Position numbers and translations under genes: made by a program. A stretch of 64,000 nt of DNA, taken from positions 62,001 through 126,000 of the forward strand of contig NZ_JAAIVJ010000001.1 in assembly GCF_011008935.1 (NCBI RefSeq), in the 5' to 3' direction. Numbering within the stretch: the stretch's first letter is position 1; every line of letters begins with the position of its first letter. The notes beneath the pieces are model-generated. The model did not search any database and was not told the DNA's origin. It saw only the letters and a list, made by a program, of their open reading frames with translations. Shown here piece after piece: positions 1 to 64,000 of the stretch. This stretch comes from Tabrizicola oligotrophica. Its GTDB lineage: Bacteria; Pseudomonadota; Alphaproteobacteria; Rhodobacterales; Rhodobacteraceae.

Positions 1-576
1 GAAGGCGACGAAAGCCTCGGTCGCGGCCACGGCACGATCCTCGGTCTCACGGGTGCGGCCAGCCATGTACATGCCGACCATGGCGTTCGACCAGCGCAGA
101 AGGTCGTCCGACATCTCCTCGGGCACGCCCAGAAGCCGGGCGATGATGATGACCGGCAGGCGCTGGCCGAACTGCTTCAGAAGATCGAACTCGCCGGCCG
201 GAAAGCCGTCGATCAGCGCATGGGCGAGGGCGGCGATTTCGGGCTGCAGCGCCGCGATCCGCCGCGAGGTGAAGGCGCGCAGCACCAGGGACCGCAGGCG
301 GGTGTGGCGCGGCGGCTCCAGCTCCAGCATGGAATGCGCCTCGACCGCGTAGAAGGGCGCGAGATGCTCGGGGATCGCCGGGGCCTTTTCGGGCGGCACC
401 TCGCGGCCAAAGCGGCGGTCGCGGAAAATGGCGTTCACTGCCGCCGCATTGCCGGTGCAGGTCAGGTCGTATTCGGCCCAGTGAAAGAACGGGCCTTCCT
501 TGCGGGCCTTTTCATAGAACGGATAGGGGTTCTGGACGAAGCCCGGCTCGGTCGGAGACTGGTGCAGCGTCTTCAT
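1..576 (-). CDS. Cytochrome P450, N-terminal part (cut by window edge)
   Basis: The 192 visible codons read as the N-terminal third to half of a bacterial class I cytochrome P450, a soluble haem mono-oxygenase. Visible are the start MKTLHQSPTEPGF, the NPYPFYEKARKEGP region, and the helix-C motif LEPPRHTRLRSLV with His91 and Arg93, which contact the haem propionates. The I-helix Thr, the ExxR and the haem-ligand Cys would lie outside the window, so activity and substrate cannot be judged. The ATG (574-576) overlaps the TGA of the upstream transporter gene as ATGA, so the two are probably translationally coupled. Redox partner genes are not in view. P450 family is well supported; the substrate is unknown. 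Confidence 0.85.
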   Translation of the reverse strand, partial: MKTLHQSPTEPGFVQNPYPFYEKARKEGPFFHWAEYDLTCTGNAAAVNAIFRDRRFGREVPPEKAPAIPEHLAPFYAVEAHSMLELEPPRHTRLRSLVLRAFTSRRIAALQPEIAALAHALIDGFPAGEFDLLKQFGQRLPVIIIARLLGVPEEMSDDLLRWSNAMVGMYMAGRTRETEDRAVAATEAFVAF

Positions 577-1508
577 GCACGGCGTCCGAAGGGCAGGGGC
601 AGGATGCCTTGGGCGATCAGCACGCCAAGCCCGACAAGGGCGGCGGCCAGCGCCTGCGGCCAGTTCCACGCCGCACCAAGGGCAAAGAGGATCAGCATGA
701 CATAGAAGGGTGCTGCGTTGATGTGCAGCGCCGACAGACCGATGCCGAGCCGCTCGACCGACATGATCCACATCACCTGGCTGATCCCAAGCGCGCCGAC
801 GGAAAACAGCAGCATGGCCCCGATTTCCCGGGCGCCCCATGCGGCAAACGAGGGCATCGCGGCGCCGGTTGCCGCCTGCACGCCCGCCACGGCGAGCGCG
901 GCCACCGCCGCGCCGAACAGCGTCACCGCCGTGCGCCCGACCGGGGTTTGGCGCGGAAAGGCCGTCACCGTCAGCCGCGAGCCAATGGCAAAGCTGACGA
1001 CCGAGCCGAAGCACAAGAGCGCCCCCCAGGCCAGCGACATCTGGCCCGCCGCCCCGCCCGCGCCCAGATCCAGCGCCATCACCCCGCCGATCAGCGACAG
1101 CACAAGCCCGAGGATCAGCGCCAGCGTCACCTTGCGGCCATCCAGAATGACCTCCAGCGCAATGCCCACCACCGGCAGGGTTGACGAAATCACCGCCGCC
1201 GTCACCGCCCCGCCAAGCGCCTGACCGCGGATCAGGAACCAGGCGCCAAGCCCGATCAGGCTGCCGACGGCGATGCCCTTCAGCCAGTTCACCCGCAGGA
1301 GTGGGCCGAAGCCCTCCAGTGCAGCCCAGAGCAACACCAGAAATCCACCCGCCAGCGCCATGCGCAACGCGTTCAGCTGTTCGGGGATCAGGAGCGGAAT
1401 CAGCATGTCTGCCGCGGGCAGACCGGCGGCCCAGATCAGCATGGAGGCCATGCAGATCAGGTTGGCGGTCAGGAGGCTGGACTGGTGGCTGTGCGAAACA
1501 TCGGTCAT
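573..1508 (-). CDS. EamA/DMT-family transporter
   Basis: A 311-residue, strongly hydrophobic inner-membrane protein with about ten predicted transmembrane segments arranged as two similar halves, as in the EamA (drug/metabolite transporter) family. It starts MTDVSHSHQSSLLTANL and ends in the short basic tail PFGRRA. Typical family length is 280-310 residues. Members move amino acids, metabolites or drugs; the direction and substrate cannot be told from sequence. Its stop overlaps the start of the downstream P450 (ATGA), so the pair may export or import a P450 substrate or product; that link is inference from coupling only. Confidence 0.85.
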   Translation of the reverse strand: MTDVSHSHQSSLLTANLICMASMLIWAAGLPAADMLIPLLIPEQLNALRMALAGGFLVLLWAALEGFGPLLRVNWLKGIAVGSLIGLGAWFLIRGQALGGAVTAAVISSTLPVVGIALEVILDGRKVTLALILGLVLSLIGGVMALDLGAGGAAGQMSLAWGALLCFGSVVSFAIGSRLTVTAFPRQTPVGRTAVTLFGAAVAALAVAGVQAATGAAMPSFAAWGAREIGAMLLFSVGALGISQVMWIMSVERLGIGLSALHINAAPFYVMLILFALGAAWNWPQALAAALVGLGVLIAQGILPLPFGRRA

Positions 1509-1565
1509 GGGGCGTTTCTCGCAGGGACGCCTTGCCCCCGCGCTTCTGTTTGCGACATCGCGGGG

Positions 1566-2309
1566 TCAGGCGGCGGAAAGCGCCGCGACGATGGGCGCGA
1601 AGTCGGCGGCTTTCAGGCTGGCCCCGCCGACCAGCGCGCCGTCGACATCAGGCACGGCGAAAATCTCGGCGGCATTGCCGGGCTTGACCGAGCCGCCGTA
1701 AAGCAGGCGCACGCCCGCCGCCTCGGCGCCGATGCGGGCGGTGAGGCGCGCGCGCAGGAAGCCGTGAACCTCGGCAATCTGCGCGATGGTCGGGGTGCGG
1801 CCGGTGCCGATGGCCCAGACCGGCTCGTAGGCGATCACCAGATTGGCGGCCGTGGCATCCTCGGGCACCGAGCCGTCAAGCTGGGCGCCGATCACCTCAA
1901 GCGTCTGGCCCGCATCGCGCTCGGCCTCGGTCTCGCCCAGACAGACGATGGCCACCAGCCCGGTGGCGATGGCCGCCTCGGCCTTGGTTCGCACTTGGGC
2001 ATCGGTTTCGCCATGGTCGGCGCGGCGTTCGGAATGGCCAAGGATCACATGGCTTGCCCCGGCATCGGCCAGCATCGCTGCCGACAGATCGCCGGTATGG
2101 GCGCCAGAGGCCCTGGCGTGGCAATCCTGCGCGCCGACCTGCAGGCGGCTGCCCTGCGTCAGGGCGGCCATGGCGGCGATCAGGGTTGCCGGCGGGCACA
2201 AGAGCATCTCGCAGGCCGGGTCCGGCTGTGCGGCGAGAAGCGCCTGAACCTCGGCCAGCCCCGCCCGGGTGCCATTCATCTTCCAGTTGCCCGCCGCCAG
2301 TTTGCGCAT
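1566..2309 (-). CDS. tpiA: Triosephosphate isomerase
   Basis: Interconverts dihydroxyacetone phosphate and glyceraldehyde 3-phosphate in the cytoplasm, serving glycolysis, gluconeogenesis and the lower Entner-Doudoroff route (edd/eda are also in this window). 247 residues, the usual length. The catalytic set is present: Asn8 and Lys10 in GNWKMNG, the electrophile His92 in GHSERR, and the base Glu162 in [11 protein letters not shown]; the phosphate loop YGGSVKPGN and GGASL follow. An upstream in-frame ATG exists at 2394-2396, but [13 protein letters not shown] aligns with the family start and has an AGGAG ribosome site just before it. Single gene; no operon partner is obvious. Confidence 0.97.
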
Positions 2310-2405
2310 GTCCGTCTCCTGCCTTTGACCAAGGGTTAGCGGGTCTTGCGCGGGGACAAAAGGCCGGGGCGGGCCGCAGCCATGATTTTTCGGCAAAGAC
2401 CGGCT

Positions 2406-2765
2406 TCAGGCGGCCGGCGCGTCCTTGAACTTGATCGATTCGCCGCAGCCGCAGGCCTCGGCCACGTTCGGATTGCGGAACTTGAAGCCGGCCTGCAGCA
2501 GGTCGACCTCATAGTCGATCTCGGTGCCGATCAGGAACATCTGCGCCATGGGCGCGATGAACACCTTCGCGCCATCCTGTTCCACCACCTCGTCCAGCGG
2601 GTTTTCGGCCGCGACATAGTCCATGGTGTATTCCATGCCGGCGCAGCCGCCCTTCTTGACGCCGATGCGCAGGCCGGCCGAGTCCTTCTGCGCCATCAGG
2701 CGGGCGATCTGCCGCGCGGCGGTCGGGGTCAGGGTGACGGCGGCTTTTCCGGGGATGCCGAACAT
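2406..2765 (-). CDS. A-type iron-sulfur carrier (HesB/IscA/SufA family)
   Basis: A 119-residue A-type carrier that accepts Fe-S clusters from a scaffold and hands them to apo-enzymes. The three invariant cysteines are present: Cys41 in KKGGCAGMEY and Cys105/Cys107 in EACGCGES. A GAGG ribosome site precedes MFGIPGKAAV. It lies 65 bp after sufT on the same strand, as at the end of many alphaproteobacterial suf operons, but sufBCDS are not present here; the gene upstream of sufT is ssb. SufA, IscA and ErpA cannot be told apart from sequence alone, so no symbol is given. Confidence 0.93.
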   Translation of the reverse strand: MFGIPGKAAVTLTPTAARQIARLMAQKDSAGLRIGVKKGGCAGMEYTMDYVAAENPLDEVVEQDGAKVFIAPMAQMFLIGTEIDYEVDLLQAGFKFRNPNVAEACGCGESIKFKDAPAA

Positions 2766-2830
2766 GGGGGCCTCTTTGCTTTGGCCGGAATATAGGTTTT
2801 CGGCCGCGATTTCTCAAGACCGCCGGGGCG

Positions 2831-3193
2831 TCACATGAACCCGAGTTCCAGCCGCGCCTCGTCGGACATCATCTCCATGCCCCAGGGCGGGTCGAAGGTC
2901 ATGCCGACCTGGGCCTGCTTGACCCCCGGAACCAGTTCCACCGCGTCCTGCACCCAGGCCGGCATCTCGCCGGCGACCGGGCAGCCCGGCGCGGTCAGGG
3001 TCATCAGGATCTCGACGTCGTTTTCTGCGGTGATTTCAATGGTATAGACTAGACCCAGATCAAAGATGTTGACCGGGATTTCCGGGTCGAACACCGTGCG
3101 GCAGGCGTCTACCACCGCCTCGTAAAGCGGGTGGTCGGTGGTCGAGGGGCGGATCAGCGGGGCGCCTTCGATGTGGTCCTGCGGGTGGTTCAT
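2831..3193 (-). CDS. sufT: SUF-system Fe-S assembly protein SufT (MIP18/DUF59 family)
   Basis: A 120-residue MIP18 (DUF59) protein; family members help mature Fe-S proteins. The signature DPEIPVNIFDLGLVY spans residues 36-50, and the single reactive cysteine lies in TAPGCPVAGEMP (Cys71). The C-terminal FDPPWGMEMMSDEARLELG block is typical of SufT. In related genomes it usually follows sufS; here it heads a two-gene unit with the A-type carrier, behind a promoter with a perfect TATAAT box and after the ssb terminator. Cytoplasmic. The function assignment rests on family knowledge. Confidence 0.92.
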   Translation of the reverse strand: MNHPQDHIEGAPLIRPSTTDHPLYEAVVDACRTVFDPEIPVNIFDLGLVYTIEITAENDVEILMTLTAPGCPVAGEMPAWVQDAVELVPGVKQAQVGMTFDPPWGMEMMSDEARLELGFM

Positions 3194-3219
3194 TGCGGTC
3201 TCGCGGCGTTAGTTGAGCG

Positions 3220-3248
3220 ATTATATAGGGAATTGACGCCCCAAGGTC
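3220..3248 (-). promoter_or_regulatory. Likely sufT promoter with TATAAT -10 box
   Basis: On the minus strand a perfect TATAAT (plus 3220-3225) sits 27 bp ahead of the sufT ATG. The -35 side is poor: ACCTTG or CTTGGG at 14-16 bp spacing, the best reading. A poor -35 with a consensus -10 often marks activator or repressor control; Fe-S genes of this group are commonly controlled by IscR or Irr, but no clear box is visible. Confidence 0.5.
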
Positions 3249-3263
3249 CAGTGCCCGCAACGC

Positions 3264-3285
3264 AAAAGCGGGCCCGAAGGCCCGC
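3264..3285 (-). terminator. Rho-independent terminator of ssb
   Basis: A perfect 7-bp stem, GCGGGCC/GGCCCGC, closed by a stable TTCG tetraloop (read on the minus strand) and followed by TTTT (plus 3264-3267). It lies 57 bp after the ssb stop and before the sufT promoter, so it separates the two units. Confidence 0.85.
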
Positions 3286-3341
3286 CCGATGCCCTGCATC
3301 CCATGTCCGTTCCGGATCTGGCCGCTCCGGGCTAGCCCGTC

Positions 3342-3872
3342 TTAGAACGGGATTTCGTCGTCAAGGTCCGGGCGCCCGCCGCCCATGCCGCCGCCGCCTT
3401 GGCCGCCGCCACTGCGCCCGCCGCCGAAGCTGCCGCCCTGACCGCCGCCGCCCTGATAGTCGTCATAACCGCCGCCCGAGGCGCGGTCGTCATAGCCGCC
3501 CGCAGAACCGCCACCCTCGCCGCGCCCGCCAAGCAGCGTCAGCTCGCCGCGGAACTGGCGCAGCACCACCTCGGTCGAATAGCGGTCGGCGCCCGACTGG
3601 TCCTGCCATTTGCGGGTTTCCAGCTGGCCCTCGATATAGACGGTCGAGCCCTTGCGCAGATATTGCTCGGCGATCTTGGCGAGGTTTTCGTTGTAGATCG
3701 CCACGGTGTGCCATTCGGTGCGCTCTTTGCGCTCGCCCGAATTGCGGTCGCGCCAGGTTTCCGAGGTGGCAATCCGCAGGTTCACCACCTTGCCGCCATT
3801 GCCGAAGGTCCGCACCTCGGGGTCGCGCCCGAGATTGCCCACCAGAATGACCTTGTTGACCGACCCCGCCAT
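3342..3872 (-). CDS. ssb: Single-stranded DNA-binding protein
   Basis: Binds and protects single-stranded DNA during replication, recombination and repair. 176 residues: an N-terminal OB fold (about residues 1-110) starting [21 protein letters not shown], then a long Gly/Ser/Arg-rich disordered linker rich in GGG and GGY, then the acidic tip DLDDEIPF that docks partner proteins. An AGGGAG ribosome site precedes the ATG. Usual length for the family. A terminator follows. Confidence 0.97.
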
Positions 3873-4071
3873 GACTTGCTCCCTGATTCTCGTTTGCCCC
3901 GGCAGGTTGCCGCAAGCTGGTTAACAAAAGCTATAAAGCGGCCCATCCGGGGCTGCAACCAATGCCGGCGGCCGGCCTCGGGCGGTATTTCGCCGCGCAG
4001 GCCGGCTTGGCTCTGGCAATTGCGTGGCAATTTCCTATAGTGGCCGGCGTCCGACCTTATCGGGTTTCCGA

Positions 4072-4683
4072 ATGCTGCCTTTGCGTCCGATTGTTGCCCT
4101 GTCGCTGGCGGTGTCGCTGGCCTGTTCTGGCATTGCGGCGGCCGAAGGGCTGAAGCTTTCGGGGTCGACCAAAGGCCGCAACGCGCTGTTCAAGTCGCAG
4201 ACCGCGCTGCTTGATGGCAAGCTGTCCCGGCAATACGAATTTTCCGCCCGGCTGAAACCCAACGCGCCCAAGGAGACATCCGGCTCCGACAGCACGGCGC
4301 TGCCGCGCTACAAGGGCAATTACAAGGGCGCCTATCTCGAGGTCGCCAAGGCCGCCGCCCGCAAGCACGGGGTGCCGGAAGACCTGTTCCTGCGGCTGGT
4401 GCAGCAGGAATCGGGCTGGAACCCGCAGGCGGTCAGCCATGCCGGGGCGACGGGGCTGGCGCAGTTGATGCCCGGCACCGCGGCCCGGCTGGGGGTCGAT
4501 CCGAACGATCCGCACCAGAACCTTGACGGCGGCGCGCGCTATCTGGCGATGATGTTTGCAAGGTTCGGCAGCTGGCGTCTGGCGCTGGCGGCCTATAACG
4601 CCGGGCCGGAAGCGGTGGAAAAGCACGGCGGCATCCCGCCCTATGCCGAGACCCGGAACTACGTCAAGGCGATCCTCGGGTAG
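4072..4683 (+). CDS. Small lytic transglycosylase (SLT domain), exported
   Basis: A 203-residue periplasmic murein lytic transglycosylase that would cut the MurNAc-GlcNAc bond. The ATG at 4072 gives a clean signal peptide ([20 protein letters not shown], cleavage near AAA-EG); an earlier GTG at 4024 would bury it. A low-complexity stretch (residues 27-90) precedes the SLT domain (about 90-203) with catalytic Glu113 in [21 protein letters not shown], the LMPGTA motif and AYNAGPEAV. Which Slt subfamily and whether it serves a secretion system are not evident. The stop codon lies inside a 17-bp tandem duplication. Confidence 0.9.
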
Positions 4684-4702
4684 GGGCGATCCTCGGGTAG
4701 GG
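4669..4702 (+). repeat. 17-bp perfect tandem duplication at the slt stop codon
   Basis: GCGATCCTCGGGTAGGG occurs twice head to tail (4669-4685 and 4686-4702). The first copy holds the last codons and the TAG stop of the lytic transglycosylase; the second repeats them outside the gene. Looks like a recent slippage or repair duplication. Confidence 0.95.
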
Positions 4703-4741
4703 CGCAGGCGGCAGGGGGAACCCGGAGCTGCGGCCTCCCGC

Positions 4742-4800
4742 CGGAGCGCCGGTGGCCAATGCCGGACGCTCCGCGGGGGATATTTTCACCAGTATGAAAG
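4742..4800 (+). repeat. Dispersed GATATTT motif copy 1 with upstream hairpin
   Basis: GGGGGATATTT-TCA-CCAGT-ATGAAAG spans 4775-4800 on the plus strand, ending two bases before the stop of the ABC ATPase gene (minus strand, convergent with slt). A 7-bp hairpin CGGAGCG/CGCTCCG (4742-4748, 4767-4773) lies just upstream, so the unit resembles a terminator for slt whose U-rich tract is ATATTTT. Other copies are near 6946, 13218, 32306, 46984, 59966 and 60108. Confidence 0.8.
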
Positions 4801-4802
4801 AC

Positions 4803-6890
4803 CTATTCGGCGGCGATCTTGATGACCGGCTCCATCCGGGCGAGGATGTCGGCGGCGAGGTGGCATTTGATCTGGTGGCCGCCGCCCAAGTCGCGCATCG
4901 GCGGCATCTCGCGGTCGCACAAGCCCCCCGGCACCTGGGATTTCCAGCGGCAGCGGGTCTGGAACGGGCAGCCGGGCGGCGGGTTGACGGCCGAGGGGAT
5001 GTCGCCTTCCAGCACGATGCGCTTGCGCTCGACATGGGTGTCGGCAATCGGCACCGCCGACAACAGCGCCTCGGTATAGGGGTGGTAGGGCGGCTGGAAC
5101 ACCTGGTCGGTGGTGCCCATCTCGACGACATGGCCGAGATACATCACCATCACCCGGTCCGAGAGATAGCGCACGATCGACAGGTCGTGGCTGATGAACA
5201 AGAGCGTGGTGCCGTTCTCGCGCTGGATGTCCATCAAGAGATCGGTCACGGCGGCCTGCACCGAGACGTCGAGCGCCGAGACCGGTTCATCCGCCACCAC
5301 CACCTTGGCCCCGCCGGCGAAGGCGCGGGCGATGCCGACGCGCTGCTTCTGCCCGCCGGAAAGCTGGCGCGGCATGCGGTCGGCAAAGGCGCGCGGCAGC
5401 TTCACGAGGTCAAGAAGCTCCAGCATCCGGGCGTGACGCTCGGCATCGGACTTGCCCTGCTTGAAGATCTCCAGCGCCCGGATGATCTGGCGGCCGACTG
5501 TCATCGAGGGATTCAGCGTGTCGAAGGGGTTCTGGAACACCATCTGCACCGCCGACACCGTATCGACATTGCGCTTGGTGATCGGGGTCGACTGCACGTT
5601 CTCGTCAAACAGCATGATCGAGCCGGAGGTCGCGGTCTCCAGCCCCATCAGCACCTTGGCGAAGGTCGACTTGCCGCAGCCCGATTCGCCGACGATGGCC
5701 AGCGTCTCGCCTTCGCGCGCTTCGAAGCTGAGCGTCTCGTTGGCCTTGACCACCTTCTTCATGCCGCCACCGAAGGCCGAGCCGGAGACCGAGTAATACT
5801 TGCGCAGGTCTTCCATCTTCAGCACGACCTTGCCGATCCTGGCCTTTTCCTTGGCCACGCGGGCCGCGATCGGCGCGTCCCAGTCGACTTCCTGCCATTT
5901 CAGGCAGCGGGTCTGGTGGCGGTCGCCTTCGGGCACGTCCTCCATCTCGATGTCATGCGCATCGCAGCGCCCCTTTTCGAAATAGTCGCAGCGCGGGCCG
6001 AAGTTGCAGCCCGGCGGGCGTTCGTGCGGCAGGGGGAAGTTGCCGGGAATGGCCACAAGCGGCCGGGCGTTCTTGTCGGCGCCGGGCAGCGGGATCGAGC
6101 GGAACAAGGCCTGGGTATAGGGGTGGCGCATCTTGTCGAAGACCTGCACCACATTGCCGGTTTCCACCGCTTCGCCGGAATACATCACGCAGAGCCGGTC
6201 GCAGACATCCATCACAAGGCCAAGGTTGTGGGAGATGAACAGCATCGAGGTGCCGTATTTGTGACCAAGATCCTTGACCAGATCGACGATGCCGGCCTCG
6301 ACCGTCACGTCGAGCGCGGTGGTGGGTTCGTCGAGGATCAGGAGCGCCGGTTTCGACATCAGCGCCATGGCGATGACGATGCGCTGCTGCTGGCCGCCCG
6401 AGAGCTGGTGCGGATAGGAATTGATGATGCGGTCGGGGTCGGGCAGGCGGACATCGGCGACGATCTGGCGGGCGAGCGCCCAGGCGTCGGCCTTGGACAT
6501 GCCCTGATGGATCATCGGCACTTCGGCCAGCTGTGCCCCGACCTTCATGGCCGGGTTCAGCGAGGCCATCGGCTCCTGATAGATCATGGCGATTTCCGAG
6601 CCGCGGATGTGGCGCAGCTCTTCATCGCCCATGGTGGTCAGGTCACGGCCCTTGAAGCGGATCTTGCCGCCGACGATCCGGCCATTCTTGCCAAGGTCGC
6701 GCATGACCGCCAGCGCCACAGTCGACTTGCCGCAGCCCGACTCCCCGACCAGCCCCATCGCCTCGCCGGGCATGACGGTGCAGGAGAAATCCATCACCGC
6801 CGGAATCTCGCGCAGGCGGGTGAAGAAGCTGATCGAGAGGTTCTCGATTTCAAGAATGGGTCTGGACGGGTCCCAGGTGGTGTCGGTCAT
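4803..6890 (-). CDS. Peptide-type ABC transporter, fused double ATP-binding protein (DppD-DppF-like)
   Basis: A 695-residue fusion of two ABC ATPases that normally are separate DppD/OppD and DppF/OppF proteins; it would power the two permeases encoded just upstream. Half 1: Walker A GESGCGKST (49-57), signature LSGGQ (163-167), Walker B LLILDE (183-188). Half 2: Walker A at 401-409, signature LSGGQ (510-514), VVADEP Walker B. Each half ends in the oligopeptide-transporter C-terminal domain with four cysteines (C295, C301, C309, C329 in half 1; CPFQTRC, GGLC and IKC in half 2). Such cysteines bind a 4Fe-4S cluster in some OppD/DppD proteins. Last gene of the transporter unit. Confidence 0.93.
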   Translation of the reverse strand: MTDTTWDPSRPILEIENLSISFFTRLREIPAVMDFSCTVMPGEAMGLVGESGCGKSTVALAVMRDLGKNGRIVGGKIRFKGRDLTTMGDEELRHIRGSEIAMIYQEPMASLNPAMKVGAQLAEVPMIHQGMSKADAWALARQIVADVRLPDPDRIINSYPHQLSGGQQQRIVIAMALMSKPALLILDEPTTALDVTVEAGIVDLVKDLGHKYGTSMLFISHNLGLVMDVCDRLCVMYSGEAVETGNVVQVFDKMRHPYTQALFRSIPLPGADKNARPLVAIPGNFPLPHERPPGCNFGPRCDYFEKGRCDAHDIEMEDVPEGDRHQTRCLKWQEVDWDAPIAARVAKEKARIGKVVLKMEDLRKYYSVSGSAFGGGMKKVVKANETLSFEAREGETLAIVGESGCGKSTFAKVLMGLETATSGSIMLFDENVQSTPITKRNVDTVSAVQMVFQNPFDTLNPSMTVGRQIIRALEIFKQGKSDAERHARMLELLDLVKLPRAFADRMPRQLSGGQKQRVGIARAFAGGAKVVVADEPVSALDVSVQAAVTDLLMDIQRENGTTLLFISHDLSIVRYLSDRVMVMYLGHVVEMGTTDQVFQPPYHPYTEALLSAVPIADTHVERKRIVLEGDIPSAVNPPPGCPFQTRCRWKSQVPGGLCDREMPPMRDLGGGHQIKCHLAADILARMEPVIKIAAE

Positions 6891-6921
6891 GGCGGGCCTC
6901 GCTTTGGTGGAGAGGTCGGGA

Positions 6922-6969
6922 CCGGGGGCCAGCCCCCGGACCCCCGGGATATTTGCAAACAGATGAAGG
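6922..6969 (+). repeat. Dispersed GATATTT motif copy 2 with GGGGG hairpin
   Basis: Intercistronic region between the DppC-like and ATPase genes. Stem CCGGGGG (6922-6928) / CCCCCGG (6933-6939), then GGGATATTT-GCA-AACAG-ATGAAGG (6946-6969), read on the plus strand. The ATGAAGG end abuts the stop of the permease gene (minus strand). The layout matches the ilvB-ilvH copy at 46984-47030 almost base for base. Confidence 0.8.
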
Positions 6970-6972
6970 GGA

Positions 6973-8136
6973 TCAGTCCTTCAGGCTTTCTTCGCGCAAG
7001 CCGTCAGCCAGCAGGTTGAGGCCGAGGACGAGGCTCATCAGGGCAAGGGCCGGGGCGAGCGCGGGGTGAGGCACGATCGACAGGAGCTTGCGGCCATCGT
7101 CGATGGTCGAGCCCCAGTCCGGGCTTTCGGGCGAGACGCCGAGGCCGAAGAAGCCGAGCGTGCCGAGCAGGATGGTCGTATAGCCGATGCGCAGGCAGAA
7201 ATCGACGATCAAGGGGCCGCGGGCATTGGGCAGGATTTCCCACAGCATGATGTACCAGGGGCCTTCACCCCGGGTCTGGCCGGCGGCGACATAGTCGCGG
7301 GTCTTGATGTCCATCACCATGCCGCGCACGATGCGGAAGGTTCCGGGTGCGTTCACGAAGACCACCGAGACGAAGACGTTCAGCAGGTTCGGGTCCATCG
7401 ACCAGACGCCGAGCGGATCGAGGTTGAAGGCCAGCCCCGAATAGGCCCAGAGGCCAAGCACCAGCACGACGCCGACATAGAGGTTGCGCCGGGCCGGATT
7501 GGTGAAGAAGCGCGAGTTGAACAGGATCACGAAGAAGATGATCGGGAAGACGAACAGCACGGCAGCGAACCACATCGGGATGCCGGTCTGCACGATCTCG
7601 GGCGTGACGAGGAGGTAGAACAGCAAGATCACCGGGAAGGCCAGCACAAGGTTGGCAAGGAAGGAAAGCCCGGTATCGAGCTTGCCGCCGAAATAACCCG
7701 CCGGCAGGCCGAGCGTGATGCCGACCATGAAGGCGAAGACCGTGGCGGCGGGCGCGATCTGCAGCACCACGCGCGAGCCCATCACCATGCGCGAGAACAC
7801 GTCGCGGGCGACGTGATCGGCGCCGAGGAGGAGGTGGGTGTAGCCGCCGTCCACCGGCGCCCTCAGCGCCGAGCCGGGCACGGCGTTCTTTGACCCCGAG
7901 AACTGCGCCAGGGGGTCCATGGTGATGATCCAGTTGGCGAAAATCGCCGTGAAGACCCAGAACATCACGATGCCGAAGCCGACCATGCCGACCGGGCTGT
8001 CAAAGAGCTTGCCGTAAAGCCCGAGCCGGCGCCGGAAGCTGATCGACAGGCCGAAGGTCACGACAAGGGCCAGCCAGACCGGCAGGAAGCGGCCGGCCAT
8101 GGCGGCGATGATCTGAAACCACGAGAGCGTTTCCAT
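6973..8136 (-). CDS. Peptide-type ABC transporter permease (DppC-like)
   Basis: Inner-membrane permease, 387 residues, of the binding-protein-dependent transport family. The EAA coupling loop appears as TRGEGPWYIMLWEILPNARGPLIVD, and the C-terminus LNLLADGLREESLKD is typical of DppC/OppC. It is longer than the usual 300 or so residues: additional hydrophobic segments (around TPEIVQTGIPMWFAAVLFV and NLYVGVVLVLGLWAYSGLAF) are inserted before the EAA loop. A GAGGG ribosome site precedes the ATG, and it starts 10 bp after the DppB-like stop, so the two are co-translated. Substrate unknown beyond the peptide class. Confidence 0.92.
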   Translation of the reverse strand: METLSWFQIIAAMAGRFLPVWLALVVTFGLSISFRRRLGLYGKLFDSPVGMVGFGIVMFWVFTAIFANWIITMDPLAQFSGSKNAVPGSALRAPVDGGYTHLLLGADHVARDVFSRMVMGSRVVLQIAPAATVFAFMVGITLGLPAGYFGGKLDTGLSFLANLVLAFPVILLFYLLVTPEIVQTGIPMWFAAVLFVFPIIFFVILFNSRFFTNPARRNLYVGVVLVLGLWAYSGLAFNLDPLGVWSMDPNLLNVFVSVVFVNAPGTFRIVRGMVMDIKTRDYVAAGQTRGEGPWYIMLWEILPNARGPLIVDFCLRIGYTTILLGTLGFFGLGVSPESPDWGSTIDDGRKLLSIVPHPALAPALALMSLVLGLNLLADGLREESLKD

Positions 8137-8146
8137 GTGTGATCCC

Positions 8147-9232
8147 TCAGGCCAGACGAATGCGGGGGTTCAGGAAGACATAGCCGACATCGGAGATCAG
8201 CTGCGTCACGAGAACGACGAAGACGGCGACGACCGAGCAGCCCAGCAGCATCTCGATGTCGTTGTTGGTGGCGGCCTGCACCAGCGTCCAGCCGAAGCCC
8301 TTGTAGTTGAACAGGGTTTCGACAATCACCACGCCGTTCAAAAGCCAGGGAAACTGCAGCATGATGACGGTGAAGGGCGCGATCAGCGCGTTGCGCAGCG
8401 CATGTTTCAGCACCACCTGGGTAAAGCCGACGCCCTTGAGCCGCGCCGTGCGGATATATTGCGCCGTCATCACCTCGGTCATCGAGGCCCGCGTCATCCG
8501 CGCGATATAGCCGATGCCATAAAGCGCAATGGTCATGACGGGCAGGGCGAAGTTCCAGAAGGTGATGTCATCCATCGCGCTGGTGGCGGTGCCCATGAAC
8601 AGTGTCTTGCCGCTGATCCAGCCCCAGTCGGCCAGAAGCGGCGAGAGGCCGGCGGTGGCAGAAGCGAAGAGCGCGATGAAAATCACCCCCGAGACATATT
8701 CCGGCGTCGCCGTAGTGACGATGGCAAAGGTCGACAGCACCCGGTCGGTGCGCGAGCCCTCGCGCATGCCCGACAGCACGCCCAGCATGAGCGCCGTCGG
8801 TACCATCACCAGCATGACCGTCAGCATCAGCCAGCCGGTCTGGCCAAGCGAGCGGCCCAGCACCTCGCTCACCGGCTTCTTGAACACGGTGGAGCTGCCC
8901 CAGTCGCCCTGCACGAGGCCGCAATAGCGCGGCGCGGCGGCCGGATCGGCGCCCTTGGCGATGCAGCGCCCGCGCACCTCGCCATCTTCCATGGTCTTGA
9001 CCCAGCCTGGCAAGACCCCCAGCCATTGCGCATAGCGCGACAGCATCGGCGTGTCATAGCCGTTGTTGGCAATCCAGCTGACCACCTGGTCATCCGTCAT
9101 CCGCACCGAAGCTTCGGACTTTGCCAGCTTCTCGAGGTTCGGTTGCAGGTTTGTCAGGGAAAAGACGATGAAGGTCAGCGCAAAGGCGGTCAGGAACATG
9201 ACACCAAGGCGGCGAAGGATGAAAAGGAGCAT
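8147..9232 (-). CDS. Peptide-type ABC transporter permease (DppB-like)
   Basis: 361-residue inner-membrane permease. It begins MLLFILRRLGVMFLTAFALTF, the classic DppB/OppB first membrane helix, and carries the EAA loop TARLKGVGFTQVVLKHALRNALI. A periplasmic stretch containing CIAKGADPAAAPRYCGLVQGDWG holds a Cys pair that could form a disulfide. It is second in the unit binding protein - DppB - DppC - fused ATPase, and is preceded by a terminator hairpin that probably lowers its expression relative to the binding protein. Confidence 0.92.
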   Translation of the reverse strand: MLLFILRRLGVMFLTAFALTFIVFSLTNLQPNLEKLAKSEASVRMTDDQVVSWIANNGYDTPMLSRYAQWLGVLPGWVKTMEDGEVRGRCIAKGADPAAAPRYCGLVQGDWGSSTVFKKPVSEVLGRSLGQTGWLMLTVMLVMVPTALMLGVLSGMREGSRTDRVLSTFAIVTTATPEYVSGVIFIALFASATAGLSPLLADWGWISGKTLFMGTATSAMDDITFWNFALPVMTIALYGIGYIARMTRASMTEVMTAQYIRTARLKGVGFTQVVLKHALRNALIAPFTVIMLQFPWLLNGVVIVETLFNYKGFGWTLVQAATNNDIEMLLGCSVVAVFVVLVTQLISDVGYVFLNPRIRLA

Positions 9233-9310
9233 GGCTGGTCCCGTCAGGGCAAACCGGGCGGGCCGCAGACGGGAGACCCGGCTGCACCGCTGGCGGTGTG
9301 GCTCAGAAGA

Positions 9311-9340
9311 AAGGGCGCGCGAGGGATGTCCCGCGCGCCC
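9311..9340 (-). terminator. Intercistronic hairpin between binding protein and permease genes
   Basis: On the minus strand, a perfect 9-bp stem GGGCGCGCG/CGCGCGCCC (plus 9313-9321, 9332-9340) with GGGA/TCCC extending it inside, followed by TTTCTTCTGAG. It is a partial terminator or 3' RNA stabiliser after the binding-protein gene, a common way of making much more binding protein than permease. Confidence 0.75.
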
Positions 9341-9363
9341 GATTTCAAGGTCGGATGCAGACC

Positions 9364-11013
9364 TCAGGCAGCGTCAACCCACCACTTGTAGTGGTGATGC
9401 TCGAAGGTGGCGTGCTTTTCGGCACCATGCACCTTCGGATCCGCATGGCGGAACAGCGAGCGCCAGTAGGGCTGCACCATCACGCCGGTGTCCTGCATGA
9501 TCTTCTCGATCTTCTCCATCACCACCTTGCGCGCCGCGGCGTCGTTGATCGACAGCGCTTCGGCAAGGGCCGCGTCAAAGTCCGGGTTCGCCATGGCGGT
9601 TTCGTTCCAGGCCTCGCCCGTGCGGTAGGCCAGCGCCAGAACCTGCACGCCAAGCGGGCGCATGTTCCATTCGGTGGCCGAGAACGGGTATTTGGTCCAG
9701 TCGTTCCAGAAGGTCGAGCCCGGCAGCACCGTGCGCTTGATCTTGATGCCGGCGTCGCGGATCTGGGCGGCGACCGCGTCGCTGGTTGCAGCCTGCCAGG
9801 CGTCGTCGAGCGAGATCAGTTCGAACTCGGTGTCGATCAGGCCGGCCGCCTCGATCCCGGCCTTGGCGGCCGCCGGATCGACGACCAGCGGCGGCAGGGC
9901 GAAGTATTCCGGGTGGATCGGGCAGACGTGGTGGTTTTCCGCAACCGTGCCGAGGTTGGAATAGCCAAGCTCCAGCACCACCTTGTTGTCCACGGCCTTG
10001 ATCAGCGCATTGCGGACTTCGGCCTTGGTGTAGGGCTCTTGCTGCTGGTTGAAGCGCAGGGCCAGCGTCGCCGAGGTGACGGCTTCGGACTTGGTCCAGC
10101 CCAAGGCGTCATACTGCGCGATGAAATCGCCGGTGGTCTGGTAGGTCGCGTCAATCTCGCCCGAGCCGGCGGCAGCCACCACGGCGGCGGGGTCGGTGCC
10201 GAAGTCGATGTATTCGATGCGGTCCAGATAGGGGCCGCCATAAACCGCGGTGCCCCACCACGGGTTCGGCGATTTCACCAGCACCTGCTTGACGCCCACT
10301 TCGTTCGTTTCCGGCATGTAGGGGCCGGTGCCGACCGGATTGGCCGAGGGGTCGCCGCCGTCATAGGCCGAATGCACGATCGCGGCCGGATAGTCGGCCA
10401 TGCCGACGATGATGGTGATGTCGGGCGCCGGCGTGACCAGCTTGACGGTGTAGTCATCGACCAGCGTGATCGCGCCATCGCGCGCGGTCTTGGTGTCGGG
10501 GTTGACGAGGCTGGCCATGCGGCCGGCCATCGAGTTGCCCTCGACATTGCCGTCGCACCAGCGGGTGATGTTGAACACCACGTCCTTGGCGGTGAAATCG
10601 TCGCCATTCGACCACTTCACGCCCTTGCGGACGTTCAGGGTGAACTCGGTGGCGTTGTCGTTCACGGTCCACGATTCCAGCAGCATGCCGCGGATCGAGC
10701 CGTCATTGTTGTATTCGACCAGATATTCCAGCCAGCCGCGGGAGAAGTTCGCCAGTTCCGACCAGTCGAAGGTGCGCGGGTCTTTCTGCGCCTTGGTTTC
10801 CATCGCCATGCGCAGCGTGCCGCCCATCGCGGGGGCGTCCTGTGCGGCGGCCGGGGCCTCAAGGCCCAGCAGGCCGTAAGCCGCGGCGGCCGAAACGCCG
10901 AGCGCGGTCGAGCGCACGAGGAATTCGCGGCGGCTGAGCGTGCCGTCACGGACCTCGGCGGCATACATCACCGCGCCCGGATGCAGCGTTTCGGTTTCAA
11001 ACGTGTCTTTCAT
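9364..11013 (-). CDS. Tat-exported peptide/solute-binding protein of the ABC transporter (SBP_bac_5)
   Basis: A 549-residue periplasmic family-5 binding protein. The ATG at 11011-11013 has a GGGAG ribosome site; further in-frame codons upstream lack one. An N-region of about 26 residues leads to the twin-arginine motif SRREFLVRS, a hydrophobic stretch [15 protein letters not shown] and a probable cut after APAAAQ. The mature protein shows the family pattern: [42 protein letters not shown] split over the first lobe, and a Pro-Tyr-rich C-terminus. Tat export suggests it folds in the cytoplasm first. The ligand is not predictable; peptides are the default for the family. Confidence 0.93.
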
Positions 11014-11415
11014 GCTTGTCTCCCTGTCAGGCTTTGCCTTGATTATTGACGAATGGTTGGACGTCGGGGGCCAATCTCCGATTGCGGTGCGGCATCCGCC
11101 ACCCCCATGCAGGCCGCCGTCTTGCGGGCGGTCTCTGCCGAAATGCGTGAGGAGTCTCTCCTTTGCTGCATCCGTGTCACCCCGGTATTCGGCACCTTTT
11201 CCGGCCATCCGTCAACGACAAGATTCGGCAATCAGTGTGCCGTATGCGACATTTTGACGGTCAAATTGTCGCTCGACACCCCTGTCGGGTTTTCCGCGGG
11301 AAATTCCGCTCCGTCGGAGGGAATTCCGTCAATGCGGAGAAACCGGGTGATTCTTTGCACCCGGTTGCGGGAAGGGCCCCGAGACTGGAAGATTCTGCGA
11401 TGCAGAAAGCGCCGG
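11014..11415 (-). promoter_or_regulatory. 402-bp control region between araC-type gene and ABC transporter
   Basis: No gene is visible. It contains several inverted repeats: TTTGAC-G-GTCAAA (11253-11265); a GGAAATTCC...GGAATTCC pair around 11301-11329; AACCGGGTG/CACCCGGTT with an 8-nt loop (11341-11366), followed on the minus strand by TTTCT; and TTCTGC-GAT-GCAGAA (11393-11407). The last two lie just after the AraC-type gene and could end its transcript; the first is well placed as an operator upstream of the binding-protein gene. No consensus promoter could be fixed. Confidence 0.5.
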
Positions 11416-12213
11416 TCAGAGCGAGCGGCGGAAGGCCGTCGGCGACACGCCGGTCATGTTCTGGAAAGCGCGGGTGAAATAGGCCGGCGAGTTGAAGCCG
11501 AGGCTCTCGCCGATGCGCCCCACCGGCGTATCGGTTTCCGACAACAGGCGCAGCGCCTCGAAGATGCGGCGGTCCTGCAGCAGGTCGATGGCCGAGCGGC
11601 CGCAGGTCTGGCGGCAGCAGCGCGTCAGATGGGTGGGCGTGACATCAAGCCGGGCCGCCATGTCCCCGACGCCAAGACCCTGCCGGAACTCGCGCTCCAT
11701 TAGCTGGGTGAAGCGCGCCACCAGCCGCCGGGCGGCATCGGGCGGCGCGGTTTCGGCGGCGGCCTTGACCGACTGCCGCTCCAGCCAGACCCCGAGCAGG
11801 CCCAGATAATGCCGCGTCGCCCGCTCATGCGCCGGGGTGGTGCTGTCCATCTCGCGCTGGATCATGTCGAGAATGACATTGACCTCTTGCTGGGCATGTA
11901 CCTCGCGGATGCGCAGGTGCTGGGGCTGGCTGGGCAGGGTGACCGTAGTGTCGCGGCCGAAAAACACAGCCGTACCAAAGACCTGCGGGCCGACTTCAAA
12001 GCCGTGCATCACGCCTGCCGGAATGTAGATCGCATTGTGCGCGGTATAGCCGCGGGTGACGCCCGCCACGGTGATGCGGCCCTGACCCTTGGTGAACCAC
12101 AGGAAGCAGGGTTCGCTCAGGGTGCGCATCGCCTCCACCCGCCAGCGGCCGGCGGCGGCAAGACGGGGCAGGGCAACAAGACGCATTTGCGAGGATTCGA
12201 TGGGGGCGTTCAT
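11416..12213 (-). CDS. AraC-family transcriptional regulator
   Basis: 265 residues from ATG 12211-12213 (MNAPIESSQMRLV). N-terminal cupin-like sensor (residues 10-150, with YTAHNAIYIPAGVMHGFEVG) and a C-terminal double helix-turn-helix (about 165-265): FRQGLGVGDMAARLDVTPTH and the conserved second motif GESLGFNSPAYFTRAFQNMTG followed by SPTAFRRSL. It stands directly upstream of the peptide-type ABC operon on the same strand, so it is the likely regulator of that transporter; the ligand is unknown. A possible earlier ATG at 12271 would add 20 basic residues and lacks support. Confidence 0.9.
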   Translation of the reverse strand: MNAPIESSQMRLVALPRLAAAGRWRVEAMRTLSEPCFLWFTKGQGRITVAGVTRGYTAHNAIYIPAGVMHGFEVGPQVFGTAVFFGRDTTVTLPSQPQHLRIREVHAQQEVNVILDMIQREMDSTTPAHERATRHYLGLLGVWLERQSVKAAAETAPPDAARRLVARFTQLMEREFRQGLGVGDMAARLDVTPTHLTRCCRQTCGRSAIDLLQDRRIFEALRLLSETDTPVGRIGESLGFNSPAYFTRAFQNMTGVSPTAFRRSL

Positions 12214-12354
12214 ACTGGCTCGTTTTTTTCTTTTGCGCGCAATCTGGCAGGCCTTCTCACGCAACCCAAGCAAAAAGATGGCGGCACGTGCCGAAAATCC
12301 GGTCCGGGCACGGAAAGGTTGTGGACAAATCTGTGGATTGTCTGTCCGCCCGCC

Positions 12355-13224
12355 TCAGCCGCAGGGGTGTTCGCGCCACCCCCCCATGCGTGAACGGAAC
12401 CAGGTGCGCTGGCGCTTGGCATAGCGGCGGCTTTGCAGGATTGCTGCCTCGACCGCCTCGGAAAGCGTCGATTTTCCCTGCAGATGGCCGATCAGCTCGG
12501 GTGCGCCGATGGCTTTGGACGAGGGCAGGCGCGGGTTCCAGTCCGGCAGGGCGGCCCGCGCCTCGTCCAGCGCGCCGGCCTCCAGCATGGCATGGAAGCG
12601 GCGGGCGATTCGGGCGTCCAGCCAGCCGACGTCCGGGCGCAGCACCAGCGCCTCGGCCTGCGCCAGGGCCAGCGCCGGGGCCGGCGTCTCGTCCTGCCAG
12701 GCGGCCAGGCCCCGGCCGGTGGCGCGCAGCACCTCCCAGGCGCGCTGGATGCGCGCGCCGTTCTGCCGGTCGATCCGGGCCGCCGTCGCGGCGTCAAGCT
12801 CGGCCAGCATCCCGCCGAAACCTTCGGCGGCCGCCCGTGCATCCGCCTCGGCCCGCACCGCGGCCGGCACGGCGGGAATATCGGCCAGCCCCTCGGTCAG
12901 CGCCGTGAAATTCAGCCCCGTGCCGCCGACGATCACCACCGGCCGGTCCAGCAGCGCCATCACCTCGCGCAGCCAGCGCCCGGTGGAATAGACCTCGCCG
13001 CGCCCGACATGGCCATAAAGCGCATGGGGCAGGGCAGTCTCGTCCTCCGGCGAAGGCCGCGCCGACAGCACGCGCCAGCAGTCATAGACCTGCAGCGCAT
13101 CGGCATTGACGATCACCCGCCCGTCGCGCGCGGCAATCTCCATTGCCAGCGCCGATTTGCCGCTGGCAGTCGGTCCGGCGATCAGCACCGGCGCCTCGCG
13201 CGAAATTCCGCTGATGCCTTTCAT
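12355..13224 (-). CDS. miaA: tRNA dimethylallyltransferase
   Basis: Adds a dimethylallyl group to N6 of A37 in tRNAs reading UNN codons. 289 residues, close to the family length of about 300. P-loop GPTASGKSA at 17-25, the [20 protein letters not shown] segment (the usual S/T-A-x-P motif), [17 protein letters not shown], and the C-terminal [18 protein letters not shown] that contacts tRNA. The start codon (13222-13224) lies inside a copy of the dispersed GATATTT motif, which lacks a good Shine-Dalgarno, so initiation may be weak or unusual. Confidence 0.96.
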
Positions 13225-13241
13225 ACTGGCCTAAATATCCC
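13218..13241 (-). repeat. Dispersed GATATTT motif copy 3, containing the miaA start codon
   Basis: Read on the minus strand: GGGATATTT-AGG-CCAGT-ATGAAAG. The ATG of ATGAAAG is the miaA initiator and AAAG its next bases. This is the only copy in the window whose conserved ATG begins a recognised gene. Confidence 0.8.
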
Positions 13242-13350
13242 GGCAGATTGCGGGCTGGCCCCGATCTGCCGTTTCCGCTGTTGAACCTGCCCCCGTTTTG
13301 CGACATTTTGCGGCGCAATCCAAGACACCACCCAGATGCAGGGAACTCCC

Positions 13351-14085
13351 ATGGCCAACACCGCCCCCACTTCCGGCGCGAAATATTCGCGCGTGATGCT
13401 GAAAATCTCGGGCGAGGCGCTGATGGGCGACCAAGGCTACGGCCTGCACCCGCCGACTGTCGCGCGCATCGCCGAAGAGGTGAAGTCGGTCCGCGACATG
13501 GGGGTCGAGGTCTGCATGGTGATCGGCGGCGGCAACATCTTCCGCGGTCTGGCCGGCTCGGCGCAGGGGATGGAGCGGACGACGGCCGACTACATGGGCA
13601 TGCTCGCCACGGTGATGAACGCCCTTGCCATGCAATCGGCGCTGGAGCAGATCGGGGTCTTTACCCGGGTGATTTCCGCCATCCCGATGGATCAGGTCTG
13701 CGAGCCCTACATCCGCCGCCGCGCCGTGCGCCATCTGGAGAAGAAGCGGGTCTGCATCTTCGCCGCCGGCACTGGCAACCCCTATTTCACCACCGACACG
13801 GCCGCCACGCTGCGCGCCTCGGAAATGGCCTGTCAGGCAATCTTCAAGGGCACCAAGGTGGACGGGGTCTATGACAAGGACCCCAAGAAACACGCCGACG
13901 CGGTGCGCTATGACCATGTGACCTATGACGAGGTGCTGCAAAAACACCTTGGTGTGATGGACGCCTCGGCCATTGCGCTGGCGCGCGACAACAACCTGCC
14001 GATCATCGTGTTCTCGCTGGATGAGCCCGGCGGGTTCAAGGGCATCCTCGCCGGCATGGGCACCTATACCCGCGTGCAGGATTGA
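13351..14085 (+). CDS. pyrH: UMP kinase
   Basis: Phosphorylates UMP to UDP in pyrimidine synthesis; a hexameric amino-acid-kinase-fold enzyme controlled by GTP and UTP in bacteria. 244 residues. Motifs: [15 protein letters not shown] near the N-terminus, [26 protein letters not shown], and [19 protein letters not shown]. The ATG at 13351 follows an AGGGA ribosome site, whereas the in-frame ATG at 13336 would overlap that site. First gene of the conserved pyrH-frr-uppS-cdsA-dxr-rseP-bamA run. Confidence 0.97.
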
Positions 14086-14245
14086 GCCCGGCACGCGCCC
14101 CTCACGGCTGCGCCCGCCGCAGGGCGCGTGAGTGCCGACCGGCAATATTCCCCGCAACGCCCCGGTTTATTTCCGCGCCCGCTTTCGCTAGAAGTGCGCA
14201 AACGGCCCGGTGCGACGCGGGCTGGACGACCTGAAGGAAGACCCC

Positions 14246-14809
14246 ATGTCCGACGATCTCGATATCGACCTCGATGCCATCCAGCGCCGGATGGATGGCG
14301 CAATGACCGCGCTGAAACAGGAATTCGCCTCGCTGCGCACCGGCCGCGCTTCGGCGGCGCTTGTCGAGCCGATCCATGTCGACGCCTATGGCCAGATGAC
14401 GCCGATCAACCAGCTTGGCACGGTGAACGTGCCCGAGCCGCGCATGGTCGTCATCAACGTCTGGGACAAGGCGATGATCGGCAAGGTGGAAAAGGCGATC
14501 CGCGAGTCGGGCATCGGCATCAATCCGGTGACCGACGGCCCGCTGATCCGCCTGCCGATCCCCGAGCTGAACGAGCAGCGCCGCAAGGAACTGACCAAGG
14601 TTGCCGCGCAATACGCCGAAAGCGCCAAGGTCGCCATCCGCAACGTGCGGCGCGATGGCATGGACCAGATCAAGAAGGCCAAGACCGCCGGCATGTCCGA
14701 GGACGACCAGAAGATGTGGTCGGACGAAGTGCAGGAAATGACCGACAAGCATGTCGCCGCCGTCGACAAGGCGCTTGAGGCCAAGCAGGCCGAGATCATG
14801 CAGATCTGA
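14246..14809 (+). CDS. frr: Ribosome recycling factor
   Basis: Splits the post-termination ribosome together with EF-G. 187 residues (family about 185). Start [18 protein letters not shown] has a GAAGGAAG ribosome site. Conserved blocks: [67 protein letters not shown] and [20 protein letters not shown]. The 160-bp gap after pyrH contains a 9-bp stem CACGCGCCC/GGGCGCGTG (14092-14100, 14122-14130) but no T-run, so partial termination at most. Confidence 0.97.
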
Positions 14810-14896
14810 CACGGTTGTCTTCGGGCGCATTGGCGCCCGCAGTATTGGGATTGAGTATTTTTTGCCCCTTCCGGGGCGCCGAGGGAAAGACCGGAC

Positions 14897-15625
14897 GTGG
14901 CCGCAGACAGCACCAGCCCCCGCAAGGCCGAACATGTCGCCATCATCATGGACGGCAACGGCCGCTGGGCCACCCAGCGCGGCTGGCCACGCCTTGTCGG
15001 TCATCGCAAGGGCGCCGAGCGGGTCAAGGAAATCGTCAACGCTGCCCCGGATCTGGGCGTCAAATACCTGACGATCTACGCCTTCTCGACCGAAAACTGG
15101 AAGCGCACCACCGAAGAAGTGCTGGGCCTGATGGCGATCTTCTCGCGCTATATCGAGCGCGAGGCCGACCGGATGGCGGCGGAATCGGTGCGGATGCGCT
15201 TCATCGGCGACCGTTCCATGCTGAACCCGCGGCTGCAGCGGCTGCAGACCTCGATCGAGAACCGCACCGCCACCTATGACCGGCTGCACCTGACGGTGGG
15301 CATCAATTACGGCGGCCGCGACGAGATCACCCGCGCCGTGCGCGACATCGCCCGCGCCGTGGCCGCCGGGCAGGTGGCGCCCGGCCAGATCACCGACGCG
15401 CTCATCTCGCAGCACCTCGACACGGCCGATCTGCCCGACCCCGATCTGGTGATCCGCACCTCGGGCGAGACGCGGACCTCGAACTTCCTGCCCTGGCAGG
15501 CGGCCTATGCCGAGTATGAATTCACCGACACGCTCTGGCCCGATTTCACCGCCGATCATCTGGCCGAGATCGTCGGCCGTTTCGGCAGCCGCGAACGCCG
15601 CTTCGGCGGGGTCGTGCCGGCATGA
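14897..15625 (+). CDS. uppS: Isoprenyl transferase (undecaprenyl diphosphate synthase)
   Basis: Cis-prenyltransferase building the C55 carrier lipid for peptidoglycan and lipopolysaccharide. 242 residues. Starts at GTG 14897 with GAGGGAAAG seven bases upstream. Catalytic Asp19 in IIMDGNGRWA; FSTENWKR; and the C-terminal substrate motif RTSGETRTSNFLPWQAAYAE. Its TGA overlaps the cdsA ATG as ATGA. Confidence 0.96.
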   Translation: MAADSTSPRKAEHVAIIMDGNGRWATQRGWPRLVGHRKGAERVKEIVNAAPDLGVKYLTIYAFSTENWKRTTEEVLGLMAIFSRYIEREADRMAAESVRMRFIGDRSMLNPRLQRLQTSIENRTATYDRLHLTVGINYGGRDEITRAVRDIARAVAAGQVAPGQITDALISQHLDTADLPDPDLVIRTSGETRTSNFLPWQAAYAEYEFTDTLWPDFTADHLAEIVGRFGSRERRFGGVVPA

Positions 15626-16410
15626 GCGCCGATTGGGGCGATCTCGGGCCGCGGGTCCTGTCGGGGCTGGGGATGATCCTTGTCGGCGGGCTTGCCGTCT
15701 GGGTGGGCGGGGCGCCTTTCGCGCTGCTGGTGGTGCTGGTAACCGGCGGGATGATGTGGGAACTGGCGCGCATGACCGCCGATCCCGCGCGCGACCTGTC
15801 GCTCTGGCTGGGCGCGCTGGCGGCCGGCATGCTGGCGCTCAACCTGTGGTCGGCCTCGCCCTGGCCGCTTGCCGCGCTGGCGCTGCCGGCCGTGGCGGGG
15901 GCCTTGCTGCCGCGCCGTGACCGGGCGGTGTTCTTTGCCTATGCCCTTGTCATCATGGCCACTGGCCTGTCGCTGGTCATCCTGCGGCAGTCGCTGGGGC
16001 TGGTGCCGGTGCTGTGGGTTCTGGCGGTGGTCGTCGCCTCGGATGTCTTGGGCTATTTCGCGGGGCGCAGCCTCGGCGGGCCGAAGTTCTGGCCGCGCGT
16101 CAGCCCGAAGAAGACCTGGTCCGGCACCGCCGCCGGCTGGGTCGGCGCGGCGCTGGTCGGGCTTGGCTTCTGGGCGGCGGGCCTTGGCACCAGCCATCTC
16201 CTCTGGGCCTCGCCCCTGCTGGCCTTTGCCGGGCAGATGGGCGACATTGCCGAAAGCGCGATCAAGCGGCGTGCGGGGGTGAAGGACAGCTCGCGCCTGA
16301 TCCCTGGCCATGGCGGGCTGCTGGACCGCTTCGACGGGCTGGCCTTCGCGGCGATCCTGAGCGTGCTGCTGCAGGTGGCGGTGCCGCTCTTTCCGCTGGT
16401 GAAGGGCTGA
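15622..16410 (+). CDS. cdsA: Phosphatidate cytidylyltransferase
   Basis: Integral membrane enzyme making CDP-diacylglycerol from phosphatidic acid and CTP, the branch point of phospholipid synthesis. 262 residues with about eight hydrophobic segments. The family signature is complete near the C-terminus: ESAIKRRAGVKDSSRLIPGH followed by GGLLDRFDG; SPKKTWSGTAAGW precedes it. Translationally coupled to uppS (4-bp overlap). Confidence 0.95.
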   Translation: MSADWGDLGPRVLSGLGMILVGGLAVWVGGAPFALLVVLVTGGMMWELARMTADPARDLSLWLGALAAGMLALNLWSASPWPLAALALPAVAGALLPRRDRAVFFAYALVIMATGLSLVILRQSLGLVPVLWVLAVVVASDVLGYFAGRSLGGPKFWPRVSPKKTWSGTAAGWVGAALVGLGFWAAGLGTSHLLWASPLLAFAGQMGDIAESAIKRRAGVKDSSRLIPGHGGLLDRFDGLAFAAILSVLLQVAVPLFPLVKG

Positions 16411-16424
16411 TCCGATGCGCCCGA

Positions 16425-16494
16425 CGCTCCTCGGCTGCCTTCGGCCCCTCGTCGCCGGCTCCCCGACGAGCGGCGAAGCCGACGAGGAGGTCCG
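16425..16494 (+). repeat. Palindromic repeat family R1, copy A (CTCGTCG type)
   Basis: A 70-bp imperfect palindrome just after cdsA: arms CTCCTCGG...CTTCGG...CTCGTCG and CGACGAG...CGAAG...CGACGAGGAG. Copy B at 36146-36213 shares the same modular arms. The interval 16411-16543 also ends with a sequence resembling the cdsA end (Leu-Lys-Gly-TGA in place of Val-Lys-Gly-TGA), as if the element was inserted with duplication of flanking DNA. Confidence 0.75.
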
Positions 16495-16543
16495 CGCCGG
16501 GGTGCCCTTCGTCACCGACCTTCCCGTCCTGAAAGGCTGACCC

Positions 16544-17725
16544 ATGCGGCGCATCTCGATCTTTGGCGCGACCGGCTCGATCGGGGAAAGCACCTATGAC
16601 CTGATCTGCCGGATGGGCGGGGCCGAGGCGGTCCGCACTGTCGCGCTGACCGGCGGCAACAATGTGGCGCGGCTGGCCGAAATGGCGCGCACCCTGCGGG
16701 CCGAGGTCGCGGTGACGGCGCATGAGGCCAACCTGCCGGCGCTGCGCGCGGCGCTGGCCGGTTCGGGTGTCCACGCCGCCGCCGGCCCCCACGCCCTCAT
16801 CGAGGCCGCCGACCGCGAGGCCGACTGGGTGATGTCGGCCATCGTCGGTGCTGCCGGTCTGGTGCCGGGGATGCGGGCCTTGGCGCATGGCAGCGCGCTG
16901 GCCCTGGCCAACAAGGAAAGCCTTGTGACGGCGGGCGAGCTTCTGCTGTCTACCGCCCGCGCGCATGGCGCCACCATCCTGCCGGTGGACTCCGAGCATT
17001 CCGCGATCTTTCAGGCGCTGGTGGGCGAGGATCTGACTGCCGTCGACCGGATCATCCTGACCGCCTCGGGCGGTGCCTTGCGCGACTGGCCGATGGAGCG
17101 GCTGGCCCATGCCACGCTGGCCGAGGCGCTGGCCCACCCCAACTGGTCGATGGGGCAGCGCATCACCATCGATTCCGCCTCAATGTTCAACAAGGCGCTG
17201 GAAGTCATCGAAACGCGCGAGTTCTTCGGGGTTCGCCCGGAGCAGATCGAGGTCATCATCCACCCCGAATCGATCATCCACTCCATGGTCGGCTTCAACG
17301 ACGGGGCGGTGATGGCGCATCTGGGCATGCCCGACATGCGCCACCCGATCGGCTATGCGCTGAACTGGCCCGAACGCCAGCCGCTGCCAGTGGCCCGGCT
17401 GGATCTGGCCGCCCTCGGACAGCTGACCTTCCGCGCCCCCGACGAAGCGCGCTATCCTGCGCTCAGGCTCGCGCGCGAGGTGATGGAGGTGCGCGGGCTG
17501 GCCGGGGCGGCTTTCAACGCCGCCAAGGAGATCGCGCTGGATCACTTCATCGCGGGCAGGCTTGGATTTCTGCAGATGGCTGCCTTGGTTGAAGAGACAT
17601 TGTCCCGGCTTTCGGCGGATTCCCGCCTTGGAATCGCCGCCGAGAGCCTTGAAGATGTGTTGGCAATGGACCATCTCGCCCGCATTCGTGCCGGTGAGGT
17701 GGCCCGGGAACTCGGGGGTGGCTAA
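16544..17725 (+). CDS. dxr: 1-deoxy-D-xylulose 5-phosphate reductoisomerase
   Basis: Second step of the MEP isoprenoid pathway, which supplies uppS and miaA substrates. 393 residues. NADPH motif GATGSIGEST near residue 8, ANKESLVTAGE, the metal/substrate block PVDSEHSAIFQ, TASGGALRDWP, and HPNWSMGQRITIDSASMFNK, then the VIIHPESIIHSMVGF segment. Cytoplasmic. The TAA is followed immediately by the rseP GTG. Confidence 0.97.
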   Translation: MRRISIFGATGSIGESTYDLICRMGGAEAVRTVALTGGNNVARLAEMARTLRAEVAVTAHEANLPALRAALAGSGVHAAAGPHALIEAADREADWVMSAIVGAAGLVPGMRALAHGSALALANKESLVTAGELLLSTARAHGATILPVDSEHSAIFQALVGEDLTAVDRIILTASGGALRDWPMERLAHATLAEALAHPNWSMGQRITIDSASMFNKALEVIETREFFGVRPEQIEVIIHPESIIHSMVGFNDGAVMAHLGMPDMRHPIGYALNWPERQPLPVARLDLAALGQLTFRAPDEARYPALRLAREVMEVRGLAGAAFNAAKEIALDHFIAGRLGFLQMAALVEETLSRLSADSRLGIAAESLEDVLAMDHLARIRAGEVARELGGG

Positions 17726-19078
17726 GTGGATTTCCTGACGACGATTCTGGGCACCGGCGGCCTGATGTGGACTCTGGTGTTCTTCATTCTTGCGCTGGGC
17801 ATCATCGTCTTTGTCCATGAATATGGCCATTACATCGTCGGTCGCCTGGCCGGCATCCATGCCGAGGTGTTCTCGCTGGGCCTTGGCCCGGTGCTGTTCT
17901 CGCGCTTCGATCAGCGCGGCACCCGTTGGCAGATCGCGCTCATCCCGATCGGCGGCTATGTGAAGTTCCTCGGCGATGCCGATGCGGCCTCGGGCCGGGA
18001 TGCCCATCTGATTGCCAGCCTGACCGACGAAGAGCGTCGCCACACCATGCACGGCGCGCCGCTCTGGGCGCGGACGGCGACCGTTGCGGCGGGGCCGGTG
18101 TTCAACTTCCTGCTCGCCATTGCCGTCTACTGGGGCCTGATCCTGTGGAGCGGGGTCGCCACCGACCGGCCCGTGGTCGGCACGGTGGCCACCCTGCCGG
18201 GGCTGGCCGACACGCTGCGGCCCGGTGATGAGGTTCTGGCGCTGAACGGCACGCCGACGCCTGATCTGGAAAGCTATCTCACCGTGGCGCGCGACCTGCC
18301 CGCCGCCGCCTTGGTGCGTTACCTGATCCTGCGCGACGGCGCGCAGACCGAGGTTTCCGCCCCGCATCCGATGCCGCCCTTGGTGGCCTCGGTGCAGCTC
18401 AAGTCCGCCGCCCTTGCTGCGGGCCTGCAGTCGGGTGACGTGATCCTTGCTGCGGCCGGCAAGCCCGTCACCGCCTTTTCCGAACTGCCGCCGATCGTCG
18501 AGGGGCTGGCCGGGGCGCCGGTGCCGCTGACCATCTGGCGGGCCGATGGCTCGGCCGCGGGCCAGACCTTTGACCTGACCATCACCCCCAACCGGCGCGA
18601 CATTCCGAAGGCCGAGGGCGGCTTTGAAACCCGCTGGCTGATCGGGCTTTCGGGCGGGCTGGTCTTTGAGCCCGAAGTGCGTCAGCCGGGGGTGTTCGAG
18701 GCGCTGAGCCTGGCGGTCCAGAACGGCTGGTTCGCGGCGACGACTTCGCTGTCGGGGCTGTGGCATGTGATCACCGGGGCGATCAGCTCGTGCAACATCT
18801 CAGGTCCGATCGGCATGGCGCAGGTGATGGGGCAGGCGGCGACGCTGGGGGCGGAATATTACATCACCATGCTGGCGGTGATGTCGCTGGGCATCGGCCT
18901 TATCAACCTGTTCCCGATTCCGGTGCTGGATGGCGGACATCTGGTATTCCACGCCTATGAGGCGGTGATGCGGCGCCCGCCGCCGGAAGGGGTACTGCGG
19001 GTTCTGATGACGATCGGGCTTTTCGTCGTGATCACCTTCATGGCCTATGCGCTGCGCAATGATGTAACCTGCGGTTGA
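17726..19078 (+). CDS. rseP: Site-2 zinc metalloprotease RseP
   Basis: Intramembrane protease that cleaves anti-sigma factors and leftover signal peptides. 450 residues. Zinc motif HEYGH (His31, Glu32, His35) in the first membrane helix; two PDZ-like regions between (around TVATLPGLADTLRPGDEVLALNG and VQLKSAALAAGLQSGDVILAA); the third ligand region NLFPIPVLDGGHLVF near the C-terminus. GTG start directly abuts the dxr stop, with GGGGGTGG as ribosome site. Confidence 0.95.
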   Translation: MDFLTTILGTGGLMWTLVFFILALGIIVFVHEYGHYIVGRLAGIHAEVFSLGLGPVLFSRFDQRGTRWQIALIPIGGYVKFLGDADAASGRDAHLIASLTDEERRHTMHGAPLWARTATVAAGPVFNFLLAIAVYWGLILWSGVATDRPVVGTVATLPGLADTLRPGDEVLALNGTPTPDLESYLTVARDLPAAALVRYLILRDGAQTEVSAPHPMPPLVASVQLKSAALAAGLQSGDVILAAAGKPVTAFSELPPIVEGLAGAPVPLTIWRADGSAAGQTFDLTITPNRRDIPKAEGGFETRWLIGLSGGLVFEPEVRQPGVFEALSLAVQNGWFAATTSLSGLWHVITGAISSCNISGPIGMAQVMGQAATLGAEYYITMLAVMSLGIGLINLFPIPVLDGGHLVFHAYEAVMRRPPPEGVLRVLMTIGLFVVITFMAYALRNDVTCG

Positions 19079-19165
19079 TCCGCCGTCCCTGCTTGCCCTG
19101 CCAAATTGCCGCCATAATCCGGTGGCAAGAAGGGGCATCGGAATCGCAGATCGGAGGGTAACAGG

Positions 19166-19303
19166 ATGGACGCGGTTGTGAGTGGCTACAAAGCCGTTTC
19201 GCTGCTGGTCTGGCTGAACGCCGACCGGCTCTTCACCCTTGGGACGGTCATTCTCGGGCTTCTGGCCGGGGCGTTTCTGGGCTCGGCGATCCTGCAGCCC
19301 TGA
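19166..19303 (+). CDS. 45-residue single-pass membrane protein of unknown function
   Basis: A small ORF with a good GGAGGG ribosome site, reading MDAVVSGYKAVSLLVWLNAD, then RLFTLGTVILGLLAGAF and LGSAILQP. The C-terminal half (about residues 22-42) is one hydrophobic helix; the N-terminal half is amphipathic. It lies between rseP and the bamA promoter. No family is recognised. Small membrane proteins often adjust a neighbouring membrane enzyme, and RseP is the obvious candidate, but that is only position. Confidence 0.6.
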   Translation: MDAVVSGYKAVSLLVWLNADRLFTLGTVILGLLAGAFLGSAILQP

Positions 19304-19374
19304 GGCGCTGGCGCCCGACCGGCCGGAATGGCCGGAAACTGGCGAAATGCCCATGTCCCTTGCGCCATGCCCTT

Positions 19375-19403
19375 TTGACAAGGCTTGCGGTTCAAGCTAG
19401 TCA
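19375..19403 (+). promoter_or_regulatory. Sigma-70-type promoter for bamA
   Basis: TTGACA (19375-19380), a 17-bp spacer, then TAGTCA (19398-19403). The predicted start of transcription, about 19410, leaves a leader of about 30 bases before the bamA ATG. This argues against the in-frame TTG at 19385 as the start of translation. Confidence 0.6.
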
Positions 19404-19438
19404 GGGACACAACAATTTGTGACACCCGGGGGCTGCGA

Positions 19439-21781
19439 ATGCGTATTTCTGCAAAGGCGATTGGGGCGCGCGGGCGCGTGGGGAACCGTGTTGTGCGCCC
19501 GGCCGCCATGGCGCTTCTGCTTTGCGGAACAGTCGTTTCCACGCCGTTCTTCACACCGGCCTTTGCGCAGGACTACAGCTTTTCCAACGTCGTGATCGAG
19601 GGCAATGACCGTGTCGATGCCGCGACCATCCTGTCCTATGCGGGAATCGGCAAGGGGCAGGCGCTGACCACCGGCCAGCTGAATGACGCCTACCAGCGCA
19701 TCGTGAATTCCGGCCTGTTCGAAACCGTGGAGCTGCAACCGCAGGGTGGCACGCTGAAGATCGTCGTGCAGGAAATGCCGATGCTGAACACGGTCGATCT
19801 GCAGGGCAACAAGCGGCTGAAGGATGACCGGCTTGCCGGGCTCATCAAGTCGAAATCGCGCAATGTCTTCAATCCGGCCACCGCCGAGGCTGACGCCGCG
19901 GCCATTGCCGATGCCTACCGGACCGAAGGCCGTCTGGCGGCCACGGTCACGCCGAAGCTGATCCGGCGCTCGGACAACCGGGTCGATCTGGTGTTCGAGA
20001 TTGTCGAGGGCAAGGTGGTCGAGGTGGAGCGGCTGTCCTTCGTCGGCAACCGCGCCTATTCCGACCGGCGGTTGCGGCAGGTGCTGGAAACCAAACAGGC
20101 CGGGTTGCTGCGCCAGATCATCGGGCGCGACACTTTCGTCACCGACCGGCTGGAGCTGGACAAGCAGCTGCTGAAGGATTTCTACCTGTCGCGCGGCTAC
20201 ATCGACGTCGAGGTGCTGGACGCCACGGGCGAGATTTCGGCCGAACGCGATGCCTCCTTCGTCACCGTCACCGTGCAGGAAGGCCAGCAATACCGCATTG
20301 GCGAGGTCTCCACCGTCTCTACCGTCGACGGCCTTGACGCCAATGAATTCATCGACGTGCAGAAGCTGCGCTCGGGCACGGTCTATTCGCCGGCGCTGAT
20401 CGAGAACAACATCGCCCGCATGGAGACGCTGGCCCTGAAGAAGGGCCTGAACTTCATCCGGGTCGAGCCGGTGGTGACGCGCAACGAGGCCAACCAGACG
20501 CTGGACATCGAATTTGTCCTGTCGAAGGGCGAGCGCGTCTTTGTCGAGCGCATCGACATCGAAGGCAACACCACGACGCTGGATCAGGTGATCCGCCGCC
20601 AGTTCCGCACCGCTGAAGGCGACCCCTTCAACCCGCGCGAAATCCGTCAGGCGGCCGAACGCATCCGCGCCCTTGGCTATTTCGGCAATGCCGATGTCGA
20701 GGCCGCGCCGGGCAGCGGCGGCGATCAGGTGGTGGTGAACGTCGATGTCGAGGAAAAGCCGACCGGGTCGCTGTCGGTCGGGGCGTCGTTCAGCGTGAAT
20801 TCGGGGGCCGGGCTGACCTTCGGCTTCAGCGAGGACAACTTCCTTGGCCGCGGCCAGAAGGTCGGGATCGACATCACCACCGGTTCCGACACCGTGGACA
20901 GCTCGCTCACCTTTGTCGAACCGTCGCTTCTGGGCCGCGATCTCAAGCTGAAATTCGGTGCCTATTACAAGACCAGCGATTACGCCGACGCCTTCTACGA
21001 CACCAAGCAGATTGCCATTTCCCCGGCGCTGGAATTCCCGGTCAGCGAATTTGGCCGTCTGGAACTGCGCTACCGCGTGTTCGACGACAAGATCACCAAT
21101 GTCGATGCCGATTCCTCTGCCGTTCTGGTGGCGGAAGAAGCGATGGGGTCGCCGCTGGGCAGCTCCATCGGGTATTCCTATTCCTACGACAACAAGATCG
21201 GCGGCCTGAACCCCAACAACCGCTTCCTGCTGCGCTTCAGCCAGGATCTCGCGGGCCTTGGCGGCGATGTGAAGTACCTCAAGACCGAGGCGCTGGCGCT
21301 TGCCGAAACCAAGATCCTGAACGAGGAAGTCACCCTGCGCGCTGTCGTCGAGGGGGGTGCGATTGCCACTTCGGGCGGCTACACCAGCCGCGTGACCGAC
21401 CGCTATTTCGGCAATGGCAAGATTCGCGGCTTTGAACCGAACGGCCTTGGCCCGCGTGACCTGACCGGCGTTGCGAACGAAGATGCGCTTGGCGGCAACA
21501 TGTTCGCCGTCGCCCGCTTCGAGGCCGATTTCCCGCTGGGCCTGCCGGAAGAATACGGCATCAAGGGCGGGGCCTTCCTGGACGTCGGCTCGGTCTGGGG
21601 GCTGGACAACACTCTGGGCGGCACGATCGACGATTCGGCCAAGCTGCGCTCGTCCATCGGTCTGTCGGTTCTGTGGGAAACGCCGCTTGGCCCCTTGCGC
21701 TTCAACTTCTCCAAGGCCTTGAAGAAAGAGGCTTATGACAAGGAACAGCGCTTCGACCTGACGATCACGACGAAGTTCTGA
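19439..21781 (+). CDS. bamA: Outer membrane protein assembly factor BamA
   Basis: Central beta-barrel of the outer-membrane protein insertion machine. 780 residues: a signal region ending FTPAFAQ-DYSFSN, five POTRA repeats (roughly residues 25-425, e.g. GNDRVDAATILSYAGIGKGQ and IEGNTTTLDQVIRRQFRTAEGDPFN), and a 16-strand barrel to the C-terminus. RGFEPNGLGPRDL is the conserved barrel motif (normally VRGF/Y) and LGPLRFNFSKAL...FDLTITTKF ends in an aromatic residue, the usual insertion signal. ATG 19439 is preferred over TTG 19385. TGA overlaps the skp ATG. Confidence 0.96.
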   Translation: MRISAKAIGARGRVGNRVVRPAAMALLLCGTVVSTPFFTPAFAQDYSFSNVVIEGNDRVDAATILSYAGIGKGQALTTGQLNDAYQRIVNSGLFETVELQPQGGTLKIVVQEMPMLNTVDLQGNKRLKDDRLAGLIKSKSRNVFNPATAEADAAAIADAYRTEGRLAATVTPKLIRRSDNRVDLVFEIVEGKVVEVERLSFVGNRAYSDRRLRQVLETKQAGLLRQIIGRDTFVTDRLELDKQLLKDFYLSRGYIDVEVLDATGEISAERDASFVTVTVQEGQQYRIGEVSTVSTVDGLDANEFIDVQKLRSGTVYSPALIENNIARMETLALKKGLNFIRVEPVVTRNEANQTLDIEFVLSKGERVFVERIDIEGNTTTLDQVIRRQFRTAEGDPFNPREIRQAAERIRALGYFGNADVEAAPGSGGDQVVVNVDVEEKPTGSLSVGASFSVNSGAGLTFGFSEDNFLGRGQKVGIDITTGSDTVDSSLTFVEPSLLGRDLKLKFGAYYKTSDYADAFYDTKQIAISPALEFPVSEFGRLELRYRVFDDKITNVDADSSAVLVAEEAMGSPLGSSIGYSYSYDNKIGGLNPNNRFLLRFSQDLAGLGGDVKYLKTEALALAETKILNEEVTLRAVVEGGAIATSGGYTSRVTDRYFGNGKIRGFEPNGLGPRDLTGVANEDALGGNMFAVARFEADFPLGLPEEYGIKGGAFLDVGSVWGLDNTLGGTIDDSAKLRSSIGLSVLWETPLGPLRFNFSKALKKEAYDKEQRFDLTITTKF

Positions 21782-22344
21782 TGCGCTATGCCCTTGTTCT
21801 TGCCTGCGCCCTGCTTGGCCTGTCCGGCCAGCCCGGCGCGGGTCAGGATGCCCCTGCCGCTGTGGTCAAGGCACCGTCCCCGATCCTGACGCTGGATGAT
21901 GAACGGCTGTTCTCAGGCTCGGCCTTCGGCAAGGCGGTGATCGCCCGGCATGATGCGGCGACGCAGGCGCTGATCGACGAGAACCGCCGCATCGAGGCCG
22001 CGCTTGAAACCGAGGAAAAAGAGCTGACCGCCCGCCGCTCGGCCATGACGCGCGAGAATTTCCTGCCGCTGTCCGAGGCGTTCAACAAGAAGGTCGAAGG
22101 CATCCGCAAGGCGCAGGACGCCAAATCGCGCGAGCTGACCCGTGCCATCGACGAGGACCGGCAAAGCTTCCTGCAGGCCGCCCGCCCCATTCTGGCCGAG
22201 GTCATGGTGGACGCCGGCGCCAGCGCCATCATCGACCGCCGTGCGGTGCTGGTCGGCTTTGAAAACATCGACGTCACCGACGAGGCGATTGCCCGGCTGG
22301 ACGCGGCTTTTGCCGATGGCAGCCTGAAACCCGCGGCGCCCTGA
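21781..22344 (+). CDS. OmpH/Skp-family periplasmic chaperone
   Basis: 187 residues with a cleavable signal peptide ([21 protein letters not shown]) and a long charged coiled coil (about residues 60-150: [20 protein letters not shown] and similar), the arms with which Skp trimers hold unfolded outer-membrane proteins. Starts at the ATG overlapping the bamA stop (TGATG), so made with BamA. Sequence identity in this family is low; position and architecture carry the call. Confidence 0.85.
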
Positions 22345-22441
22345 GACGCGGGCCGCTTGCCCCGCGCCGCCTGCCTTGCTAGTCAGGATGCAAGGCCCCG
22401 GCCTGCAAGAACCCGGCGCGAAACGCCCGCGAGGAGACACC

Positions 22442-22921
22442 ATGACCGATACCGCCGCCGCAGCCTCTGGCGCCCCGCTTTCCGCCGATCTGGCCCTGAT
22501 CCAGCGCATCATCCCGCACCGCTACCCGTTCCTGCTGGTCGACAAGGTGCGCGACATCTACCTGAACAAATCCTGCATCGGCATCAAGAACGTCACTTTC
22601 AACGAACCGCAATTTCAGGGCCATTTCCCCGGCATGCCGGTGTTTCCCGGCGTGATGATCATCGAGGCCATGGCCCAGACTTCGGGCATCCTCGTCGGCC
22701 TGTCGATGGACCTTGTCGACAAGAACGCCAATGTGTTCTTCATGGGCGTCGATGCCGTGAAGTTCCGCCGCAAGGTGGTGCCGGGCGACGTGATGGAGCT
22801 GCATGTCACCGCGCTGCGCGGCGGCGGCCGGGTCTGGAAATTTGCCGGCAAAGCCATGGTTGACGGGGAGCTTGCCTGCGAGGCCGAATTCATGGCCATG
22901 TTCGACGTGCCGAAGGCCTGA
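22442..22921 (+). CDS. fabZ: 3-hydroxyacyl-ACP dehydratase FabZ
   Basis: Dehydrates beta-hydroxyacyl-ACP in fatty-acid elongation. 159 residues. Catalytic His61 and Glu75 lie in [35 protein letters not shown] is the conserved N-terminal block. ATG 22442 follows GAGGAGACACC; an in-frame ATG at 22376 lacks a ribosome site. Beside lpxA, where FabZ and LpxA compete for hydroxymyristoyl-ACP. Confidence 0.96.
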
Positions 22922-22924
22922 GCC

Positions 22925-23722
22925 ATGGCCATTCACGGAACCGCCGTCATCCACCCCTCGGCCTATGTCGAGGAGGGCGCGACAATCGGCCCGGATTGCT
23001 ACATCGGCCCGTTCTCGATGGTCGGCCCCGAGGTCACGCTGGGCCGCGGCGTCATGCTGAAATCGCATGTCGTCGTCACGGGCTGGACCGAGATCGGCGA
23101 CGAAACCGTGGTGTTTCCCTTCGCCACGGTGGGCGAGATTCCGCAGGATCTGAAGTTCAAGGGTGAACGCACCCGCCTGACCGTCGGCGCACGCTGCCGC
23201 ATCCGCGAGGGCGCGACGCTGAACACCGGCACCGAGGGCGGCGGCGGGCTGACCTCGGTCGGCGACGACTGCCTTCTGATGACCGGCGCCCATATCGGCC
23301 ATGACGCCCGCGTCGGCAGCCGGGTGATCCTCGCCAATCAGGTCGCCATCGCCGGCCATTGCCAAATCGGCGACGATGTCATCATCGGCGGGCTGTCGGG
23401 CATCCACCAATGGGTGCGCGTCGGCAAGGGCGCGATCATAGGCGCCGTCACCATGGTGACGAATGACGTCATTCCCTACGGCCTCGTGCAGGCGCCGCGG
23501 GGCGAGCTGGACGGGCTGAACCTTGTCGGGCTGAAGCGCCGGGGGGTGGAGCGCAGCGACATCACCGCCATGCGCGCCGCCTTCCAGATGCTGGCGCAGG
23601 GCGAGGGCTCGTTCCTTGACCGCGCCCGCAAGCTGGCCGAGGAGACCGACAGCCCCTATGTCCGCGAGATGACCGACTTCATCCTTGGCGCCTCGGACCG
23701 CAATTTCCTGACGCCGAAATGA
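22925..23722 (+). CDS. lpxA: UDP-N-acetylglucosamine acyltransferase
   Basis: First step of lipid A synthesis: transfers a 3-hydroxyacyl chain from ACP to UDP-GlcNAc. 265 residues, with the left-handed beta-helix hexapeptide pattern (IHPSAYVEEGATIGPDCYIG and following). Catalytic His126 in MTGAHIGHDARVG; the GLSGIHQWVRVGKGA block; C-terminal helical domain from about residue 190. Follows fabZ by 3 bp; the end overlaps lpxI (ATGA). Confidence 0.97.
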   Translation: MAIHGTAVIHPSAYVEEGATIGPDCYIGPFSMVGPEVTLGRGVMLKSHVVVTGWTEIGDETVVFPFATVGEIPQDLKFKGERTRLTVGARCRIREGATLNTGTEGGGGLTSVGDDCLLMTGAHIGHDARVGSRVILANQVAIAGHCQIGDDVIIGGLSGIHQWVRVGKGAIIGAVTMVTNDVIPYGLVQAPRGELDGLNLVGLKRRGVERSDITAMRAAFQMLAQGEGSFLDRARKLAEETDSPYVREMTDFILGASDRNFLTPK

Positions 23723-24528
23723 GCCGGCCCGAGTCTGGAAAGCTGGCGCTTGTTGCCGGGGCAGGGGGGCTGCCCGCAGCACTGGTGGCCGCGCTGCCGG
23801 ACCGGCCGCTGATTTGCGCGCTTGAGGGCTTTGCCCCTGCGGGCCTGATGCCGGACCAGACTTTCCGCGTCGAGCGATTGGCGCTGTTCCTGCGCTGGCT
23901 GGAGGATCAGGGCGTGACCGAGGTCTGCTTTGCCGGCAGCGTGCAGCGCCCAAGGCTTGACCCCTTGCTCTTCGACCCGGCCACCGCGACCATGGTGCCG
24001 CGGCTTCTGGCCGCGATGGGGCAGGGCGACGATGCCACGCTGCGCGAAGTGCTGGCGATCTTTGCCGAGCATGGCTTTGCGCTGAAAGGTGTCGCCGACA
24101 TTGCCCCGCATCTGGTGCCGGGGCCAGGGGTCTACGCCGGAACACCGGGGCCGCAGGACGAAACCGACGCCGCCCGCGCCGAGGCCATCCTCGCCGCCCT
24201 TGGTGCCGCCGACGTGGGGCAGGGCTGTGTCGTGGCCGGGGGCCTCTGCCTTGCGGTCGAAACCCTGCCCGGCACCGATGCCATGCTGGCCTTCACCGCC
24301 CGGATTCCCGCTGCGCTGCGCCCGGTGAAGGGCCTTTTCTACAAGGCCCCGAAACCGGCGCAGGACCGTCGCATCGACCTGCCGGCCCTGGGTGTGCAGA
24401 CTGTCCGCAATGCCGCCGCCGCCGGGCTGGGCGGCGTTGTCTGGCAGGCGGGCGGGGTGATCTGTCTCGATCTGCCGGCCATGCAGGCCGAGGCGGCCGC
24501 GCGGGGCCTGTTCCTGTGGGCGCGCTGA
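23719..24528 (+). CDS. lpxI: UDP-2,3-diacylglucosamine pyrophosphatase LpxI
   Basis: Hydrolyses UDP-2,3-diacylglucosamine to lipid X and UMP; LpxI replaces LpxH in alphaproteobacteria. 269 residues of the DUF1009/LpxI family: LALVAGAGGLPAALVAAL at the N-terminus, GVTEVCFAGSVQRPRL, and C-terminal GQGCVVAGGLCLAVE and FYKAPKPAQDRRIDLPALG. The position between lpxA and lpxB supports the call. Overlaps both neighbours. Confidence 0.94.
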   Translation: MSRPESGKLALVAGAGGLPAALVAALPDRPLICALEGFAPAGLMPDQTFRVERLALFLRWLEDQGVTEVCFAGSVQRPRLDPLLFDPATATMVPRLLAAMGQGDDATLREVLAIFAEHGFALKGVADIAPHLVPGPGVYAGTPGPQDETDAARAEAILAALGAADVGQGCVVAGGLCLAVETLPGTDAMLAFTARIPAALRPVKGLFYKAPKPAQDRRIDLPALGVQTVRNAAAAGLGGVVWQAGGVICLDLPAMQAEAAARGLFLWAR

Positions 24529-25640
24529 GGCTTTACCTCATCGCCGGAGAGCCTTCGGGCGACCGCCTTGGTGCGGCGCTGATGGCGGGGCTGAAAACCC
24601 TGTCACCCGGAGTGGAGTTCCACGGCATCGGCGGCCCCTTGATGCAGGCCGAGGGGCTGGTCAGCCTGTTCCCGATGGAAGAGCTGTCCATCATGGGTCT
24701 CATCGAGGTGCTGCCGAAGTACCGCCACCTCAAGCGCCGCATCGCGGAGGCGGCGAGCGCCGCGCTGGCGGCACAACCCGCCGCGCTCATCACCATCGAC
24801 AGCCCGGACTTCTGCCTGCGGGTGGCGGCGCGGGTGAAATCCGCCCGCCCCGACCTGCGCACCATCCATTATGTCGCGCCCTCGGTCTGGGCCTGGCGCC
24901 CCGGCCGCGCGGCAAAGATGGCCCGCCACATCGACCATGTGCTGGCGCTTCTGCCGTTCGAACCGCCCCATATGCAGGCCGCCGGCATGAGCTGCGATTT
25001 CGTCGGTCATCCGGTCGTCGCCGAACCGCTGGCCAGCCCCGAGGAGCGCGCCCTGCTGGCGGGGGATGGCCCGCTTCTCCTCGCGTTGCCCGGCAGTCGA
25101 AAGGGCGAAGTCAGCCGGCTTTGTCCGGTCTTCGGGCAGACCGTTGCCCGGCTGAAGGCCCGCCACCCGGCCTTGCGCGTGGCGCTTCCCACGGTGCGGG
25201 GCGTGGAGGCGCTGGTCCGCGAGCGGACCCGCGACTGGGCAGTGGCGCCGCAGATCATCACCGATCCAGCCCTGAAACGCGCCGCCTTTGCCATGGCTGA
25301 CGTGGCGCTTGCCGCGTCGGGAACCGTGTCGCTGGAACTGGCGGCCAATGCCTGCCCGATGGTCATCGCCTATGACATGAACCGCCTGACGCTGTGGCTG
25401 ATGCGCCGCGCCGCGATGGTGGACACGGTGACGCTGGTCAATCTGGTGTCGGAAACCCGCGTCGTGCCGGAATTCATTGGCGAAGCCTGCCGCCCTGACC
25501 TGATCGCCCCGGCGCTCGAGGCCCTGCTGGCCGACCCCTCCGGCCAGAACCGCGCCATGGCGCTGACGATGGAGCGTCTGGGCAAGGGCGGCGAGGCTCC
25601 GGGCCTGCGGGCGGCAAGATCGGTGCTTTCGGTGCTATAG
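24516..25640 (+). CDS. lpxB: Lipid-A-disaccharide synthase
   Basis: GT19 glycosyltransferase joining lipid X and UDP-diacylglucosamine. 374 residues. Conserved LIAGEPSGDRLGAALM (substrate loop), FHGIGGPLMQAEGL, SIMGLIEVLPKY, YVAPSVWAWRPGRA, FVGHPVVAEP, LLALPGSRKGEVSR and ASGTVSLELAANACPMV. GTG start at 24516 lies inside lpxI (13-bp overlap). The envelope run ends here with a pair of hairpins. Confidence 0.96.
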   Translation: MGALRLYLIAGEPSGDRLGAALMAGLKTLSPGVEFHGIGGPLMQAEGLVSLFPMEELSIMGLIEVLPKYRHLKRRIAEAASAALAAQPAALITIDSPDFCLRVAARVKSARPDLRTIHYVAPSVWAWRPGRAAKMARHIDHVLALLPFEPPHMQAAGMSCDFVGHPVVAEPLASPEERALLAGDGPLLLALPGSRKGEVSRLCPVFGQTVARLKARHPALRVALPTVRGVEALVRERTRDWAVAPQIITDPALKRAAFAMADVALAASGTVSLELAANACPMVIAYDMNRLTLWLMRRAAMVDTVTLVNLVSETRVVPEFIGEACRPDLIAPALEALLADPSGQNRAMALTMERLGKGGEAPGLRAARSVLSVL

Positions 25641-25643
25641 GCC

Positions 25644-25688
25644 CCGATTCCTTGCAAGAAATCGGTCCGGAATTTTGCAGAATTCCGG
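25644..25688 (+). repeat. Paired hairpin repeat family R2, copy A (between lpxB and mnmA)
   Basis: Two adjacent hairpins fill the space between convergent genes: CCGATT...AATCGG (25644-25649, 25660-25665, with an inner CTT/AAG) and CCGGAATT-TTGCAG-AATTCCGG (25667-25688). They probably end both lpxB and mnmA transcripts. A related pair follows/overlaps gluQ at 43005-43046. Confidence 0.7.
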
Positions 25689-25693
25689 CCCCG

Positions 25694-26827
25694 TCACCGC
25701 CCGCGCCAGATCCAGCCGCCGCCGTAGACCCGGCTGCCTTCGGGGGCATAGAACACGCAGGCCTGCCCCGCGCTGACCCCGTCCTCGGCGTCGAACAGCT
25801 CCACTTCCGCTTCGGTGGCCGACAAGGGCCGGATCAGCGCCGGGCGCGGCGGCCGGGTGGAGCGGACCTTGACGTTCAGCTGCCACTCGGCGCGGCTGTC
25901 AAAGGGCTCGTCCCCCAGCCAGTTGATCTCGCGGATCGGGATCACCCGCGTCGACAGCGCCGCCTTCGGCCCGACGATCACCCGGCGGGTTTCAGGTTCA
26001 AGCCGGACGACATACAGGGGCTCGCCAAGGCCGCCGATGCCCAGCCCCTTGCGTTGCCCGATGGTGTAATGGATCACGCCCTGATGCTGGCCGACCACAG
26101 TCCCGGCCATGTCGACGATCTCGCCCGGATCCGCCGCGCCGGGGCGCAGCTTTTCGATGACGGCGGCATAATTGCCGTTCGGCACAAAGCAGATGTCCTG
26201 ACTGTCCGGCTTGTCGGCCACGGAAAGCCCGTATTTCGCCGCCAGCGCCCGGGTTTCCGCCTTTGACGCCAGATGGCCCAGCGGAAAGCGCAAGTAATCC
26301 AGCTGCTCGGGCGTGGTCGAGAACAGGAAATAGCTCTGGTCGCGGTTCGGGTCGGTGGCCATGTGCAGCTCCGGCCCCGCGCCCATCTTGCGCTGGATGT
26401 AATGCCCGGTCGCCATGCAATCGGCGTTCAGGTCCTTCGCCGTGGCCAGCAGGTCCTTGAACTTCACCCGCTCGTTGCAGCGGATGCAGGGCACCGGAGT
26501 TGCCCCCGCCAGATAGGCATCGGCAAACTCCTCGATCACCGCCTCGCGGAAGGTGTTCTCGTAATCCAGAACATAATGCGGAAAGCCCATGGTCTCGGCG
26601 ACGCGGGCCGCATCGTGAATGTCGCGCCCGGCGCAGCAGGCCCCCTTTTTCGCCAGCGCCGCGCCGTGGTCATAAAGCTGCAGGGTGACGCCGACCACGT
26701 CATAGCCCTCGTCCTTCAGCATTGCCGCCACCACCGACGAATCCACCCCGCCCGACATGGCGACGACCACGCGGGTTTCGGATGGCGGTTTCGGCAGGCC
26801 AAGCGAATTCAGCCTTTGGTCAAGCAT
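25694..26827 (-). CDS. mnmA: tRNA 2-thiouridylase MnmA
   Basis: Thiolates U34 of tRNA-Lys/Glu/Gln using sulfur relayed from a cysteine desulfurase. 377 residues from ATG 26825-26827 ([19 protein letters not shown]). PP-loop SGGVDSS (25-31); catalytic Cys117 in [13 protein letters not shown] and the partner Cys213 in [13 protein letters not shown]; the TGQRKGLG-type motif reads [11 protein letters not shown]. An earlier in-frame ATG at 26872 has no ribosome site. Confidence 0.95.
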
Positions 26828-26948
26828 GGGGCAGCCTTTCGGGGTTTCGTGGGCAATATAGGAAAATGCCACGCAGTCTCAACCCCCCGGCTTCACCCAT
26901 CCTTAAGGACGCTGCGCCATGCTTGCGGCCATGACGAAGGGAGTGCCC

Positions 26949-27227
26949 ATGTTTCTCAAGCGTGTTGATGGTCCGCGACAGGTGACCTTGCCCGATGGCA
27001 GCATCCTGACGCGCGCCGACCTGCCCCCGGCCGATACCCGGCGCTGGGTTGCCAGCCGCAAGGCGATTGTGGTCAAGGCCGTGGTTTACGGGCTGATCGC
27101 CCAGCCCGAAGCGCTGGAGCGTTACCGGCTGTCGGAGGAGGAATTCACCCTCTGGCGCGAGGCCGTCGAAAAGCATGGCGACAAGGCCTTGCGGGTGACC
27201 ACGCTGCAGAAATATAGACAACTTTAG
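26949..27227 (+). CDS. sciP: CtrA inhibitor SciP
   Basis: Small DNA-binding protein of the DUF1153 family that in Caulobacter binds CtrA and blocks activation of CtrA targets. 92 residues from ATG 26949, which has a GGGAG site; ATG 26919 is less likely. Conserved LPDGSILTRADLPPADTRRWVASRKA and VVYGLIAQPEALERYRLSEEEFTLW (helix-turn-helix), ending LQKYRQL. Adjacent to ctrA, as in other Rhodobacterales, so regulator and target are made side by side. Confidence 0.93.
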   Translation: MFLKRVDGPRQVTLPDGSILTRADLPPADTRRWVASRKAIVVKAVVYGLIAQPEALERYRLSEEEFTLWREAVEKHGDKALRVTTLQKYRQL

Positions 27228-27265
27228 ATTGTTTTCTACTTTCGTTCTGGCAGAGTAACCGGGTG

Positions 27266-27296
27266 TTAACCATTGACCGCCAAAGTCGTTAACGAT
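27266..27296 (+). promoter_or_regulatory. Two CtrA-type half-sites upstream of ctrA
   Basis: TTAACCAT (27266-27273) and TTAACGAT (27289-27296), same orientation, start to start 23 bp. TTAAC/TTAACCAT is the CtrA half-site known from Caulobacter; the classic full site is TTAA-N7-TTAA. They end 28 bp before the ctrA ATG, which fits autoregulation and/or SciP action. Confidence 0.55.
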
Positions 27297-27323
27297 GATG
27301 CCTGAACACCGGAGTTTTGAACG

Positions 27324-28037
27324 ATGCGCATCCTGTTGGTTGAAGACGATCCCACCACCTCCCGCAGTATCGAGTTGATGTTGACCCATGCAAACCTGAA
27401 CGTCTTTTGCACCGATCTGGGCGAAGACGGGATCGATCTGGCCAAGCTTTACGATTACGACCTGATCCTGCTGGATCTCAGCCTGCCCGACATGTCCGGC
27501 CATGAGGTGCTGCGCCAGCTGCGCCTCGCGCGCGTCGAAACCCCGATCCTGATCCTGACCGGGTCCGATGATACCGAAAACAAGATCAAGAGCTTTGGTT
27601 TCGGCGCCGATGACTACCTGACCAAACCCTTTCACCGCGAAGAGCTGGTCGCGCGCATCCATGCCATCATCCGCCGCTCCAAGGGCCACAGCCAGTCGGT
27701 GATCCGCACCGGCGCAGTCAATGTCAACCTGGACGCGAAGACCGTGGATGTCGGCGGCAAGACCGTGCATCTGACCGGCAAGGAATACCAGATGCTGGAG
27801 CTGCTCAGCCTGCGCAAGGGCACGACGCTGACCAAGGAGATGTTCCTGAACCATCTCTACGGCGGCATGGACGAGCCGGAGCTGAAAATCATCGACGTCT
27901 TCATCTGCAAGCTGCGCAAGAAACTGGCCGAGGCGACGGGCGGGCAGAACTACATCGAAACCGTCTGGGGCCGCGGCTATGTGCTGCGCGATCCGGGGCC
28001 GGGGATGGCGCTGCCGAACCTCGCGGCAAGCGCCTGA
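27324..28037 (+). CDS. ctrA: Cell-cycle response regulator CtrA
   Basis: OmpR-type response regulator. 237 residues: receiver domain (1-120) with acidic pocket EDDP, phospho-acceptor Asp51 in [13 protein letters not shown] and Lys101 in DDYLTKPF; winged-helix DNA-binding domain (125-230) with [20 protein letters not shown] and [14 protein letters not shown], which is CtrA-specific. In Rhodobacterales CtrA controls motility and gene transfer agents and is usually non-essential. A GCCGCC/GGCGGC hairpin (28061-28080) follows. Confidence 0.97.
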
Positions 28038-28046
28038 GCCTGCTAG

Positions 28047-32305
<4,259 letters not shown>

Positions 32306-32380
32306 CCCCTTCATCTGTTCGCAAATATCCCACGGGGGAAGCCGGATTGGCACAATCCGGCTTGGGGGTGTGAAACCCCC
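32306..32380 (-). repeat. Dispersed GATATTT motif copy 4 with two hairpins after recG
   Basis: Minus-strand motif GGGATATTT-GCG-AACAG-ATGAAGG occupies the first 26 bp after the recG stop (32306-32331). It is followed by a perfect 10-bp hairpin AAGCCGGATT/AATCCGGCTT (32339-32348, 32354-32363) and GGGGG/CCCCC (32364-32368, 32376-32380). No T-run follows, so it is not a textbook terminator. Confidence 0.75.
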
Positions 32381-32473
32381 ATACCTCACTTTGTTCACAA
32401 ATGTTCTCATAAAGTTCTTGACGCATCGTTAAGGCCATGAGAACAATTCAGCAACAAAGCACAGGAGACAGCC

Positions 32474-32596
32474 ATGCTGACCGAGATTGCCGAGATTGTG
32501 AACCGTTCGCGCGCCACGCTGGTCGAGGATGCCGTCGGCGTGCTGTCGCTCTTCGTGATGCTTTATGCCGGGCTGGCGATTTCCGGCGCTTTCTGA
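32474..32596 (+). CDS. 40-residue membrane protein of unknown function
   Basis: Small ORF with an AGGAGA ribosome site: MLTEIAEIVNRSRATLVEDA then VGVLSLFVMLYAGLAISGAF. A charged, amphipathic N-terminal half precedes one C-terminal transmembrane helix (about 21-38). The upstream region (32381-32473) has TTGACG-like and A/T-rich DNA plausible for its own promoter, and a strong terminator lies 120 bp downstream. Family not recognised. Confidence 0.6.
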   Translation: MLTEIAEIVNRSRATLVEDAVGVLSLFVMLYAGLAISGAF

Positions 32597-32715
32597 CCGT
32601 TTCTGCCTGCGATCTTTGCCCATCGGCCCCAGTCCCTCTGGTCCGGCCCATCCGTCCCCAAGGGATGTGCCACCCGGGCTTGCCCAGCCCGCCGCCGATG
32701 AAAGATACGCCACTT
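32597..32715 (+). other. 119-bp untranslated stretch before a strong terminator
   Basis: No ORF is convincing. It is C-rich, has GGGCTTGCCCAGCCC-type self-complementarity (near 32679-32692), and leads to a perfect terminator. It could be a long 3' UTR of the 40-residue gene or a small RNA processed from it. Confidence 0.3.
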
Positions 32716-32748
32716 GCCGCCGTTCCCTTCCGGGGACGGCGGCTTTTT
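32716..32748 (+). terminator. Strong rho-independent terminator
   Basis: GCCGCCGTTCCC-TTCC-GGGGACGGCGGC forms a 12-bp stem (one G-T pair) with a TTCC loop, followed by TTTTT (32744-32748). It ends the transcript of the 40-residue gene; its T-run touches the stop codon of the convergent scaffold gene. Confidence 0.92.
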
Positions 32749-33188
32749 CATGCGGCTTCGGCTGCCGCCATGGCCTCGCAGACCGCTTCCAGCGCCAGCA
32801 GGATCGAGGCATGGCGGTTCTTGTACTCGCGCGCCGGAACCAGCACCTCATAGCCATCGAACGGTGCGGCGGGGACCGGGCCGCCGTCCTTCAGCATGGC
32901 GCGCAGCGCCTCGCGCGCCGCCTCCAGCTCTGCCCGGCTGCGGCCCAGCACTACCCGGCCCAGGATCGAGGCCGAGGCCTGCCCCAGCGCGCAGGCCTTC
33001 ACATCCTGCGCGAACTCCGCCACCCGCCCGTCCTGCACCACCACATCCGTCGTGATGGTCGACCCGCATAGCGGCGAGCGCTTCTTCGCCGTGCCCATCG
33101 GTGCGGCCAGCCGGCCCTGATGCGGGATCGAGGCCGCCAGCTCCAGGATCCGGCCCGAATAAAGCTTGATGAGGTCGTTCTCGGCCAT
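32748..33188 (-). CDS. IscU/NifU-N-like iron-sulfur scaffold family protein
   Basis: 146 residues from ATG 33186-33188 (MAENDLIKLYSGRILELAAS). Matches the U-type scaffold fold: SPLCGSTITTDVVVQDG holds the first conserved Cys and FAQDVKACALGQASASIL the second. The third scaffold Cys, expected in the late (H)K/R-x-C helix, is absent; the corresponding region reads EYKNRHASILLALEAV, with Ala/Ser. It may therefore carry a cluster poorly, act as a zinc or regulatory protein, or use another ligand. Divergent from hisI with 63 bp between. Confidence 0.8.
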   Translation of the reverse strand: MAENDLIKLYSGRILELAASIPHQGRLAAPMGTAKKRSPLCGSTITTDVVVQDGRVAEFAQDVKACALGQASASILGRVVLGRSRAELEAAREALRAMLKDGGPVPAAPFDGYEVLVPAREYKNRHASILLALEAVCEAMAAAEAA

Positions 33189-33251
33189 GGCCTTCCCCTT
33201 TGTGCCCCCTTGAGATAAGCCGCAATTCACCCGCCGCCAAGGAGGAACCCG

Positions 33252-33611
33252 ATGAGCTTTGATCCGACCAGCCTAAAGTATGATGCCGGCGGCCTGATCC
33301 CCTGCATTGCGCAGGACCATGCGACGGGCGAAGTCCTGATGATGGCCTGGATGAACGCCGCGAGCCTTGCCCGCACGCTGGAGACCGGCAATGTCACCTA
33401 TTGGAGCCGCTCGCGGCAGGCCCTCTGGGCCAAGGGCGAAACCTCGGGCCATGTGCAGCGGCTGGTGGAGTTGCGCATCGACTGCGACCGCGATTGCCTG
33501 CTGGCGCTGGTGACGCAAGAGGGCCCGGCCTGTCACACCAACCGGCGGTCCTGTTTCTACACCAGCTTGCGCGATGGTGCGGAGGTGGAGATCCTCACGC
33601 CGATGGCGTGA
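33252..33611 (+). CDS. hisI: Phosphoribosyl-AMP cyclohydrolase
   Basis: Third step of histidine synthesis. 119 residues, cyclohydrolase domain only (no HisE fusion). Conserved [60 protein letters not shown] and RRSCFYT; the Asp and Cys residues bind Mg and Zn. GGAGGAACCCG precedes the ATG. No other his gene is nearby. Confidence 0.96.
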
Positions 33612-33632
33612 GCCGGGATCTTTCGAAAGGAT

Positions 33633-34064
33633 CTACTTCCGTCCCGCCTTGCGGGTAGACAGCAGCAGGTTGGTCTCGCTGGTCACGACCCCTTCGATCG
33701 AGCGGATGCGGTAGATCACCTCGTCCAGCTCCAGCAGCGTCTGCGTCGCCAGTTCCGCGATCAGGTCCCATTTGCCATTGGTCGAATGCACCGCCAGCAC
33801 CGCCGGAATCCCGGCCAGCCGCGCCATCACCTTCTCGCCGCCCTTGCCCTCGATCCCGATCATGATGAGGCCGCGCACCGGGGCGGCGGTGACGTCGCTG
33901 CGGGTCAGCACGGTGAAGCCGGCAATCTCGCCCTTCGCCTGCAAGCGCTCCATCCGCGCCCGCACCGTGGCGCGGCTCAGGTCCAGCCGTTCGGCCAGTT
34001 CCGACAGCGAGGCCCGGCCATCGCGCCGCAACTCCGCGATCAATCGCTGGTCGGTTTCGTCCAT
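33633..34064 (-). CDS. Lrp/AsnC-family transcriptional regulator
   Basis: 143 residues. N-terminal helix-turn-helix (about 5-55: LIAELRRDGRASLSELAERL then DLSRATVRARMERLQ) and a C-terminal RAM ligand domain (65-143, with STNGKWDLIAELATQTLLELDEVI). Divergent from arginase and ornithine cyclodeaminase, so the likely regulator of arginine/ornithine breakdown, as Lrp-type activators of rocF/arc genes are in related bacteria. The ligand is probably an amino acid; not shown. Confidence 0.9.
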   Translation of the reverse strand: MDETDQRLIAELRRDGRASLSELAERLDLSRATVRARMERLQAKGEIAGFTVLTRSDVTAAPVRGLIMIGIEGKGGEKVMARLAGIPAVLAVHSTNGKWDLIAELATQTLLELDEVIYRIRSIEGVVTSETNLLLSTRKAGRK

Positions 34065-34084
34065 TTGGGCAATCCTTCTGACGC

Positions 34085-34115
34085 TTCGCGCAATCCCTTT
34101 AGCAAAACGCGCGAA
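34085..34115. promoter_or_regulatory. Candidate operator in the Lrp-arginase divergent region
   Basis: Perfect inverted arms TTCGCGC (34085-34091) and GCGCGAA (34109-34115), 17 bp apart, in the 110-bp divergent gap. Lrp/AsnC proteins bind such degenerate dyads near their own promoter and that of a divergent target. Confidence 0.45.
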
Positions 34116-34174
34116 ATGCCGCTAGGATTCGTCACCGCTTCCCCCGAGAAATGATCAAAACCCCGGAGTGACCC

Positions 34175-35098
34175 ATGCCCAACTGCATCCTGATCGGAGC
34201 CCCCATCGACGAAGGCCAGCGCCGCCCCGGTTGCGTCATGGGGCCCGCGGCCTATCGGGTGGCCGGCATCGCGCAGGCGATCCGCGATCTGGGCCACGGG
34301 GTCGAGGATTGGGGCGATCTGTCGCTGCCCGAGCTGCGGACCGTGGCCTGCCCGAACCCCGCCGTTCACGATCTGGCCCGGGTCATCGGCTGGACCGAGG
34401 TGCTGTGTGACAAGGTGGACGATGCGCTGAGCGCGGGCGCCCTGCCGATCATCCTTGGCGGCGATCATTCGCTGGCGCTCGGCTCGGTCGCCGGGGCCGC
34501 CGCCTTTGCCGCGCGTCAGGACCGGCCGCTGTTCCTGCTGTGGCTGGACGCGCATTCCGATTTTCACACCCCCCTGACCAGCGAAAGCGGCAACCTGCAC
34601 GGCACGCCGGTGGCCTATATCACCGGGCGCGAGGGGTTTGACGCCTTCCCGGCCTTCCCCGCGGTGATCCCGCCGGAACGGGTCTGCCTGTTCGGCATCC
34701 GCTCGGTCGATCCGGCGGAACATGCCGCGCTTCTGCGCCATGACCTTGCGATCAACGACATGCGGGTGCTGGACGAGCGCGGCATCGTCGCGCCGCTGCG
34801 CGAGTTTCTGGAAAAGGTCCGCGCGGCGGGCGGCATGCTGCATGTGTCGCTGGATGTCGATTTCCTCGATCCCTCCATTGCGCCCGCCGTCGGCACCACG
34901 GTTCCCGGCGGCACCACCTTCCGCGAGGCGCATCTGGTGATGGAGCTCTTGCATGAAAGCGGGCTTGTCACCTCGCTCGACCTTGTGGAGCTGAACCCCT
35001 TTCTTGATGAGCGCGGTCGCACCGCCAAGCTGATGGTCGAACTTGTCGGCTCGATGATGGGCCGCAAGGTGTTCGACCGCCCGACCCGGAGTTTCTGA
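34175..35098 (+). CDS. rocF: Arginase
   Basis: Cleaves arginine to ornithine and urea. 307 residues of the ureohydrolase family with all manganese motifs: GGDHSLALG, LWLDAHSDFHTP (DAHSD) and VSLDVDFLDPSIAP (SLDVDxxDP). The next gene uses the ornithine product, so arginase is favoured over agmatinase or formiminoglutamase. GGAGTGACCC precedes the ATG. TGA overlaps the next ATG (TGATG). Confidence 0.94.
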   Translation: MPNCILIGAPIDEGQRRPGCVMGPAAYRVAGIAQAIRDLGHGVEDWGDLSLPELRTVACPNPAVHDLARVIGWTEVLCDKVDDALSAGALPIILGGDHSLALGSVAGAAAFAARQDRPLFLLWLDAHSDFHTPLTSESGNLHGTPVAYITGREGFDAFPAFPAVIPPERVCLFGIRSVDPAEHAALLRHDLAINDMRVLDERGIVAPLREFLEKVRAAGGMLHVSLDVDFLDPSIAPAVGTTVPGGTTFREAHLVMELLHESGLVTSLDLVELNPFLDERGRTAKLMVELVGSMMGRKVFDRPTRSF

Positions 35099-36144
35099 TG
35101 ATGATCGCCCCTTCCAAACAGGCCTTCGTGCCCTTCGTTTCCGTCGCCAACATGATGCGTCTGGTGCATGCCATCGGCGTCGAGCAGGTGATGGTGGACC
35201 TTGCCGCCGAGATCGAGGCCGATTTCCGCCGCTGGCCCCTGTTCGACAAGACCCCCCGCGTCGCCAGCCATTCCGAGATCGGGGTGATCGAGCTGATGCC
35301 GACTTCGGACGGCGAGACCTATGGCTTCAAATATGTGAACGGCCATCCCTCGAACATGAAGCGGGGGTTGCAGACGGTCACCGCCTTTGGCCTTCTGGCC
35401 GATGTGTCAACAGGTTATCCGCTGCTTTTGTCGGAGATGACCATCCTCACCGCGCTGCGGACGGCGGCCACCTCGGCCATGGCCGCGAAATGGCTGGCGC
35501 CGAAGGGGGCGACCACCATGGCGCTCATAGGCAACGGGGCGCAGGCTGAATTTCAGGCGCTGGCCTTCAAGGCGGTCTGCGGCATTTCCGAAGTGCGGCT
35601 TTACGACATCGACGCCAAGGCCACCCGCAAATGCGCGGCCAATCTGGCGGGTCGCGGGCTGACGGTGGTGGCCTGCGCCACGCCGGAAGAGGCGATCCTT
35701 GGGGCGCAGATCATCACCACGGTGACGGCGGACAAGCAGAACGCCACGATCCTGACCGACAACATGGTCGGCGCGGGGGTACATATCAACGCGGTGGGTG
35801 GCGATTGCCCCGGCAAGACGGAACTGCACAAGGATATCCTCTCGCGGGCCGGGGTGTTTGTCGAATACCCGCCGCAAACCCGCGTCGAGGGCGAGATTCA
35901 GCAGATGCCGGAAGATTTCCCGGTGACGGAGCTGTGGCAGGTCATCAACGGACAGGCGCCGGGCCGCACCGATGCCCGCGCCATCACGCTGTTTGATTCC
36001 GTGGGCTTTGCCATCGAGGATTTCAGCGCCCTGCGCTATGTCCATGGCAAGCTGAAGTCGCTGGGCCTGTGTGACCAGCTCGACATGATCGCCGACCCCG
36101 ACGATCCGCGCGACCTGTTTGGCATGCTGATGCGGGCGGCCTGA
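35098..36144 (+). CDS. Ornithine cyclodeaminase
   Basis: Converts ornithine to proline and ammonia with bound NAD. 348 residues of the ornithine cyclodeaminase/mu-crystallin family: SEIGVIELMPTSDGETYGFKY (substrate binding), EMTILTALRTAATSAMAAKW, the Rossmann motif LIGNGAQAEFQALAF, and HINAVGGDCPGKTELHKDIL with the conserved Asp. Coupled to arginase, forming a two-step arginine-to-proline route. A second ATG at 35101 is an alternative start. Confidence 0.93.
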   Translation: MMIAPSKQAFVPFVSVANMMRLVHAIGVEQVMVDLAAEIEADFRRWPLFDKTPRVASHSEIGVIELMPTSDGETYGFKYVNGHPSNMKRGLQTVTAFGLLADVSTGYPLLLSEMTILTALRTAATSAMAAKWLAPKGATTMALIGNGAQAEFQALAFKAVCGISEVRLYDIDAKATRKCAANLAGRGLTVVACATPEEAILGAQIITTVTADKQNATILTDNMVGAGVHINAVGGDCPGKTELHKDILSRAGVFVEYPPQTRVEGEIQQMPEDFPVTELWQVINGQAPGRTDARAITLFDSVGFAIEDFSALRYVHGKLKSLGLCDQLDMIADPDDPRDLFGMLMRAA

Positions 36145-36145
36145 C

Positions 36146-36213
36146 CTCCTCGGGCGACTTCGTCTTCTCGTCGGGGTCTGGCGAGGAGCGACGAAGTCGA
36201 CGACGAGCCCCGC
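36146..36213. repeat. Palindromic repeat family R1, copy B (CTCGTCG type)
   Basis: Fills the gap between two convergent stop codons. Contains CGACTTCGTC (36155-36164) paired with GACGAAGTCG (10 bp), and outer CTCCTCG/CGAGGAG and CTCGTCG/CGACGAG modules. Same modular design and similar length as 16425-16494. May serve as a two-way terminator although no T-run is present. Confidence 0.75.
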
Positions 36214-36214
36214 G

Positions 36215-37165
36215 TCAGGGATCGTGATAGATATGCAGCCCGCCCTTCGGGTCGCGCACCTGCCAGCCTTCGGCGGTCTTTTCCAGATACTCCGGGCCAA
36301 GCGGCACCTTGCCGTGACCGCCCGGGATATCCAGCACATAGGTCGGCAGGGCGGTGCCGGGCAGCCGGCCGCGCAAGGACGCCATCAGCGCCTGGCCCTC
36401 GGCAATCGTGGTGCGGAAATGCTCGGCGCCGCGCGCCAGATCGCAATGATGCAGGTAGTAGGGCTTGACCTTCAGCCGCAGCAGGTGGCGCAACAGCGCC
36501 TCCAGCACCTCGGCGCGGTCATTCACCCCGCGCAGCAGCACCGATTGCGACAGGATCGGCACCCCGGCGCGGGTCAGCCGGGCCAGCGCCGCCTCGGCCT
36601 CGAGGGTGATTTCATCAGCATGGTTGACATGCAGCACGAACCACAGGGGCTTGCCCTGCCCAAGCCGTGCCGCAAGGCTTTCGCTGATCCGCCCCGGCGC
36701 GACGACCGGAATCCGGGAATGGATCCGCAGCGTGTCGAGATGGGGAATGGCGTTCAGCCGGTCGATCACCTCGGCAAGCCGGCGTTCCGACAGCGACAGG
36801 GGGTCGCCGCCGGTCAGGATCACCTCGCGGATCGCCGGGCGGGCGGCGACATAGGCCAGCGCGGCGGCCAGATCGGGTTCGGGCAAGGGGCCGGCATCGC
36901 CCACCACCTCGCGGCGAAAGCAGAACCGGCAATGCACAAGGCAGGACAGTGTCACCCGCAGGATCACCCTGTCGGGGTAGCGATGCGTCAGGCCGGGGGT
37001 CGGCGAATGCACCGCATCGCCGATCGGGTCGGCAAGGCCGGCGACCGAGCCCAGCTCGCGCAGGTCGGGCAGGAATTGTGCCGCCACGCCGGGACGATCG
37101 GCCAAGGCCCGCATTTCGGGCGTCAGCCGTGTCGGAAAGCCGGTTTGGTCCCCCAGATCCTGCAT
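36215..37165 (-). CDS. Radical SAM lysine 2,3-aminomutase family protein (EpmB/KamA-like)
   Basis: 316 residues from ATG 37163-37165, preceded by AAGGGGG. Radical SAM cluster motif CxxxCxxC (Cys75, Cys79, Cys82) in VTLSCLVHCRFCFRREVVG, TGGDPLSLS, RIHSRIPVVAPGR, and the PLP-binding Lys286 in DIPGGHGKVPLGPEYLE. The short length fits EpmB, which isomerises lysine for modification of elongation factor P, better than catabolic KamA (over 400 residues). efp and epmA are not nearby. The much longer open frame upstream on this strand is antisense to gyrA. Confidence 0.88.
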   Translation of the reverse strand: MQDLGDQTGFPTRLTPEMRALADRPGVAAQFLPDLRELGSVAGLADPIGDAVHSPTPGLTHRYPDRVILRVTLSCLVHCRFCFRREVVGDAGPLPEPDLAAALAYVAARPAIREVILTGGDPLSLSERRLAEVIDRLNAIPHLDTLRIHSRIPVVAPGRISESLAARLGQGKPLWFVLHVNHADEITLEAEAALARLTRAGVPILSQSVLLRGVNDRAEVLEALLRHLLRLKVKPYYLHHCDLARGAEHFRTTIAEGQALMASLRGRLPGTALPTYVLDIPGGHGKVPLGPEYLEKTAEGWQVRDPKGGLHIYHDP

Positions 37166-37300
37166 CTTGCCCCCTTTTGAAGCGCGTGCTTTTCCCAGAT
37201 GCCGGCCCAAAGGGCAAGCCCCGGCATTGCCCCCATGGGCGGTATGCTGTAAGGTCCAGCCAACCAAATCTAGACCCCCTCGACGGGGGCGCGAGGACAC

Positions 37301-40015
37301 ATGACCGACAGCCCGGAAACCCCTGAAGCGACTGGTGAAAAGCCCGAGCGCGCGCCCTATCACGGCCCGCAGGTCGATGTCGTCGACGAGATGAAGACGG
37401 CCTATCTCGATTACGCGATGAGCGTGATCGTTTCCCGCGCCATTCCCGACCTGCGCGACGGGCTGAAGCCGGTGCATCGCCGCATCCTGTTTGCGATGCA
37501 GGAATCGGGCAACACCCACGACAAGCCCTATCGCAAGTCGGCGCGTCCGGTGGGCGACACCATGGGGAAATACCACCCGCACGGCGATTCTGCGATCTAT
37601 GACGCGCTGGTGCGCATGGCGCAGCCGTTTTCGATGAGTCTGAAGCTCTTGGACGGTCAGGGCAACTTCGGCTCGATGGACGGCGATACCGCGGCGGCGA
37701 TGCGCTATACCGAGGTGCGGATGGACAAGCCCGCCGCCTTCCTTCTGGCCGATATCGACAAGGAAACCGTCGAGTTTCAGGACAACTATGACGGCAAGGA
37801 CCGCGAGCCCACGGTTCTGCCGGCGCGCTTTCCGAACATGCTGGTCAACGGCGCCGAGGGCATTGCGGTGGGCATGGCCACCCGCATTCCGCCGCACAAT
37901 CTGGGCGAGGTGATCGACGGCACGCTCGCCATGATCGAAAATCCCGACATCAGCATGGAAGCGCTGATGGACATCATCCCCGCCCCCGATTTCCCGACCG
38001 GGGCGACGATCTTGGGCCGCTCCGGCGCGCGCAAGGCCTATCTTGAGGGCCGCGGCTCGGTCATCATCCGGGCGAAAACCCATGTCGAGGAGATCCGCAA
38101 GGACCGCTTTGCCATCATCGTCGACGAGGTGCCCTATCAGGTCAACAAGGCCCGCATGATCGAGATCATCGCGGAAATGGTGCGCGACAAGAAGATCGAA
38201 GGCATCGCCAATGTCGCCGACGAATCCGACCGCATCGGCGTGCGGGTGGTGATCGAACTCAAGCGCGACGCAACGCCCGATGTGGTGCTGAACCAGCTTT
38301 ACCGCTTCTCGCCGATGCAGACCTCGTTCGGCTGCAACATGCTCGCCTTGAACGGCGGCCGGCCGGAGCAACTGCTGCTGCGCGATTTCCTCAGCCATTT
38401 CATTACCTTCCGCGAGGAAGTGGTGGCGCGCCGCACCGCCTTTGAACTGCGCAAGGCGCGCGAGCGCAGCCATGTGCTCTGCGGTCTCGCTGTGGCGGTG
38501 TCCAACGTCGACGAGGTGGTGAAAACCATCCGCGCCTCTGCCGATGCCGCCGAGGCGCGCGAGAAACTGATGACCCGGCGCTGGCCCGCGCATGAAATCG
38601 CGCCCTTCATCCGGCTGATCGACGACCCCAGCCACACGATCAACGAGGACGGCACCTATAACCTGTCGGAAATTCAGGCCCGCGCCATTCTGGACCTGCG
38701 CCTGCAACGCCTGACCCAGCTTGGCGTCAAGGAAGTGACGGACGAGCTGGAAGAACTGGCCGCCAAGATCAAGGATTACCTTGAAATCCTGGGCTCGCGC
38801 GACCGGATCATGGCGATCATCTCGGACGAGCTGCGCGAAGTAAAAGCCATGTTCGCCGTGCCGCGCCGGACCGAGATCGTCGACTGGTCGGGCGACATGG
38901 AGGACGAAGACCTGATCGAGCGCGAGGATATGGTCGTGACCATCACCTCGGGCGGCTATATCAAGCGCACCCCCTTGGCCGAATTCCGCGCCCAGAATCG
39001 CGGCGGCAAGGGTCTGGCCTCGATGCAGACCAAGGAAGACGATGTGGTGACGACGCTCTTTGTCGCCAATACCCACACGCCTTTGCTGTTCTTCACCACC
39101 GATGGCATGGTCTACAAGATGAAAACCTGGCGCCTGCCGCTGGCGGGGCGCACCGCCAAGGGCAAGGCGATGGTGAACATCCTGCCGATCCAGCAGGGGG
39201 TCTCCATCGCTGCGCTGATGCCGGTGGACGTGCCGGAAGCCGAATGGGAAAGCCTGCAGATCGTCTTTGCCACTTCGGACGGCGACGTGCGGCAGAACGA
39301 TCTGAGCGACTTCACCAATGTCATGCGCAACGGCAAGATTGCGATGAAGCTGCCCGAGGGCGTGACGCTGGTGAACGCGGCGATTGCCGACGAAAATGAC
39401 GATGTGATGCTGGTCACCGAAGGCGGCCGCGCCATCCGCTTCTCGACGCAGGAAATCCGCGTCTTCAAGTCGCGCGGTTCGACCGGCGTGCGCGGCATCC
39501 GGCTGGCCGAGAACGACCATGTGGTGTCGATGGCGATCATCCGCCATTTCGAGGCGAACCCGGAAGAACGCGAGGCCTATCTCAAGCAGCGTCGCCTGAT
39601 GGCGGGCGTGACCGAGGACGAGGCGGATGACGAGGAAGAAACCGTCGCCGCCGGGCAGTTGTCGCCCGAACGCTATGCCGAGATGTCGGCGGCCGAAGAC
39701 CTGATCCTGACCATCACCAAGGGCGGCTCGGGCAAACTGTCGTCCAGCCACGACTACCCGGTGCGCGGGCGCGGCGGCATGGGGGTGAAGGCGATCTCGC
39801 CCGGCCCGCGCGGCGGACGCATCATCGCCTCCTTCCCGGTGGAGCTGTCGGACCAGATCATGCTGGCAACTTCCACCGGCCAGTCGATCCGGGTGCCGGT
39901 GGATCAGGTGTCGTTCCGCTCGCGCAGCGCCGGCGGGGTGCGGGTGTTCAACGTCGGCGCGGACGAGGAAGTCGTCTCCGTCGCCCGCGTCGCCGAACAG
40001 GGCGAGGATGAGTGA
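37301..40015 (+). CDS. gyrA: DNA gyrase subunit A
   Basis: Supercoils DNA with GyrB. 904 residues: catalytic Tyr136 in [10 protein letters not shown]; quinolone-determining stretch [20 protein letters not shown] with Ser97 and Asp101, the drug-sensitive residues; C-terminal beta-pinwheel containing the GyrA box QNRGGKG, which separates it from ParC. An acidic insert near 765-790 ([15 protein letters not shown]) is common in alphaproteobacterial GyrA. GAGGACAC precedes the ATG. Confidence 0.97.
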
Positions 40016-40313
40016 TCTCGAATCCCGGCTTGCCGATCTGGCGGGCCGGGGCGCGACAATTACCTACGGGGCCTTGGCGCGTGATCTGGGCTGGCGGATG
40101 GGCGCGCTTACCGAAGCCCTTGAAATCCTGATAGAAAATGACGCCCGCGCCGGTCTTCCGCTGCGGGCGGCGCTGTGCGAGGGGCGGCTTGCGGGCGGCT
40201 TGCCGGCGCAGGGGTTCTTCCTGAAGGCGGCGGCGCTTGGCTTTGACGTCACCGACCCGGCAGGCTTTGCCGCGAGCCAGCGCGCCATGCTGTTTCGGGT
40301 CGGCAAACCCTAA
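40008..40313 (+). CDS. Conserved-looking 101-residue protein, function unknown
   Basis: Begins 8 bp inside gyrA and reads [20 protein letters not shown] then [20 protein letters not shown] and on to FRVGKP. The first half ([21 protein letters not shown]) resembles a winged-helix or MGMT-like helix-turn-helix; no signal peptide or membrane segment. Tight overlap implies co-translation with GyrA. Function cannot be named. Confidence 0.7.
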
Positions 40314-40428
40314 ACCTGTGCAATTTTGCATAGTCTGCTTGCGCCCACTGAGGTTTATGCACAACCCATTCCGTGATTTCTTGTGTCCACGCTTCCGACA
40401 GAGGGGCGCATGGGAAAGGAAATGTGCA

Positions 40429-40803
40429 ATGCAACAACTTCAGAACTTCGCGCCCCTGATTGCGCGTCTCTTCATCGGCGGCTTCTTCCTCCTGTCCGGT
40501 CTGGGCAAACTTGGGGACGTGGCGGGCTTCACCGGTTATCTGGTCTCGGGCGGGCTTCCGGCCTTTCTTGCCTGGCCGGCGATCCTGTTTGAAATCGCCG
40601 TCGGCCTTGCGATGATCGCGGGCTTTCGGGCCAATCTCGTGGCCCTGGCGGGCGCGGCCTTCAGCGTCGTCGCGGCGCTGCTTTACCACAACAACCTTGC
40701 CGATCAGATGCAGATGATCATGTTCTTCAAGAACTTTGCCATTGCCGGCGGTTTCCTGATGATCTTCGCCCATGGTGCGGGCGCCTACGCGGTCGACAAG
40801 TAA
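40429..40803 (+). CDS. DoxX-family membrane protein
   Basis: 124 residues with four transmembrane helices; LIARLFIGGFFLLSGLGKLG is the DoxX signature. GGAAAGGA ribosome site upstream of MQQLQNFAP; longer open reading upstream has none. DoxX proteins are linked to quinol oxidation or redox stress, but the role here is unknown. Followed by a strong terminator. Confidence 0.9.
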   Translation: MQQLQNFAPLIARLFIGGFFLLSGLGKLGDVAGFTGYLVSGGLPAFLAWPAILFEIAVGLAMIAGFRANLVALAGAAFSVVAALLYHNNLADQMQMIMFFKNFAIAGGFLMIFAHGAGAYAVDK

Positions 40804-40810
40804 TCCGGCG

Positions 40811-40838
40811 GGGCGGGGATTTCCCCGCCCTTTCCTTT
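40811..40838 (+). terminator. Rho-independent terminator after the DoxX gene
   Basis: Perfect 8-bp stem GGGCGGGG/CCCCGCCC with an ATTT loop (40811-40830), then TTTCCTTTT. It stands 8 bp after the stop codon and isolates the gene from trmFO. Confidence 0.9.
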
Positions 40839-40866
40839 TACCGCGGATGGCCTTAGATCAGGCGAC

Positions 40867-42198
40867 ATGCGCGACACCCTTCACATCATCGGCGGCGGCA
40901 TGGCCGGATCGGAAGCCGCCTGGCAGGCCGCCCGGATGGGCGTTCCCGTAGTGCTGCACGAAATGCGGCCCGCCGTCGGCACCTTCGCCCACCGGACCGG
41001 GCTTTTTGCCGAAATGGTCTGCTCGAATTCCTTCCGCTCGGATGATGACGAGCGCAATGCCGTCGGTCTTCTGCATTGGGAAATGCGGGCGGCGGACGGG
41101 CTGGTGATGGAAATGGCCACCCGCCACCGCCTGCCGGCCGGCGGCGCGCTGGCGGTGGACCGCGATCCCTTTGCCGAGGCCGTCACCGAACGCCTGCGGG
41201 CGCATCCGCTGATTGCGGTGGAAGGTGGCGAGATCACCGACCTGCCGCGCGACGGCCACTGGATCATCGCCACCGGCCCGCTGACCTCTGGCGCGCTGGC
41301 GCAAAGCATCCGCGCCGAGACCGGGGCCGAAAGCCTTGCCTTCTTCGACGCTATCGCCCCCATCGTCTATGCCGAAAGCATCGACATGGGCACCGCCTGG
41401 CTGCAATCGCGCTATGACAAGGGCGAGACCGAGGAAGAACAGAAGGCCTATATCAACTGCCCGATGGACAAGGCCCAGTATGAGGCCTTCATCGACGCCT
41501 TGCTGGCCGCTGACAAGACCGAGTTTCACGACGGCGAAACCGCCGGCTATTTCGACGGCTGCCTGCCGATCGAGGTGATGGCCGAGCGCGGGCGCGAGAC
41601 GCTGCGCTTTGGCCCGATGAAGCCGGTGGGGCTGACCAACCCGCATAACCCAGTAAAACCCTATGCCGTGGTACAGTTGCGCCGCGACAACAAGCTGGGC
41701 ACGCTCTACAACATCGTCGGCTTCCAGACCAAGATGAAGTATGGCGCGCAAACCGCTGTTTTCAAGATGATTCCAGGACTTGAGAACGCAAGTTTTGCAA
41801 GGCTTGGCGGCATTCACCGCAACACTTTCCTGAACTCTCCGACGCTGCTGGATGACCAGATGCGGCTGCGTTCGCGGCCCAATATCCGCTTTGCCGGGCA
41901 GGTCACTGGCGTTGAGGGTTATGTGGAAAGTGCCGCCATGGGGCTGCTTGCGGGCCGGATGGCGGCGGCGGAAATCCTTGGGAGAACCCTGCCGCCCCCG
42001 CCGCCCGAAACCGCGATGGGGGCGCTTGTCACCCACATCACCGGCGGGGCCGAGGCCAGGACCTTCCAGCCGATGAACGTCAACTTCGGCCTCTTCCCGC
42101 CGATTGACGCCAAGGGGGGGCGGCGCGGCCGCAAGGACCGCTACAAGGCCTATACCGACCGCGCCAAAGACGCCTTCACCGCATGGCTGAGCGCGTAA
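40867..42198 (+). CDS. trmFO: Folate/FAD-dependent tRNA (uracil-54-C5)-methyltransferase TrmFO
   Basis: Makes ribothymidine 54 in tRNA using methylene-tetrahydrofolate and FADH2. 443 residues. FAD motif [16 protein letters not shown]; catalytic Cys52 in [11 protein letters not shown] and Cys232 in [25 protein letters not shown]-terminal [22 protein letters not shown]. Overlaps gluQ by 16 bp. Confidence 0.96.
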
Positions 42199-43040
42199 CC
42201 CGCTTTGCGCCCTCGCCCACCGGGCCGCTGCACCTTGGCCATGCCTACGCCGCCCTTGTCGCCGCGGGGCGCAGCGACCGCTTTCTCTTGCGCATCGAGG
42301 ACATCGACCGGGCGCGCTGCAAGCCGGAATTCGAGGCCGCGATTCTGGACGACCTGCGCTGGCTGGGCCTGAGCTGGGAGATCCCGGTGATGCGGCAATC
42401 GGACCGGCTGCCGGCCTATGATGCCGCGCTTGCACGCCTGTACGAGACGGGTTTGACCTATCATTGCACCTGCACGCGCGGCGACATCAAGGCCGCGCTT
42501 TCGGCACCGCAGGAAGGCGCCGCCATGATCGGGCCGGACGGGCCGGTCTACCCCGGCACCTGCCGGGGCAAGGGGCATCGGGCGGGCGCGCTGCGGCTGG
42601 ACATGGCCGCGGCCATGGCACGGCTGGGCGAGATCGGCTTTCACGAGACCGGAGTGCGGGCGGGGGAGCACATCTATTCCGTCGCGCAAATGATTGAAAA
42701 AGTTGGTGATATCGCTCTCGCGCGCCGTGATATCGGCACCTCTTATCATATCGCCGTAGTGGTCGACGACGCCGCGCAAGCCATCACCGAGGTGACGCGG
42801 GGCGAGGATCTGTTCGAGGCGACGGCGATCCATGTCGTGCTGCAACGCCTCTTGGGCCTGCCGACGCCCGCCTATCACCACCACCGCCTGATCCGCGACG
42901 ATCAAGGCAAGCGGCTGGCCAAGCGCGACGATGCGCGGGCCTTGGCGAAGTATCGGGCGGAAGGGGCGACGCCCGAGGATGTTCGCCGGATGGTCGGGCT
43001 GCCGCCGATTTCTTCGCAGAAATCGGGCAAAATTCTGTGA
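42183..43040 (+). CDS. gluQ: Glutamyl-Q tRNA(Asp) synthetase
   Basis: Attaches glutamate to queuosine 34 of tRNA-Asp; a GluRS paralogue lacking the anticodon domain. 285 residues. [18 protein letters not shown] (HIGH motif HLGH 17-20), zinc ligands in YHCTCTRG and YPGTCRG, and GKRLAKRD in place of KMSKS. The last residues ([12 protein letters not shown]) are encoded by repeat R2, so the natural C-terminus was probably altered by the element. Confidence 0.94.
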
Positions 43041-43046
43041 CAGAAT
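43005..43046 (+). repeat. Paired hairpin repeat family R2, copy B (overlapping the gluQ end)
   Basis: CCGATTTC-TTCGCA-GAAATCGG (43005-43026, 8-bp stem) then ATTCTGT-G-ACAGAAT (43032-43046). Same order and similar loops as the pair at 25644-25688. The first hairpin is coding, giving the GluQ C-terminus; the pair lies between convergent genes. Confidence 0.75.
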
Positions 43047-43057
43047 ATTCGCCCGCG

Positions 43058-43834
43058 TCAGCGGCCGGCGAATTTGGCGGGCCGCTTTTCCAGAAACGCC
43101 GCCACGCCTTCGCGGAAATCCTGGGTCTGGCCGCAGCCGCCCTGCAACCGCGCCTCGAGCGCCAGTTGCGCGTCAAGATCGTTGCCAAAGCTGGCGCGCA
43201 GCATCGTCTTCACGCCCCGGTAGGCCACCCCCGGCCCGGCGGCGAGTTGCGCGGCGCGGGCGCGGACCTGGGCGGCGAACTCCGCATCCGGCACGCATTC
43301 ATAGATCATGCCCCAGTCGGCGGCCTGGCCTGCGCTGATCCTGTCGCCCAGCAGCATCGCGCCCATCGAGCGGGCAAGACCGATCTGCCGGGGCAGCCAA
43401 TAGGAGCCGCCGGCATCGGGCACCAGACCGATGCGGGTGAAGGCCTGAATGAACGAGGCACTTTCGGCCGCGATCACGATATCGGCCGCCAGCGCCAGAT
43501 TGGCCCCGGCCCCCGCCGCCGCGCCGTTCACCGCTGAAATTGTCGGGATCGGGCTGTCGGTGATTGCCTTGATCATCGGGACGTATTCTTCGTTCAGGAT
43601 GCGCTCCAGATCGAAAGCGCCGACTTGCCCGGCATCCTGCAGATCCTGCCCCGAGCAGAAGGCCCGGCCGCTGCCAGTCAGGACCAGGACCCGCGCTTCG
43701 TGATGGGACCGCAACAGCGCATCCAGCAACTCCCGACGCAGGCCGGTGGTGAGGGCGTTCATCACCTCTGGCCGGTTCAGCGTGATGGTGGCGATGCCGT
43801 CCGTCAGGTCATAGGTGATCGCGGTGTAATCCAT
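43058..43834 (-). CDS. Enoyl-CoA hydratase/isomerase, PaaG-like
   Basis: 258 residues from ATG 43832-43834 with GGGAGA upstream. Crotonase fold: oxyanion-hole regions GSGRAFCSGQDLQDAG and VNGAAAGAGANLALAADIVI. The stretch SASFIQAFTRIGLVPDAGGS with YWLPRQIG and AMLLGDRISAGQAADWGMIY closely follows PaaG (ring-opening 1,2-epoxyphenylacetyl-CoA isomerase). No other paa gene is near, so a general enoyl-CoA isomerase role is possible. Confidence 0.88.
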   Translation of the reverse strand: MDYTAITYDLTDGIATITLNRPEVMNALTTGLRRELLDALLRSHHEARVLVLTGSGRAFCSGQDLQDAGQVGAFDLERILNEEYVPMIKAITDSPIPTISAVNGAAAGAGANLALAADIVIAAESASFIQAFTRIGLVPDAGGSYWLPRQIGLARSMGAMLLGDRISAGQAADWGMIYECVPDAEFAAQVRARAAQLAAGPGVAYRGVKTMLRASFGNDLDAQLALEARLQGGCGQTQDFREGVAAFLEKRPAKFAGR

Positions 43835-43894
43835 GGCCGTCTCCCTTTCGGCCAGCATAGCCGGCGGGGCAGGGGGCGAAAGCCGAACCTCGCG

Positions 43895-44335
43895 TCACTC
43901 CTTCATCAGCTCGGCCAGACGCGCCTTTTCCGCCTCGGTCAGCTCGGCCTCGGGCCTTGCCCGCCGCCGGGTCATGGCATAGGCCAGCCCGCCGCCGATC
44001 AGCAGCATGGCCGGCCCGGCCAGCCACAGGATCAGGCCGGTGCCACTGGCGCGCGGCTTGAACAGCACAAATTCTCCGTAGCGGGCGACGATATAGTCGA
44101 CGACCTCGGCATCGCTGTCGCCCGCCACCAGCCGTTCCCGCACCAGAAGCCGCAGGTCGCGGCTGATCGGCGCGTTCGAATCGTCGATCGCCTCACCCTG
44201 ACAGACCGGGCAGCGCAGATCGCGGCTGATGTCGCGGGCGCGGGCCTCCAGCACGGGGTCGGAGAGCATCTCGTCCGGCTGCACCGCAAGGGCGGGGGAG
44301 GCGAAGAGCATCAGGCACAGGACAAGCGCGCGCAT
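43895..44335 (-). CDS. ccmH: Cytochrome c maturation protein CcmH (CcmH/CycL)
   Basis: 146 residues. Signal peptide MRALVLCLMLFASPALA; the periplasmic redox motif LRCPVCQGEAI (Cys42, Cys45), which reduces apocytochrome c; then a membrane helix (about 104-125) and a basic/acidic tail. Starts 4 bp after ccmF, the pair forming the haem ligation unit. An earlier ATG at 44386 lies inside ccmF. Confidence 0.94.
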   Translation of the reverse strand: MRALVLCLMLFASPALAVQPDEMLSDPVLEARARDISRDLRCPVCQGEAIDDSNAPISRDLRLLVRERLVAGDSDAEVVDYIVARYGEFVLFKPRASGTGLILWLAGPAMLLIGGGLAYAMTRRRARPEAELTEAEKARLAELMKE

Positions 44336-44339
44336 CGGT

Positions 44340-46310
44340 CTACTCCGCCGGTTGCGCGGCGGGCGCGCGGCGGGCGCCGGCAGCAAGGCGATAGCGGCGG
44401 TCGGTCAGGCTCAGCATCCCGCCAAAGGCCATCATGAGCGCGCCCCCCCAAAGCCAGTTGGCAAAGGGTTTGACATAGGCGCGCACGGCATAGCCGCCGC
44501 TGTCCTGCGCATCGCCGATCACCAGATAGAGGTCGCGGGCAAAGCCATAGTCGATGGCGGCCTCGGTCGTCGGCATCGCCTGCACCGGGTAGACGCGCTT
44601 TTCGGGGAACAGCGTCACCACTTCGGCCCCGGCGCGGCTGACCACCATCTCGGCCATGGTCGAGGTGTAGTTCGGCCCCTGCACCTCGGTCGCGTCTTTC
44701 AGCAGCACCTCATAGCGGCCGACGGCGAAGGTCTCGCCCACATTGACCACGCGGATGTCCTCGATGGCCCAGGCATGCATGGCGGCGACGGCAAAGATCG
44801 TGACGCCAAGGCCGGAATGCGCCGTGGCCTTGCCCCAGTCGGCCCGGCCCAGACGGCCAAGGCGGGCGAATTTATCCGCCAGACCGCCCCGGCCGGCCCG
44901 GTTCCACAGGTCGATGAGTGCCCCCAGAACCACCCAGGCCCCCAGTGCCAGCCCGACCGGGCCAAGCGCCGACCTGCCGGTTTGTAGCGCAAAAGCCAAA
45001 AGCCCCAGCGCCAGCGCCAGCGCCAGCGCTCCGCGCAGCGGGCGCATGGCCTTGCCGATCTCGGCCCGCTTCCAGGGCATCAGGGCGCCGACGGGCAGGA
45101 TCAGCGCCAGCAGCACCATGAAGGGCGTGAAGGCGGCGTTGAAGAACGGCTCGCCCACCGACAGCTTCTGCGCCCAGAGCATTTCGGCCACCAGCGGCCA
45201 GATCGTGCCGATGAACACCACGAAAGAGGCCACCGCCAGCAGCACGTTATTGGCCAGAAGCGCGCTTTCGCGGCTGATGGTGGAAAACATCCCCTTCGCC
45301 TCCAAGGCCCCGGCGCGGAAGGCAAACAGCGTCAGCGCCCCGCCCATGAAGACTGCAAGGATCATTAGGATGAACACCCCGCGCTCGGGATCATTGGCAA
45401 AGGAATGCACCGAGGTGATGACGCCCGAGCGCACGATGAAGGTGCCGGTCAGCGAGAAGCCGAAGGCGATGATGGCCAGGAGAATGGTCCAGGCCTTCAG
45501 GCTCTCGCGCTTTTCCACCACGATGGCGGAATGCAACAGCGCCGCCGCAATCAGCCAGGGCATGAACGAAGCGTTTTCCACCGGATCCCAGAACCAGAAC
45601 CCGCCCCAGCCGAGTTCATAATAGGCCCACCATGAGCCAAGCGCGATGCCGATGGTCAGGAAGATCCAGGCCGCCAGCGTCCAGGGCCTGACCCAGCGCG
45701 CCCAGGCCGCGTCGATCCGGCCCTCGATCAGGGCGGCGACGGCGAAGGAAAAGCTCATCGAAAGCCCGACATAGCCGAGATAGAGGAAGGGCGGGTGGAA
45801 GGCGAGGCCGGGGTCCTGCAGCAAGGGGTTCAGGTCGTCGCCGTTCATCGGCGGGTTGGCCAGCCGCAGGAACGGGTTCGAGGTGAAGAGCAGGAAGGCC
45901 AGAAAGGCCGCGCCGATCAGGCCCTGCACCGCCAGCACCCGCGCCTTCAGCGTCGCCGGCAGATTGCCGCCGAACCAGACCGCACAGGCCCCGAACAGCG
46001 CAAGTGACAGGACCCAGAGCAAGAGGCTGCCCTCATGGTTGCCCCAGACCCCCGCCACCTTGTAGAGCATCGGCTTGTCGGTATGCGAATTCAGCGTGAC
46101 CAGCCGCAGCGAAAAGTCCGACACCACAAAGGCATAGGTCAAGGCCCCGAAGGCCGCCGCAATCAGGATGAGCTGCACCAGCGCCGCCGGCTCGGCCAGC
46201 GCCATCAGCCGGGCATCGCGCTGTGCCGCGCCGTAAAGCGGCAGGGTTGCCTGCACCAGCGCCACGGCAAAGGCCAGGATCAGGGCAAAATGGCCAAGTT
46301 CGACGATCAT
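44340..46310 (-). CDS. ccmF: Haem lyase subunit CcmF
   Basis: 656-residue polytopic membrane protein that joins haem to apocytochrome c. HEGSLLLWVLSLALFG, the tryptophan-rich WWD-type motif ELGWGGFWFWDPVENASFMPW, and conserved periplasmic histidines flank it. ccmG is absent between ccmF and ccmH, which is common when ccmABCDG is a separate cluster. Confidence 0.95.
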   Translation of the reverse strand: MIVELGHFALILAFAVALVQATLPLYGAAQRDARLMALAEPAALVQLILIAAAFGALTYAFVVSDFSLRLVTLNSHTDKPMLYKVAGVWGNHEGSLLLWVLSLALFGACAVWFGGNLPATLKARVLAVQGLIGAAFLAFLLFTSNPFLRLANPPMNGDDLNPLLQDPGLAFHPPFLYLGYVGLSMSFSFAVAALIEGRIDAAWARWVRPWTLAAWIFLTIGIALGSWWAYYELGWGGFWFWDPVENASFMPWLIAAALLHSAIVVEKRESLKAWTILLAIIAFGFSLTGTFIVRSGVITSVHSFANDPERGVFILMILAVFMGGALTLFAFRAGALEAKGMFSTISRESALLANNVLLAVASFVVFIGTIWPLVAEMLWAQKLSVGEPFFNAAFTPFMVLLALILPVGALMPWKRAEIGKAMRPLRGALALALALGLLAFALQTGRSALGPVGLALGAWVVLGALIDLWNRAGRGGLADKFARLGRLGRADWGKATAHSGLGVTIFAVAAMHAWAIEDIRVVNVGETFAVGRYEVLLKDATEVQGPNYTSTMAEMVVSRAGAEVVTLFPEKRVYPVQAMPTTEAAIDYGFARDLYLVIGDAQDSGGYAVRAYVKPFANWLWGGALMMAFGGMLSLTDRRYRLAAGARRAPAAQPAE

Positions 46311-46346
46311 CGGCGGTCTCCAGTTTCGCGCGCCATCCTAAAGCGA

Positions 46347-46381
46347 AAGGGGCGCGGCGGGAATGCCCCGTCGCGCCCCTT
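46347..46381 (-). terminator. Terminator of the ilvBH unit
   Basis: A 15-bp stem AAGGGGCGCGGCGGG with its partner (one G-T pair), loop AATGC, followed on the minus strand by TTTCGCTTTA. It lies 32 bp after the ilvH stop and before ccmF. Confidence 0.8.
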
Positions 46382-46412
46382 GGCCGATATGTCACAGCCT
46401 TGTCAGCCGGGC

Positions 46413-46973
46413 TCAGACCCCGCGCGACAGCGCCGCCACCCCGGTCCGCGCCAGTTCGCGCAGGCCCAGGGGGCGCATCAGCTCGGCAAAGCTGTCGATC
46501 TTTTCCGGCGTGCCGGTCATCTCGAAGACAAAGCTTTCCAGCGTGCTGTCGACCACATGCGCCCGGAAGATCTCGGCCAGCCGCAAGGCCTCGATGCGGT
46601 GTTCGCCCTTGCCGGCGACCTTGAACAGCGCCAGTTCGCGCTGCACGCAGGGCCCCTCGGCGGTCAGGTCATGCACGTCATAGACCGAGACCATGCGGCC
46701 AAGCTGCGCCTCGACCTGGTCGATCACCGCCGGCGTGCCGCTCGTCACAATGGTGATGCGCGAGCGGTGCCCGGTATGGTCCACCTCGGCCACGGTCAGG
46801 CTGTCGATGTTGTAGCCGCGGGCCGAAAACAGCCCGATCACGCGGGCCAGCACGCCCGGCTCGTTCTCGACGATCACCGCCAGCGTATGGCTTTCCACCG
46901 CCTCGGAATGCGGATCGCGCAGGTCATAGGCGGAATGGCTGGTCGCGCCCTTCTTGATGTTCAGTGCGGACAT
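46413..46973 (-). CDS. ilvH: Acetolactate synthase small subunit
   Basis: Regulatory subunit giving valine feedback control to IlvB. 186 residues: ACT domain (about 28-100, SHTLAVIVENEPGVLARVIG and LFSARGYNIDSLTVAEVDH) and a C-terminal domain ending ARTGVAALSRGV. The AGAGGA ribosome site lies directly after the GATATTT motif. Confidence 0.97.
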   Translation of the reverse strand: MSALNIKKGATSHSAYDLRDPHSEAVESHTLAVIVENEPGVLARVIGLFSARGYNIDSLTVAEVDHTGHRSRITIVTSGTPAVIDQVEAQLGRMVSVYDVHDLTAEGPCVQRELALFKVAGKGEHRIEALRLAEIFRAHVVDSTLESFVFEMTGTPEKIDSFAELMRPLGLRELARTGVAALSRGV

Positions 46974-46983
46974 CTTTGGTCCT

Positions 46984-47030
46984 CTTTCATCTGTTCATAA
47001 ATATCCCGGGGGCGCGGGGGCTGGCCCCCG
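46984..47030 (-). repeat. Dispersed GATATTT motif copy 5 in the ilvB-ilvH gap
   Basis: Minus strand: hairpin CGGGGG-CCAG-CCCCCG (47015-47030), then GGGATATTT-ATG-AACAG-ATGAAAG (46984-47007), running straight into the ilvH ribosome site. Same hairpin-plus-motif layout as 6922-6969. It sits inside an operon, so it must be read through. Confidence 0.8.
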
Positions 47031-47040
47031 CTCCGCCTGA

Positions 47041-48795
47041 TTACACCAGCACCGCGCCTGCGGCCTTGATGACGCCTTGCGTCTCGGCATTGCCCAGAAG
47101 CATCTCGTTATGCGGCTTGCCCGACGGGATCATCGGGAAGCAGTTCTCGTGCTTCTCGACAAGGCAGTCGAAGATCACCGGGCCGTCATAGCGCAGCATC
47201 TCCAGAATGGCGTCGTCGAGATCCTTGGGGTCGGCGCATTTGATGCCCTTGCAGCCGAAGGCCTCGGCCAGTTTCACGAAATCGGGCAGGCTTTCGGACC
47301 AGGACGAGGAATAGCGCTCGCCATGCAGCAGTTCCTGCCACTGCCGCACCATGCCAAGCCGTTCGTTGTTCAGGATGAACTGCTTGACCGGTGCGCGGAA
47401 CTGCATCGCGGTGCCCATTTCCTGCATGTTCATCAGCCACGACGCCTCGCCGGCGACGTTGATGACCAGTGCGTCCGGATGGGCGATCTGCACCCCGATC
47501 GAGGCCGGCAGGCCATAGCCCATGGTGCCAAGCCCGCCCGAGGTCATCCAGCGGTTCGGCGCGTCAAAGCCGAGGAACTGCGCCGCCCACATCTGGTGCT
47601 GGCCAACCTCGGTGGTGATGTAGCGGTCCATGCCCTTGGTCAGCGCCTCAAGCCGCTCCAGCGCGTATTGCGGCTTGATGGTCTTGTCCGAGGGCTTGTA
47701 GGACAGGCATTTCACCGCCCGCCATTCGTTGATCTGCTTCCACCACTTCGCCAGACCGTCCTTGTTCACCTTGCGGCCGCGCGCCTTCCAGATCCGCAGC
47801 GCGTCTTCCAGCACATGGCCGACATCGCCGACGATGCCCAGATCGACGCGGATCACCTTGTTGATCGAGGAGGGGTCGATGTCGACATGCACCTTCTTCG
47901 AGCGCGGGCTGAAATCGGCGATGCGCCCGGTGATGCGGTCGTCAAAGCGCGCGCCGATGTTCAGCATCAGGTCGCAGTCGTGCATGGCAAGGTTGGCCTC
48001 GTAAAGCCCGTGCATCCCCAGCATGCCGATCCATTTGTCGCCGCTCGCCGGATAGGCGCCAAGGCCCATCAGCGTCGAGGTGATCGGAAAGCCCGTGGCC
48101 TCGACGAATTCGCGCAGGAGCTGGCTGGCCGCCACGCCCGAATTGATGACGCCGCCGCCGGTGTAGAACAGCGGCCGCTCGGCGGTTTCCAGCATCTCGA
48201 CCATGCGGGTGATGGCCTCGATGTCGCCCTTCACCCGCGGCTGGTAATGGTCCACGCGGGCCTTCGGCGCCGGGGTATACTCCGCGGTGGCGAACTGCAC
48301 ATCCTTCGGAATGTCGACCAGCACCGGGCCGGGGCGGCCCGACTTGGCGACGTGGAAGGCCTGATGAATCACTTCCGACAGCCGGGCGGTGTCCTTCACC
48401 AGCCAGTTGTGCTTGGTGCAGGGCCGGGTGATGCCCACCGTGTCGGCCTCCTGAAAGCCATCGGTGCCGATCATGAAGGTCGGAACCTGACCCGACAGCA
48501 CGACGATCGGAATGGAATCCAGCAGCGCATCGGTCAGCCCGGTGACGGCATTGGTCGCGCCGGGGCCAGAGGTCACCAGCGCCACGCCGACCTTGCCGGT
48601 CGAGCGGGCATAGCCCTCGGCCATGTGGATGGCGCCCTGTTCGTGGCGCACCAGAACGTGCCGGATGTCGTTTTGCTGGAAGATCTCGTCATAGATCGGC
48701 AGCACCGCGCCGCCCGGATAGCCGAAGACGACATCCACGCCCTGATCCTTCAGGGCCTGAACCACCATCCTCGCGCCGGTCATCGCCTTGGTCAT
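47041..48795 (-). CDS. ilvB: Acetolactate synthase large subunit
   Basis: ThDP/FAD enzyme for the first common step of valine, leucine and isoleucine synthesis. 584 residues from ATG 48793-48795 (GAGGAAAG upstream). VFGYPGGAVLPIYDE, RHEQGAIHMAEGYAR (catalytic Glu), TSGPGATNAVTGL, and the ThDP region VAGEASWLMNMQEMGTA...ILNNERLGMVRQW. The usual Asp of the GDxS motif is Glu450 here, a conservative change of a metal ligand. Controlled by the upstream leader-peptide attenuator. Confidence 0.97.
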   Translation of the reverse strand: MTKAMTGARMVVQALKDQGVDVVFGYPGGAVLPIYDEIFQQNDIRHVLVRHEQGAIHMAEGYARSTGKVGVALVTSGPGATNAVTGLTDALLDSIPIVVLSGQVPTFMIGTDGFQEADTVGITRPCTKHNWLVKDTARLSEVIHQAFHVAKSGRPGPVLVDIPKDVQFATAEYTPAPKARVDHYQPRVKGDIEAITRMVEMLETAERPLFYTGGGVINSGVAASQLLREFVEATGFPITSTLMGLGAYPASGDKWIGMLGMHGLYEANLAMHDCDLMLNIGARFDDRITGRIADFSPRSKKVHVDIDPSSINKVIRVDLGIVGDVGHVLEDALRIWKARGRKVNKDGLAKWWKQINEWRAVKCLSYKPSDKTIKPQYALERLEALTKGMDRYITTEVGQHQMWAAQFLGFDAPNRWMTSGGLGTMGYGLPASIGVQIAHPDALVINVAGEASWLMNMQEMGTAMQFRAPVKQFILNNERLGMVRQWQELLHGERYSSSWSESLPDFVKLAEAFGCKGIKCADPKDLDDAILEMLRYDGPVIFDCLVEKHENCFPMIPSGKPHNEMLLGNAETQGVIKAAGAVLV

Positions 48796-48843
48796 CGGTC
48801 TTTCCTCATCTTGCGCCCTCGCTTCTATCATCGGGCGCCGTTC

Positions 48844-48877
48844 TCAACAAAAAGCCCCCGGGGGGTGATCCGGGGGC
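48844..48877 (-). terminator. Attenuator terminator of ilvBH
   Basis: Minus strand: GCCCCCGG (48877-48870) pairs with CCGGGGGC (48861-48854), loop ATCACCCC, followed by TTTTTGTTG. It lies between the leader peptide and ilvB, so it would stop transcription before the structural genes unless the antiterminator forms. Confidence 0.88.
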
Positions 48878-48919
48878 GCATGGGAGCCGTTATGGACTGT
48901 CGTTACCGACCCATGCGCC
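48875..48919 (-). promoter_or_regulatory. Antiterminator pairing of the ilv leader
   Basis: GGCGCATGGG (48919-48910), inside the last leader codons, is perfectly complementary over 10 bp to CCCATGCGCC (48884-48875). The second arm overlaps the first bases of the terminator stem, so the two structures exclude each other. A ribosome that finishes the leader would cover the first arm and allow termination; one stalled at the Leu-Val-Val-Ile-Leu codons would leave it free. Confidence 0.8.
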
Positions 48920-48950
48920 ATGTCTCCAGAATTACGACTAGTGCGCGCAT
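48903..48950 (-). CDS. ilvL: ilv operon leader peptide
   Basis: A 15-residue ORF, MRALVVILETWRMGR, with AAGGGGGCGG as ribosome site. Residues 4-8 (LVVIL) are all branched-chain amino acids, as expected for a sensor of charged tRNA-Leu, tRNA-Val and tRNA-Ile. The codons include CTA, rare in GC-rich DNA and so a likely stall point. It lies between a good promoter and a terminator/antiterminator pair ahead of ilvB. No product role; it acts by being translated. Confidence 0.88.
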   Translation of the reverse strand: MRALVVILETWRMGR

Positions 48951-48976
48951 TGCCGCCCCCTTTGCCTTCGGGCCGG

Positions 48977-49005
48977 ACCTTATGGTGCGGGGCAGGAGGC
49001 GTCAA
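48977..49005 (-). promoter_or_regulatory. Promoter of the ilvL-ilvBH unit
   Basis: Minus strand TTGACG (plus 49000-49005), 17-bp spacer, TAAGGT (48977-48982). Transcription would begin near 48970, about 20 bases before the leader ATG. Further upstream an inverted repeat TTTGCG-CAACTTT-CGCAAA (49075-49093) could be an operator. Confidence 0.6.
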
Positions 49006-50568
<1,563 letters not shown>

Positions 50569-50590
50569 GGCTTTCAAGGTAAAAGGAAAA

Positions 50591-50618
50591 GGCTCCGGGG
50601 GAAACCTCGGGGCCTTTT
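50591..50618 (+). terminator. Terminator of the TRAP binding-protein gene
   Basis: GGCTCCGGGG (50591-50600) pairs with CCTCGGGGCC (50605-50614; two G-T pairs), followed by TTTT. Nearly identical to the hairpin at 50965-50988, suggesting one arose from the other by duplication. Confidence 0.8.
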
Positions 50619-50631
50619 GCGTTTGCCGGCT

Positions 50632-50960
50632 GGCGCGGGTTGCCCCCCACCCCCCGACCCCTCCCCACGAGGGGGAGGGGAGGTGTCGGCGCGTCCGGCG
50701 AGGTGACGCGCGCCATGCGGGGGGGGCGAAGCCTCGGGACTTTCTGGGTGCGGCGCGGGTTGGCCCCCACCCCCGACCCCTCCCCACGAGGGGGAGGGGA
50801 GGTGTCGGCGCGTCCGGCGAGGTGACGCGCGCCATGCGGGGGGGGGCGGGGAAGCCTGGGAGCTTTCGGGGGGCGGCGCGGGTAGCCCCCCACCCCCGGC
50901 CCCTCCCCACGAGGGGGAGGGGAGGCGCCGGCGCGTCCGGCGAGGTGACGCGCGCCATGC
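50632..50960. repeat. Three tandem copies of a GC-rich double-hairpin repeat
   Basis: Units begin at GGCGCGGGT: 50632-50751 (120 bp), 50752-50874 (123 bp) and 50875-50960 (86 bp, truncated). Each holds CCCCTCCCC-ACGAG-GGGGAGGGG (9-bp perfect stem) and GGCGCGT...ACGCGCGCC around TCCGGCGAGGTG. The ending GACGCGCGCCATGC is identical in all three. The spacer after it (G-run then AAGCCTSGGRRCTTTC-like) varies. Repeats of this kind are scattered in many alphaproteobacterial genomes; copy spacing of 119-123 bp breaks frame, so they are not coding. Confidence 0.9.
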
Positions 50961-50991
50961 AAAAGGCCCCGGGGGGAACCTCGGGGCCTTT
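50961..50991. terminator. Bidirectional terminator at the end of the dctM-like gene
   Basis: AAAA then GGCCCCGGGG (50965-50974) paired with CCTCGGGGCC (50979-50988), then TTT. The A-run and T-run let it work on both strands; on the minus strand it ends the TRAP permease transcript. Confidence 0.8.
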
Positions 50992-51040
50992 CGTGATTGC
51001 GAGCTTCCCTCCCCCCTGTGGCGGAGGGAGAGGGGGGGGC

Positions 51041-52813
51041 TTACGGGTTGACCTCCGGTGCCCCCAGTTGCGGCGCCCCCAGCTTGGGCGCCCCCGGAAT
51101 TGCCGGGGCCCCCAGTTGCGGTGCCCCGAGTTGCGGTGCCCCCAGTTGCGGCACTCCCAATTGCGGTGCGCCAAGGATCGGGGCGCCGCCCGGGTTCAAC
51201 GTGTTCAGCGTCGGCACGGTGATTTCCACTGCCGAAGCATCCACCACCGGTCCCTTGTAATGCATCACCAGCTGCGGGAAGGCGATCACCACGCCGATCA
51301 TCACCACTTGAATGACGACAAAGGGAATGGCGCCATAGTAGATCTGCCCGGTCGTCACCCCGGCGATCTGCCTGCCCGTCACCTTGTCGGTATAGGCCCC
51401 TTTCGGCGCCACGGAGCGCAGGTAGAACAGCGAGAAGCCGAAGGGCGGGTGCATGAACGAGGTCTGCATGTTGACCCCAAGGATCACCCCGAACCAGATC
51501 AGGTCGATCCCCAGCGCCATCGCCGGCGCCACCAGCAAGGGCACGATGATGAAGGCCAGCTCGAAGAAGTCGAGGAAGAAGGCCAAGAGGAACACCAGGA
51601 TCGAGACGAAGATCAGGAAGCCCGTCGCGCCCCCCGGCAGGCCCACCAGCAGGTGTTCCACCCAGACATGGCCGTTCACCCCGTAGAAGGTCAGCGAGAA
51701 CACTCGCGCGCCGATCAGGATGAACATGACGAAGGCCGACAGCCGGGTGGTCGATTCCAGCGCCTGCCGGATCACGCCCAGATTGAGCCGCCCCTTCAGC
51801 CCTGCCAGCAGAAGCGAGCCGACCGCCCCCATCGCGCCGCCCTCGGTGGGCGTGGCGATGCCAAGGAAGATGGTGCCAAGCACCAGAAAGATCAGCGCCA
51901 GCGGCGGGATCAGCACCATGATGACCTGTTGCGCCAGACGGCTCATCAGGTTCATCCCGGTGGATTTGTCAACGATCGCATAGAGATAGATAGCGCTGAT
52001 GCCCGCCGTCACCCCCATCATGTCGGCATTTTCACCGAAATGCGCAGTCAGGTAGGGGTGCAGCCCATAGGCGAGGGCGACCACGACCAGGATTGCCACC
52101 AGCAGCGACAAGACCCCATTGCCCAGCGTGCGCGCCTCCTTGGGCAGGGCCGGAACCCAGGACGGGCGGACTACCGAGACGATGAAGACATAGATCATGT
52201 AAAAGCCGGTCAGCACCAGACCGGGCAGCATCGCGCCCTTGTACATGTCGCCGACCGACCGGCCGAGCTGGTCGGCCAGCACGATCAGCACAAGGCTCGG
52301 CGGGATGATCTGCGCCAGTGTGCCAGAGGCCGCGATCACCCCCGTCGCCACCCGCCGGTCATAGCCATAGCGCAGCATGATCGGCAGCGAGATCAGCCCC
52401 ATGGCGATGACCGAGGCTGCCACCACCCCCGTCGTCGCCGCCAGCAGTGCGCCGACGATGATGACGGCATAGGCCAGCCCGCCCCGGATCGGGCCGAACA
52501 GCTGGCCCACGGTGTCCAGCAGATCCTCGGCCATGCCCGAGCGTTCCAGCACGATCCCCATGAAGGTGAAGAAGGGAATGGCAAGAAGCGTCTCGTTCGA
52601 CATCACCCCCCACAATCGCTGGGGCATGGTAAAGAGAAGCGGCCAGTCAAGCGTGATGGAGTTTTCCGAATAGGGCGCCAGCCAGACGCCGATGGCGAAG
52701 AACACCAGACCGTTGGCCGCCAGCGAAAAGGCGACCGGATATCCCAGCAGCAGAAACAGCACCAGGCTCGCGAACATGATCGGAGCCATGTTGATGGCGA
52801 TGAACTCGATCAT
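51041..52813 (-). CDS. TRAP transporter large permease (DctM family) with GAPQL-repeat tail
   Basis: 590 residues from ATG 52811-52813, which overlaps the small-subunit stop as ATGA. About 12-13 membrane helices with the family blocks GYPVAFSLAANGLVFF, LAIPFFTFMGIVLERSGMAE, GTLAQIIPPSLVLIVLAD, IATPTEGGAMGAVGSLLLAG and GVNMQTSFMHPPFGFSLFYL. The usual protein ends soon after the last helix (FPQLVMHYKG); here 48 more residues form nine GAPQL-like pentapeptides (GAPIL, GAPQL, GVPQL, GAPQL, GAPQL, GAPAIP, GAPKL, GAPQL, GAPEV). Longer than most DctM (about 430) but similar to TakM-type subunits apart from the tail. Confidence 0.92.
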   Translation of the reverse strand: MIEFIAINMAPIMFASLVLFLLLGYPVAFSLAANGLVFFAIGVWLAPYSENSITLDWPLLFTMPQRLWGVMSNETLLAIPFFTFMGIVLERSGMAEDLLDTVGQLFGPIRGGLAYAVIIVGALLAATTGVVAASVIAMGLISLPIMLRYGYDRRVATGVIAASGTLAQIIPPSLVLIVLADQLGRSVGDMYKGAMLPGLVLTGFYMIYVFIVSVVRPSWVPALPKEARTLGNGVLSLLVAILVVVALAYGLHPYLTAHFGENADMMGVTAGISAIYLYAIVDKSTGMNLMSRLAQQVIMVLIPPLALIFLVLGTIFLGIATPTEGGAMGAVGSLLLAGLKGRLNLGVIRQALESTTRLSAFVMFILIGARVFSLTFYGVNGHVWVEHLLVGLPGGATGFLIFVSILVFLLAFFLDFFELAFIIVPLLVAPAMALGIDLIWFGVILGVNMQTSFMHPPFGFSLFYLRSVAPKGAYTDKVTGRQIAGVTTGQIYYGAIPFVVIQVVMIGVVIAFPQLVMHYKGPVVDASAVEITVPTLNTLNPGGAPILGAPQLGVPQLGAPQLGAPQLGAPAIPGAPKLGAPQLGAPEVNP

Positions 52814-53430
52814 TTGCGCTCCTCCGCGCCGGTGTCTTCCTCGGCCAGTCGCGCCACTTCGGCTGCCAGCGCTGCGCCCTCCTGCTCGGCCGCCGCATGG
52901 GCCGAGACGAAGGGATGCGGGTCTTCGATCAGCCCGCGCATCACGGCGACTTTCTTGATGATCTCGGATATCGCCTGCGCCACCAGAAGGATGAAACCCG
53001 CCGCCAGCAGCGCGCGGGCCGGCCAGATGATGAGCCCGCCGGCATTGGTGGAAATCTGCCCGATCTGCCAGGCCTGCCAGGCATAGGGCACCAGCATCCA
53101 GGCCATCAGCACGGCAAAGGGCAACAGAAAGACCACATGGCCGAACAGGTCGATCCAGTGCTGCCTGCGGCGCGAGAACATGCCATAGACGATGTCGATG
53201 CGGATATGTTCGTTCTGCTTCAGCGTCATGGCCGAGGCCAGCAGGAAGGCTGCGCCGAAGAGATACCATTGCGCCTCAAGCCAGGCGTTCGACGAGGTGT
53301 TGAACAGTTTGCGCACCACGGCATTGATGGCGCTGATGATGATAGCCAGCAGAATGAGCCACATCACCGATTTGCCTATGGCTTCGCTCAGCCGGTCAAT
53401 GGCGCGCGACAGCCCGAGGGCTCCTTGCAT
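52810..53430 (-). CDS. TRAP transporter small permease (DctQ family)
   Basis: 206 residues with four membrane helices: SVMWLILLAIIISAINAVVR, LEAQWYLFGAAFLLASAMTL (family motif with ...QNEHIRIDIVYG), FGHVVFLLPFAVLMAWMLV and LIIWPARALLAAGFILLVAQ. An acidic coiled C-terminus (EQEGAALAAEVARLAEEDTG) is longer than in most DctQ. GGAGGAGA ribosome site; coupled to the large subunit. Confidence 0.93.
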   Translation of the reverse strand: MQGALGLSRAIDRLSEAIGKSVMWLILLAIIISAINAVVRKLFNTSSNAWLEAQWYLFGAAFLLASAMTLKQNEHIRIDIVYGMFSRRRQHWIDLFGHVVFLLPFAVLMAWMLVPYAWQAWQIGQISTNAGGLIIWPARALLAAGFILLVAQAISEIIKKVAVMRGLIEDPHPFVSAHAAAEQEGAALAAEVARLAEEDTGAEERK

Positions 53431-53473
53431 GCGTATCTCCTCCCCTGTGGTGTTCTTGTGTTCTTGATTTTGG

Positions 53474-53534
53474 CACTTTGTGGAAAGTGGTAAGAAAACT
53501 TATCCAATTATGGCGGAAAGGGCCGACCGGTCAA
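53474..53534 (-). promoter_or_regulatory. Promoter and operator of the TRAP permease genes
   Basis: Minus strand TTGACC (53529-53534), 18-bp spacer, TAATTG (53505-53510); start near 53498. Just downstream lies CACTTT-GTGG-AAAGTG (53474-53489), a perfect dyad placed where a repressor would block transcription. The -35 box overlaps GACCGGTC, a second palindrome. Confidence 0.5.
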
Positions 53535-53575
53535 TTGCTAAATTTTGCACCGCGCCAGCCCGGCGCAATGGCGGA

Positions 53576-53965
53576 TCAGCGGTGCTGGATCAGGTCCCAG
53601 CGATTTCCCCACGGGTCGCGCCAGACGGCGACGCGGCCATAGGGCTCGTCGCGCGGTGGTTCTTCGAAGTGACCCCCGGCGGCGGTGATGCGCGCGGCAT
53701 CGCGGGCGAAATCGTCGGTTGCGAGGAACAGCCAGACCCGGCCTGCGCCCTGCGCGCCGATGGCGGCGCGTTGGCCGGCCGCCTCGGCGCGGGCCAGCAC
53801 CAGCCTTGCGCCAGAGCCGGCAGGGGCCACTGTGACCCAGCGTTTGTGACCCTGCGGGATGTCCTCGCACAGCGTCCAGCCAAGGCCGGTGCAGAAAAAT
53901 CCGATGGCCTCGTCATAGTCGGGAACGATCAGCGACAGGGCGTAAAGGCCGCGTGGCTCAGTCAC
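53576..53965 (-). CDS. VOC-family (glyoxalase/bleomycin-resistance fold) protein
   Basis: 129 residues starting at GTG 53963-53965, overlapping the previous stop by 8 bp. Single vicinal-oxygen-chelate domain: [20 protein letters not shown] and the C-terminal [21 protein letters not shown] then NRWDLIQH. No His at the first usual metal site is evident, and the function (lyase, isomerase or binding protein) is open. Confidence 0.88.
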
Positions 53966-54794
53966 GGATCAGCCGCGCTTCGGGCAGGGCGATGCGGGCA
54001 ACCTGCTCGGCGATCGGGTCGACGGAGAGCGGGTGCAGCTCGGCGCGATGATCGGCCGGATCGCGCATCGGCTGCCACTCGCCACCCTTGTAGATTTCCA
54101 GCGCGGCGAACCCGGCCTTGTAGCCCATCTTGCGGCTGCCCGGCACCCAGTAGCCAAGATAGACATAGGGCAGACCGGCCTCGCGGGCGATCTCGATATG
54201 GTCGAGGATGGCGAAGGTGCCAAGGCTGAGATCGGCAAGGTCGGGGTCGTAAAAGCTGTAGACCATGCTCAGCCCGTCGTCGAACACGTCGGTCAGCGAG
54301 ACGGCGGCCAGCGGCCGGCCCTTTTCGCCGGGGCCGGCGGGACGGGTATATTCGATCACCCGGGTCTTGATCGGAGTTTCCTCGATCATGGCGGCAAACT
54401 CGAACACATCCATGTCGGCCATGCCACCGTCGGCATGGCGGGCATCGAGGTAGCGGCGAAACAGCGTGAACTGGTCCTCTGTCGCCCAGGGGCTGGTGGC
54501 ATTGCGGCGCAGGTGGGCCGTGGCCTTCTGGACCCGGCGCTGGGTGCGGCTTGGCACGAAATCGGCCACCCGGATGCGGGCCGAAAGGCAGCCTGAACAT
54601 TCTGCGCAGGTGGGGCGGTACAGCACGTTCTGGCTGCGGCGAAAGCCCTGTTTCGACAGCGCGTCATTCAGGCGCTGCGCCTGATCGCCCTGCAGGGCGG
54701 TAAACAGTTTCCTTTCCATCCGCCCCTCGAGGTAGGGGCAGGGCTGCGGAGCCGTCACATAGAACTGCGGCGCGATGGGAAGGGTATGACGCAT
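53958..54794 (-). CDS. Bacterial leucyl/arginyl-protein transferase (Bpt/Ate family)
   Basis: 278 residues. Transfers an amino acid from aminoacyl-tRNA to the N-terminus of proteins for ClpS-ClpAP degradation. N-terminal Cys pairs PQPCPYLEG and [29 protein letters not shown], and C-terminal [20 protein letters not shown] and [20 protein letters not shown] are typical of the ATE/Bpt family. Alphaproteobacterial members are usually Bpt (leucine on Asp/Glu) though annotated as arginyltransferase. Start [11 protein letters not shown] chosen by conservation; the ribosome site is weak. Confidence 0.92.
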
Positions 54795-54860
54795 GGGAGA
54801 AAGGCCTTGATCGGCCCAAAGGTTAGCAAGGCGCAGGCCCCACGCCAAGGGAAAGTTTCC

Positions 54861-54893
54861 AAAATGGAAAACCCCCGCCGGCAAGGGCGGGGG
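54861..54893 (-). terminator. Terminator of the DUF2852 gene
   Basis: Minus strand CCCCCGCC/GGCGGGGG (plus 54872-54879, 54886-54893) with a 6-nt loop, followed by TTTTCCATTTT. It lies 18 bp after the DUF2852 stop, between it and the Bpt gene. Confidence 0.85.
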
Positions 54894-54910
54894 CGGGCCG
54901 TGCGGCGCGC

Positions 54911-55423
54911 TCAGTATTCGCCGGCGCGGGGCAGGTCGGCCTTCGGGGCCTCGGGCGCCGTTTCGTCGCGGGCGGCATCGGTGGCGCGGTTTTCCCGGGC
55001 GCGATCTTCCATGAAGGCGTCGAACTCCGATTTGTCCTTGGCGGCGCGCAGGCGCTGCAGGAAGGCCTCGAAGGCGGTCTGCTCCGTCTCCAGACGCTTC
55101 AGCATTTCCGACTTGTAGCTGTCGAAGGCCGAATTGCCCGAAGGCTGGGCCGCGCGGAAGGCGGCGTAGCGGTCATGGTGAGAGCCGTGGCGGTGGCGGC
55201 GGGCGGCACATCCGAACATGGTGTCAGAACTCCAGCGATTGGTTGCGGTGATGTAGATGACGAAGGCAAGGCCCAGCGGCCAGAACAAGACAAAGCTCAC
55301 CACCATGGCGGCGATCCAGGCCTTGCGGCCCTTGCTGTCAAGCCAGGCCTCGGCACGGCGCAGGATATTGGGCCGTCCGCCAAACGCGGCGGCAGGGGCG
55401 GCGGAAGGGGAAGCGGAGGTCAT
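54911..55423 (-). CDS. DUF2852 domain-containing membrane protein
   Basis: 170 residues of the DUF2852 family, common in Rhodobacterales and rhizobia, of unknown function. One or two adjacent membrane helices ([20 protein letters not shown] and VIYITATNR), a His/Arg-rich loop ([15 protein letters not shown]), a helical [20 protein letters not shown] region and an acidic tail. A striking palindrome lies 30 bp upstream. Confidence 0.85.
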
Positions 55424-55452
55424 GGGCAGGGGCCTTTTCGGGTTCGGGTTGC

Positions 55453-55471
55453 ATGTGAAGGCGCTTCACAT
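55453..55471. promoter_or_regulatory. Perfect 8+8 palindrome upstream of the DUF2852 gene
   Basis: ATGTGAAG-GCG-CTTCACAT, 30 bp ahead of the DUF2852 ATG. A second A/T-rich dyad, ATGT-TTTTT-ACAT type, lies at about 55512-55529. Likely operators; no known regulator is recognised. Confidence 0.55.
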
Positions 55472-55583
55472 CGCCAAGATGGACCTGGAGGCGCCCGCAA
55501 TCAAGAGGGTATGTTAATGTTTTTTACATAATCCTCGCGTCGCACCCGCAAGACGCTGAAAAGACGCAAGAGATTGCAGTGTG

Positions 55584-56051
55584 TCAGGCGGTGAAATCGG
55601 CGGTTCCGGCCCCGGACAGCCGCTGCAGCGCCTCGGGCGTGATGGCAAAGATATGGCGGGGGGTGCCGGCGGCGGCCCAGATCTGCGCGAACTCCAGAAG
55701 CTTGGGGTCCATCCAGACCGGCAAGGGCGTCAGATGGCCGACGGGCGCCACGCCGCCTATGGCAAAGCCGGTGATCTCGCGCACGGTGCGGCCATCGGCG
55801 CGGCCAAGGGTCTCGCCTGCCAGATCGCCGGCGCGGACCGGGTCCACCTGATTGCCGCCGGCGGTCAGGAACAGATACAGCCGCCCGCTCGCGCCCTGAA
55901 ACAGGATCGACTTGACGATCTGATCCAGCGCGCAGCCCGCGGCGGCCGCCGCCTGCTCGGCGGTGCGGGTCTCGCCCGGCATTTCCAGCGGCACGGCATC
56001 AACGCCGCCCGCACGCAGGGCAAGCGTGACACGGGCAAGTGATTTCGACAT
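55584..56051 (-). CDS. YbaK/EbsC-family aminoacyl-tRNA deacylase
   Basis: 155 residues from ATG 56049-56051. YbaK/ProX-like editing domain: ALDQIVKSILFQGASGRLYL (conserved Lys), DPVRAGDLAGETLGRADGRT, and the GFAIGGVAPVGHLTPLPVWMD motif with the GxxPxG block. Clears mischarged tRNA (for example Cys- or Ala-tRNA-Pro) in trans; the exact substrate is not predictable. Stands alone, divergent from glnE. Confidence 0.9.
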   Translation of the reverse strand: MSKSLARVTLALRAGGVDAVPLEMPGETRTAEQAAAAAGCALDQIVKSILFQGASGRLYLFLTAGGNQVDPVRAGDLAGETLGRADGRTVREITGFAIGGVAPVGHLTPLPVWMDPKLLEFAQIWAAAGTPRHIFAITPEALQRLSGAGTADFTA

Positions 56052-56182
56052 GGGGCCTCGGCCTTCCGCGAGTTGGCTTTTGCGCGAGTGTGCCGATCGG
56101 CGGCCGGGGCGCAAGCCCGACGAGGCGCGGGCCCCGCGCCCGAGGAGGTTGACCCCGCCGCGCTTGCGGGCAAAATGACCGC

Positions 56183-58954
56183 ATGCAGCCCTTCGCCTCG
56201 CGCCTGACCCGTCAGCCCCTTGCCTTCGATCCCGTCCCTGCGGGAGAGATTGCCGGACTGTTCGCCGACCTTGCCCCCGAGCTGCGCGGCCTGCTCGCGG
56301 CCAGCGCCGGTTGCAGCCCCTACCTGAAAGACCTGATGAGCCGCGAGGCCGACTGGCTGCGGCCCACCCTGCACGCGGCGCCCGAAACGGCCTTTGCCGC
56401 GCTGTTGGCGGGGCTGGACGCCATCCCGACCGACGATCTTGGCCGCGCCCTGCGCGAGGCCAAGCGCCGGGCGGCGCTTCTCACGGCGCTGGCTGATCTC
56501 GGCGGCGTCTGGAGCACGATGCAGGTGACGCAGGCGCTGACCGATCTGGCCGACCGGGCGGTGCAGCTCTGCCTGACGCGGCTGGTCGCCGAAGAAATCC
56601 GCCGCGGCAAGCTGCCCGGCGCCACGCCGGACGATGCGATGACCGCCGGTGGCATGTTCGCGCTGGCCATGGGCAAGATGGGGGCGGGCGAGCTGAACTA
56701 TTCCTCCGACATCGACCTGATCTGCCTGTTCGATCAGGACCGCTACGGCGCGGACTGGCAAGACGCCCGCGCCGCCTTCATCCGCGTCACCCGCAAGATG
56801 ACCGCGCTTCTCAGCGACACCATGGCCGGCGGCTATGTCTTTCGCACCGACCTGCGGCTGCGCCCCGATGCCTCGGTCACGCCGGTCTGCCTGTCGATGG
56901 CCGCCGCCTACGGCTATTACGAGGCCGAGGGCCGGACATGGGAGCGCGCCGCCTATATCAAGGCCCGGCCCTGCGGCGGCGATCTGGAGGCGGGCAACCG
57001 GTTCCTGAAATCGCTCACCCCCTTCGTCTGGCGCAAGCACCTTGATTTCGCGGCGATCCAGGACGCCCATGACATGCGCCTGCGCATTCGCGAACACCGC
57101 GGCCTGAACGGGCGGCTGATGGTCGAGGACCATAACATGAAGCTCGGTCAGGGCGGCATCCGCGAGATCGAATTCTTCACCCAGACCCGCCAGCTCATTG
57201 CCGGGGGCCGCGACCCTTCGTTGCGCGACCGCACTACGCTGGGCGGGCTTCAGGCGCTGGCGGCAAAGGACTGGGTGTCGCAATTGGCCGCCGACGAGTT
57301 GACGGCGCTGTACCTCGCCCACCGCGAGGTGGAGCATCGGCTGCAAATGGTGCGCGACGAGCAGACCCACACCATGCCGGCAACCGCCGAGGGCGTCGCC
57401 CGCATCGCCGCCTTCTGCGGCCAGCCTGAGGCCGAGTTCCGCCGCGATCTTCTCGACCGGCTCCTGGCCACCGACCGGCTGACCGAAGGCTTCTTCGCGC
57501 CCGCCGAGGTGGAGGACGGCCCCGACCTTTCCGACCATGCCCGCACCATCGTCGACGGCTGGTCGATCTATCCCTGCCTGCGCTCGGACCGGGCGCAGGC
57601 CATCTTCCGCCGCCTGCGCCCGGTGCTGCTGAAACGTCTGGCCCGTGCCGCCAATCCCGACGAGGCGCTGGTGGCGCTGGACGGCTTTCTGGCCGGCCTG
57701 CCCTCGGGGGTGCAGATCTTCTCGCTGTTCGAGGCCAATCCCTCGCTGGTCGATCTCATCATCGACATCGCCGCCACGGCCCCGGCGCTGGCGCGCTATC
57801 TGGCGCGCAACGCCCGGGTTCTGGACGGGGTGATCGGCGGGTCGTTCTTCGCCCCCTGGCCGGGACTGGCGAGCCTGACCGGCGATCTGGCCGCCAGGCT
57901 GGCCGAGACGCCGGATTACGAACGCAAGCTCGACGCCGCCCGCGCCTGGATGAAGGAATGGCATTTCCGGGTGGGCGTGCATCACCTGCGCGGGCTGATC
58001 GACGGCTTCGAGGCGGGGAAAAGCTATGCCGATCTGGCCGAAGCGGTGATTGCCGCGCTGTGGCCGGTGGTCGCGGCCGAATTCGCGGTGCGGCACGGGG
58101 CCATGCCCGGACGCGGCGCGGTGGTGCTGGGCATGGGCAGCCTCGGGGCGGGGCGGCTGAATTCCGGCTCCGACCTTGATCTCATCCTGATCTATGACGC
58201 CGCCGGGGTGGAAATGTCCGAGGGCGCCCGGCCACTCGCGGCCCGCGCCTATTATTCGCGGCTGACGCAGGCCATGGTGACGGCGCTGTCGGCGCAAACC
58301 GCCGAGGGCCGGCTTTACGAGGTGGACGTGCGGCTACGCCCCTCGGGGCGGCAGGGGCCGGTGGCGACCTCGATCGAAAGCTTTCACAGCTATCAGCAGA
58401 CCGAGGCCTGGACCTGGGAACACCTGGCGCTGACCCGCGCCCGGGTGCTGGCCGGAGACAGCGGCCTTGCCGCCGAGGTGGACGATTTCCGTCGCGCAGT
58501 GCTGGCCGAGAAAGGGCAGGGGGCGCACGTGCTGGCCGATGTGGCCGACATGCGCCGCCGCCTGGCCGAGGCGAAACCGGGCAGCGGCGGCTGGGACGCC
58601 AAGTTCGGACCCGGCCGGCTGATGGACATCGAGCTTCTGGCCCAGACGCTCGCCCTGCAGGCCGCCGTACCGGCCCGTCAGGTCGAACGCCAGATCAGCC
58701 TTGGCGCGAAACGACCCAATATGTCGCAAGCGGACCAAGCGGCGCTGATGGATGCCTATAGGCTGTGCTGGCGGCTGCACTCGGCGGCACGGCTTCTGAC
58801 CGACCGGACCGTCTCGCCCGATGCCTTGGGCGAAGGCGGTCGGGCCTTTGTCCTGCGCGAATGCGGGGCAGAGGGGGCAGAGGCGCTGACGGTGCGGCTG
58901 GAACAGGCGGCGGCCCGGGCCGAACGGGTCATCGCGGCCCATTTGCAGGGGTAA
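56183..58954 (+). CDS. glnE: Glutamine synthetase adenylyltransferase/deadenylase GlnE
   Basis: Adds or removes AMP on glutamine synthetase in answer to nitrogen status via PII. 923 residues with two nucleotidyltransferase domains: deadenylylating domain with NYSSDIDLICLFD (Asp176, Asp178) and adenylylating domain with NSGSDLDLILIYD (near residue 660), each followed by its partner motif (VFRTDLRLRPDA; YEVDVRLRPSGRQGP) and the KARPCGGD/LTRARVLAGD blocks. No upstream gene partner; the ribosome site is weak. Confidence 0.96.
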   Translation: MQPFASRLTRQPLAFDPVPAGEIAGLFADLAPELRGLLAASAGCSPYLKDLMSREADWLRPTLHAAPETAFAALLAGLDAIPTDDLGRALREAKRRAALLTALADLGGVWSTMQVTQALTDLADRAVQLCLTRLVAEEIRRGKLPGATPDDAMTAGGMFALAMGKMGAGELNYSSDIDLICLFDQDRYGADWQDARAAFIRVTRKMTALLSDTMAGGYVFRTDLRLRPDASVTPVCLSMAAAYGYYEAEGRTWERAAYIKARPCGGDLEAGNRFLKSLTPFVWRKHLDFAAIQDAHDMRLRIREHRGLNGRLMVEDHNMKLGQGGIREIEFFTQTRQLIAGGRDPSLRDRTTLGGLQALAAKDWVSQLAADELTALYLAHREVEHRLQMVRDEQTHTMPATAEGVARIAAFCGQPEAEFRRDLLDRLLATDRLTEGFFAPAEVEDGPDLSDHARTIVDGWSIYPCLRSDRAQAIFRRLRPVLLKRLARAANPDEALVALDGFLAGLPSGVQIFSLFEANPSLVDLIIDIAATAPALARYLARNARVLDGVIGGSFFAPWPGLASLTGDLAARLAETPDYERKLDAARAWMKEWHFRVGVHHLRGLIDGFEAGKSYADLAEAVIAALWPVVAAEFAVRHGAMPGRGAVVLGMGSLGAGRLNSGSDLDLILIYDAAGVEMSEGARPLAARAYYSRLTQAMVTALSAQTAEGRLYEVDVRLRPSGRQGPVATSIESFHSYQQTEAWTWEHLALTRARVLAGDSGLAAEVDDFRRAVLAEKGQGAHVLADVADMRRRLAEAKPGSGGWDAKFGPGRLMDIELLAQTLALQAAVPARQVERQISLGAKRPNMSQADQAALMDAYRLCWRLHSAARLLTDRTVSPDALGEGGRAFVLRECGAEGAEALTVRLEQAAARAERVIAAHLQG

Positions 58955-58958
58955 GGGA

Positions 58959-59243
58959 ATGGGGAGGCGCGCGTTGGACCTGAAAGAGGCCGATCCGAAA
59001 GGGCTGGTGCGGGAAAGCTACCGGATCGACGGCATCACGCTTGGCGAATGCCGGTCGATCTTCATGGACTGGGCGCTGTCGGTGCCCTTGAGCATCGACA
59101 CGCCGGATGCCCTGCGCAGCCTGATCGCGCATTACGGGCCGGAGAATGCAGGCCATCCGATGACCTCGGTGCTGACTGAAGCTCTGGTCGCGCCGCAGGC
59201 GCCGCGCCGCCGGGGCGGGCGCATCGGTCGGGTGGGGGTGTAG
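58959..59243 (+). CDS. Conserved-looking 94-residue protein, function unknown
   Basis: Begins 4 bp after glnE and is surely co-transcribed. It reads MGRRALDLKEADPKGLVRES then YRIDGITLGECRSIFMDWAL and onward to a basic tail PRRRGGRIGRVGV. It has a middle CRSIFMDWAL...LIAHYGPENAGHPMTSVL region resembling the small proteins often found in Rhodobacterales; no domain is recognised. The link to nitrogen control is position only. Confidence 0.75.
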   Translation: MGRRALDLKEADPKGLVRESYRIDGITLGECRSIFMDWALSVPLSIDTPDALRSLIAHYGPENAGHPMTSVLTEALVAPQAPRRRGGRIGRVGV

Positions 59244-59266
59244 GCAAGGTGGGGTAGACCCCCGCC

Positions 59267-59908
59267 CTACGGGCGCAAACCTGCCGCTTCGCGGGCCAGC
59301 GCCTCGATGCCGGCCCAGTCGCCGGCCGCCATCTTGTCCTTGGGGCAGACCCAGGACCCGCCGACGCACAGGATGTTGGAAAGCCCGAGATAATCGCGGG
59401 CGTTCTTCAGGCTGATGCCGCCAGTCGGGCAGAATTTCACCTGCGGAATGGGCGAGCCGATGGATTTCAGATAGGCCGCACCGCCCGCCTGTTCGGCCGG
59501 AAAGAACTTCTGTACCGTATAGCCCTGTTCCAGAAGCGCCATGATCTCGCTTGCCGTTGCCGCCCCCGGCAGGAGCGGCAGGTCATGCTCGGCACAGGCG
59601 TCCAGCAGCCGCTCGGTCGCGCCGGGAGACACCCCGAACTTCGCGCCCGCCGCCTTGGCCGCCCGGACATCGGCTGGCGTCAGCAGCGTGCCGGCGCCGA
59701 CCATGCCGCCCGGCACCTCGGCCATGGCCCGGATCGCCTCCAGCGCGCAGGGCGTGCGCAGCGTCACCTCCAGCGCCGGCAGCCCGCCCGCCACCAGCGC
59801 GCGGGCAAGCGGCGCGGCATGGGCCAGATCCTCTACCACGATCACGGGCACGACCGGGGCCATCCGGCAGATCTCGGCGGCTTTCAGCGATTGCTCGGCG
59901 GGGGTCAT
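59267..59908 (-). CDS. eda: 2-dehydro-3-deoxy-phosphogluconate aldolase (KDPG aldolase)
   Basis: Splits KDPG into pyruvate and glyceraldehyde 3-phosphate. 213 residues. Glu47 in LEVTLRT and the Schiff-base Lys134 in VQKFFPAEQ; GAGTLLTPAD; and PTGGIS phosphate loop. Downstream of edd on the same strand but 273 bp apart, with two copies of the GATATTT motif between. A short inverted repeat GGTGGGG/CCCCGCC (59249-59267) may end it. Confidence 0.96.
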   Translation of the reverse strand: MTPAEQSLKAAEICRMAPVVPVIVVEDLAHAAPLARALVAGGLPALEVTLRTPCALEAIRAMAEVPGGMVGAGTLLTPADVRAAKAAGAKFGVSPGATERLLDACAEHDLPLLPGAATASEIMALLEQGYTVQKFFPAEQAGGAAYLKSIGSPIPQVKFCPTGGISLKNARDYLGLSNILCVGGSWVCPKDKMAAGDWAGIEALAREAAGLRP

Positions 59909-59965
59909 CGGCAGGCTCCTGTGTCTGCGCCCGGATCGCGGGCGGAATCGGTCGGAGCCTCCGGC

Positions 59966-60132
59966 GGGGATATTTGCGCCAGTATGAAAGGGCCAGTCGG
60001 GACACCCCTGCCTCGGGCCGGAACACCGGGGGAGGCAGGGGGCCTTTCACACTGGACGGTCATCGGCGTCCCCGCCTGTACCGTGAGGTGATCCTGACCG
60101 GAAAACCCTTTCATACTGGTTAAAATATCCCC
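59966..60132. repeat. Inverted pair of GATATTT motifs (copies 6 and 7) between edd and eda
   Basis: GGGGATATTT-GCG-CCAGT-ATGAAAG on the plus strand (59966-59990) faces GGGGATATTT-TAA-CCAGT-ATGAAAG on the minus strand (60108-60132), 117 bp apart. The ends could pair as a long stem. Between them is GCCTCGGGCCGG...CCGGGGGAGGC-type DNA (60012-60045), and a further CTTTCACACTGG (60045-60056) looks like a decayed third copy. Confidence 0.8.
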
Positions 60133-60181
60133 GCCGGAGGCGAGAAAGGTTTCGGGCCGGGGCAGGGCGCGCGGCGGGGCA

Positions 60182-61984
60182 TCAGACCACCACGGCCGCG
60201 CCGGTCTCGGCCGGGCCGACCGTGCGGCGGAAGGCTTCGAACAGCTCGCGCCCGATGCCATGGCCATTGGCCGACAGGTCGGGGCGGACGGTGGGGCGGG
60301 CGGCGAGGTCGGCCTTGACGGTCAGCGTGCCGGCCACGGCGTCAAGCCGGATCACGTCGCCATCCTGCACCCGGGCGAGCGGCCCGCCGCAGGCGGCCTC
60401 GGGCGAGACGTGGATGGCGGCGGGCACCTTGCCGCTTGCCCCCGACATCCGGCCATCGGTGACGAGCGCCACCTTCAGCCCGCGGTCCTGCAGCACCGTC
60501 AGCATCGGGGTCAGAGAATGCAGTTCCGGCATGCCATTGGCCTGCGGTCCCTGGAAGCGCAGCACGACCACTGTGTCAGAGGTGAACTCGCCTGCCTTGA
60601 ACGCCGCCTTCACGGCGTCCTGATCGTGAAAGACCCGCGCCGGGGCCTCGATCACATGGCGCTCGGGCGCGACGGAGGAGACCTTGATGACGCCGCGGCC
60701 CAGGTTGCCTGAAAGCTGGCGCAGGCCGCCGGTGGGCTGGAACGGCTCTGCCGCCGGCCGCAGGATCTTGTTGTTCTGGCTTTGGCGCGGGCCATCGACC
60801 CAAGCCAGGCGACCGGCCTGCAGCCGGGGTTCCTGGCGATAGGCCTCCAGCCCGTCGCCCGCCACGGTCTTGGCGTCGGGGTGCAGAAGGCCGGCATCGA
60901 GCAGCTGGCCGATCAGGAACTGCATGCCGCCCGCGGCGTGGAAATGGTTCACGTCCGCCAGACCGTTCGGATAGACCTTGGCCATCAGCGGCACGACGCC
61001 CGACAGCTCGTCAAAGTCCTCGAGATCCAGCAGCACGCCGGCCGCCCGCGCCATGGCCGGCAGGTGCAGCACGAGGTTGGTCGAGCCGCCCGTGGCCATC
61101 AGCCCGACGATGCCGTTCACGAAGGCGCGTTCGTCGAGAATCTCGCCGGCCGGACGATAGTCATTGCCAAGGGCGGTGATCTCGGCGGCGCGGCGCAGCG
61201 CCTGCACGGTCAGCGCCTCGCGCAGCGGGGTGCCGGGGTTGATGAAGGAGGCGCCGGGCAGGTGCAGGCCCATGATCTCCATCAGCATCTGGTTGGTGTT
61301 GGCTGTGCCGTAGAAGGTGCAGGTGCCCGGGCCGTGGTAGCTGGCCATTTCCGCCGCCATCAGCTCGGCCCGCCCCACCTTGCCCTCGGCGTAAAGGTTG
61401 CGCACCCGGGCCTTTTCGTCGTTCGGAATGCCCGAGACCATCGGGCCGGCGGGAACGAACACCGCCGGGACATGGCCGAAGGTCGCGGCGGCCATGATGA
61501 GGCCGGGCACGATCTTGTCGCAGACGCCAAGGAACAGCGCGGCGTCGAAGGTGTTGTGGCAAAGCGCCACCCCCGCCGCCAGCGCGATGACATCGCGCGA
61601 GAACAGCGACAGCTCCATCCCCGGCTGGCCCTGCGTCACGCCATCGCACATGGCCGGAACGCCGCCCGCGACCTGCACCGTGGCGCCGGCCTCGGCGGCA
61701 TGGGCGCGGATCAGGCGCGGGTAGTCCTCATAGGGCTGGTGGGCCGAGAGCATGTCATTGTAGGCGGTGACGATGCCGATGTTCGGCAGCCGCGCTTCGG
61801 CCAGCGCCGCCTTTTGCGCGCCCATGGCGGCATAGGCATGGGCCTGATTGCCGCAGGTCAGATGCCCGCGCGCAGGGCCGGCTTTGCCTGCCGCGGCGAT
61901 GCGCGCCAGATAGGCGCTGCGCGTCGCCGCAGAGCGGGTGCGGATGCGGTCGGTGACGCGCGCGATGGTCGGATGCAACGGCAT
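60182..61984 (-). CDS. edd: Phosphogluconate dehydratase
   Basis: First committed step of the Entner-Doudoroff pathway: 6-phosphogluconate to KDPG, with a 4Fe-4S cluster. 600 residues of the IlvD/Edd family: [60 protein letters not shown] (the three cluster Cys), and [26 protein letters not shown] ribosome site. A LacI-type operator lies upstream. Confidence 0.97.
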
Positions 61985-62342
61985 GGCCCCTCACTTCTTC
62001 GGGAGCGCCCGGATAACCTGGGCGGAACGGCCGATGGATAGCACATCATGTTAGCGCTAACAAGTGGAACTCTGCGACAGGGCAGTTCAAGACGCTGCGC
62101 TTTGCCAGGCAGCTCCTTCAAGCGGTGTCCTGCCTGCAGGATGCGTGGTCCGGGCCTTGGCGCGATTTTGCGGCCAGTGGCCCGCGGAAACAAGCCAAAT
62201 CGCCGCAAGACGAGCCGCCAGCGCCGCGGGATCTCCCCGAAAATGCACAAGGATCGGCGCAAAGCAGCCACATTTACCCGGCATTAACCGATCAAAGCGC
62301 CCGGCCTGTCTTGCAGGCGGGGCTGAAGAAAGGGTGCGAAAA
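61985..62342. other. 358-bp divergent region between edd and the lipoprotein gene
   Basis: No gene. It contains the perfect operator TGTTAGCGCTAACA near edd, and a TTAACC half-site (about 62285) near the lipoprotein gene. The stretch 62064-62342 stays open in the lipoprotein frame but has Arg/Ala-rich, unlikely codon use and no ribosome site. Confidence 0.5.
62049..62062. promoter_or_regulatory. LacI-type operator upstream of edd
   Basis: TGTTAGCGCTAACA, a perfect 14-bp palindrome with the central CG typical of LacI/GalR-family operators, 65 bp ahead of the edd start codon (minus strand). Similar operators control central carbon genes in alphaproteobacteria. The regulator gene is not in the window. 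Confidence 0.75.
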
Positions 62343-63029
62343 ATGATCTCGTTCCGTCATCTGACCATGATGCTTGCCGCGCTCGGCCTGTCGGCCTGCG
62401 TTTCCGCCAATGACCCGGCCACGCGGGGGGCGCCGATTGCGTCGAACCTTGGCGCGGCCAATTCGCAGTCGGCCGGCAGCGTCGCGGACCCTTCGGCCAT
62501 CTATCTCGCGGCGCAATATGAGGTGGCGGCGATCCGGGTGTCGGTGCCGCGCGCGCTGAAGGTTTCCGAGGCCAATACCTTCAAGCCGCGCGCCGACATC
62601 GTCTGGCGCGGCGAGGCGCTTGGCGACCGCTATGCGCAGGTGGCCGCGATCTTTCAGGACGCGATGACGACGGGCACGGCCTCGATGCATGCCGGCCGCC
62701 AGGTGGATCTGGAGGTGGAGGTGACGCGCTTCCACGCCCTGACCGAAAAGACCCGCTATACCATCGGCGGCGTGCATGAGATGCGCTTCGTGCTGACGGT
62801 GCGCGACAGCGCCTCTGGCGTGGTGCTGGACGGCCCGCGTGAGGTGGTGGCCGATGTCAAGGCCGCGGGCGGCTCGGCGGCGATCGAGGAAGAACGCATG
62901 GGCCGCACCCAGCGCGTGGTGACGGTGGAGCGGCTGGCGCAGGTGATCCGGCGCGAACTCTCGGCACCGGCAAGCCAGGAGATGATCGTGGCGCGGTTGC
63001 AGACCCCGGTGGCGGGTGTCACCGAGTAA
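62343..63029 (+). CDS. Rhodobacterales-type lipoprotein of unknown function (DUF6778-like)
   Basis: 228 residues from ATG 62343 (AAAGGG site). Lipobox LSAC with Cys19 as the lipidated residue, so anchored in the inner or outer membrane. The body (YEVAAIRVSVPRALKVSEAN, VDLEVEVTRFHALTEKTRYT and IGGVHEMRFVLTVRDSASGV) has an alternating beta pattern. I think it matches the DUF6778 lipoproteins, but cannot verify. Function unknown. Confidence 0.75.
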   Translation: MISFRHLTMMLAALGLSACVSANDPATRGAPIASNLGAANSQSAGSVADPSAIYLAAQYEVAAIRVSVPRALKVSEANTFKPRADIVWRGEALGDRYAQVAAIFQDAMTTGTASMHAGRQVDLEVEVTRFHALTEKTRYTIGGVHEMRFVLTVRDSASGVVLDGPREVVADVKAAGGSAAIEEERMGRTQRVVTVERLAQVIRRELSAPASQEMIVARLQTPVAGVTE

Positions 63030-63058
63030 GGCGCTTTCCGGTGACTTCGAAACAGGGT

Positions 63059-63085
63059 AAGGGGAGGTCATGATGACCTCCCCTT
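63059..63085 (+). promoter_or_regulatory. Perfect hairpin enclosing the RlmI-like ribosome site and start
   Basis: AAGGGGAGGTCA (63059-63070) pairs with TGACCTCCCCTT (63074-63085), a 12-bp perfect stem with a 3-nt loop. The Shine-Dalgarno GGGGAGG is in the first arm and the ATGATG starts in the loop, so translation should be blocked when it forms. It also lies 29 bp after the lipoprotein stop and could act as its terminator, though followed by only TTCC. Confidence 0.8.
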
Positions 63086-64000
63086 CCTCGTTTGACGCCC
63101 CCGCCCAGACCGAAATCCCGCCCGCCGGCGCCCCGCTCACGGGCCGCCCCGTGGTGCGCCTGAAACCCAAGGCCGAGGCGCGGGCGATCCGCCACGGCTT
63201 TCCCTGGGTCTATGCCGATGAGCTGGTCACCGACCGGCGCACGCAGGGGCTGGCGCCCGGTGCGCTGGCAGTGCTGGAGGACGGCGACCGCCGGCCGCTG
63301 GGTCTGGTGACGGTCAACACCCGGTCCAAGATCATCGCCCGGATGCTTGACCGCGATCCCGAGGCGGTGATTGACGCGGCCTGGTTCGCCACCCGCCTGA
63401 GCCGCGCACTGGCGCTGCGCGAGCGGCTGTTCGACGCGCCGTTCTACCGGCTGATCCATGCCGAGGCCGACGGCTTGCCGGGCATCGTCATCGACCGTTT
63501 CGGCGACACGGCCGTCGTGCAGCCCAACGCCGCCTGGGCCGAAGCCCATTTGCCTGCTTTGGTGGCGGCGCTGGTTGAGATCACGGGCGTTGCCCATGTC
63601 GTCAAGAACGGCACCGGACGGGCGCGCGGGCTGGAAGGGCTGGCCGAGGAAACCACGCTGCTGGCCGGCGCAGTCTCGGCCCCGATTGCCGTGCCGATGA
63701 ACGGCGCGACCTATCTGGCCGATGTCATGGGCGGGCAAAAGACCGGTCTCTTTTACGACCAGCGCCCGAACCATGCCTTTGCCGCACGGCTGGCCAAGGG
63801 CGCGCGCGTGCTGGACCTGTTCAGCCATGTCGGCGGCTTTGCCCTTGCCGCGCTTGCCGGCGGTGCGGCCAGTGCGCTGTCTGTCGATGCCTCTGCCGCC
63901 GCGCTGGCGCTGGCCGGGCAGGGCGCCGAGGCCTCGGGCTTTGCGCCGCGCTTTGCCACCCGGCAGGGTGACGCCTTCGAGGTGCTTGAGGCGCTTGGCG
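63070..64000 (+). CDS. Class I SAM-dependent rRNA methyltransferase, RlmI-like (cut by window edge)
   Basis: The first 310 codons are seen. After a 25-residue leader of low complexity, a PUA-like RNA-binding domain (VVRLKPKAEARAIRHGFPWV and YADELVTDRRTQGLAPGALA) leads into a central domain with LIHAEADGLPGIVIDRFGD, then the methyltransferase DVMGGQKTGLFYDQRPNHAF and motif I VLDLFSHVGGFALAALAGGA. This is the RlmI/RlmK (YccW) order, acting on 23S rRNA cytosine 5. The C-terminus is outside the window. Start ATG 63070 or 63073 (ATGATG). Confidence 0.88.
   Translation, partial: MMTSPSSFDAPAQTEIPPAGAPLTGRPVVRLKPKAEARAIRHGFPWVYADELVTDRRTQGLAPGALAVLEDGDRRPLGLVTVNTRSKIIARMLDRDPEAVIDAAWFATRLSRALALRERLFDAPFYRLIHAEADGLPGIVIDRFGDTAVVQPNAAWAEAHLPALVAALVEITGVAHVVKNGTGRARGLEGLAEETTLLAGAVSAPIAVPMNGATYLADVMGGQKTGLFYDQRPNHAFAARLAKGARVLDLFSHVGGFALAALAGGAASALSVDASAAALALAGQGAEASGFAPRFATRQGDAFEVLEALG

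Follow-up and report, generated by a model that had tools for sequence, protein, structure and literature searches.

The motif that recurs at gene boundaries in the Tabrizicola oligotrophica window (the whole stretch of 64,000 nucleotides that was analysed, C1:62001-126000 of a 3.85-Mb genome in 62 contigs) is the 3′ part of a scattered, structured intergenic element of ∼40-75 bp. Its plan is [structured GC-rich module]-GG(A/G)TATTT-N3-[10-12 nt tail]. Three features favour a REP-like element that works at the level of DNA: the copies are polar to GC skew, some form inverted doublets, and their tail dialects extend over the genome. Our tentative reading, to which we give a probability of about 0.42, is a REP-like, replication-polar DNA element that is read by a putative co-evolving factor; the function is one that we infer.

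The first-pass annotation had listed seven copies of the motif in the window, and all of them were recovered at the same positions and on the same strands, every copy exact. A search with ATATTT-N8-ATGAA at up to one mismatch gave 7 matches in the window, all exact (0.07 expected). The full 20-base form GGATATTTNNNCCAGTATGAAAG at up to three mismatches returned only the 4 exact type A copies (0 in shuffles), i.e., no near-miss of the full type A motif is present in the window at this threshold. Copy 1 (4739-4800, + strand) is of the two-armed class b, in which CGCCGGAGCG (4739-4748) and CGCTCCGCGGGGG (4767-4779) precede ATATTT, the N3 TCA and the type A tail CCAGTATGAAAG; its gap is convergent, between called genes 4072-4683 (+) and 4803-6890 (-). 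Copy 2 (6922-6969, +), of class d, consists of the hairpin CCGGGGG-CCAG-CCCCCGG (6922-6939), a third tract CCCCC, GGG-ATATTT, N3 GCA and the type B tail AACAGATGAAGG, and is flanked by two - strand genes, to both of which the motif is antisense. In copy 3 (13218-13270, -) the hairpin GGCAGAT...ATCTGCC (13242-13270) adjoins GGGATATTT, followed by N3 AGG and a type A tail; it lies in a divergent gap (one of 4 such copies in this genome), and its tail overlaps the called start of gene 12355-13224 (-). Copy 4 (32306-32380, -), of class e, stands directly behind called gene 30221-32305 (+) and carries the G-run/C-run hairpin GGGGGTTTCACACCCCC (32364-32380), a second hairpin (32339-32363), the third tract CCCCC, GTGGG-ATATTT, N3 GCG and a type B tail. 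Copy 5 (46984-47031, -) is again of class d, with hairpin GCGGGGG-CCAG-CCCCCGC (47014-47031), third tract CCCCC, GGG-ATATTT, N3 ATG and type B AACAGATGAAAG; it is located between called genes 47041-48795 (-) and 46413-46973 (-), the tail being 12 bp ahead of the next called start codon. Copies 6 (59954-59990, +; GGAGCCTCCGGCGGGG-ATATTT, N3 GCG) and 7 (60108-60141, -; GCCTCCGGCGGGG-ATATTT, N3 TAA) are single-arm class a copies with type A tails. Together they make a convergent pair, which two other genomes (L164 and L198) have kept at the orthologous position, with an identical N3 TAA in copy 7.

The hairpins mentioned in the first-pass annotation are mostly as described. CGGAGCG/CGCTCCG is present at copy 1 (4739-4748/4767-4779, +), and of the two copies said to share CCGGGGG/CCCCCGG around the loop CCAG, copy 2 reads so and copy 5 has GCGGGGG/CCCCCGC around the same loop. 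What had been overlooked is that the element includes the hairpin, that its tail differs by lineage, and that there is a third tract. No Rfam family matched at the motif copies; the sole match in the window was Cis52_sRNA (RF02647, Ruegeria cis52 sRNA) at 8392-8570 (+), with 119.5 bits, antisense in called gene 8147-9232 (-).

In the whole genome, GGGATATTTN8ATGAA (GGGATATTT-N8-ATGAA) occurs in 64 copies and its reversed-pattern control in 0, and the looser GATATTTN{4,20}ATGAA occurs 101 times (control 0), with the 8-base spacing in nearly all matches listed. We aligned 95 copies found by ATATTTN8ATGAA. GG precedes ATATTT in 95/95 of them, most loci having been preselected with a pattern that required one or more of these G; N3 is variable, with a purine as its third base in 96%. 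The two proposed types of second half were borne out by the alignment: 62 copies carry type A (CCAG(T/C)ATGAAAG or the CCAAT form CCAATATGAA) and 33 carry the AACAG type B (AACAGATGAA), the dialect tails of this genome being CCAGTATGAAAG and AACAGATGAAGG. The placement at gene boundaries also held, with 94/95 copies intergenic and 1 inside a called gene by our own gene calls; the motif is in excess over shuffled DNA, and it is not equally present in coding DNA. The left modules fall into several classes: (a) GCCTCCGGCGGGG and (b) CGCTCCGCGGGGG, each of which occurs either singly or in a long palindrome with two arms; (c) CCGGGGGTTTCACACCCCCGGACCCCCGTGGG; (d) CCGGGGGCCAGCCCCCGGACCCCCGGG; (e) a variant of this plan in which a second hairpin is interposed; (f) a stem formed by CAATGG...CCAATG; and (g) modules without obvious structure. 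In a loose classing, 13/97 copies showed no obvious left structure. The sequence CTCCGGCGGGG is followed by ATATTT at 30/30 distinct places among the loci, a slightly looser form giving one exception. Some of the loci read form inverted doublets in which the hairpin is shared or two hairpins face each other, and in two-armed copies one side often bears a degenerate tail, e.g., CCAGTCTGAA or CCAATGTGAA. The tail CCAGTATGAAAG alone has 58 occurrences in the genome, and the 2 that were absent from the earlier list are also elements, one with a mutated core. No tRNA was detected in the 60 of 90 loci scanned. Elements are clustered at G000:C1:559019-568376 (four in 9 kb, all -) and C2:221594-226501 (three in 5 kb, all +); the surrounding genes, judged by eye, code for metabolic enzymes and regulators, with no obvious transposase.

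A hairpin plus third tract with mirror symmetry is present in classes c-e only. In these classes the C-tract before the core equals the hairpin run in length in 81/103 copies, counting copies with both tract and hairpin (16 more are without such a hairpin); shuffling gave 43, with a maximum of 59. In hairpins with an A in the purine arm, the third tract has the sequence of that arm's non-reversed complement. Among the 296 family genomes, the arm GGGGAGG is followed by CCCCTCC at 27/28 places, and GGAGGGG by CCTCCCC at 81/88 among the matches listed, the search pattern having admitted both answers and two others. Of the 7 exceptions among the 88, 5 coincide in part with a further match of the list, in most cases one that reads this very hairpin on the opposite strand. 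These 116 places were counted by the arm and tract pattern alone, the core not being part of the count; the core follows the third tract in the copies read (e.g., L145, L155, L206, L213, L242, L259, and L039 and L080 of this genome). Watson-Crick pairing of the third tract was considered and rejected. An automatic score over all arms had found the mirror better in 24/73 and the repeat better in 49/73; on reading, none of those 49 has an A inside a purine arm, so they cannot distinguish the models, and only the GGGGAGG/GGAGGGG arms were then counted. A tract that is the non-reversed complement of the arm cannot be explained by antiparallel pairing but can be by a third strand that runs parallel to this arm or, on the other strand, by the purine-motif triplex. 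The third tract bears the signature of a possible intrastrand triplex. Since C+ triplets are unlikely at neutral pH, any triplex would more plausibly be of the purine motif on the complementary strand. The covariation of arm and tract across bacterial genomes provides evidence from evolution that such an intrastrand triplex is under selection. The TMECO study is reported to have obtained no support for a triplex that folds stably in vivo (PMC4666352).

The first-pass annotation mentioned similar sequences in other Rhodobacteraceae, correctly as the family-genome searches show. The stereotyped 17-base left half CTCCGGCGGGGATATTT is common to 157/296 family genomes and was found in 0/141 genomes of other alphaproteobacterial families; the class-wide search covered 144 genomes, of which the only positive one was the genome under study. 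The core form GGATATTTN8ANGAA is present in 186/296 family genomes, with up to 181 copies (G186), and GGGTATTTN8AWGAA in 87/296; by a hand count of the tables, roughly 125/296 genomes hold at least 5 copies of one of these two forms. In relatives, the core and N3 remain recognisable and the tail is lineage-specific. After N3 we read GCAAAATGAA in G012, CCAAAATGAA in G024, GACAGATGAA in G031, CCAGAAAGAA in G317, GCGAAAAGAA in G197, CGACAATGAA in G189, RACACATRATGG in G090, AGCAAAAGATG in G118 and AACAAAAGAA in G186. Named carriers of the dialect of the present genome include Tabrizicola, Pseudorhodobacter, Fuscibacter oryzae and Stagnihabitans tardus. Plasmids carry variants of the element as well, among them those of Cereibacter sphaeroides, Ruegeria sp. 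TM1040 and Paracoccus; three out of 25 plasmid records (two from Parabacteroides and one from Bacillus) appear to be half-matches due to chance. The search of phages gave no match to the element. A strand bias in G197, suggested by the matches listed, proved to be a listing effect, as the fetched stretches hold further copies in the opposite orientation.

Orthologous gaps were recognised by their flanking genes. In near genera an automatic test found the core kept on the same strand in 23/37 orthologous gaps, on the opposite strand only in 4, and in neither orientation in 10. At some kept sites the hairpin class and the tail type are exchanged: one site (L045, L195, L204, L217, L096) has type B in this genome, type A in three near-genus genomes and the G012 tail in G012, all in equal orientation, and in the L018 group a class d module here corresponds to class a in three genomes. 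In the congener G001 the flanking proteins are mostly 86-97% identical to those of this genome (two at 70-75%). There, 11/14 copies read carry the core GGGTATTT with the tail CCAAGATGAA, and the counts of the two core forms are 15 and 57, against 96 and 1 in the genome under study. Nine of our sites were located in 400 kb of G001. The automatic test scored 7/9 as absent, its pattern missing the altered forms; in the printed pairs read, 7 still have an element in equal orientation, and in 5 cases its dialect or form has changed (four GGGTATTT...CCAAGATGAA, one ATGTTT...AACAGATGAA). The two gaps truly without the element (counterparts of L035 and L079) have a hairpin and a T-rich stretch instead. 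Between L067 and its G001 counterpart L261, the middle between two facing cores is inverted and the flanks are not, hinting at inversion between facing copies or at template switching. No clean empty site with target duplication was seen at the orthologous places compared, and such high retention is unusual for a freely jumping element. The G001 tail CCAAGATGAA is also found in three other genera (G066, G142, G025), so dialects may spread or recur across lineages.

We then compared the orientation of the elements with transcription and with GC skew. By our own gene calls, the 207 copies of this genome and the near genera lie in 154 same-direction, 42 convergent and 8 divergent gaps, with 3 inside called genes. 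A null of 205 gaps from 400 kb of G001 gave 127, 24 and 54, respectively. Divergent gaps, which bear promoters, are thus avoided (8/204 vs. 54/205) and convergent gaps are enriched (42/204 vs. 24/205). Within same-direction gaps the motif is sense in 83 and antisense in 71 copies, i.e., random to transcription, which upholds the earlier doubt about a simple promoter or terminator. Orientation that does not follow transcription argues against an RNA signal or a one-way terminator; of the three options originally offered, the RNA motif is disfavoured by it, and a protein site and a small mobile palindrome both remain. In window positions 1-20000 we found no excess of canonical hairpin and T-run terminators (7 found, 12 expected from shuffles), a result that raises the question of how transcription ends in this genome.

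Orientation follows GC skew instead. The flanking GC skew, read in the direction of the motif, is positive for 76/96 copies of this genome and 90/116 near copies, and an offset remains after correction for gene direction (intercept 0.041, s.e. 0.005). Classes c-f, balanced in their own G and C, are the most polar (48/53 own, 36/41 near), and elements with an own skew of zero or less are still positive in 30/38 and 22/27; the composition of the element is thereby ruled out as the cause. Polarity of classes a/b is weak in this genome (18/30) and reversed in the 4/4 a/b copies read in G147. In G012, assembled as one 3.56-Mb contig, 57/64 copies follow two arcs (28/31 and 29/33) with breakpoints that were picked post hoc, after seeing the data; GC skew had the sign expected for the arc in 11/12 fetched blocks, and it switches between arcs. 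Unlike in G012, no long arcs of uniform orientation were found on the draft contigs of the genome under study.

These observations bear on several other explanations. A Rhodobacteraceae-type transcription terminator or 3′-end insulator would use the hairpin or hairpin-triplex with AUAUUU as a weak U-tract, the tail aiding release and the structured module working both ways. It stays alive because of the position of the elements at gene 3′ ends (divergent gaps avoided, convergent ones enriched) and the two exchanged sites in G001, and the lack of excess of canonical terminators in window positions 1-20000 also speaks for it. We nevertheless consider it unlikely: the elements are random to transcription yet polar to GC skew, 28/83 sense copies in same-direction gaps are within 30 bp of the next called start, and the lineage-specific tail sits past the supposed release point. 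By eye, a hairpin directly before the T-containing core is seen in classes c-e and in two-armed copies, and many class a and all class g copies are without a strong stem there. A related E. coli triplex motif is reported to be without terminator activity (PMC4666352). The skew polarity and the two G012 arcs would suit a polar replication or chromosome-organising site, comparable to KOPS or a fork-pause site, that is read by a motor or fork protein and is intergenic because it is long. The polarity extends over this genome and near genera beyond the composition of the element, and triplex or hairpin structures can impede polymerases. We rate such a site as quite improbable, given merely tens to about 180 copies per genome, similar copies on plasmids and chromids, and 110/296 family genomes without the GGATATTTN8ANGAA form (other forms are possible there); moreover, core and tail have been rewritten throughout the genome between close relatives, and an essential segregation signal would pay a high price for such a change.

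A short fixed sequence with lineage dialects, an intergenic preference and concerted change in most copies also recalls a DNA uptake or self-recognition sequence kept by molecular drive, like the DUS of Neisseriaceae, and the inverted pairs resemble those in DUS terminators (PMC1852404). However, there are about 100 copies per genome and not at least 1,000, the window holds no near-miss copies, unlike the expectation for drive-kept sequences, and the structured left modules would be left unexplained. Replication polarity is not known from DUS, and we hold this explanation to be very unlikely. Least plausible is an RNA-guided or RNA-level tag, in which the tail would pair with a trans-acting RNA or act as a 3′ UTR signal, and to which we give very little credence. 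An arbitrary, T-poor tail of 10-12 nt is what a guide would read, but the exact 12-mer is confined to elements on both strands of this genome, so there is no fully complementary guide, and almost half of the copies in same-direction gaps are antisense to both neighbours. A guide RNA was accordingly rejected: beyond the elements of this genome, the tail recurs neither as such nor as its full complement. An RNA hairpin between core and tail (AUAUU/AGUAU, found by eye) was rejected, the pairing not being kept in other dialects, as was ATGAA as a start codon or coding signal, other dialects having AAGAA or no such triplet.

We therefore return to the REP-like element with a dedicated reader. The extragenic structure, inverted doublets, lineage-specific sequence, concerted change, replication polarity and absence of RAYT led us to propose a REP-like element with another reader. 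Rewriting of one part of the element per lineage, in nearly all copies at once, suggests on sequence grounds a factor that reads it. The element would act like one of the REP/REPIN type, with core plus tail as the recognition sequence of a putative lineage-specific, trans-acting DNA-binding or DNA-processing factor, of which at least two specificities (A and B) would operate in this genome. The left module (a hairpin, a two-armed palindrome, or a hairpin with a possible triplex tract) would supply a non-B DNA structure beside the recognition site; this structure probably becomes accessible at the replication fork, while one of the strands is single-stranded. Such a factor would act on DNA and not on RNA, and single-stranded DNA at the fork would matter to it. 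No trans factor was found. The REP transposase Y1_Tnp (PF01797) has 0 matches in this genome and is absent from 265/296 family genomes (present in 31), and RAYT was accordingly rejected as the reader. The elements may be selfish, useful or both, and they may have been put to use as gene-end insulators. A wider version, which we regard as doubtful, is a family-wide DNA 'address' system of dozens to more than 100 replication-polar hairpin/triplex and tail elements with a fast-evolving, non-RAYT reader, in which a change of specificity is followed by concerted rewriting at the same positions; the dialects of close relatives would then differ, and the reader of one could not use those of another. 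The rewriting of dozens of sites in concert between close relatives points to a recognition system for which we found no described match in Rhodobacteraceae, a family that includes the laboratory models Cereibacter sphaeroides, Ruegeria and Paracoccus. The dialects offer a handle for finding the reader, which should change when the dialect changes.

We found no description of the element in the open-access literature, most subscription papers lying outside that scope. REP, BIME and REPIN sequences are short structured extragenic repeats near gene ends, present in tens to hundreds, with inverted doublets and lineage-specific sequence. Our element resembles the REP/RAYT system as a dispersed, extragenic palindromic repeat with doublets and lineage-specific sequence, but the genome has no Y1 transposase. 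The foot of REP is of the GTAG type and lies next to the hairpin; in our aligned copies GG-ATATTT comes after the hairpin and no conserved foot precedes it. The conserved ATATTT-N3-tail, the several unrelated left modules, the intrastrand-triplex type and the strong GC-skew polarity are further differences from REP. The PIT/TMECO motifs of E. coli and other bacteria are the closest to the third-tract class, being intergenic, G/C-rich purine-motif triplexes with a 3-nt linker and tens of copies per genome (PMC4666352). In the elements described here, the third tract lies at the opposite side of the hairpin, the sequence of the arm varies and the tract co-varies with it, the module is joined to ATATTT-N3-tail, and the triplex classes are interchangeable with non-triplex modules. 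TMECO is reported to have no strand bias, no terminator activity and no proof of folding in vivo (PMC4666352), whereas the orientation of our element follows GC skew. DUS/USS sequences share the lineage-specific short sequence that changes in concert genome-wide and the inverted pairs at gene ends (PMC1852404); they differ in having about 10-fold more copies (∼1,000 or more per genome, compared with 101 loose matches here and up to 181 in G186), and our element adds a structured left module, replication polarity and the absence of near-misses in the window. With Rho-independent terminators it may share, in classes c-e and two-armed copies as judged by eye, a GC-rich hairpin that precedes a short stretch with T at the 3′ ends of genes. 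Intrinsic terminators are oriented with the upstream gene; here orientation is random (+M+ 83 vs. -M- 71, among the 207 copies), a tail extends past the T stretch, and a 17-base left half recurs in 157/296 genomes. The HRC-8-4 motif is likewise a terminator-like stem-loop restricted to Rhodobacterales, but it is described as a candidate cis-regulatory RNA located for the most part in the cco region (PMC8632094), whereas the element described here is a dispersed, dialect-bearing repeat.

Follow-up and report, generated by a model that had tools for sequence, protein, structure and literature searches.

A candidate branched-chain leader-peptide attenuator of ilvBH in Rhodobacterales and a similar module ahead of a Bcr/CflA-type transporter gene

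In Tabrizicola oligotrophica, a short open reading frame with a run of branched-chain codons precedes the acetolactate synthase genes ilvBH on the minus strand of the window, as we call the whole stretch of 64,000 nucleotides that was analysed. This raises the question whether ilvBH expression is adjusted to the supply of branched-chain amino acids by attenuation and, if so, how the leader RNA would decide between termination and read-through. The original prediction had proposed a leader-peptide attenuator with two mutually exclusive RNA pairings. The attenuator is supported by the anatomy of the locus and by its conservation throughout the order; the strict exclusion of one pairing by the other is not.

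Anatomy of the ilvBH leader and its distribution in Rhodobacterales

All parts that had been named are present on the minus strand, and all coordinates of the leader and of ilvBH refer to this strand. The putative promoter consists of the boxes TTGACG (49000-49005) and TAAGGT (48977-48982) with a spacer of 17 nt, and it is conserved: the pattern TTGACn-16..19-TAnnnT is kept at 95 of 117 homologous loci, with a 17-nt spacer in 82, as compared to a single occurrence in the reversed control. The purine stretch AAGGGGGCG (48954-48962) resembles a Shine-Dalgarno sequence, and the same place is purine-rich in most relatives. It lies 5' of the ATG (48950) of a predicted leader ORF of 15 codons, MRALVVILETWRMGR (48903-48950), that ends with the stop codon TAA (48905-48903). 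Within this ORF, the five consecutive codons CTA GTC GTA ATT CTG (48941-48927), a run rich in codons that are rare by comparison with ilvB, specify Leu-Val-Val-Ile-Leu. The last leader codons at the same time provide the 5' arm of a helix, P1, in which GGCGCATGGG (48919-48910) pairs perfectly over 10 bp with CCCATGCGCC (48884-48875). P1 encloses the small hairpin P2, UCG-GUAA-CGA (48909-48900), and the leader stop codon is located in the GNRA loop of P2. The intrinsic terminator (48877-48849) is made up of the arms GCCCCCGG (48877-48870) and CCGGGGGC (48861-48854) and of the TTTTT at 48853-48849; its first 3 nt are common to the 3' arm of P1. Downstream, NCBIfam models back the identity of ilvB (47041-48795; acetolactate synthase large subunit; NF006581, 1129 bits) and ilvH (46413-46973; small subunit; NF008864 and TIGR00119). 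The likely start of ilvB is the ATG at 48795, which is preceded by GAGGAAAG. The locus combines a leader ORF with codons for the end products, as judged by sequence, an intrinsic terminator, and downstream genes that make the sensed amino acids. An apparent long-range pairing between GGGGGC of the Shine-Dalgarno region and GCCCCC of the terminator arm was dropped, as it was not conserved in the leaders of relatives that were checked by eye.

The folding energy of the window leader does not differ significantly from that of shuffled sequences (z = -0.96), and the case for the element therefore rests on comparison. Of 295 Rhodobacterales genomes, 204 contain the exact P1 pattern, GCGCATGGG-N12..42-CCCATGCGC, in almost every case as a single copy, and the reversed control has no match. 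A first covariance model, built on 36 leaders, detected the element in 38 of 48 genomes that had been chosen mostly for the absence of the exact pattern, and a second model found it in 263 of 290 genomes, which represent 109 of 113 genera. At the loci examined, ilvB lies directly 3' of nearly all first copies. Both the branched-chain run and the P1 pairing are retained across the order, as is the terminator, and the sequences of P1 and P2 are nearly invariant. The loss of run or pairing in close relatives, by which the original prediction would have been refuted, is thus not observed. The Rhodobacterales thus gain a defined and nearly order-wide control element for ilvBH. A search of the window genome for a second copy of the element found none. 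Weak model matches (L130-L138, L194-L203) were discarded: those that were checked are terminators or chance hits with neither ilvB nor a major facilitator superfamily (MFS) gene on their 3' side.

The genomes without the element come mostly from one large genus of the family, g7, and no recognisable attenuator precedes ilvB in the four g7 genomes inspected (L215, L216, L218, L219) or in Paracoccus limosus (L005). Since all of these have a leaderless ilvB, g7 is probably Paracoccus, and control by attenuation would be dispensable in this genus. The other genera without a hit mostly retain diverged leaders with runs of Leu, Ile and Val.

Selection on the leader and its relatives in other orders

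Both the peptide and the RNA bear marks of selection. First, a run of at least four branched-chain residues is found in 87 of 95 leaders of relatives. Second, this run is encoded in an unusual way: CTA accounts for 29% in leaders vs 1.6% in ilvB (an 18-fold enrichment) and GTA for 45% vs 5% (9-fold), whereas CTG, at 63% in ilvB, drops to 4% in leaders. Third, changes in P1 are largely compensated even though they alter the leader peptide, which indicates that the RNA itself is under selection. In L141, the compensated change GCACATGGG/CCCATGTGC turns an Arg codon into a His codon; L157 has GGA/TCC and L158 GGT/ACC, and in L167, with GTG/CAC in P1, the base that pairs with the shared one in the terminator has changed as well. 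Among 24 distinct pairs of P1 arms, 202 of 216 positions pair, as compared to a mean of 196 and a maximum of 202 for shuffled pairings, a test that is weak by itself because P1 varies so little. In P2, all three pairs have changed on both sides across the relatives with pairing kept.

The same architecture, with a different P1 sequence, precedes ilvB in Hyphomicrobiales and in Phenylobacterium. In orders other than Rhodobacterales, P1 comprises 7-12 bp and starts 5-22 nt, mostly 16-22 nt, before the leader stop; few shuffled sequences do as well at most loci, and the helix is not significant at L040, L045, L059 and L070. As read by eye from the loop sequences, the stop codon is in or beside the P2 loop in most of the leaders sampled. 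The distance between P1 and the terminator is short everywhere: in 93 of 101 homologues the overlap measures exactly 2 nt and in the window 3 nt, and in Hyphomicrobiales and Caulobacterales 2-8 nt lie between the two, with no nucleotide shared.

A link to known RNAs comes from Rfam. The gathering-level matches of RF02502 (Atu_C8, a "Rhizobiales sRNA") coincide exactly with the ilvB leaders of Agrobacterium (L029:2301-2420) and Mesorhizobium (L026:2298-2419), and this location suggests that the Atu_C8 RNA is probably the terminated ilvB attenuator RNA. The window leader shares with Atu_C8 the P1 pairing GCGCAUGGG/CCCAUGCGC in the last leader codons, the residues R-M-G towards the C-terminus of the leader peptide, a P2 loop that holds the stop codon and a terminator just 3' of these; in Atu_C8, however, P2 is longer and the terminator, AGGCYCC..GGGGCCU, starts about 7 nt past P1. 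At the gathering threshold, Rfam gives no match in the window leader. RF02502 aligns with it over its full length and on the same strand with 23.5 bits (E 0.008), below the threshold of 50, and we therefore regard the leader as working like Atu_C8 without filing it as a member.

Vitreschak et al. (2004, FEMS Microbiol Lett) reportedly predicted branched-chain attenuators of alphaproteobacterial ilvIH, for the same gene, the same bacterial class and reportedly the same effector as in the window. A later study lists a cis-regulatory element of Sinorhizobium ilvIH after that work (PMC2573895). For Caulobacter crescentus ilvBN, which is the same operon under the same class of control, PMC4117421 cites Tarleton 1994 for leader-mediated attenuation with tandem Ile/Val codons, with a terminator before ilvBN and ribosome pausing that prevents termination, and supports the attenuation of Tarleton, Malakooti and Ely 1994 by profiling. 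The leader of the Caulobacter relative Phenylobacterium (L061) is shorter than that of the window and has another P1 sequence, which lies 5 nt from the terminator with no overlap. Within Rhodobacterales, uORFC-8-2 in the leader of cysS (PMC8632094) is a candidate for ribosome-mediated attenuation with sensing codons in the upstream ORF; it differs from the window leader in its cysteine codons and in its target gene. Attenuators of ilv genes are thus already known in Alphaproteobacteria, in Caulobacter and in Rhizobiales, and the window element joins that class: the exact leader, which the original prediction was unable to place, can now be grouped with these.

The proposed mechanism and the role of P1

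We consider it very probable that ilvBH transcription is controlled by ribosome-mediated attenuation at this element, with charged Leu-, Val- and Ile-tRNA as the signal. Transcription would start about 20 nt 5' of the leader ATG. With an ample supply of branched-chain amino acids, the ribosome would move on to the stop codon within the loop of P2 and thereby cover P2 and the first P1 arm; P1 would not form, and the terminator would end transcription. If they are scarce, the ribosome would stall at the rare Leu, Val and Ile codons, P1 together with P2 would form before the terminator is completed and hinder completion of its stem, and the polymerase would proceed into ilvBH.

This scheme depends on how P1 acts on the terminator. 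We folded 89 leaders by partition function and masked the positions of a ribosome that has reached the stop codon, has stalled in the middle of the run or has stalled at its final codon. Once at the stop codon, a ribosome hides P2 together with the first P1 arm, and one held early in the run leaves both accessible, in keeping with attenuation. P1 and the terminator form together in these calculations. Near the foot of the terminator, a base pair has a mean probability of 0.98 at the stop, 0.75 for the mid-run stall and 0.95 for the last-codon stall; the window leader has 1.00, 0.84 and 1.00, respectively. Compared with the mid-run stall, masking of P1 by a ribosome at the stop strengthens the base of the terminator only from about 0.75 to 0.98. 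With a stall on the last codon, the base of P1 is masked and termination is not relieved in the model. RNAalifold, run with no structure supplied, predicts P1 jointly with the full terminator, and co-folding costs P1 just its outer 2 bp. For four Rhizobiales ilvB leaders, equilibrium folding with ribosome masks predicts no switch. Since the masks had only a partial effect in Rhodobacterales and left the leaders of other orders unaffected, we abandoned such folding as proof of a switch.

These results bear on the view originally put forward, a classical attenuator in which P1 is a full antiterminator and excludes the terminator. The second arm of P1 does overlap the 5' arm of the terminator as claimed, the length of the overlap is fixed in most homologues, and the concerted change of the shared base with both of its partners in L167 speaks for this view as well. 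The overlap is, however, limited to 3 nt in the window and 2 nt in most relatives, so that neither pairing rules out the whole of the other: the two helices co-fold, and the homologous leaders of Hyphomicrobiales, like those of Caulobacterales, have no shared nucleotide. A classical attenuator is a tentative reading to which we give somewhat less than an even chance. A purely steric block, in which P1 directly abuts the terminator at the RNA exit channel of the polymerase and takes no bases from it, would account for the finding that the two, which overlap by 2 nt or lie up to 8 nt apart, remain close even between orders whose P1 sequences are completely different. Yet the linker of 7 nt in Rhizobiales may exceed the reach of such an effect, and the constant 2-nt overlap in Rhodobacterales would suit base competition equally well; on its own, the steric block seems rather unlikely to us. 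P1 may well be the switch, though not by simple mutual exclusion, and the likely routes are a contest for the 2-3 nucleotides that both helices claim at the foot of the terminator stem, by the U-run, or hindrance by the packed helix. Competition at the stem base would be the conservative reading for Rhodobacterales, whereas a steric effect of a flush helix would cover all lineages. This poses a testable question: how can a helix with little or no overlap with the terminator halt termination?

It is also conceivable that the terminated leader acts mainly in trans as a small RNA, as the Rfam name of Atu_C8 implies. RF02502 coincides with the two Rhizobiales ilvB leaders named above and matches the window leader weakly along its whole length, and two studies on the Sinorhizobium trp attenuator describe a trans activity of both the attenuator RNA and the leader peptide (PMC10117765; PMC7298713). 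As a main function this would leave the conserved cis anatomy, with its rare-codon run, the terminator and the nearby ilvB or MFS gene, unexplained, and we regard it as quite improbable; a role in trans could be additional, and the simplest reading of Atu_C8 is that of an ilvB leader. That the element binds a ligand or a protein like a riboswitch, with an incidental leader ORF, can hardly be right: the near invariance of P1 and P2 in Rhodobacterales would suit it, but the run and its rare codons are conserved, and in other orders P1 has an unrelated sequence at a retained position relative to the leader stop.

A related module before a Bcr/CflA-type transporter gene

The attenuator is not confined to ilvB. 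A valine-rich leader with P1, P2 and terminator is located 13-51 nt 5' of the genes of one orthologous group of MFS transporters at 20 loci (covariance-model matches L118-L129, L173, L178, L179, L180, L193, L204, L206, L208), with leader peptides such as MNPKSVVVVVSRRCMVR and MHILIVVVGERRLDR. The strong matches of the covariance model outside Rhodobacterales, as well as the second copies inside the order, precede this group; the loci span about ten alphaproteobacterial families and include second copies in several Rhodobacteraceae. Three members of the group were scanned and belong to TIGR00710 (Bcr/CflA). Among 19 orthologues (at least 51% identity) from genomes of the class outside Rhodobacterales, 13 are preceded by the element and one more (L239) by an Atu_C8-type leader, and no leader was seen at the remaining five. 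The L239 leader, MQVSVVVGRRMGKAA, has its terminator apart from P1 as in the Rhizobiales ilvB leaders, whereas the other MFS leaders have the two flush. In the window genome, the nearest MFS homologue (C9, 40-46% identical) has no such leader.

It is thus somewhat probable, in our view, that ilvB and the gene of the Bcr/CflA-type MFS group, two separate genes of Alphaproteobacteria, are under the control of the same branched-chain attenuator module. An attenuator of this kind before an MFS transporter gene looks new, and a partial literature search found no report of branched-chain attenuation of an MFS gene. If the idea is correct, the transporter would be part of the physiology of branched-chain amino acids, chiefly valine, or it would be an efflux pump that is induced when ribosomes slow down on the leader. 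The shared module provides a functional lead for a group of transporters that is otherwise annotated only as drug efflux.

Some further features of the window are worth recording. The gap between ilvB and ilvH contains a G+C-rich inverted repeat, GCGGGGGC CA GCCCCCGC (47015-47040, minus strand). An Rfam match to RF02647, the Ruegeria cis52 sRNA, is located at 8392-8570 on the plus strand (119.5 bits). A tandem array of a G+C-rich 123-bp unit (50632-50960; 2.7 copies, 92% matches) lies beside a plus-strand ORF (49462-50568) that resembles a TRAP-type solute-binding protein. Finally, a 15-bp tandem repeat of 7.2 copies (51056-51166) encodes the C-terminal QLGAP repeat tail of a minus-strand ORF (51041-53269) that resembles a TRAP transporter large permease.
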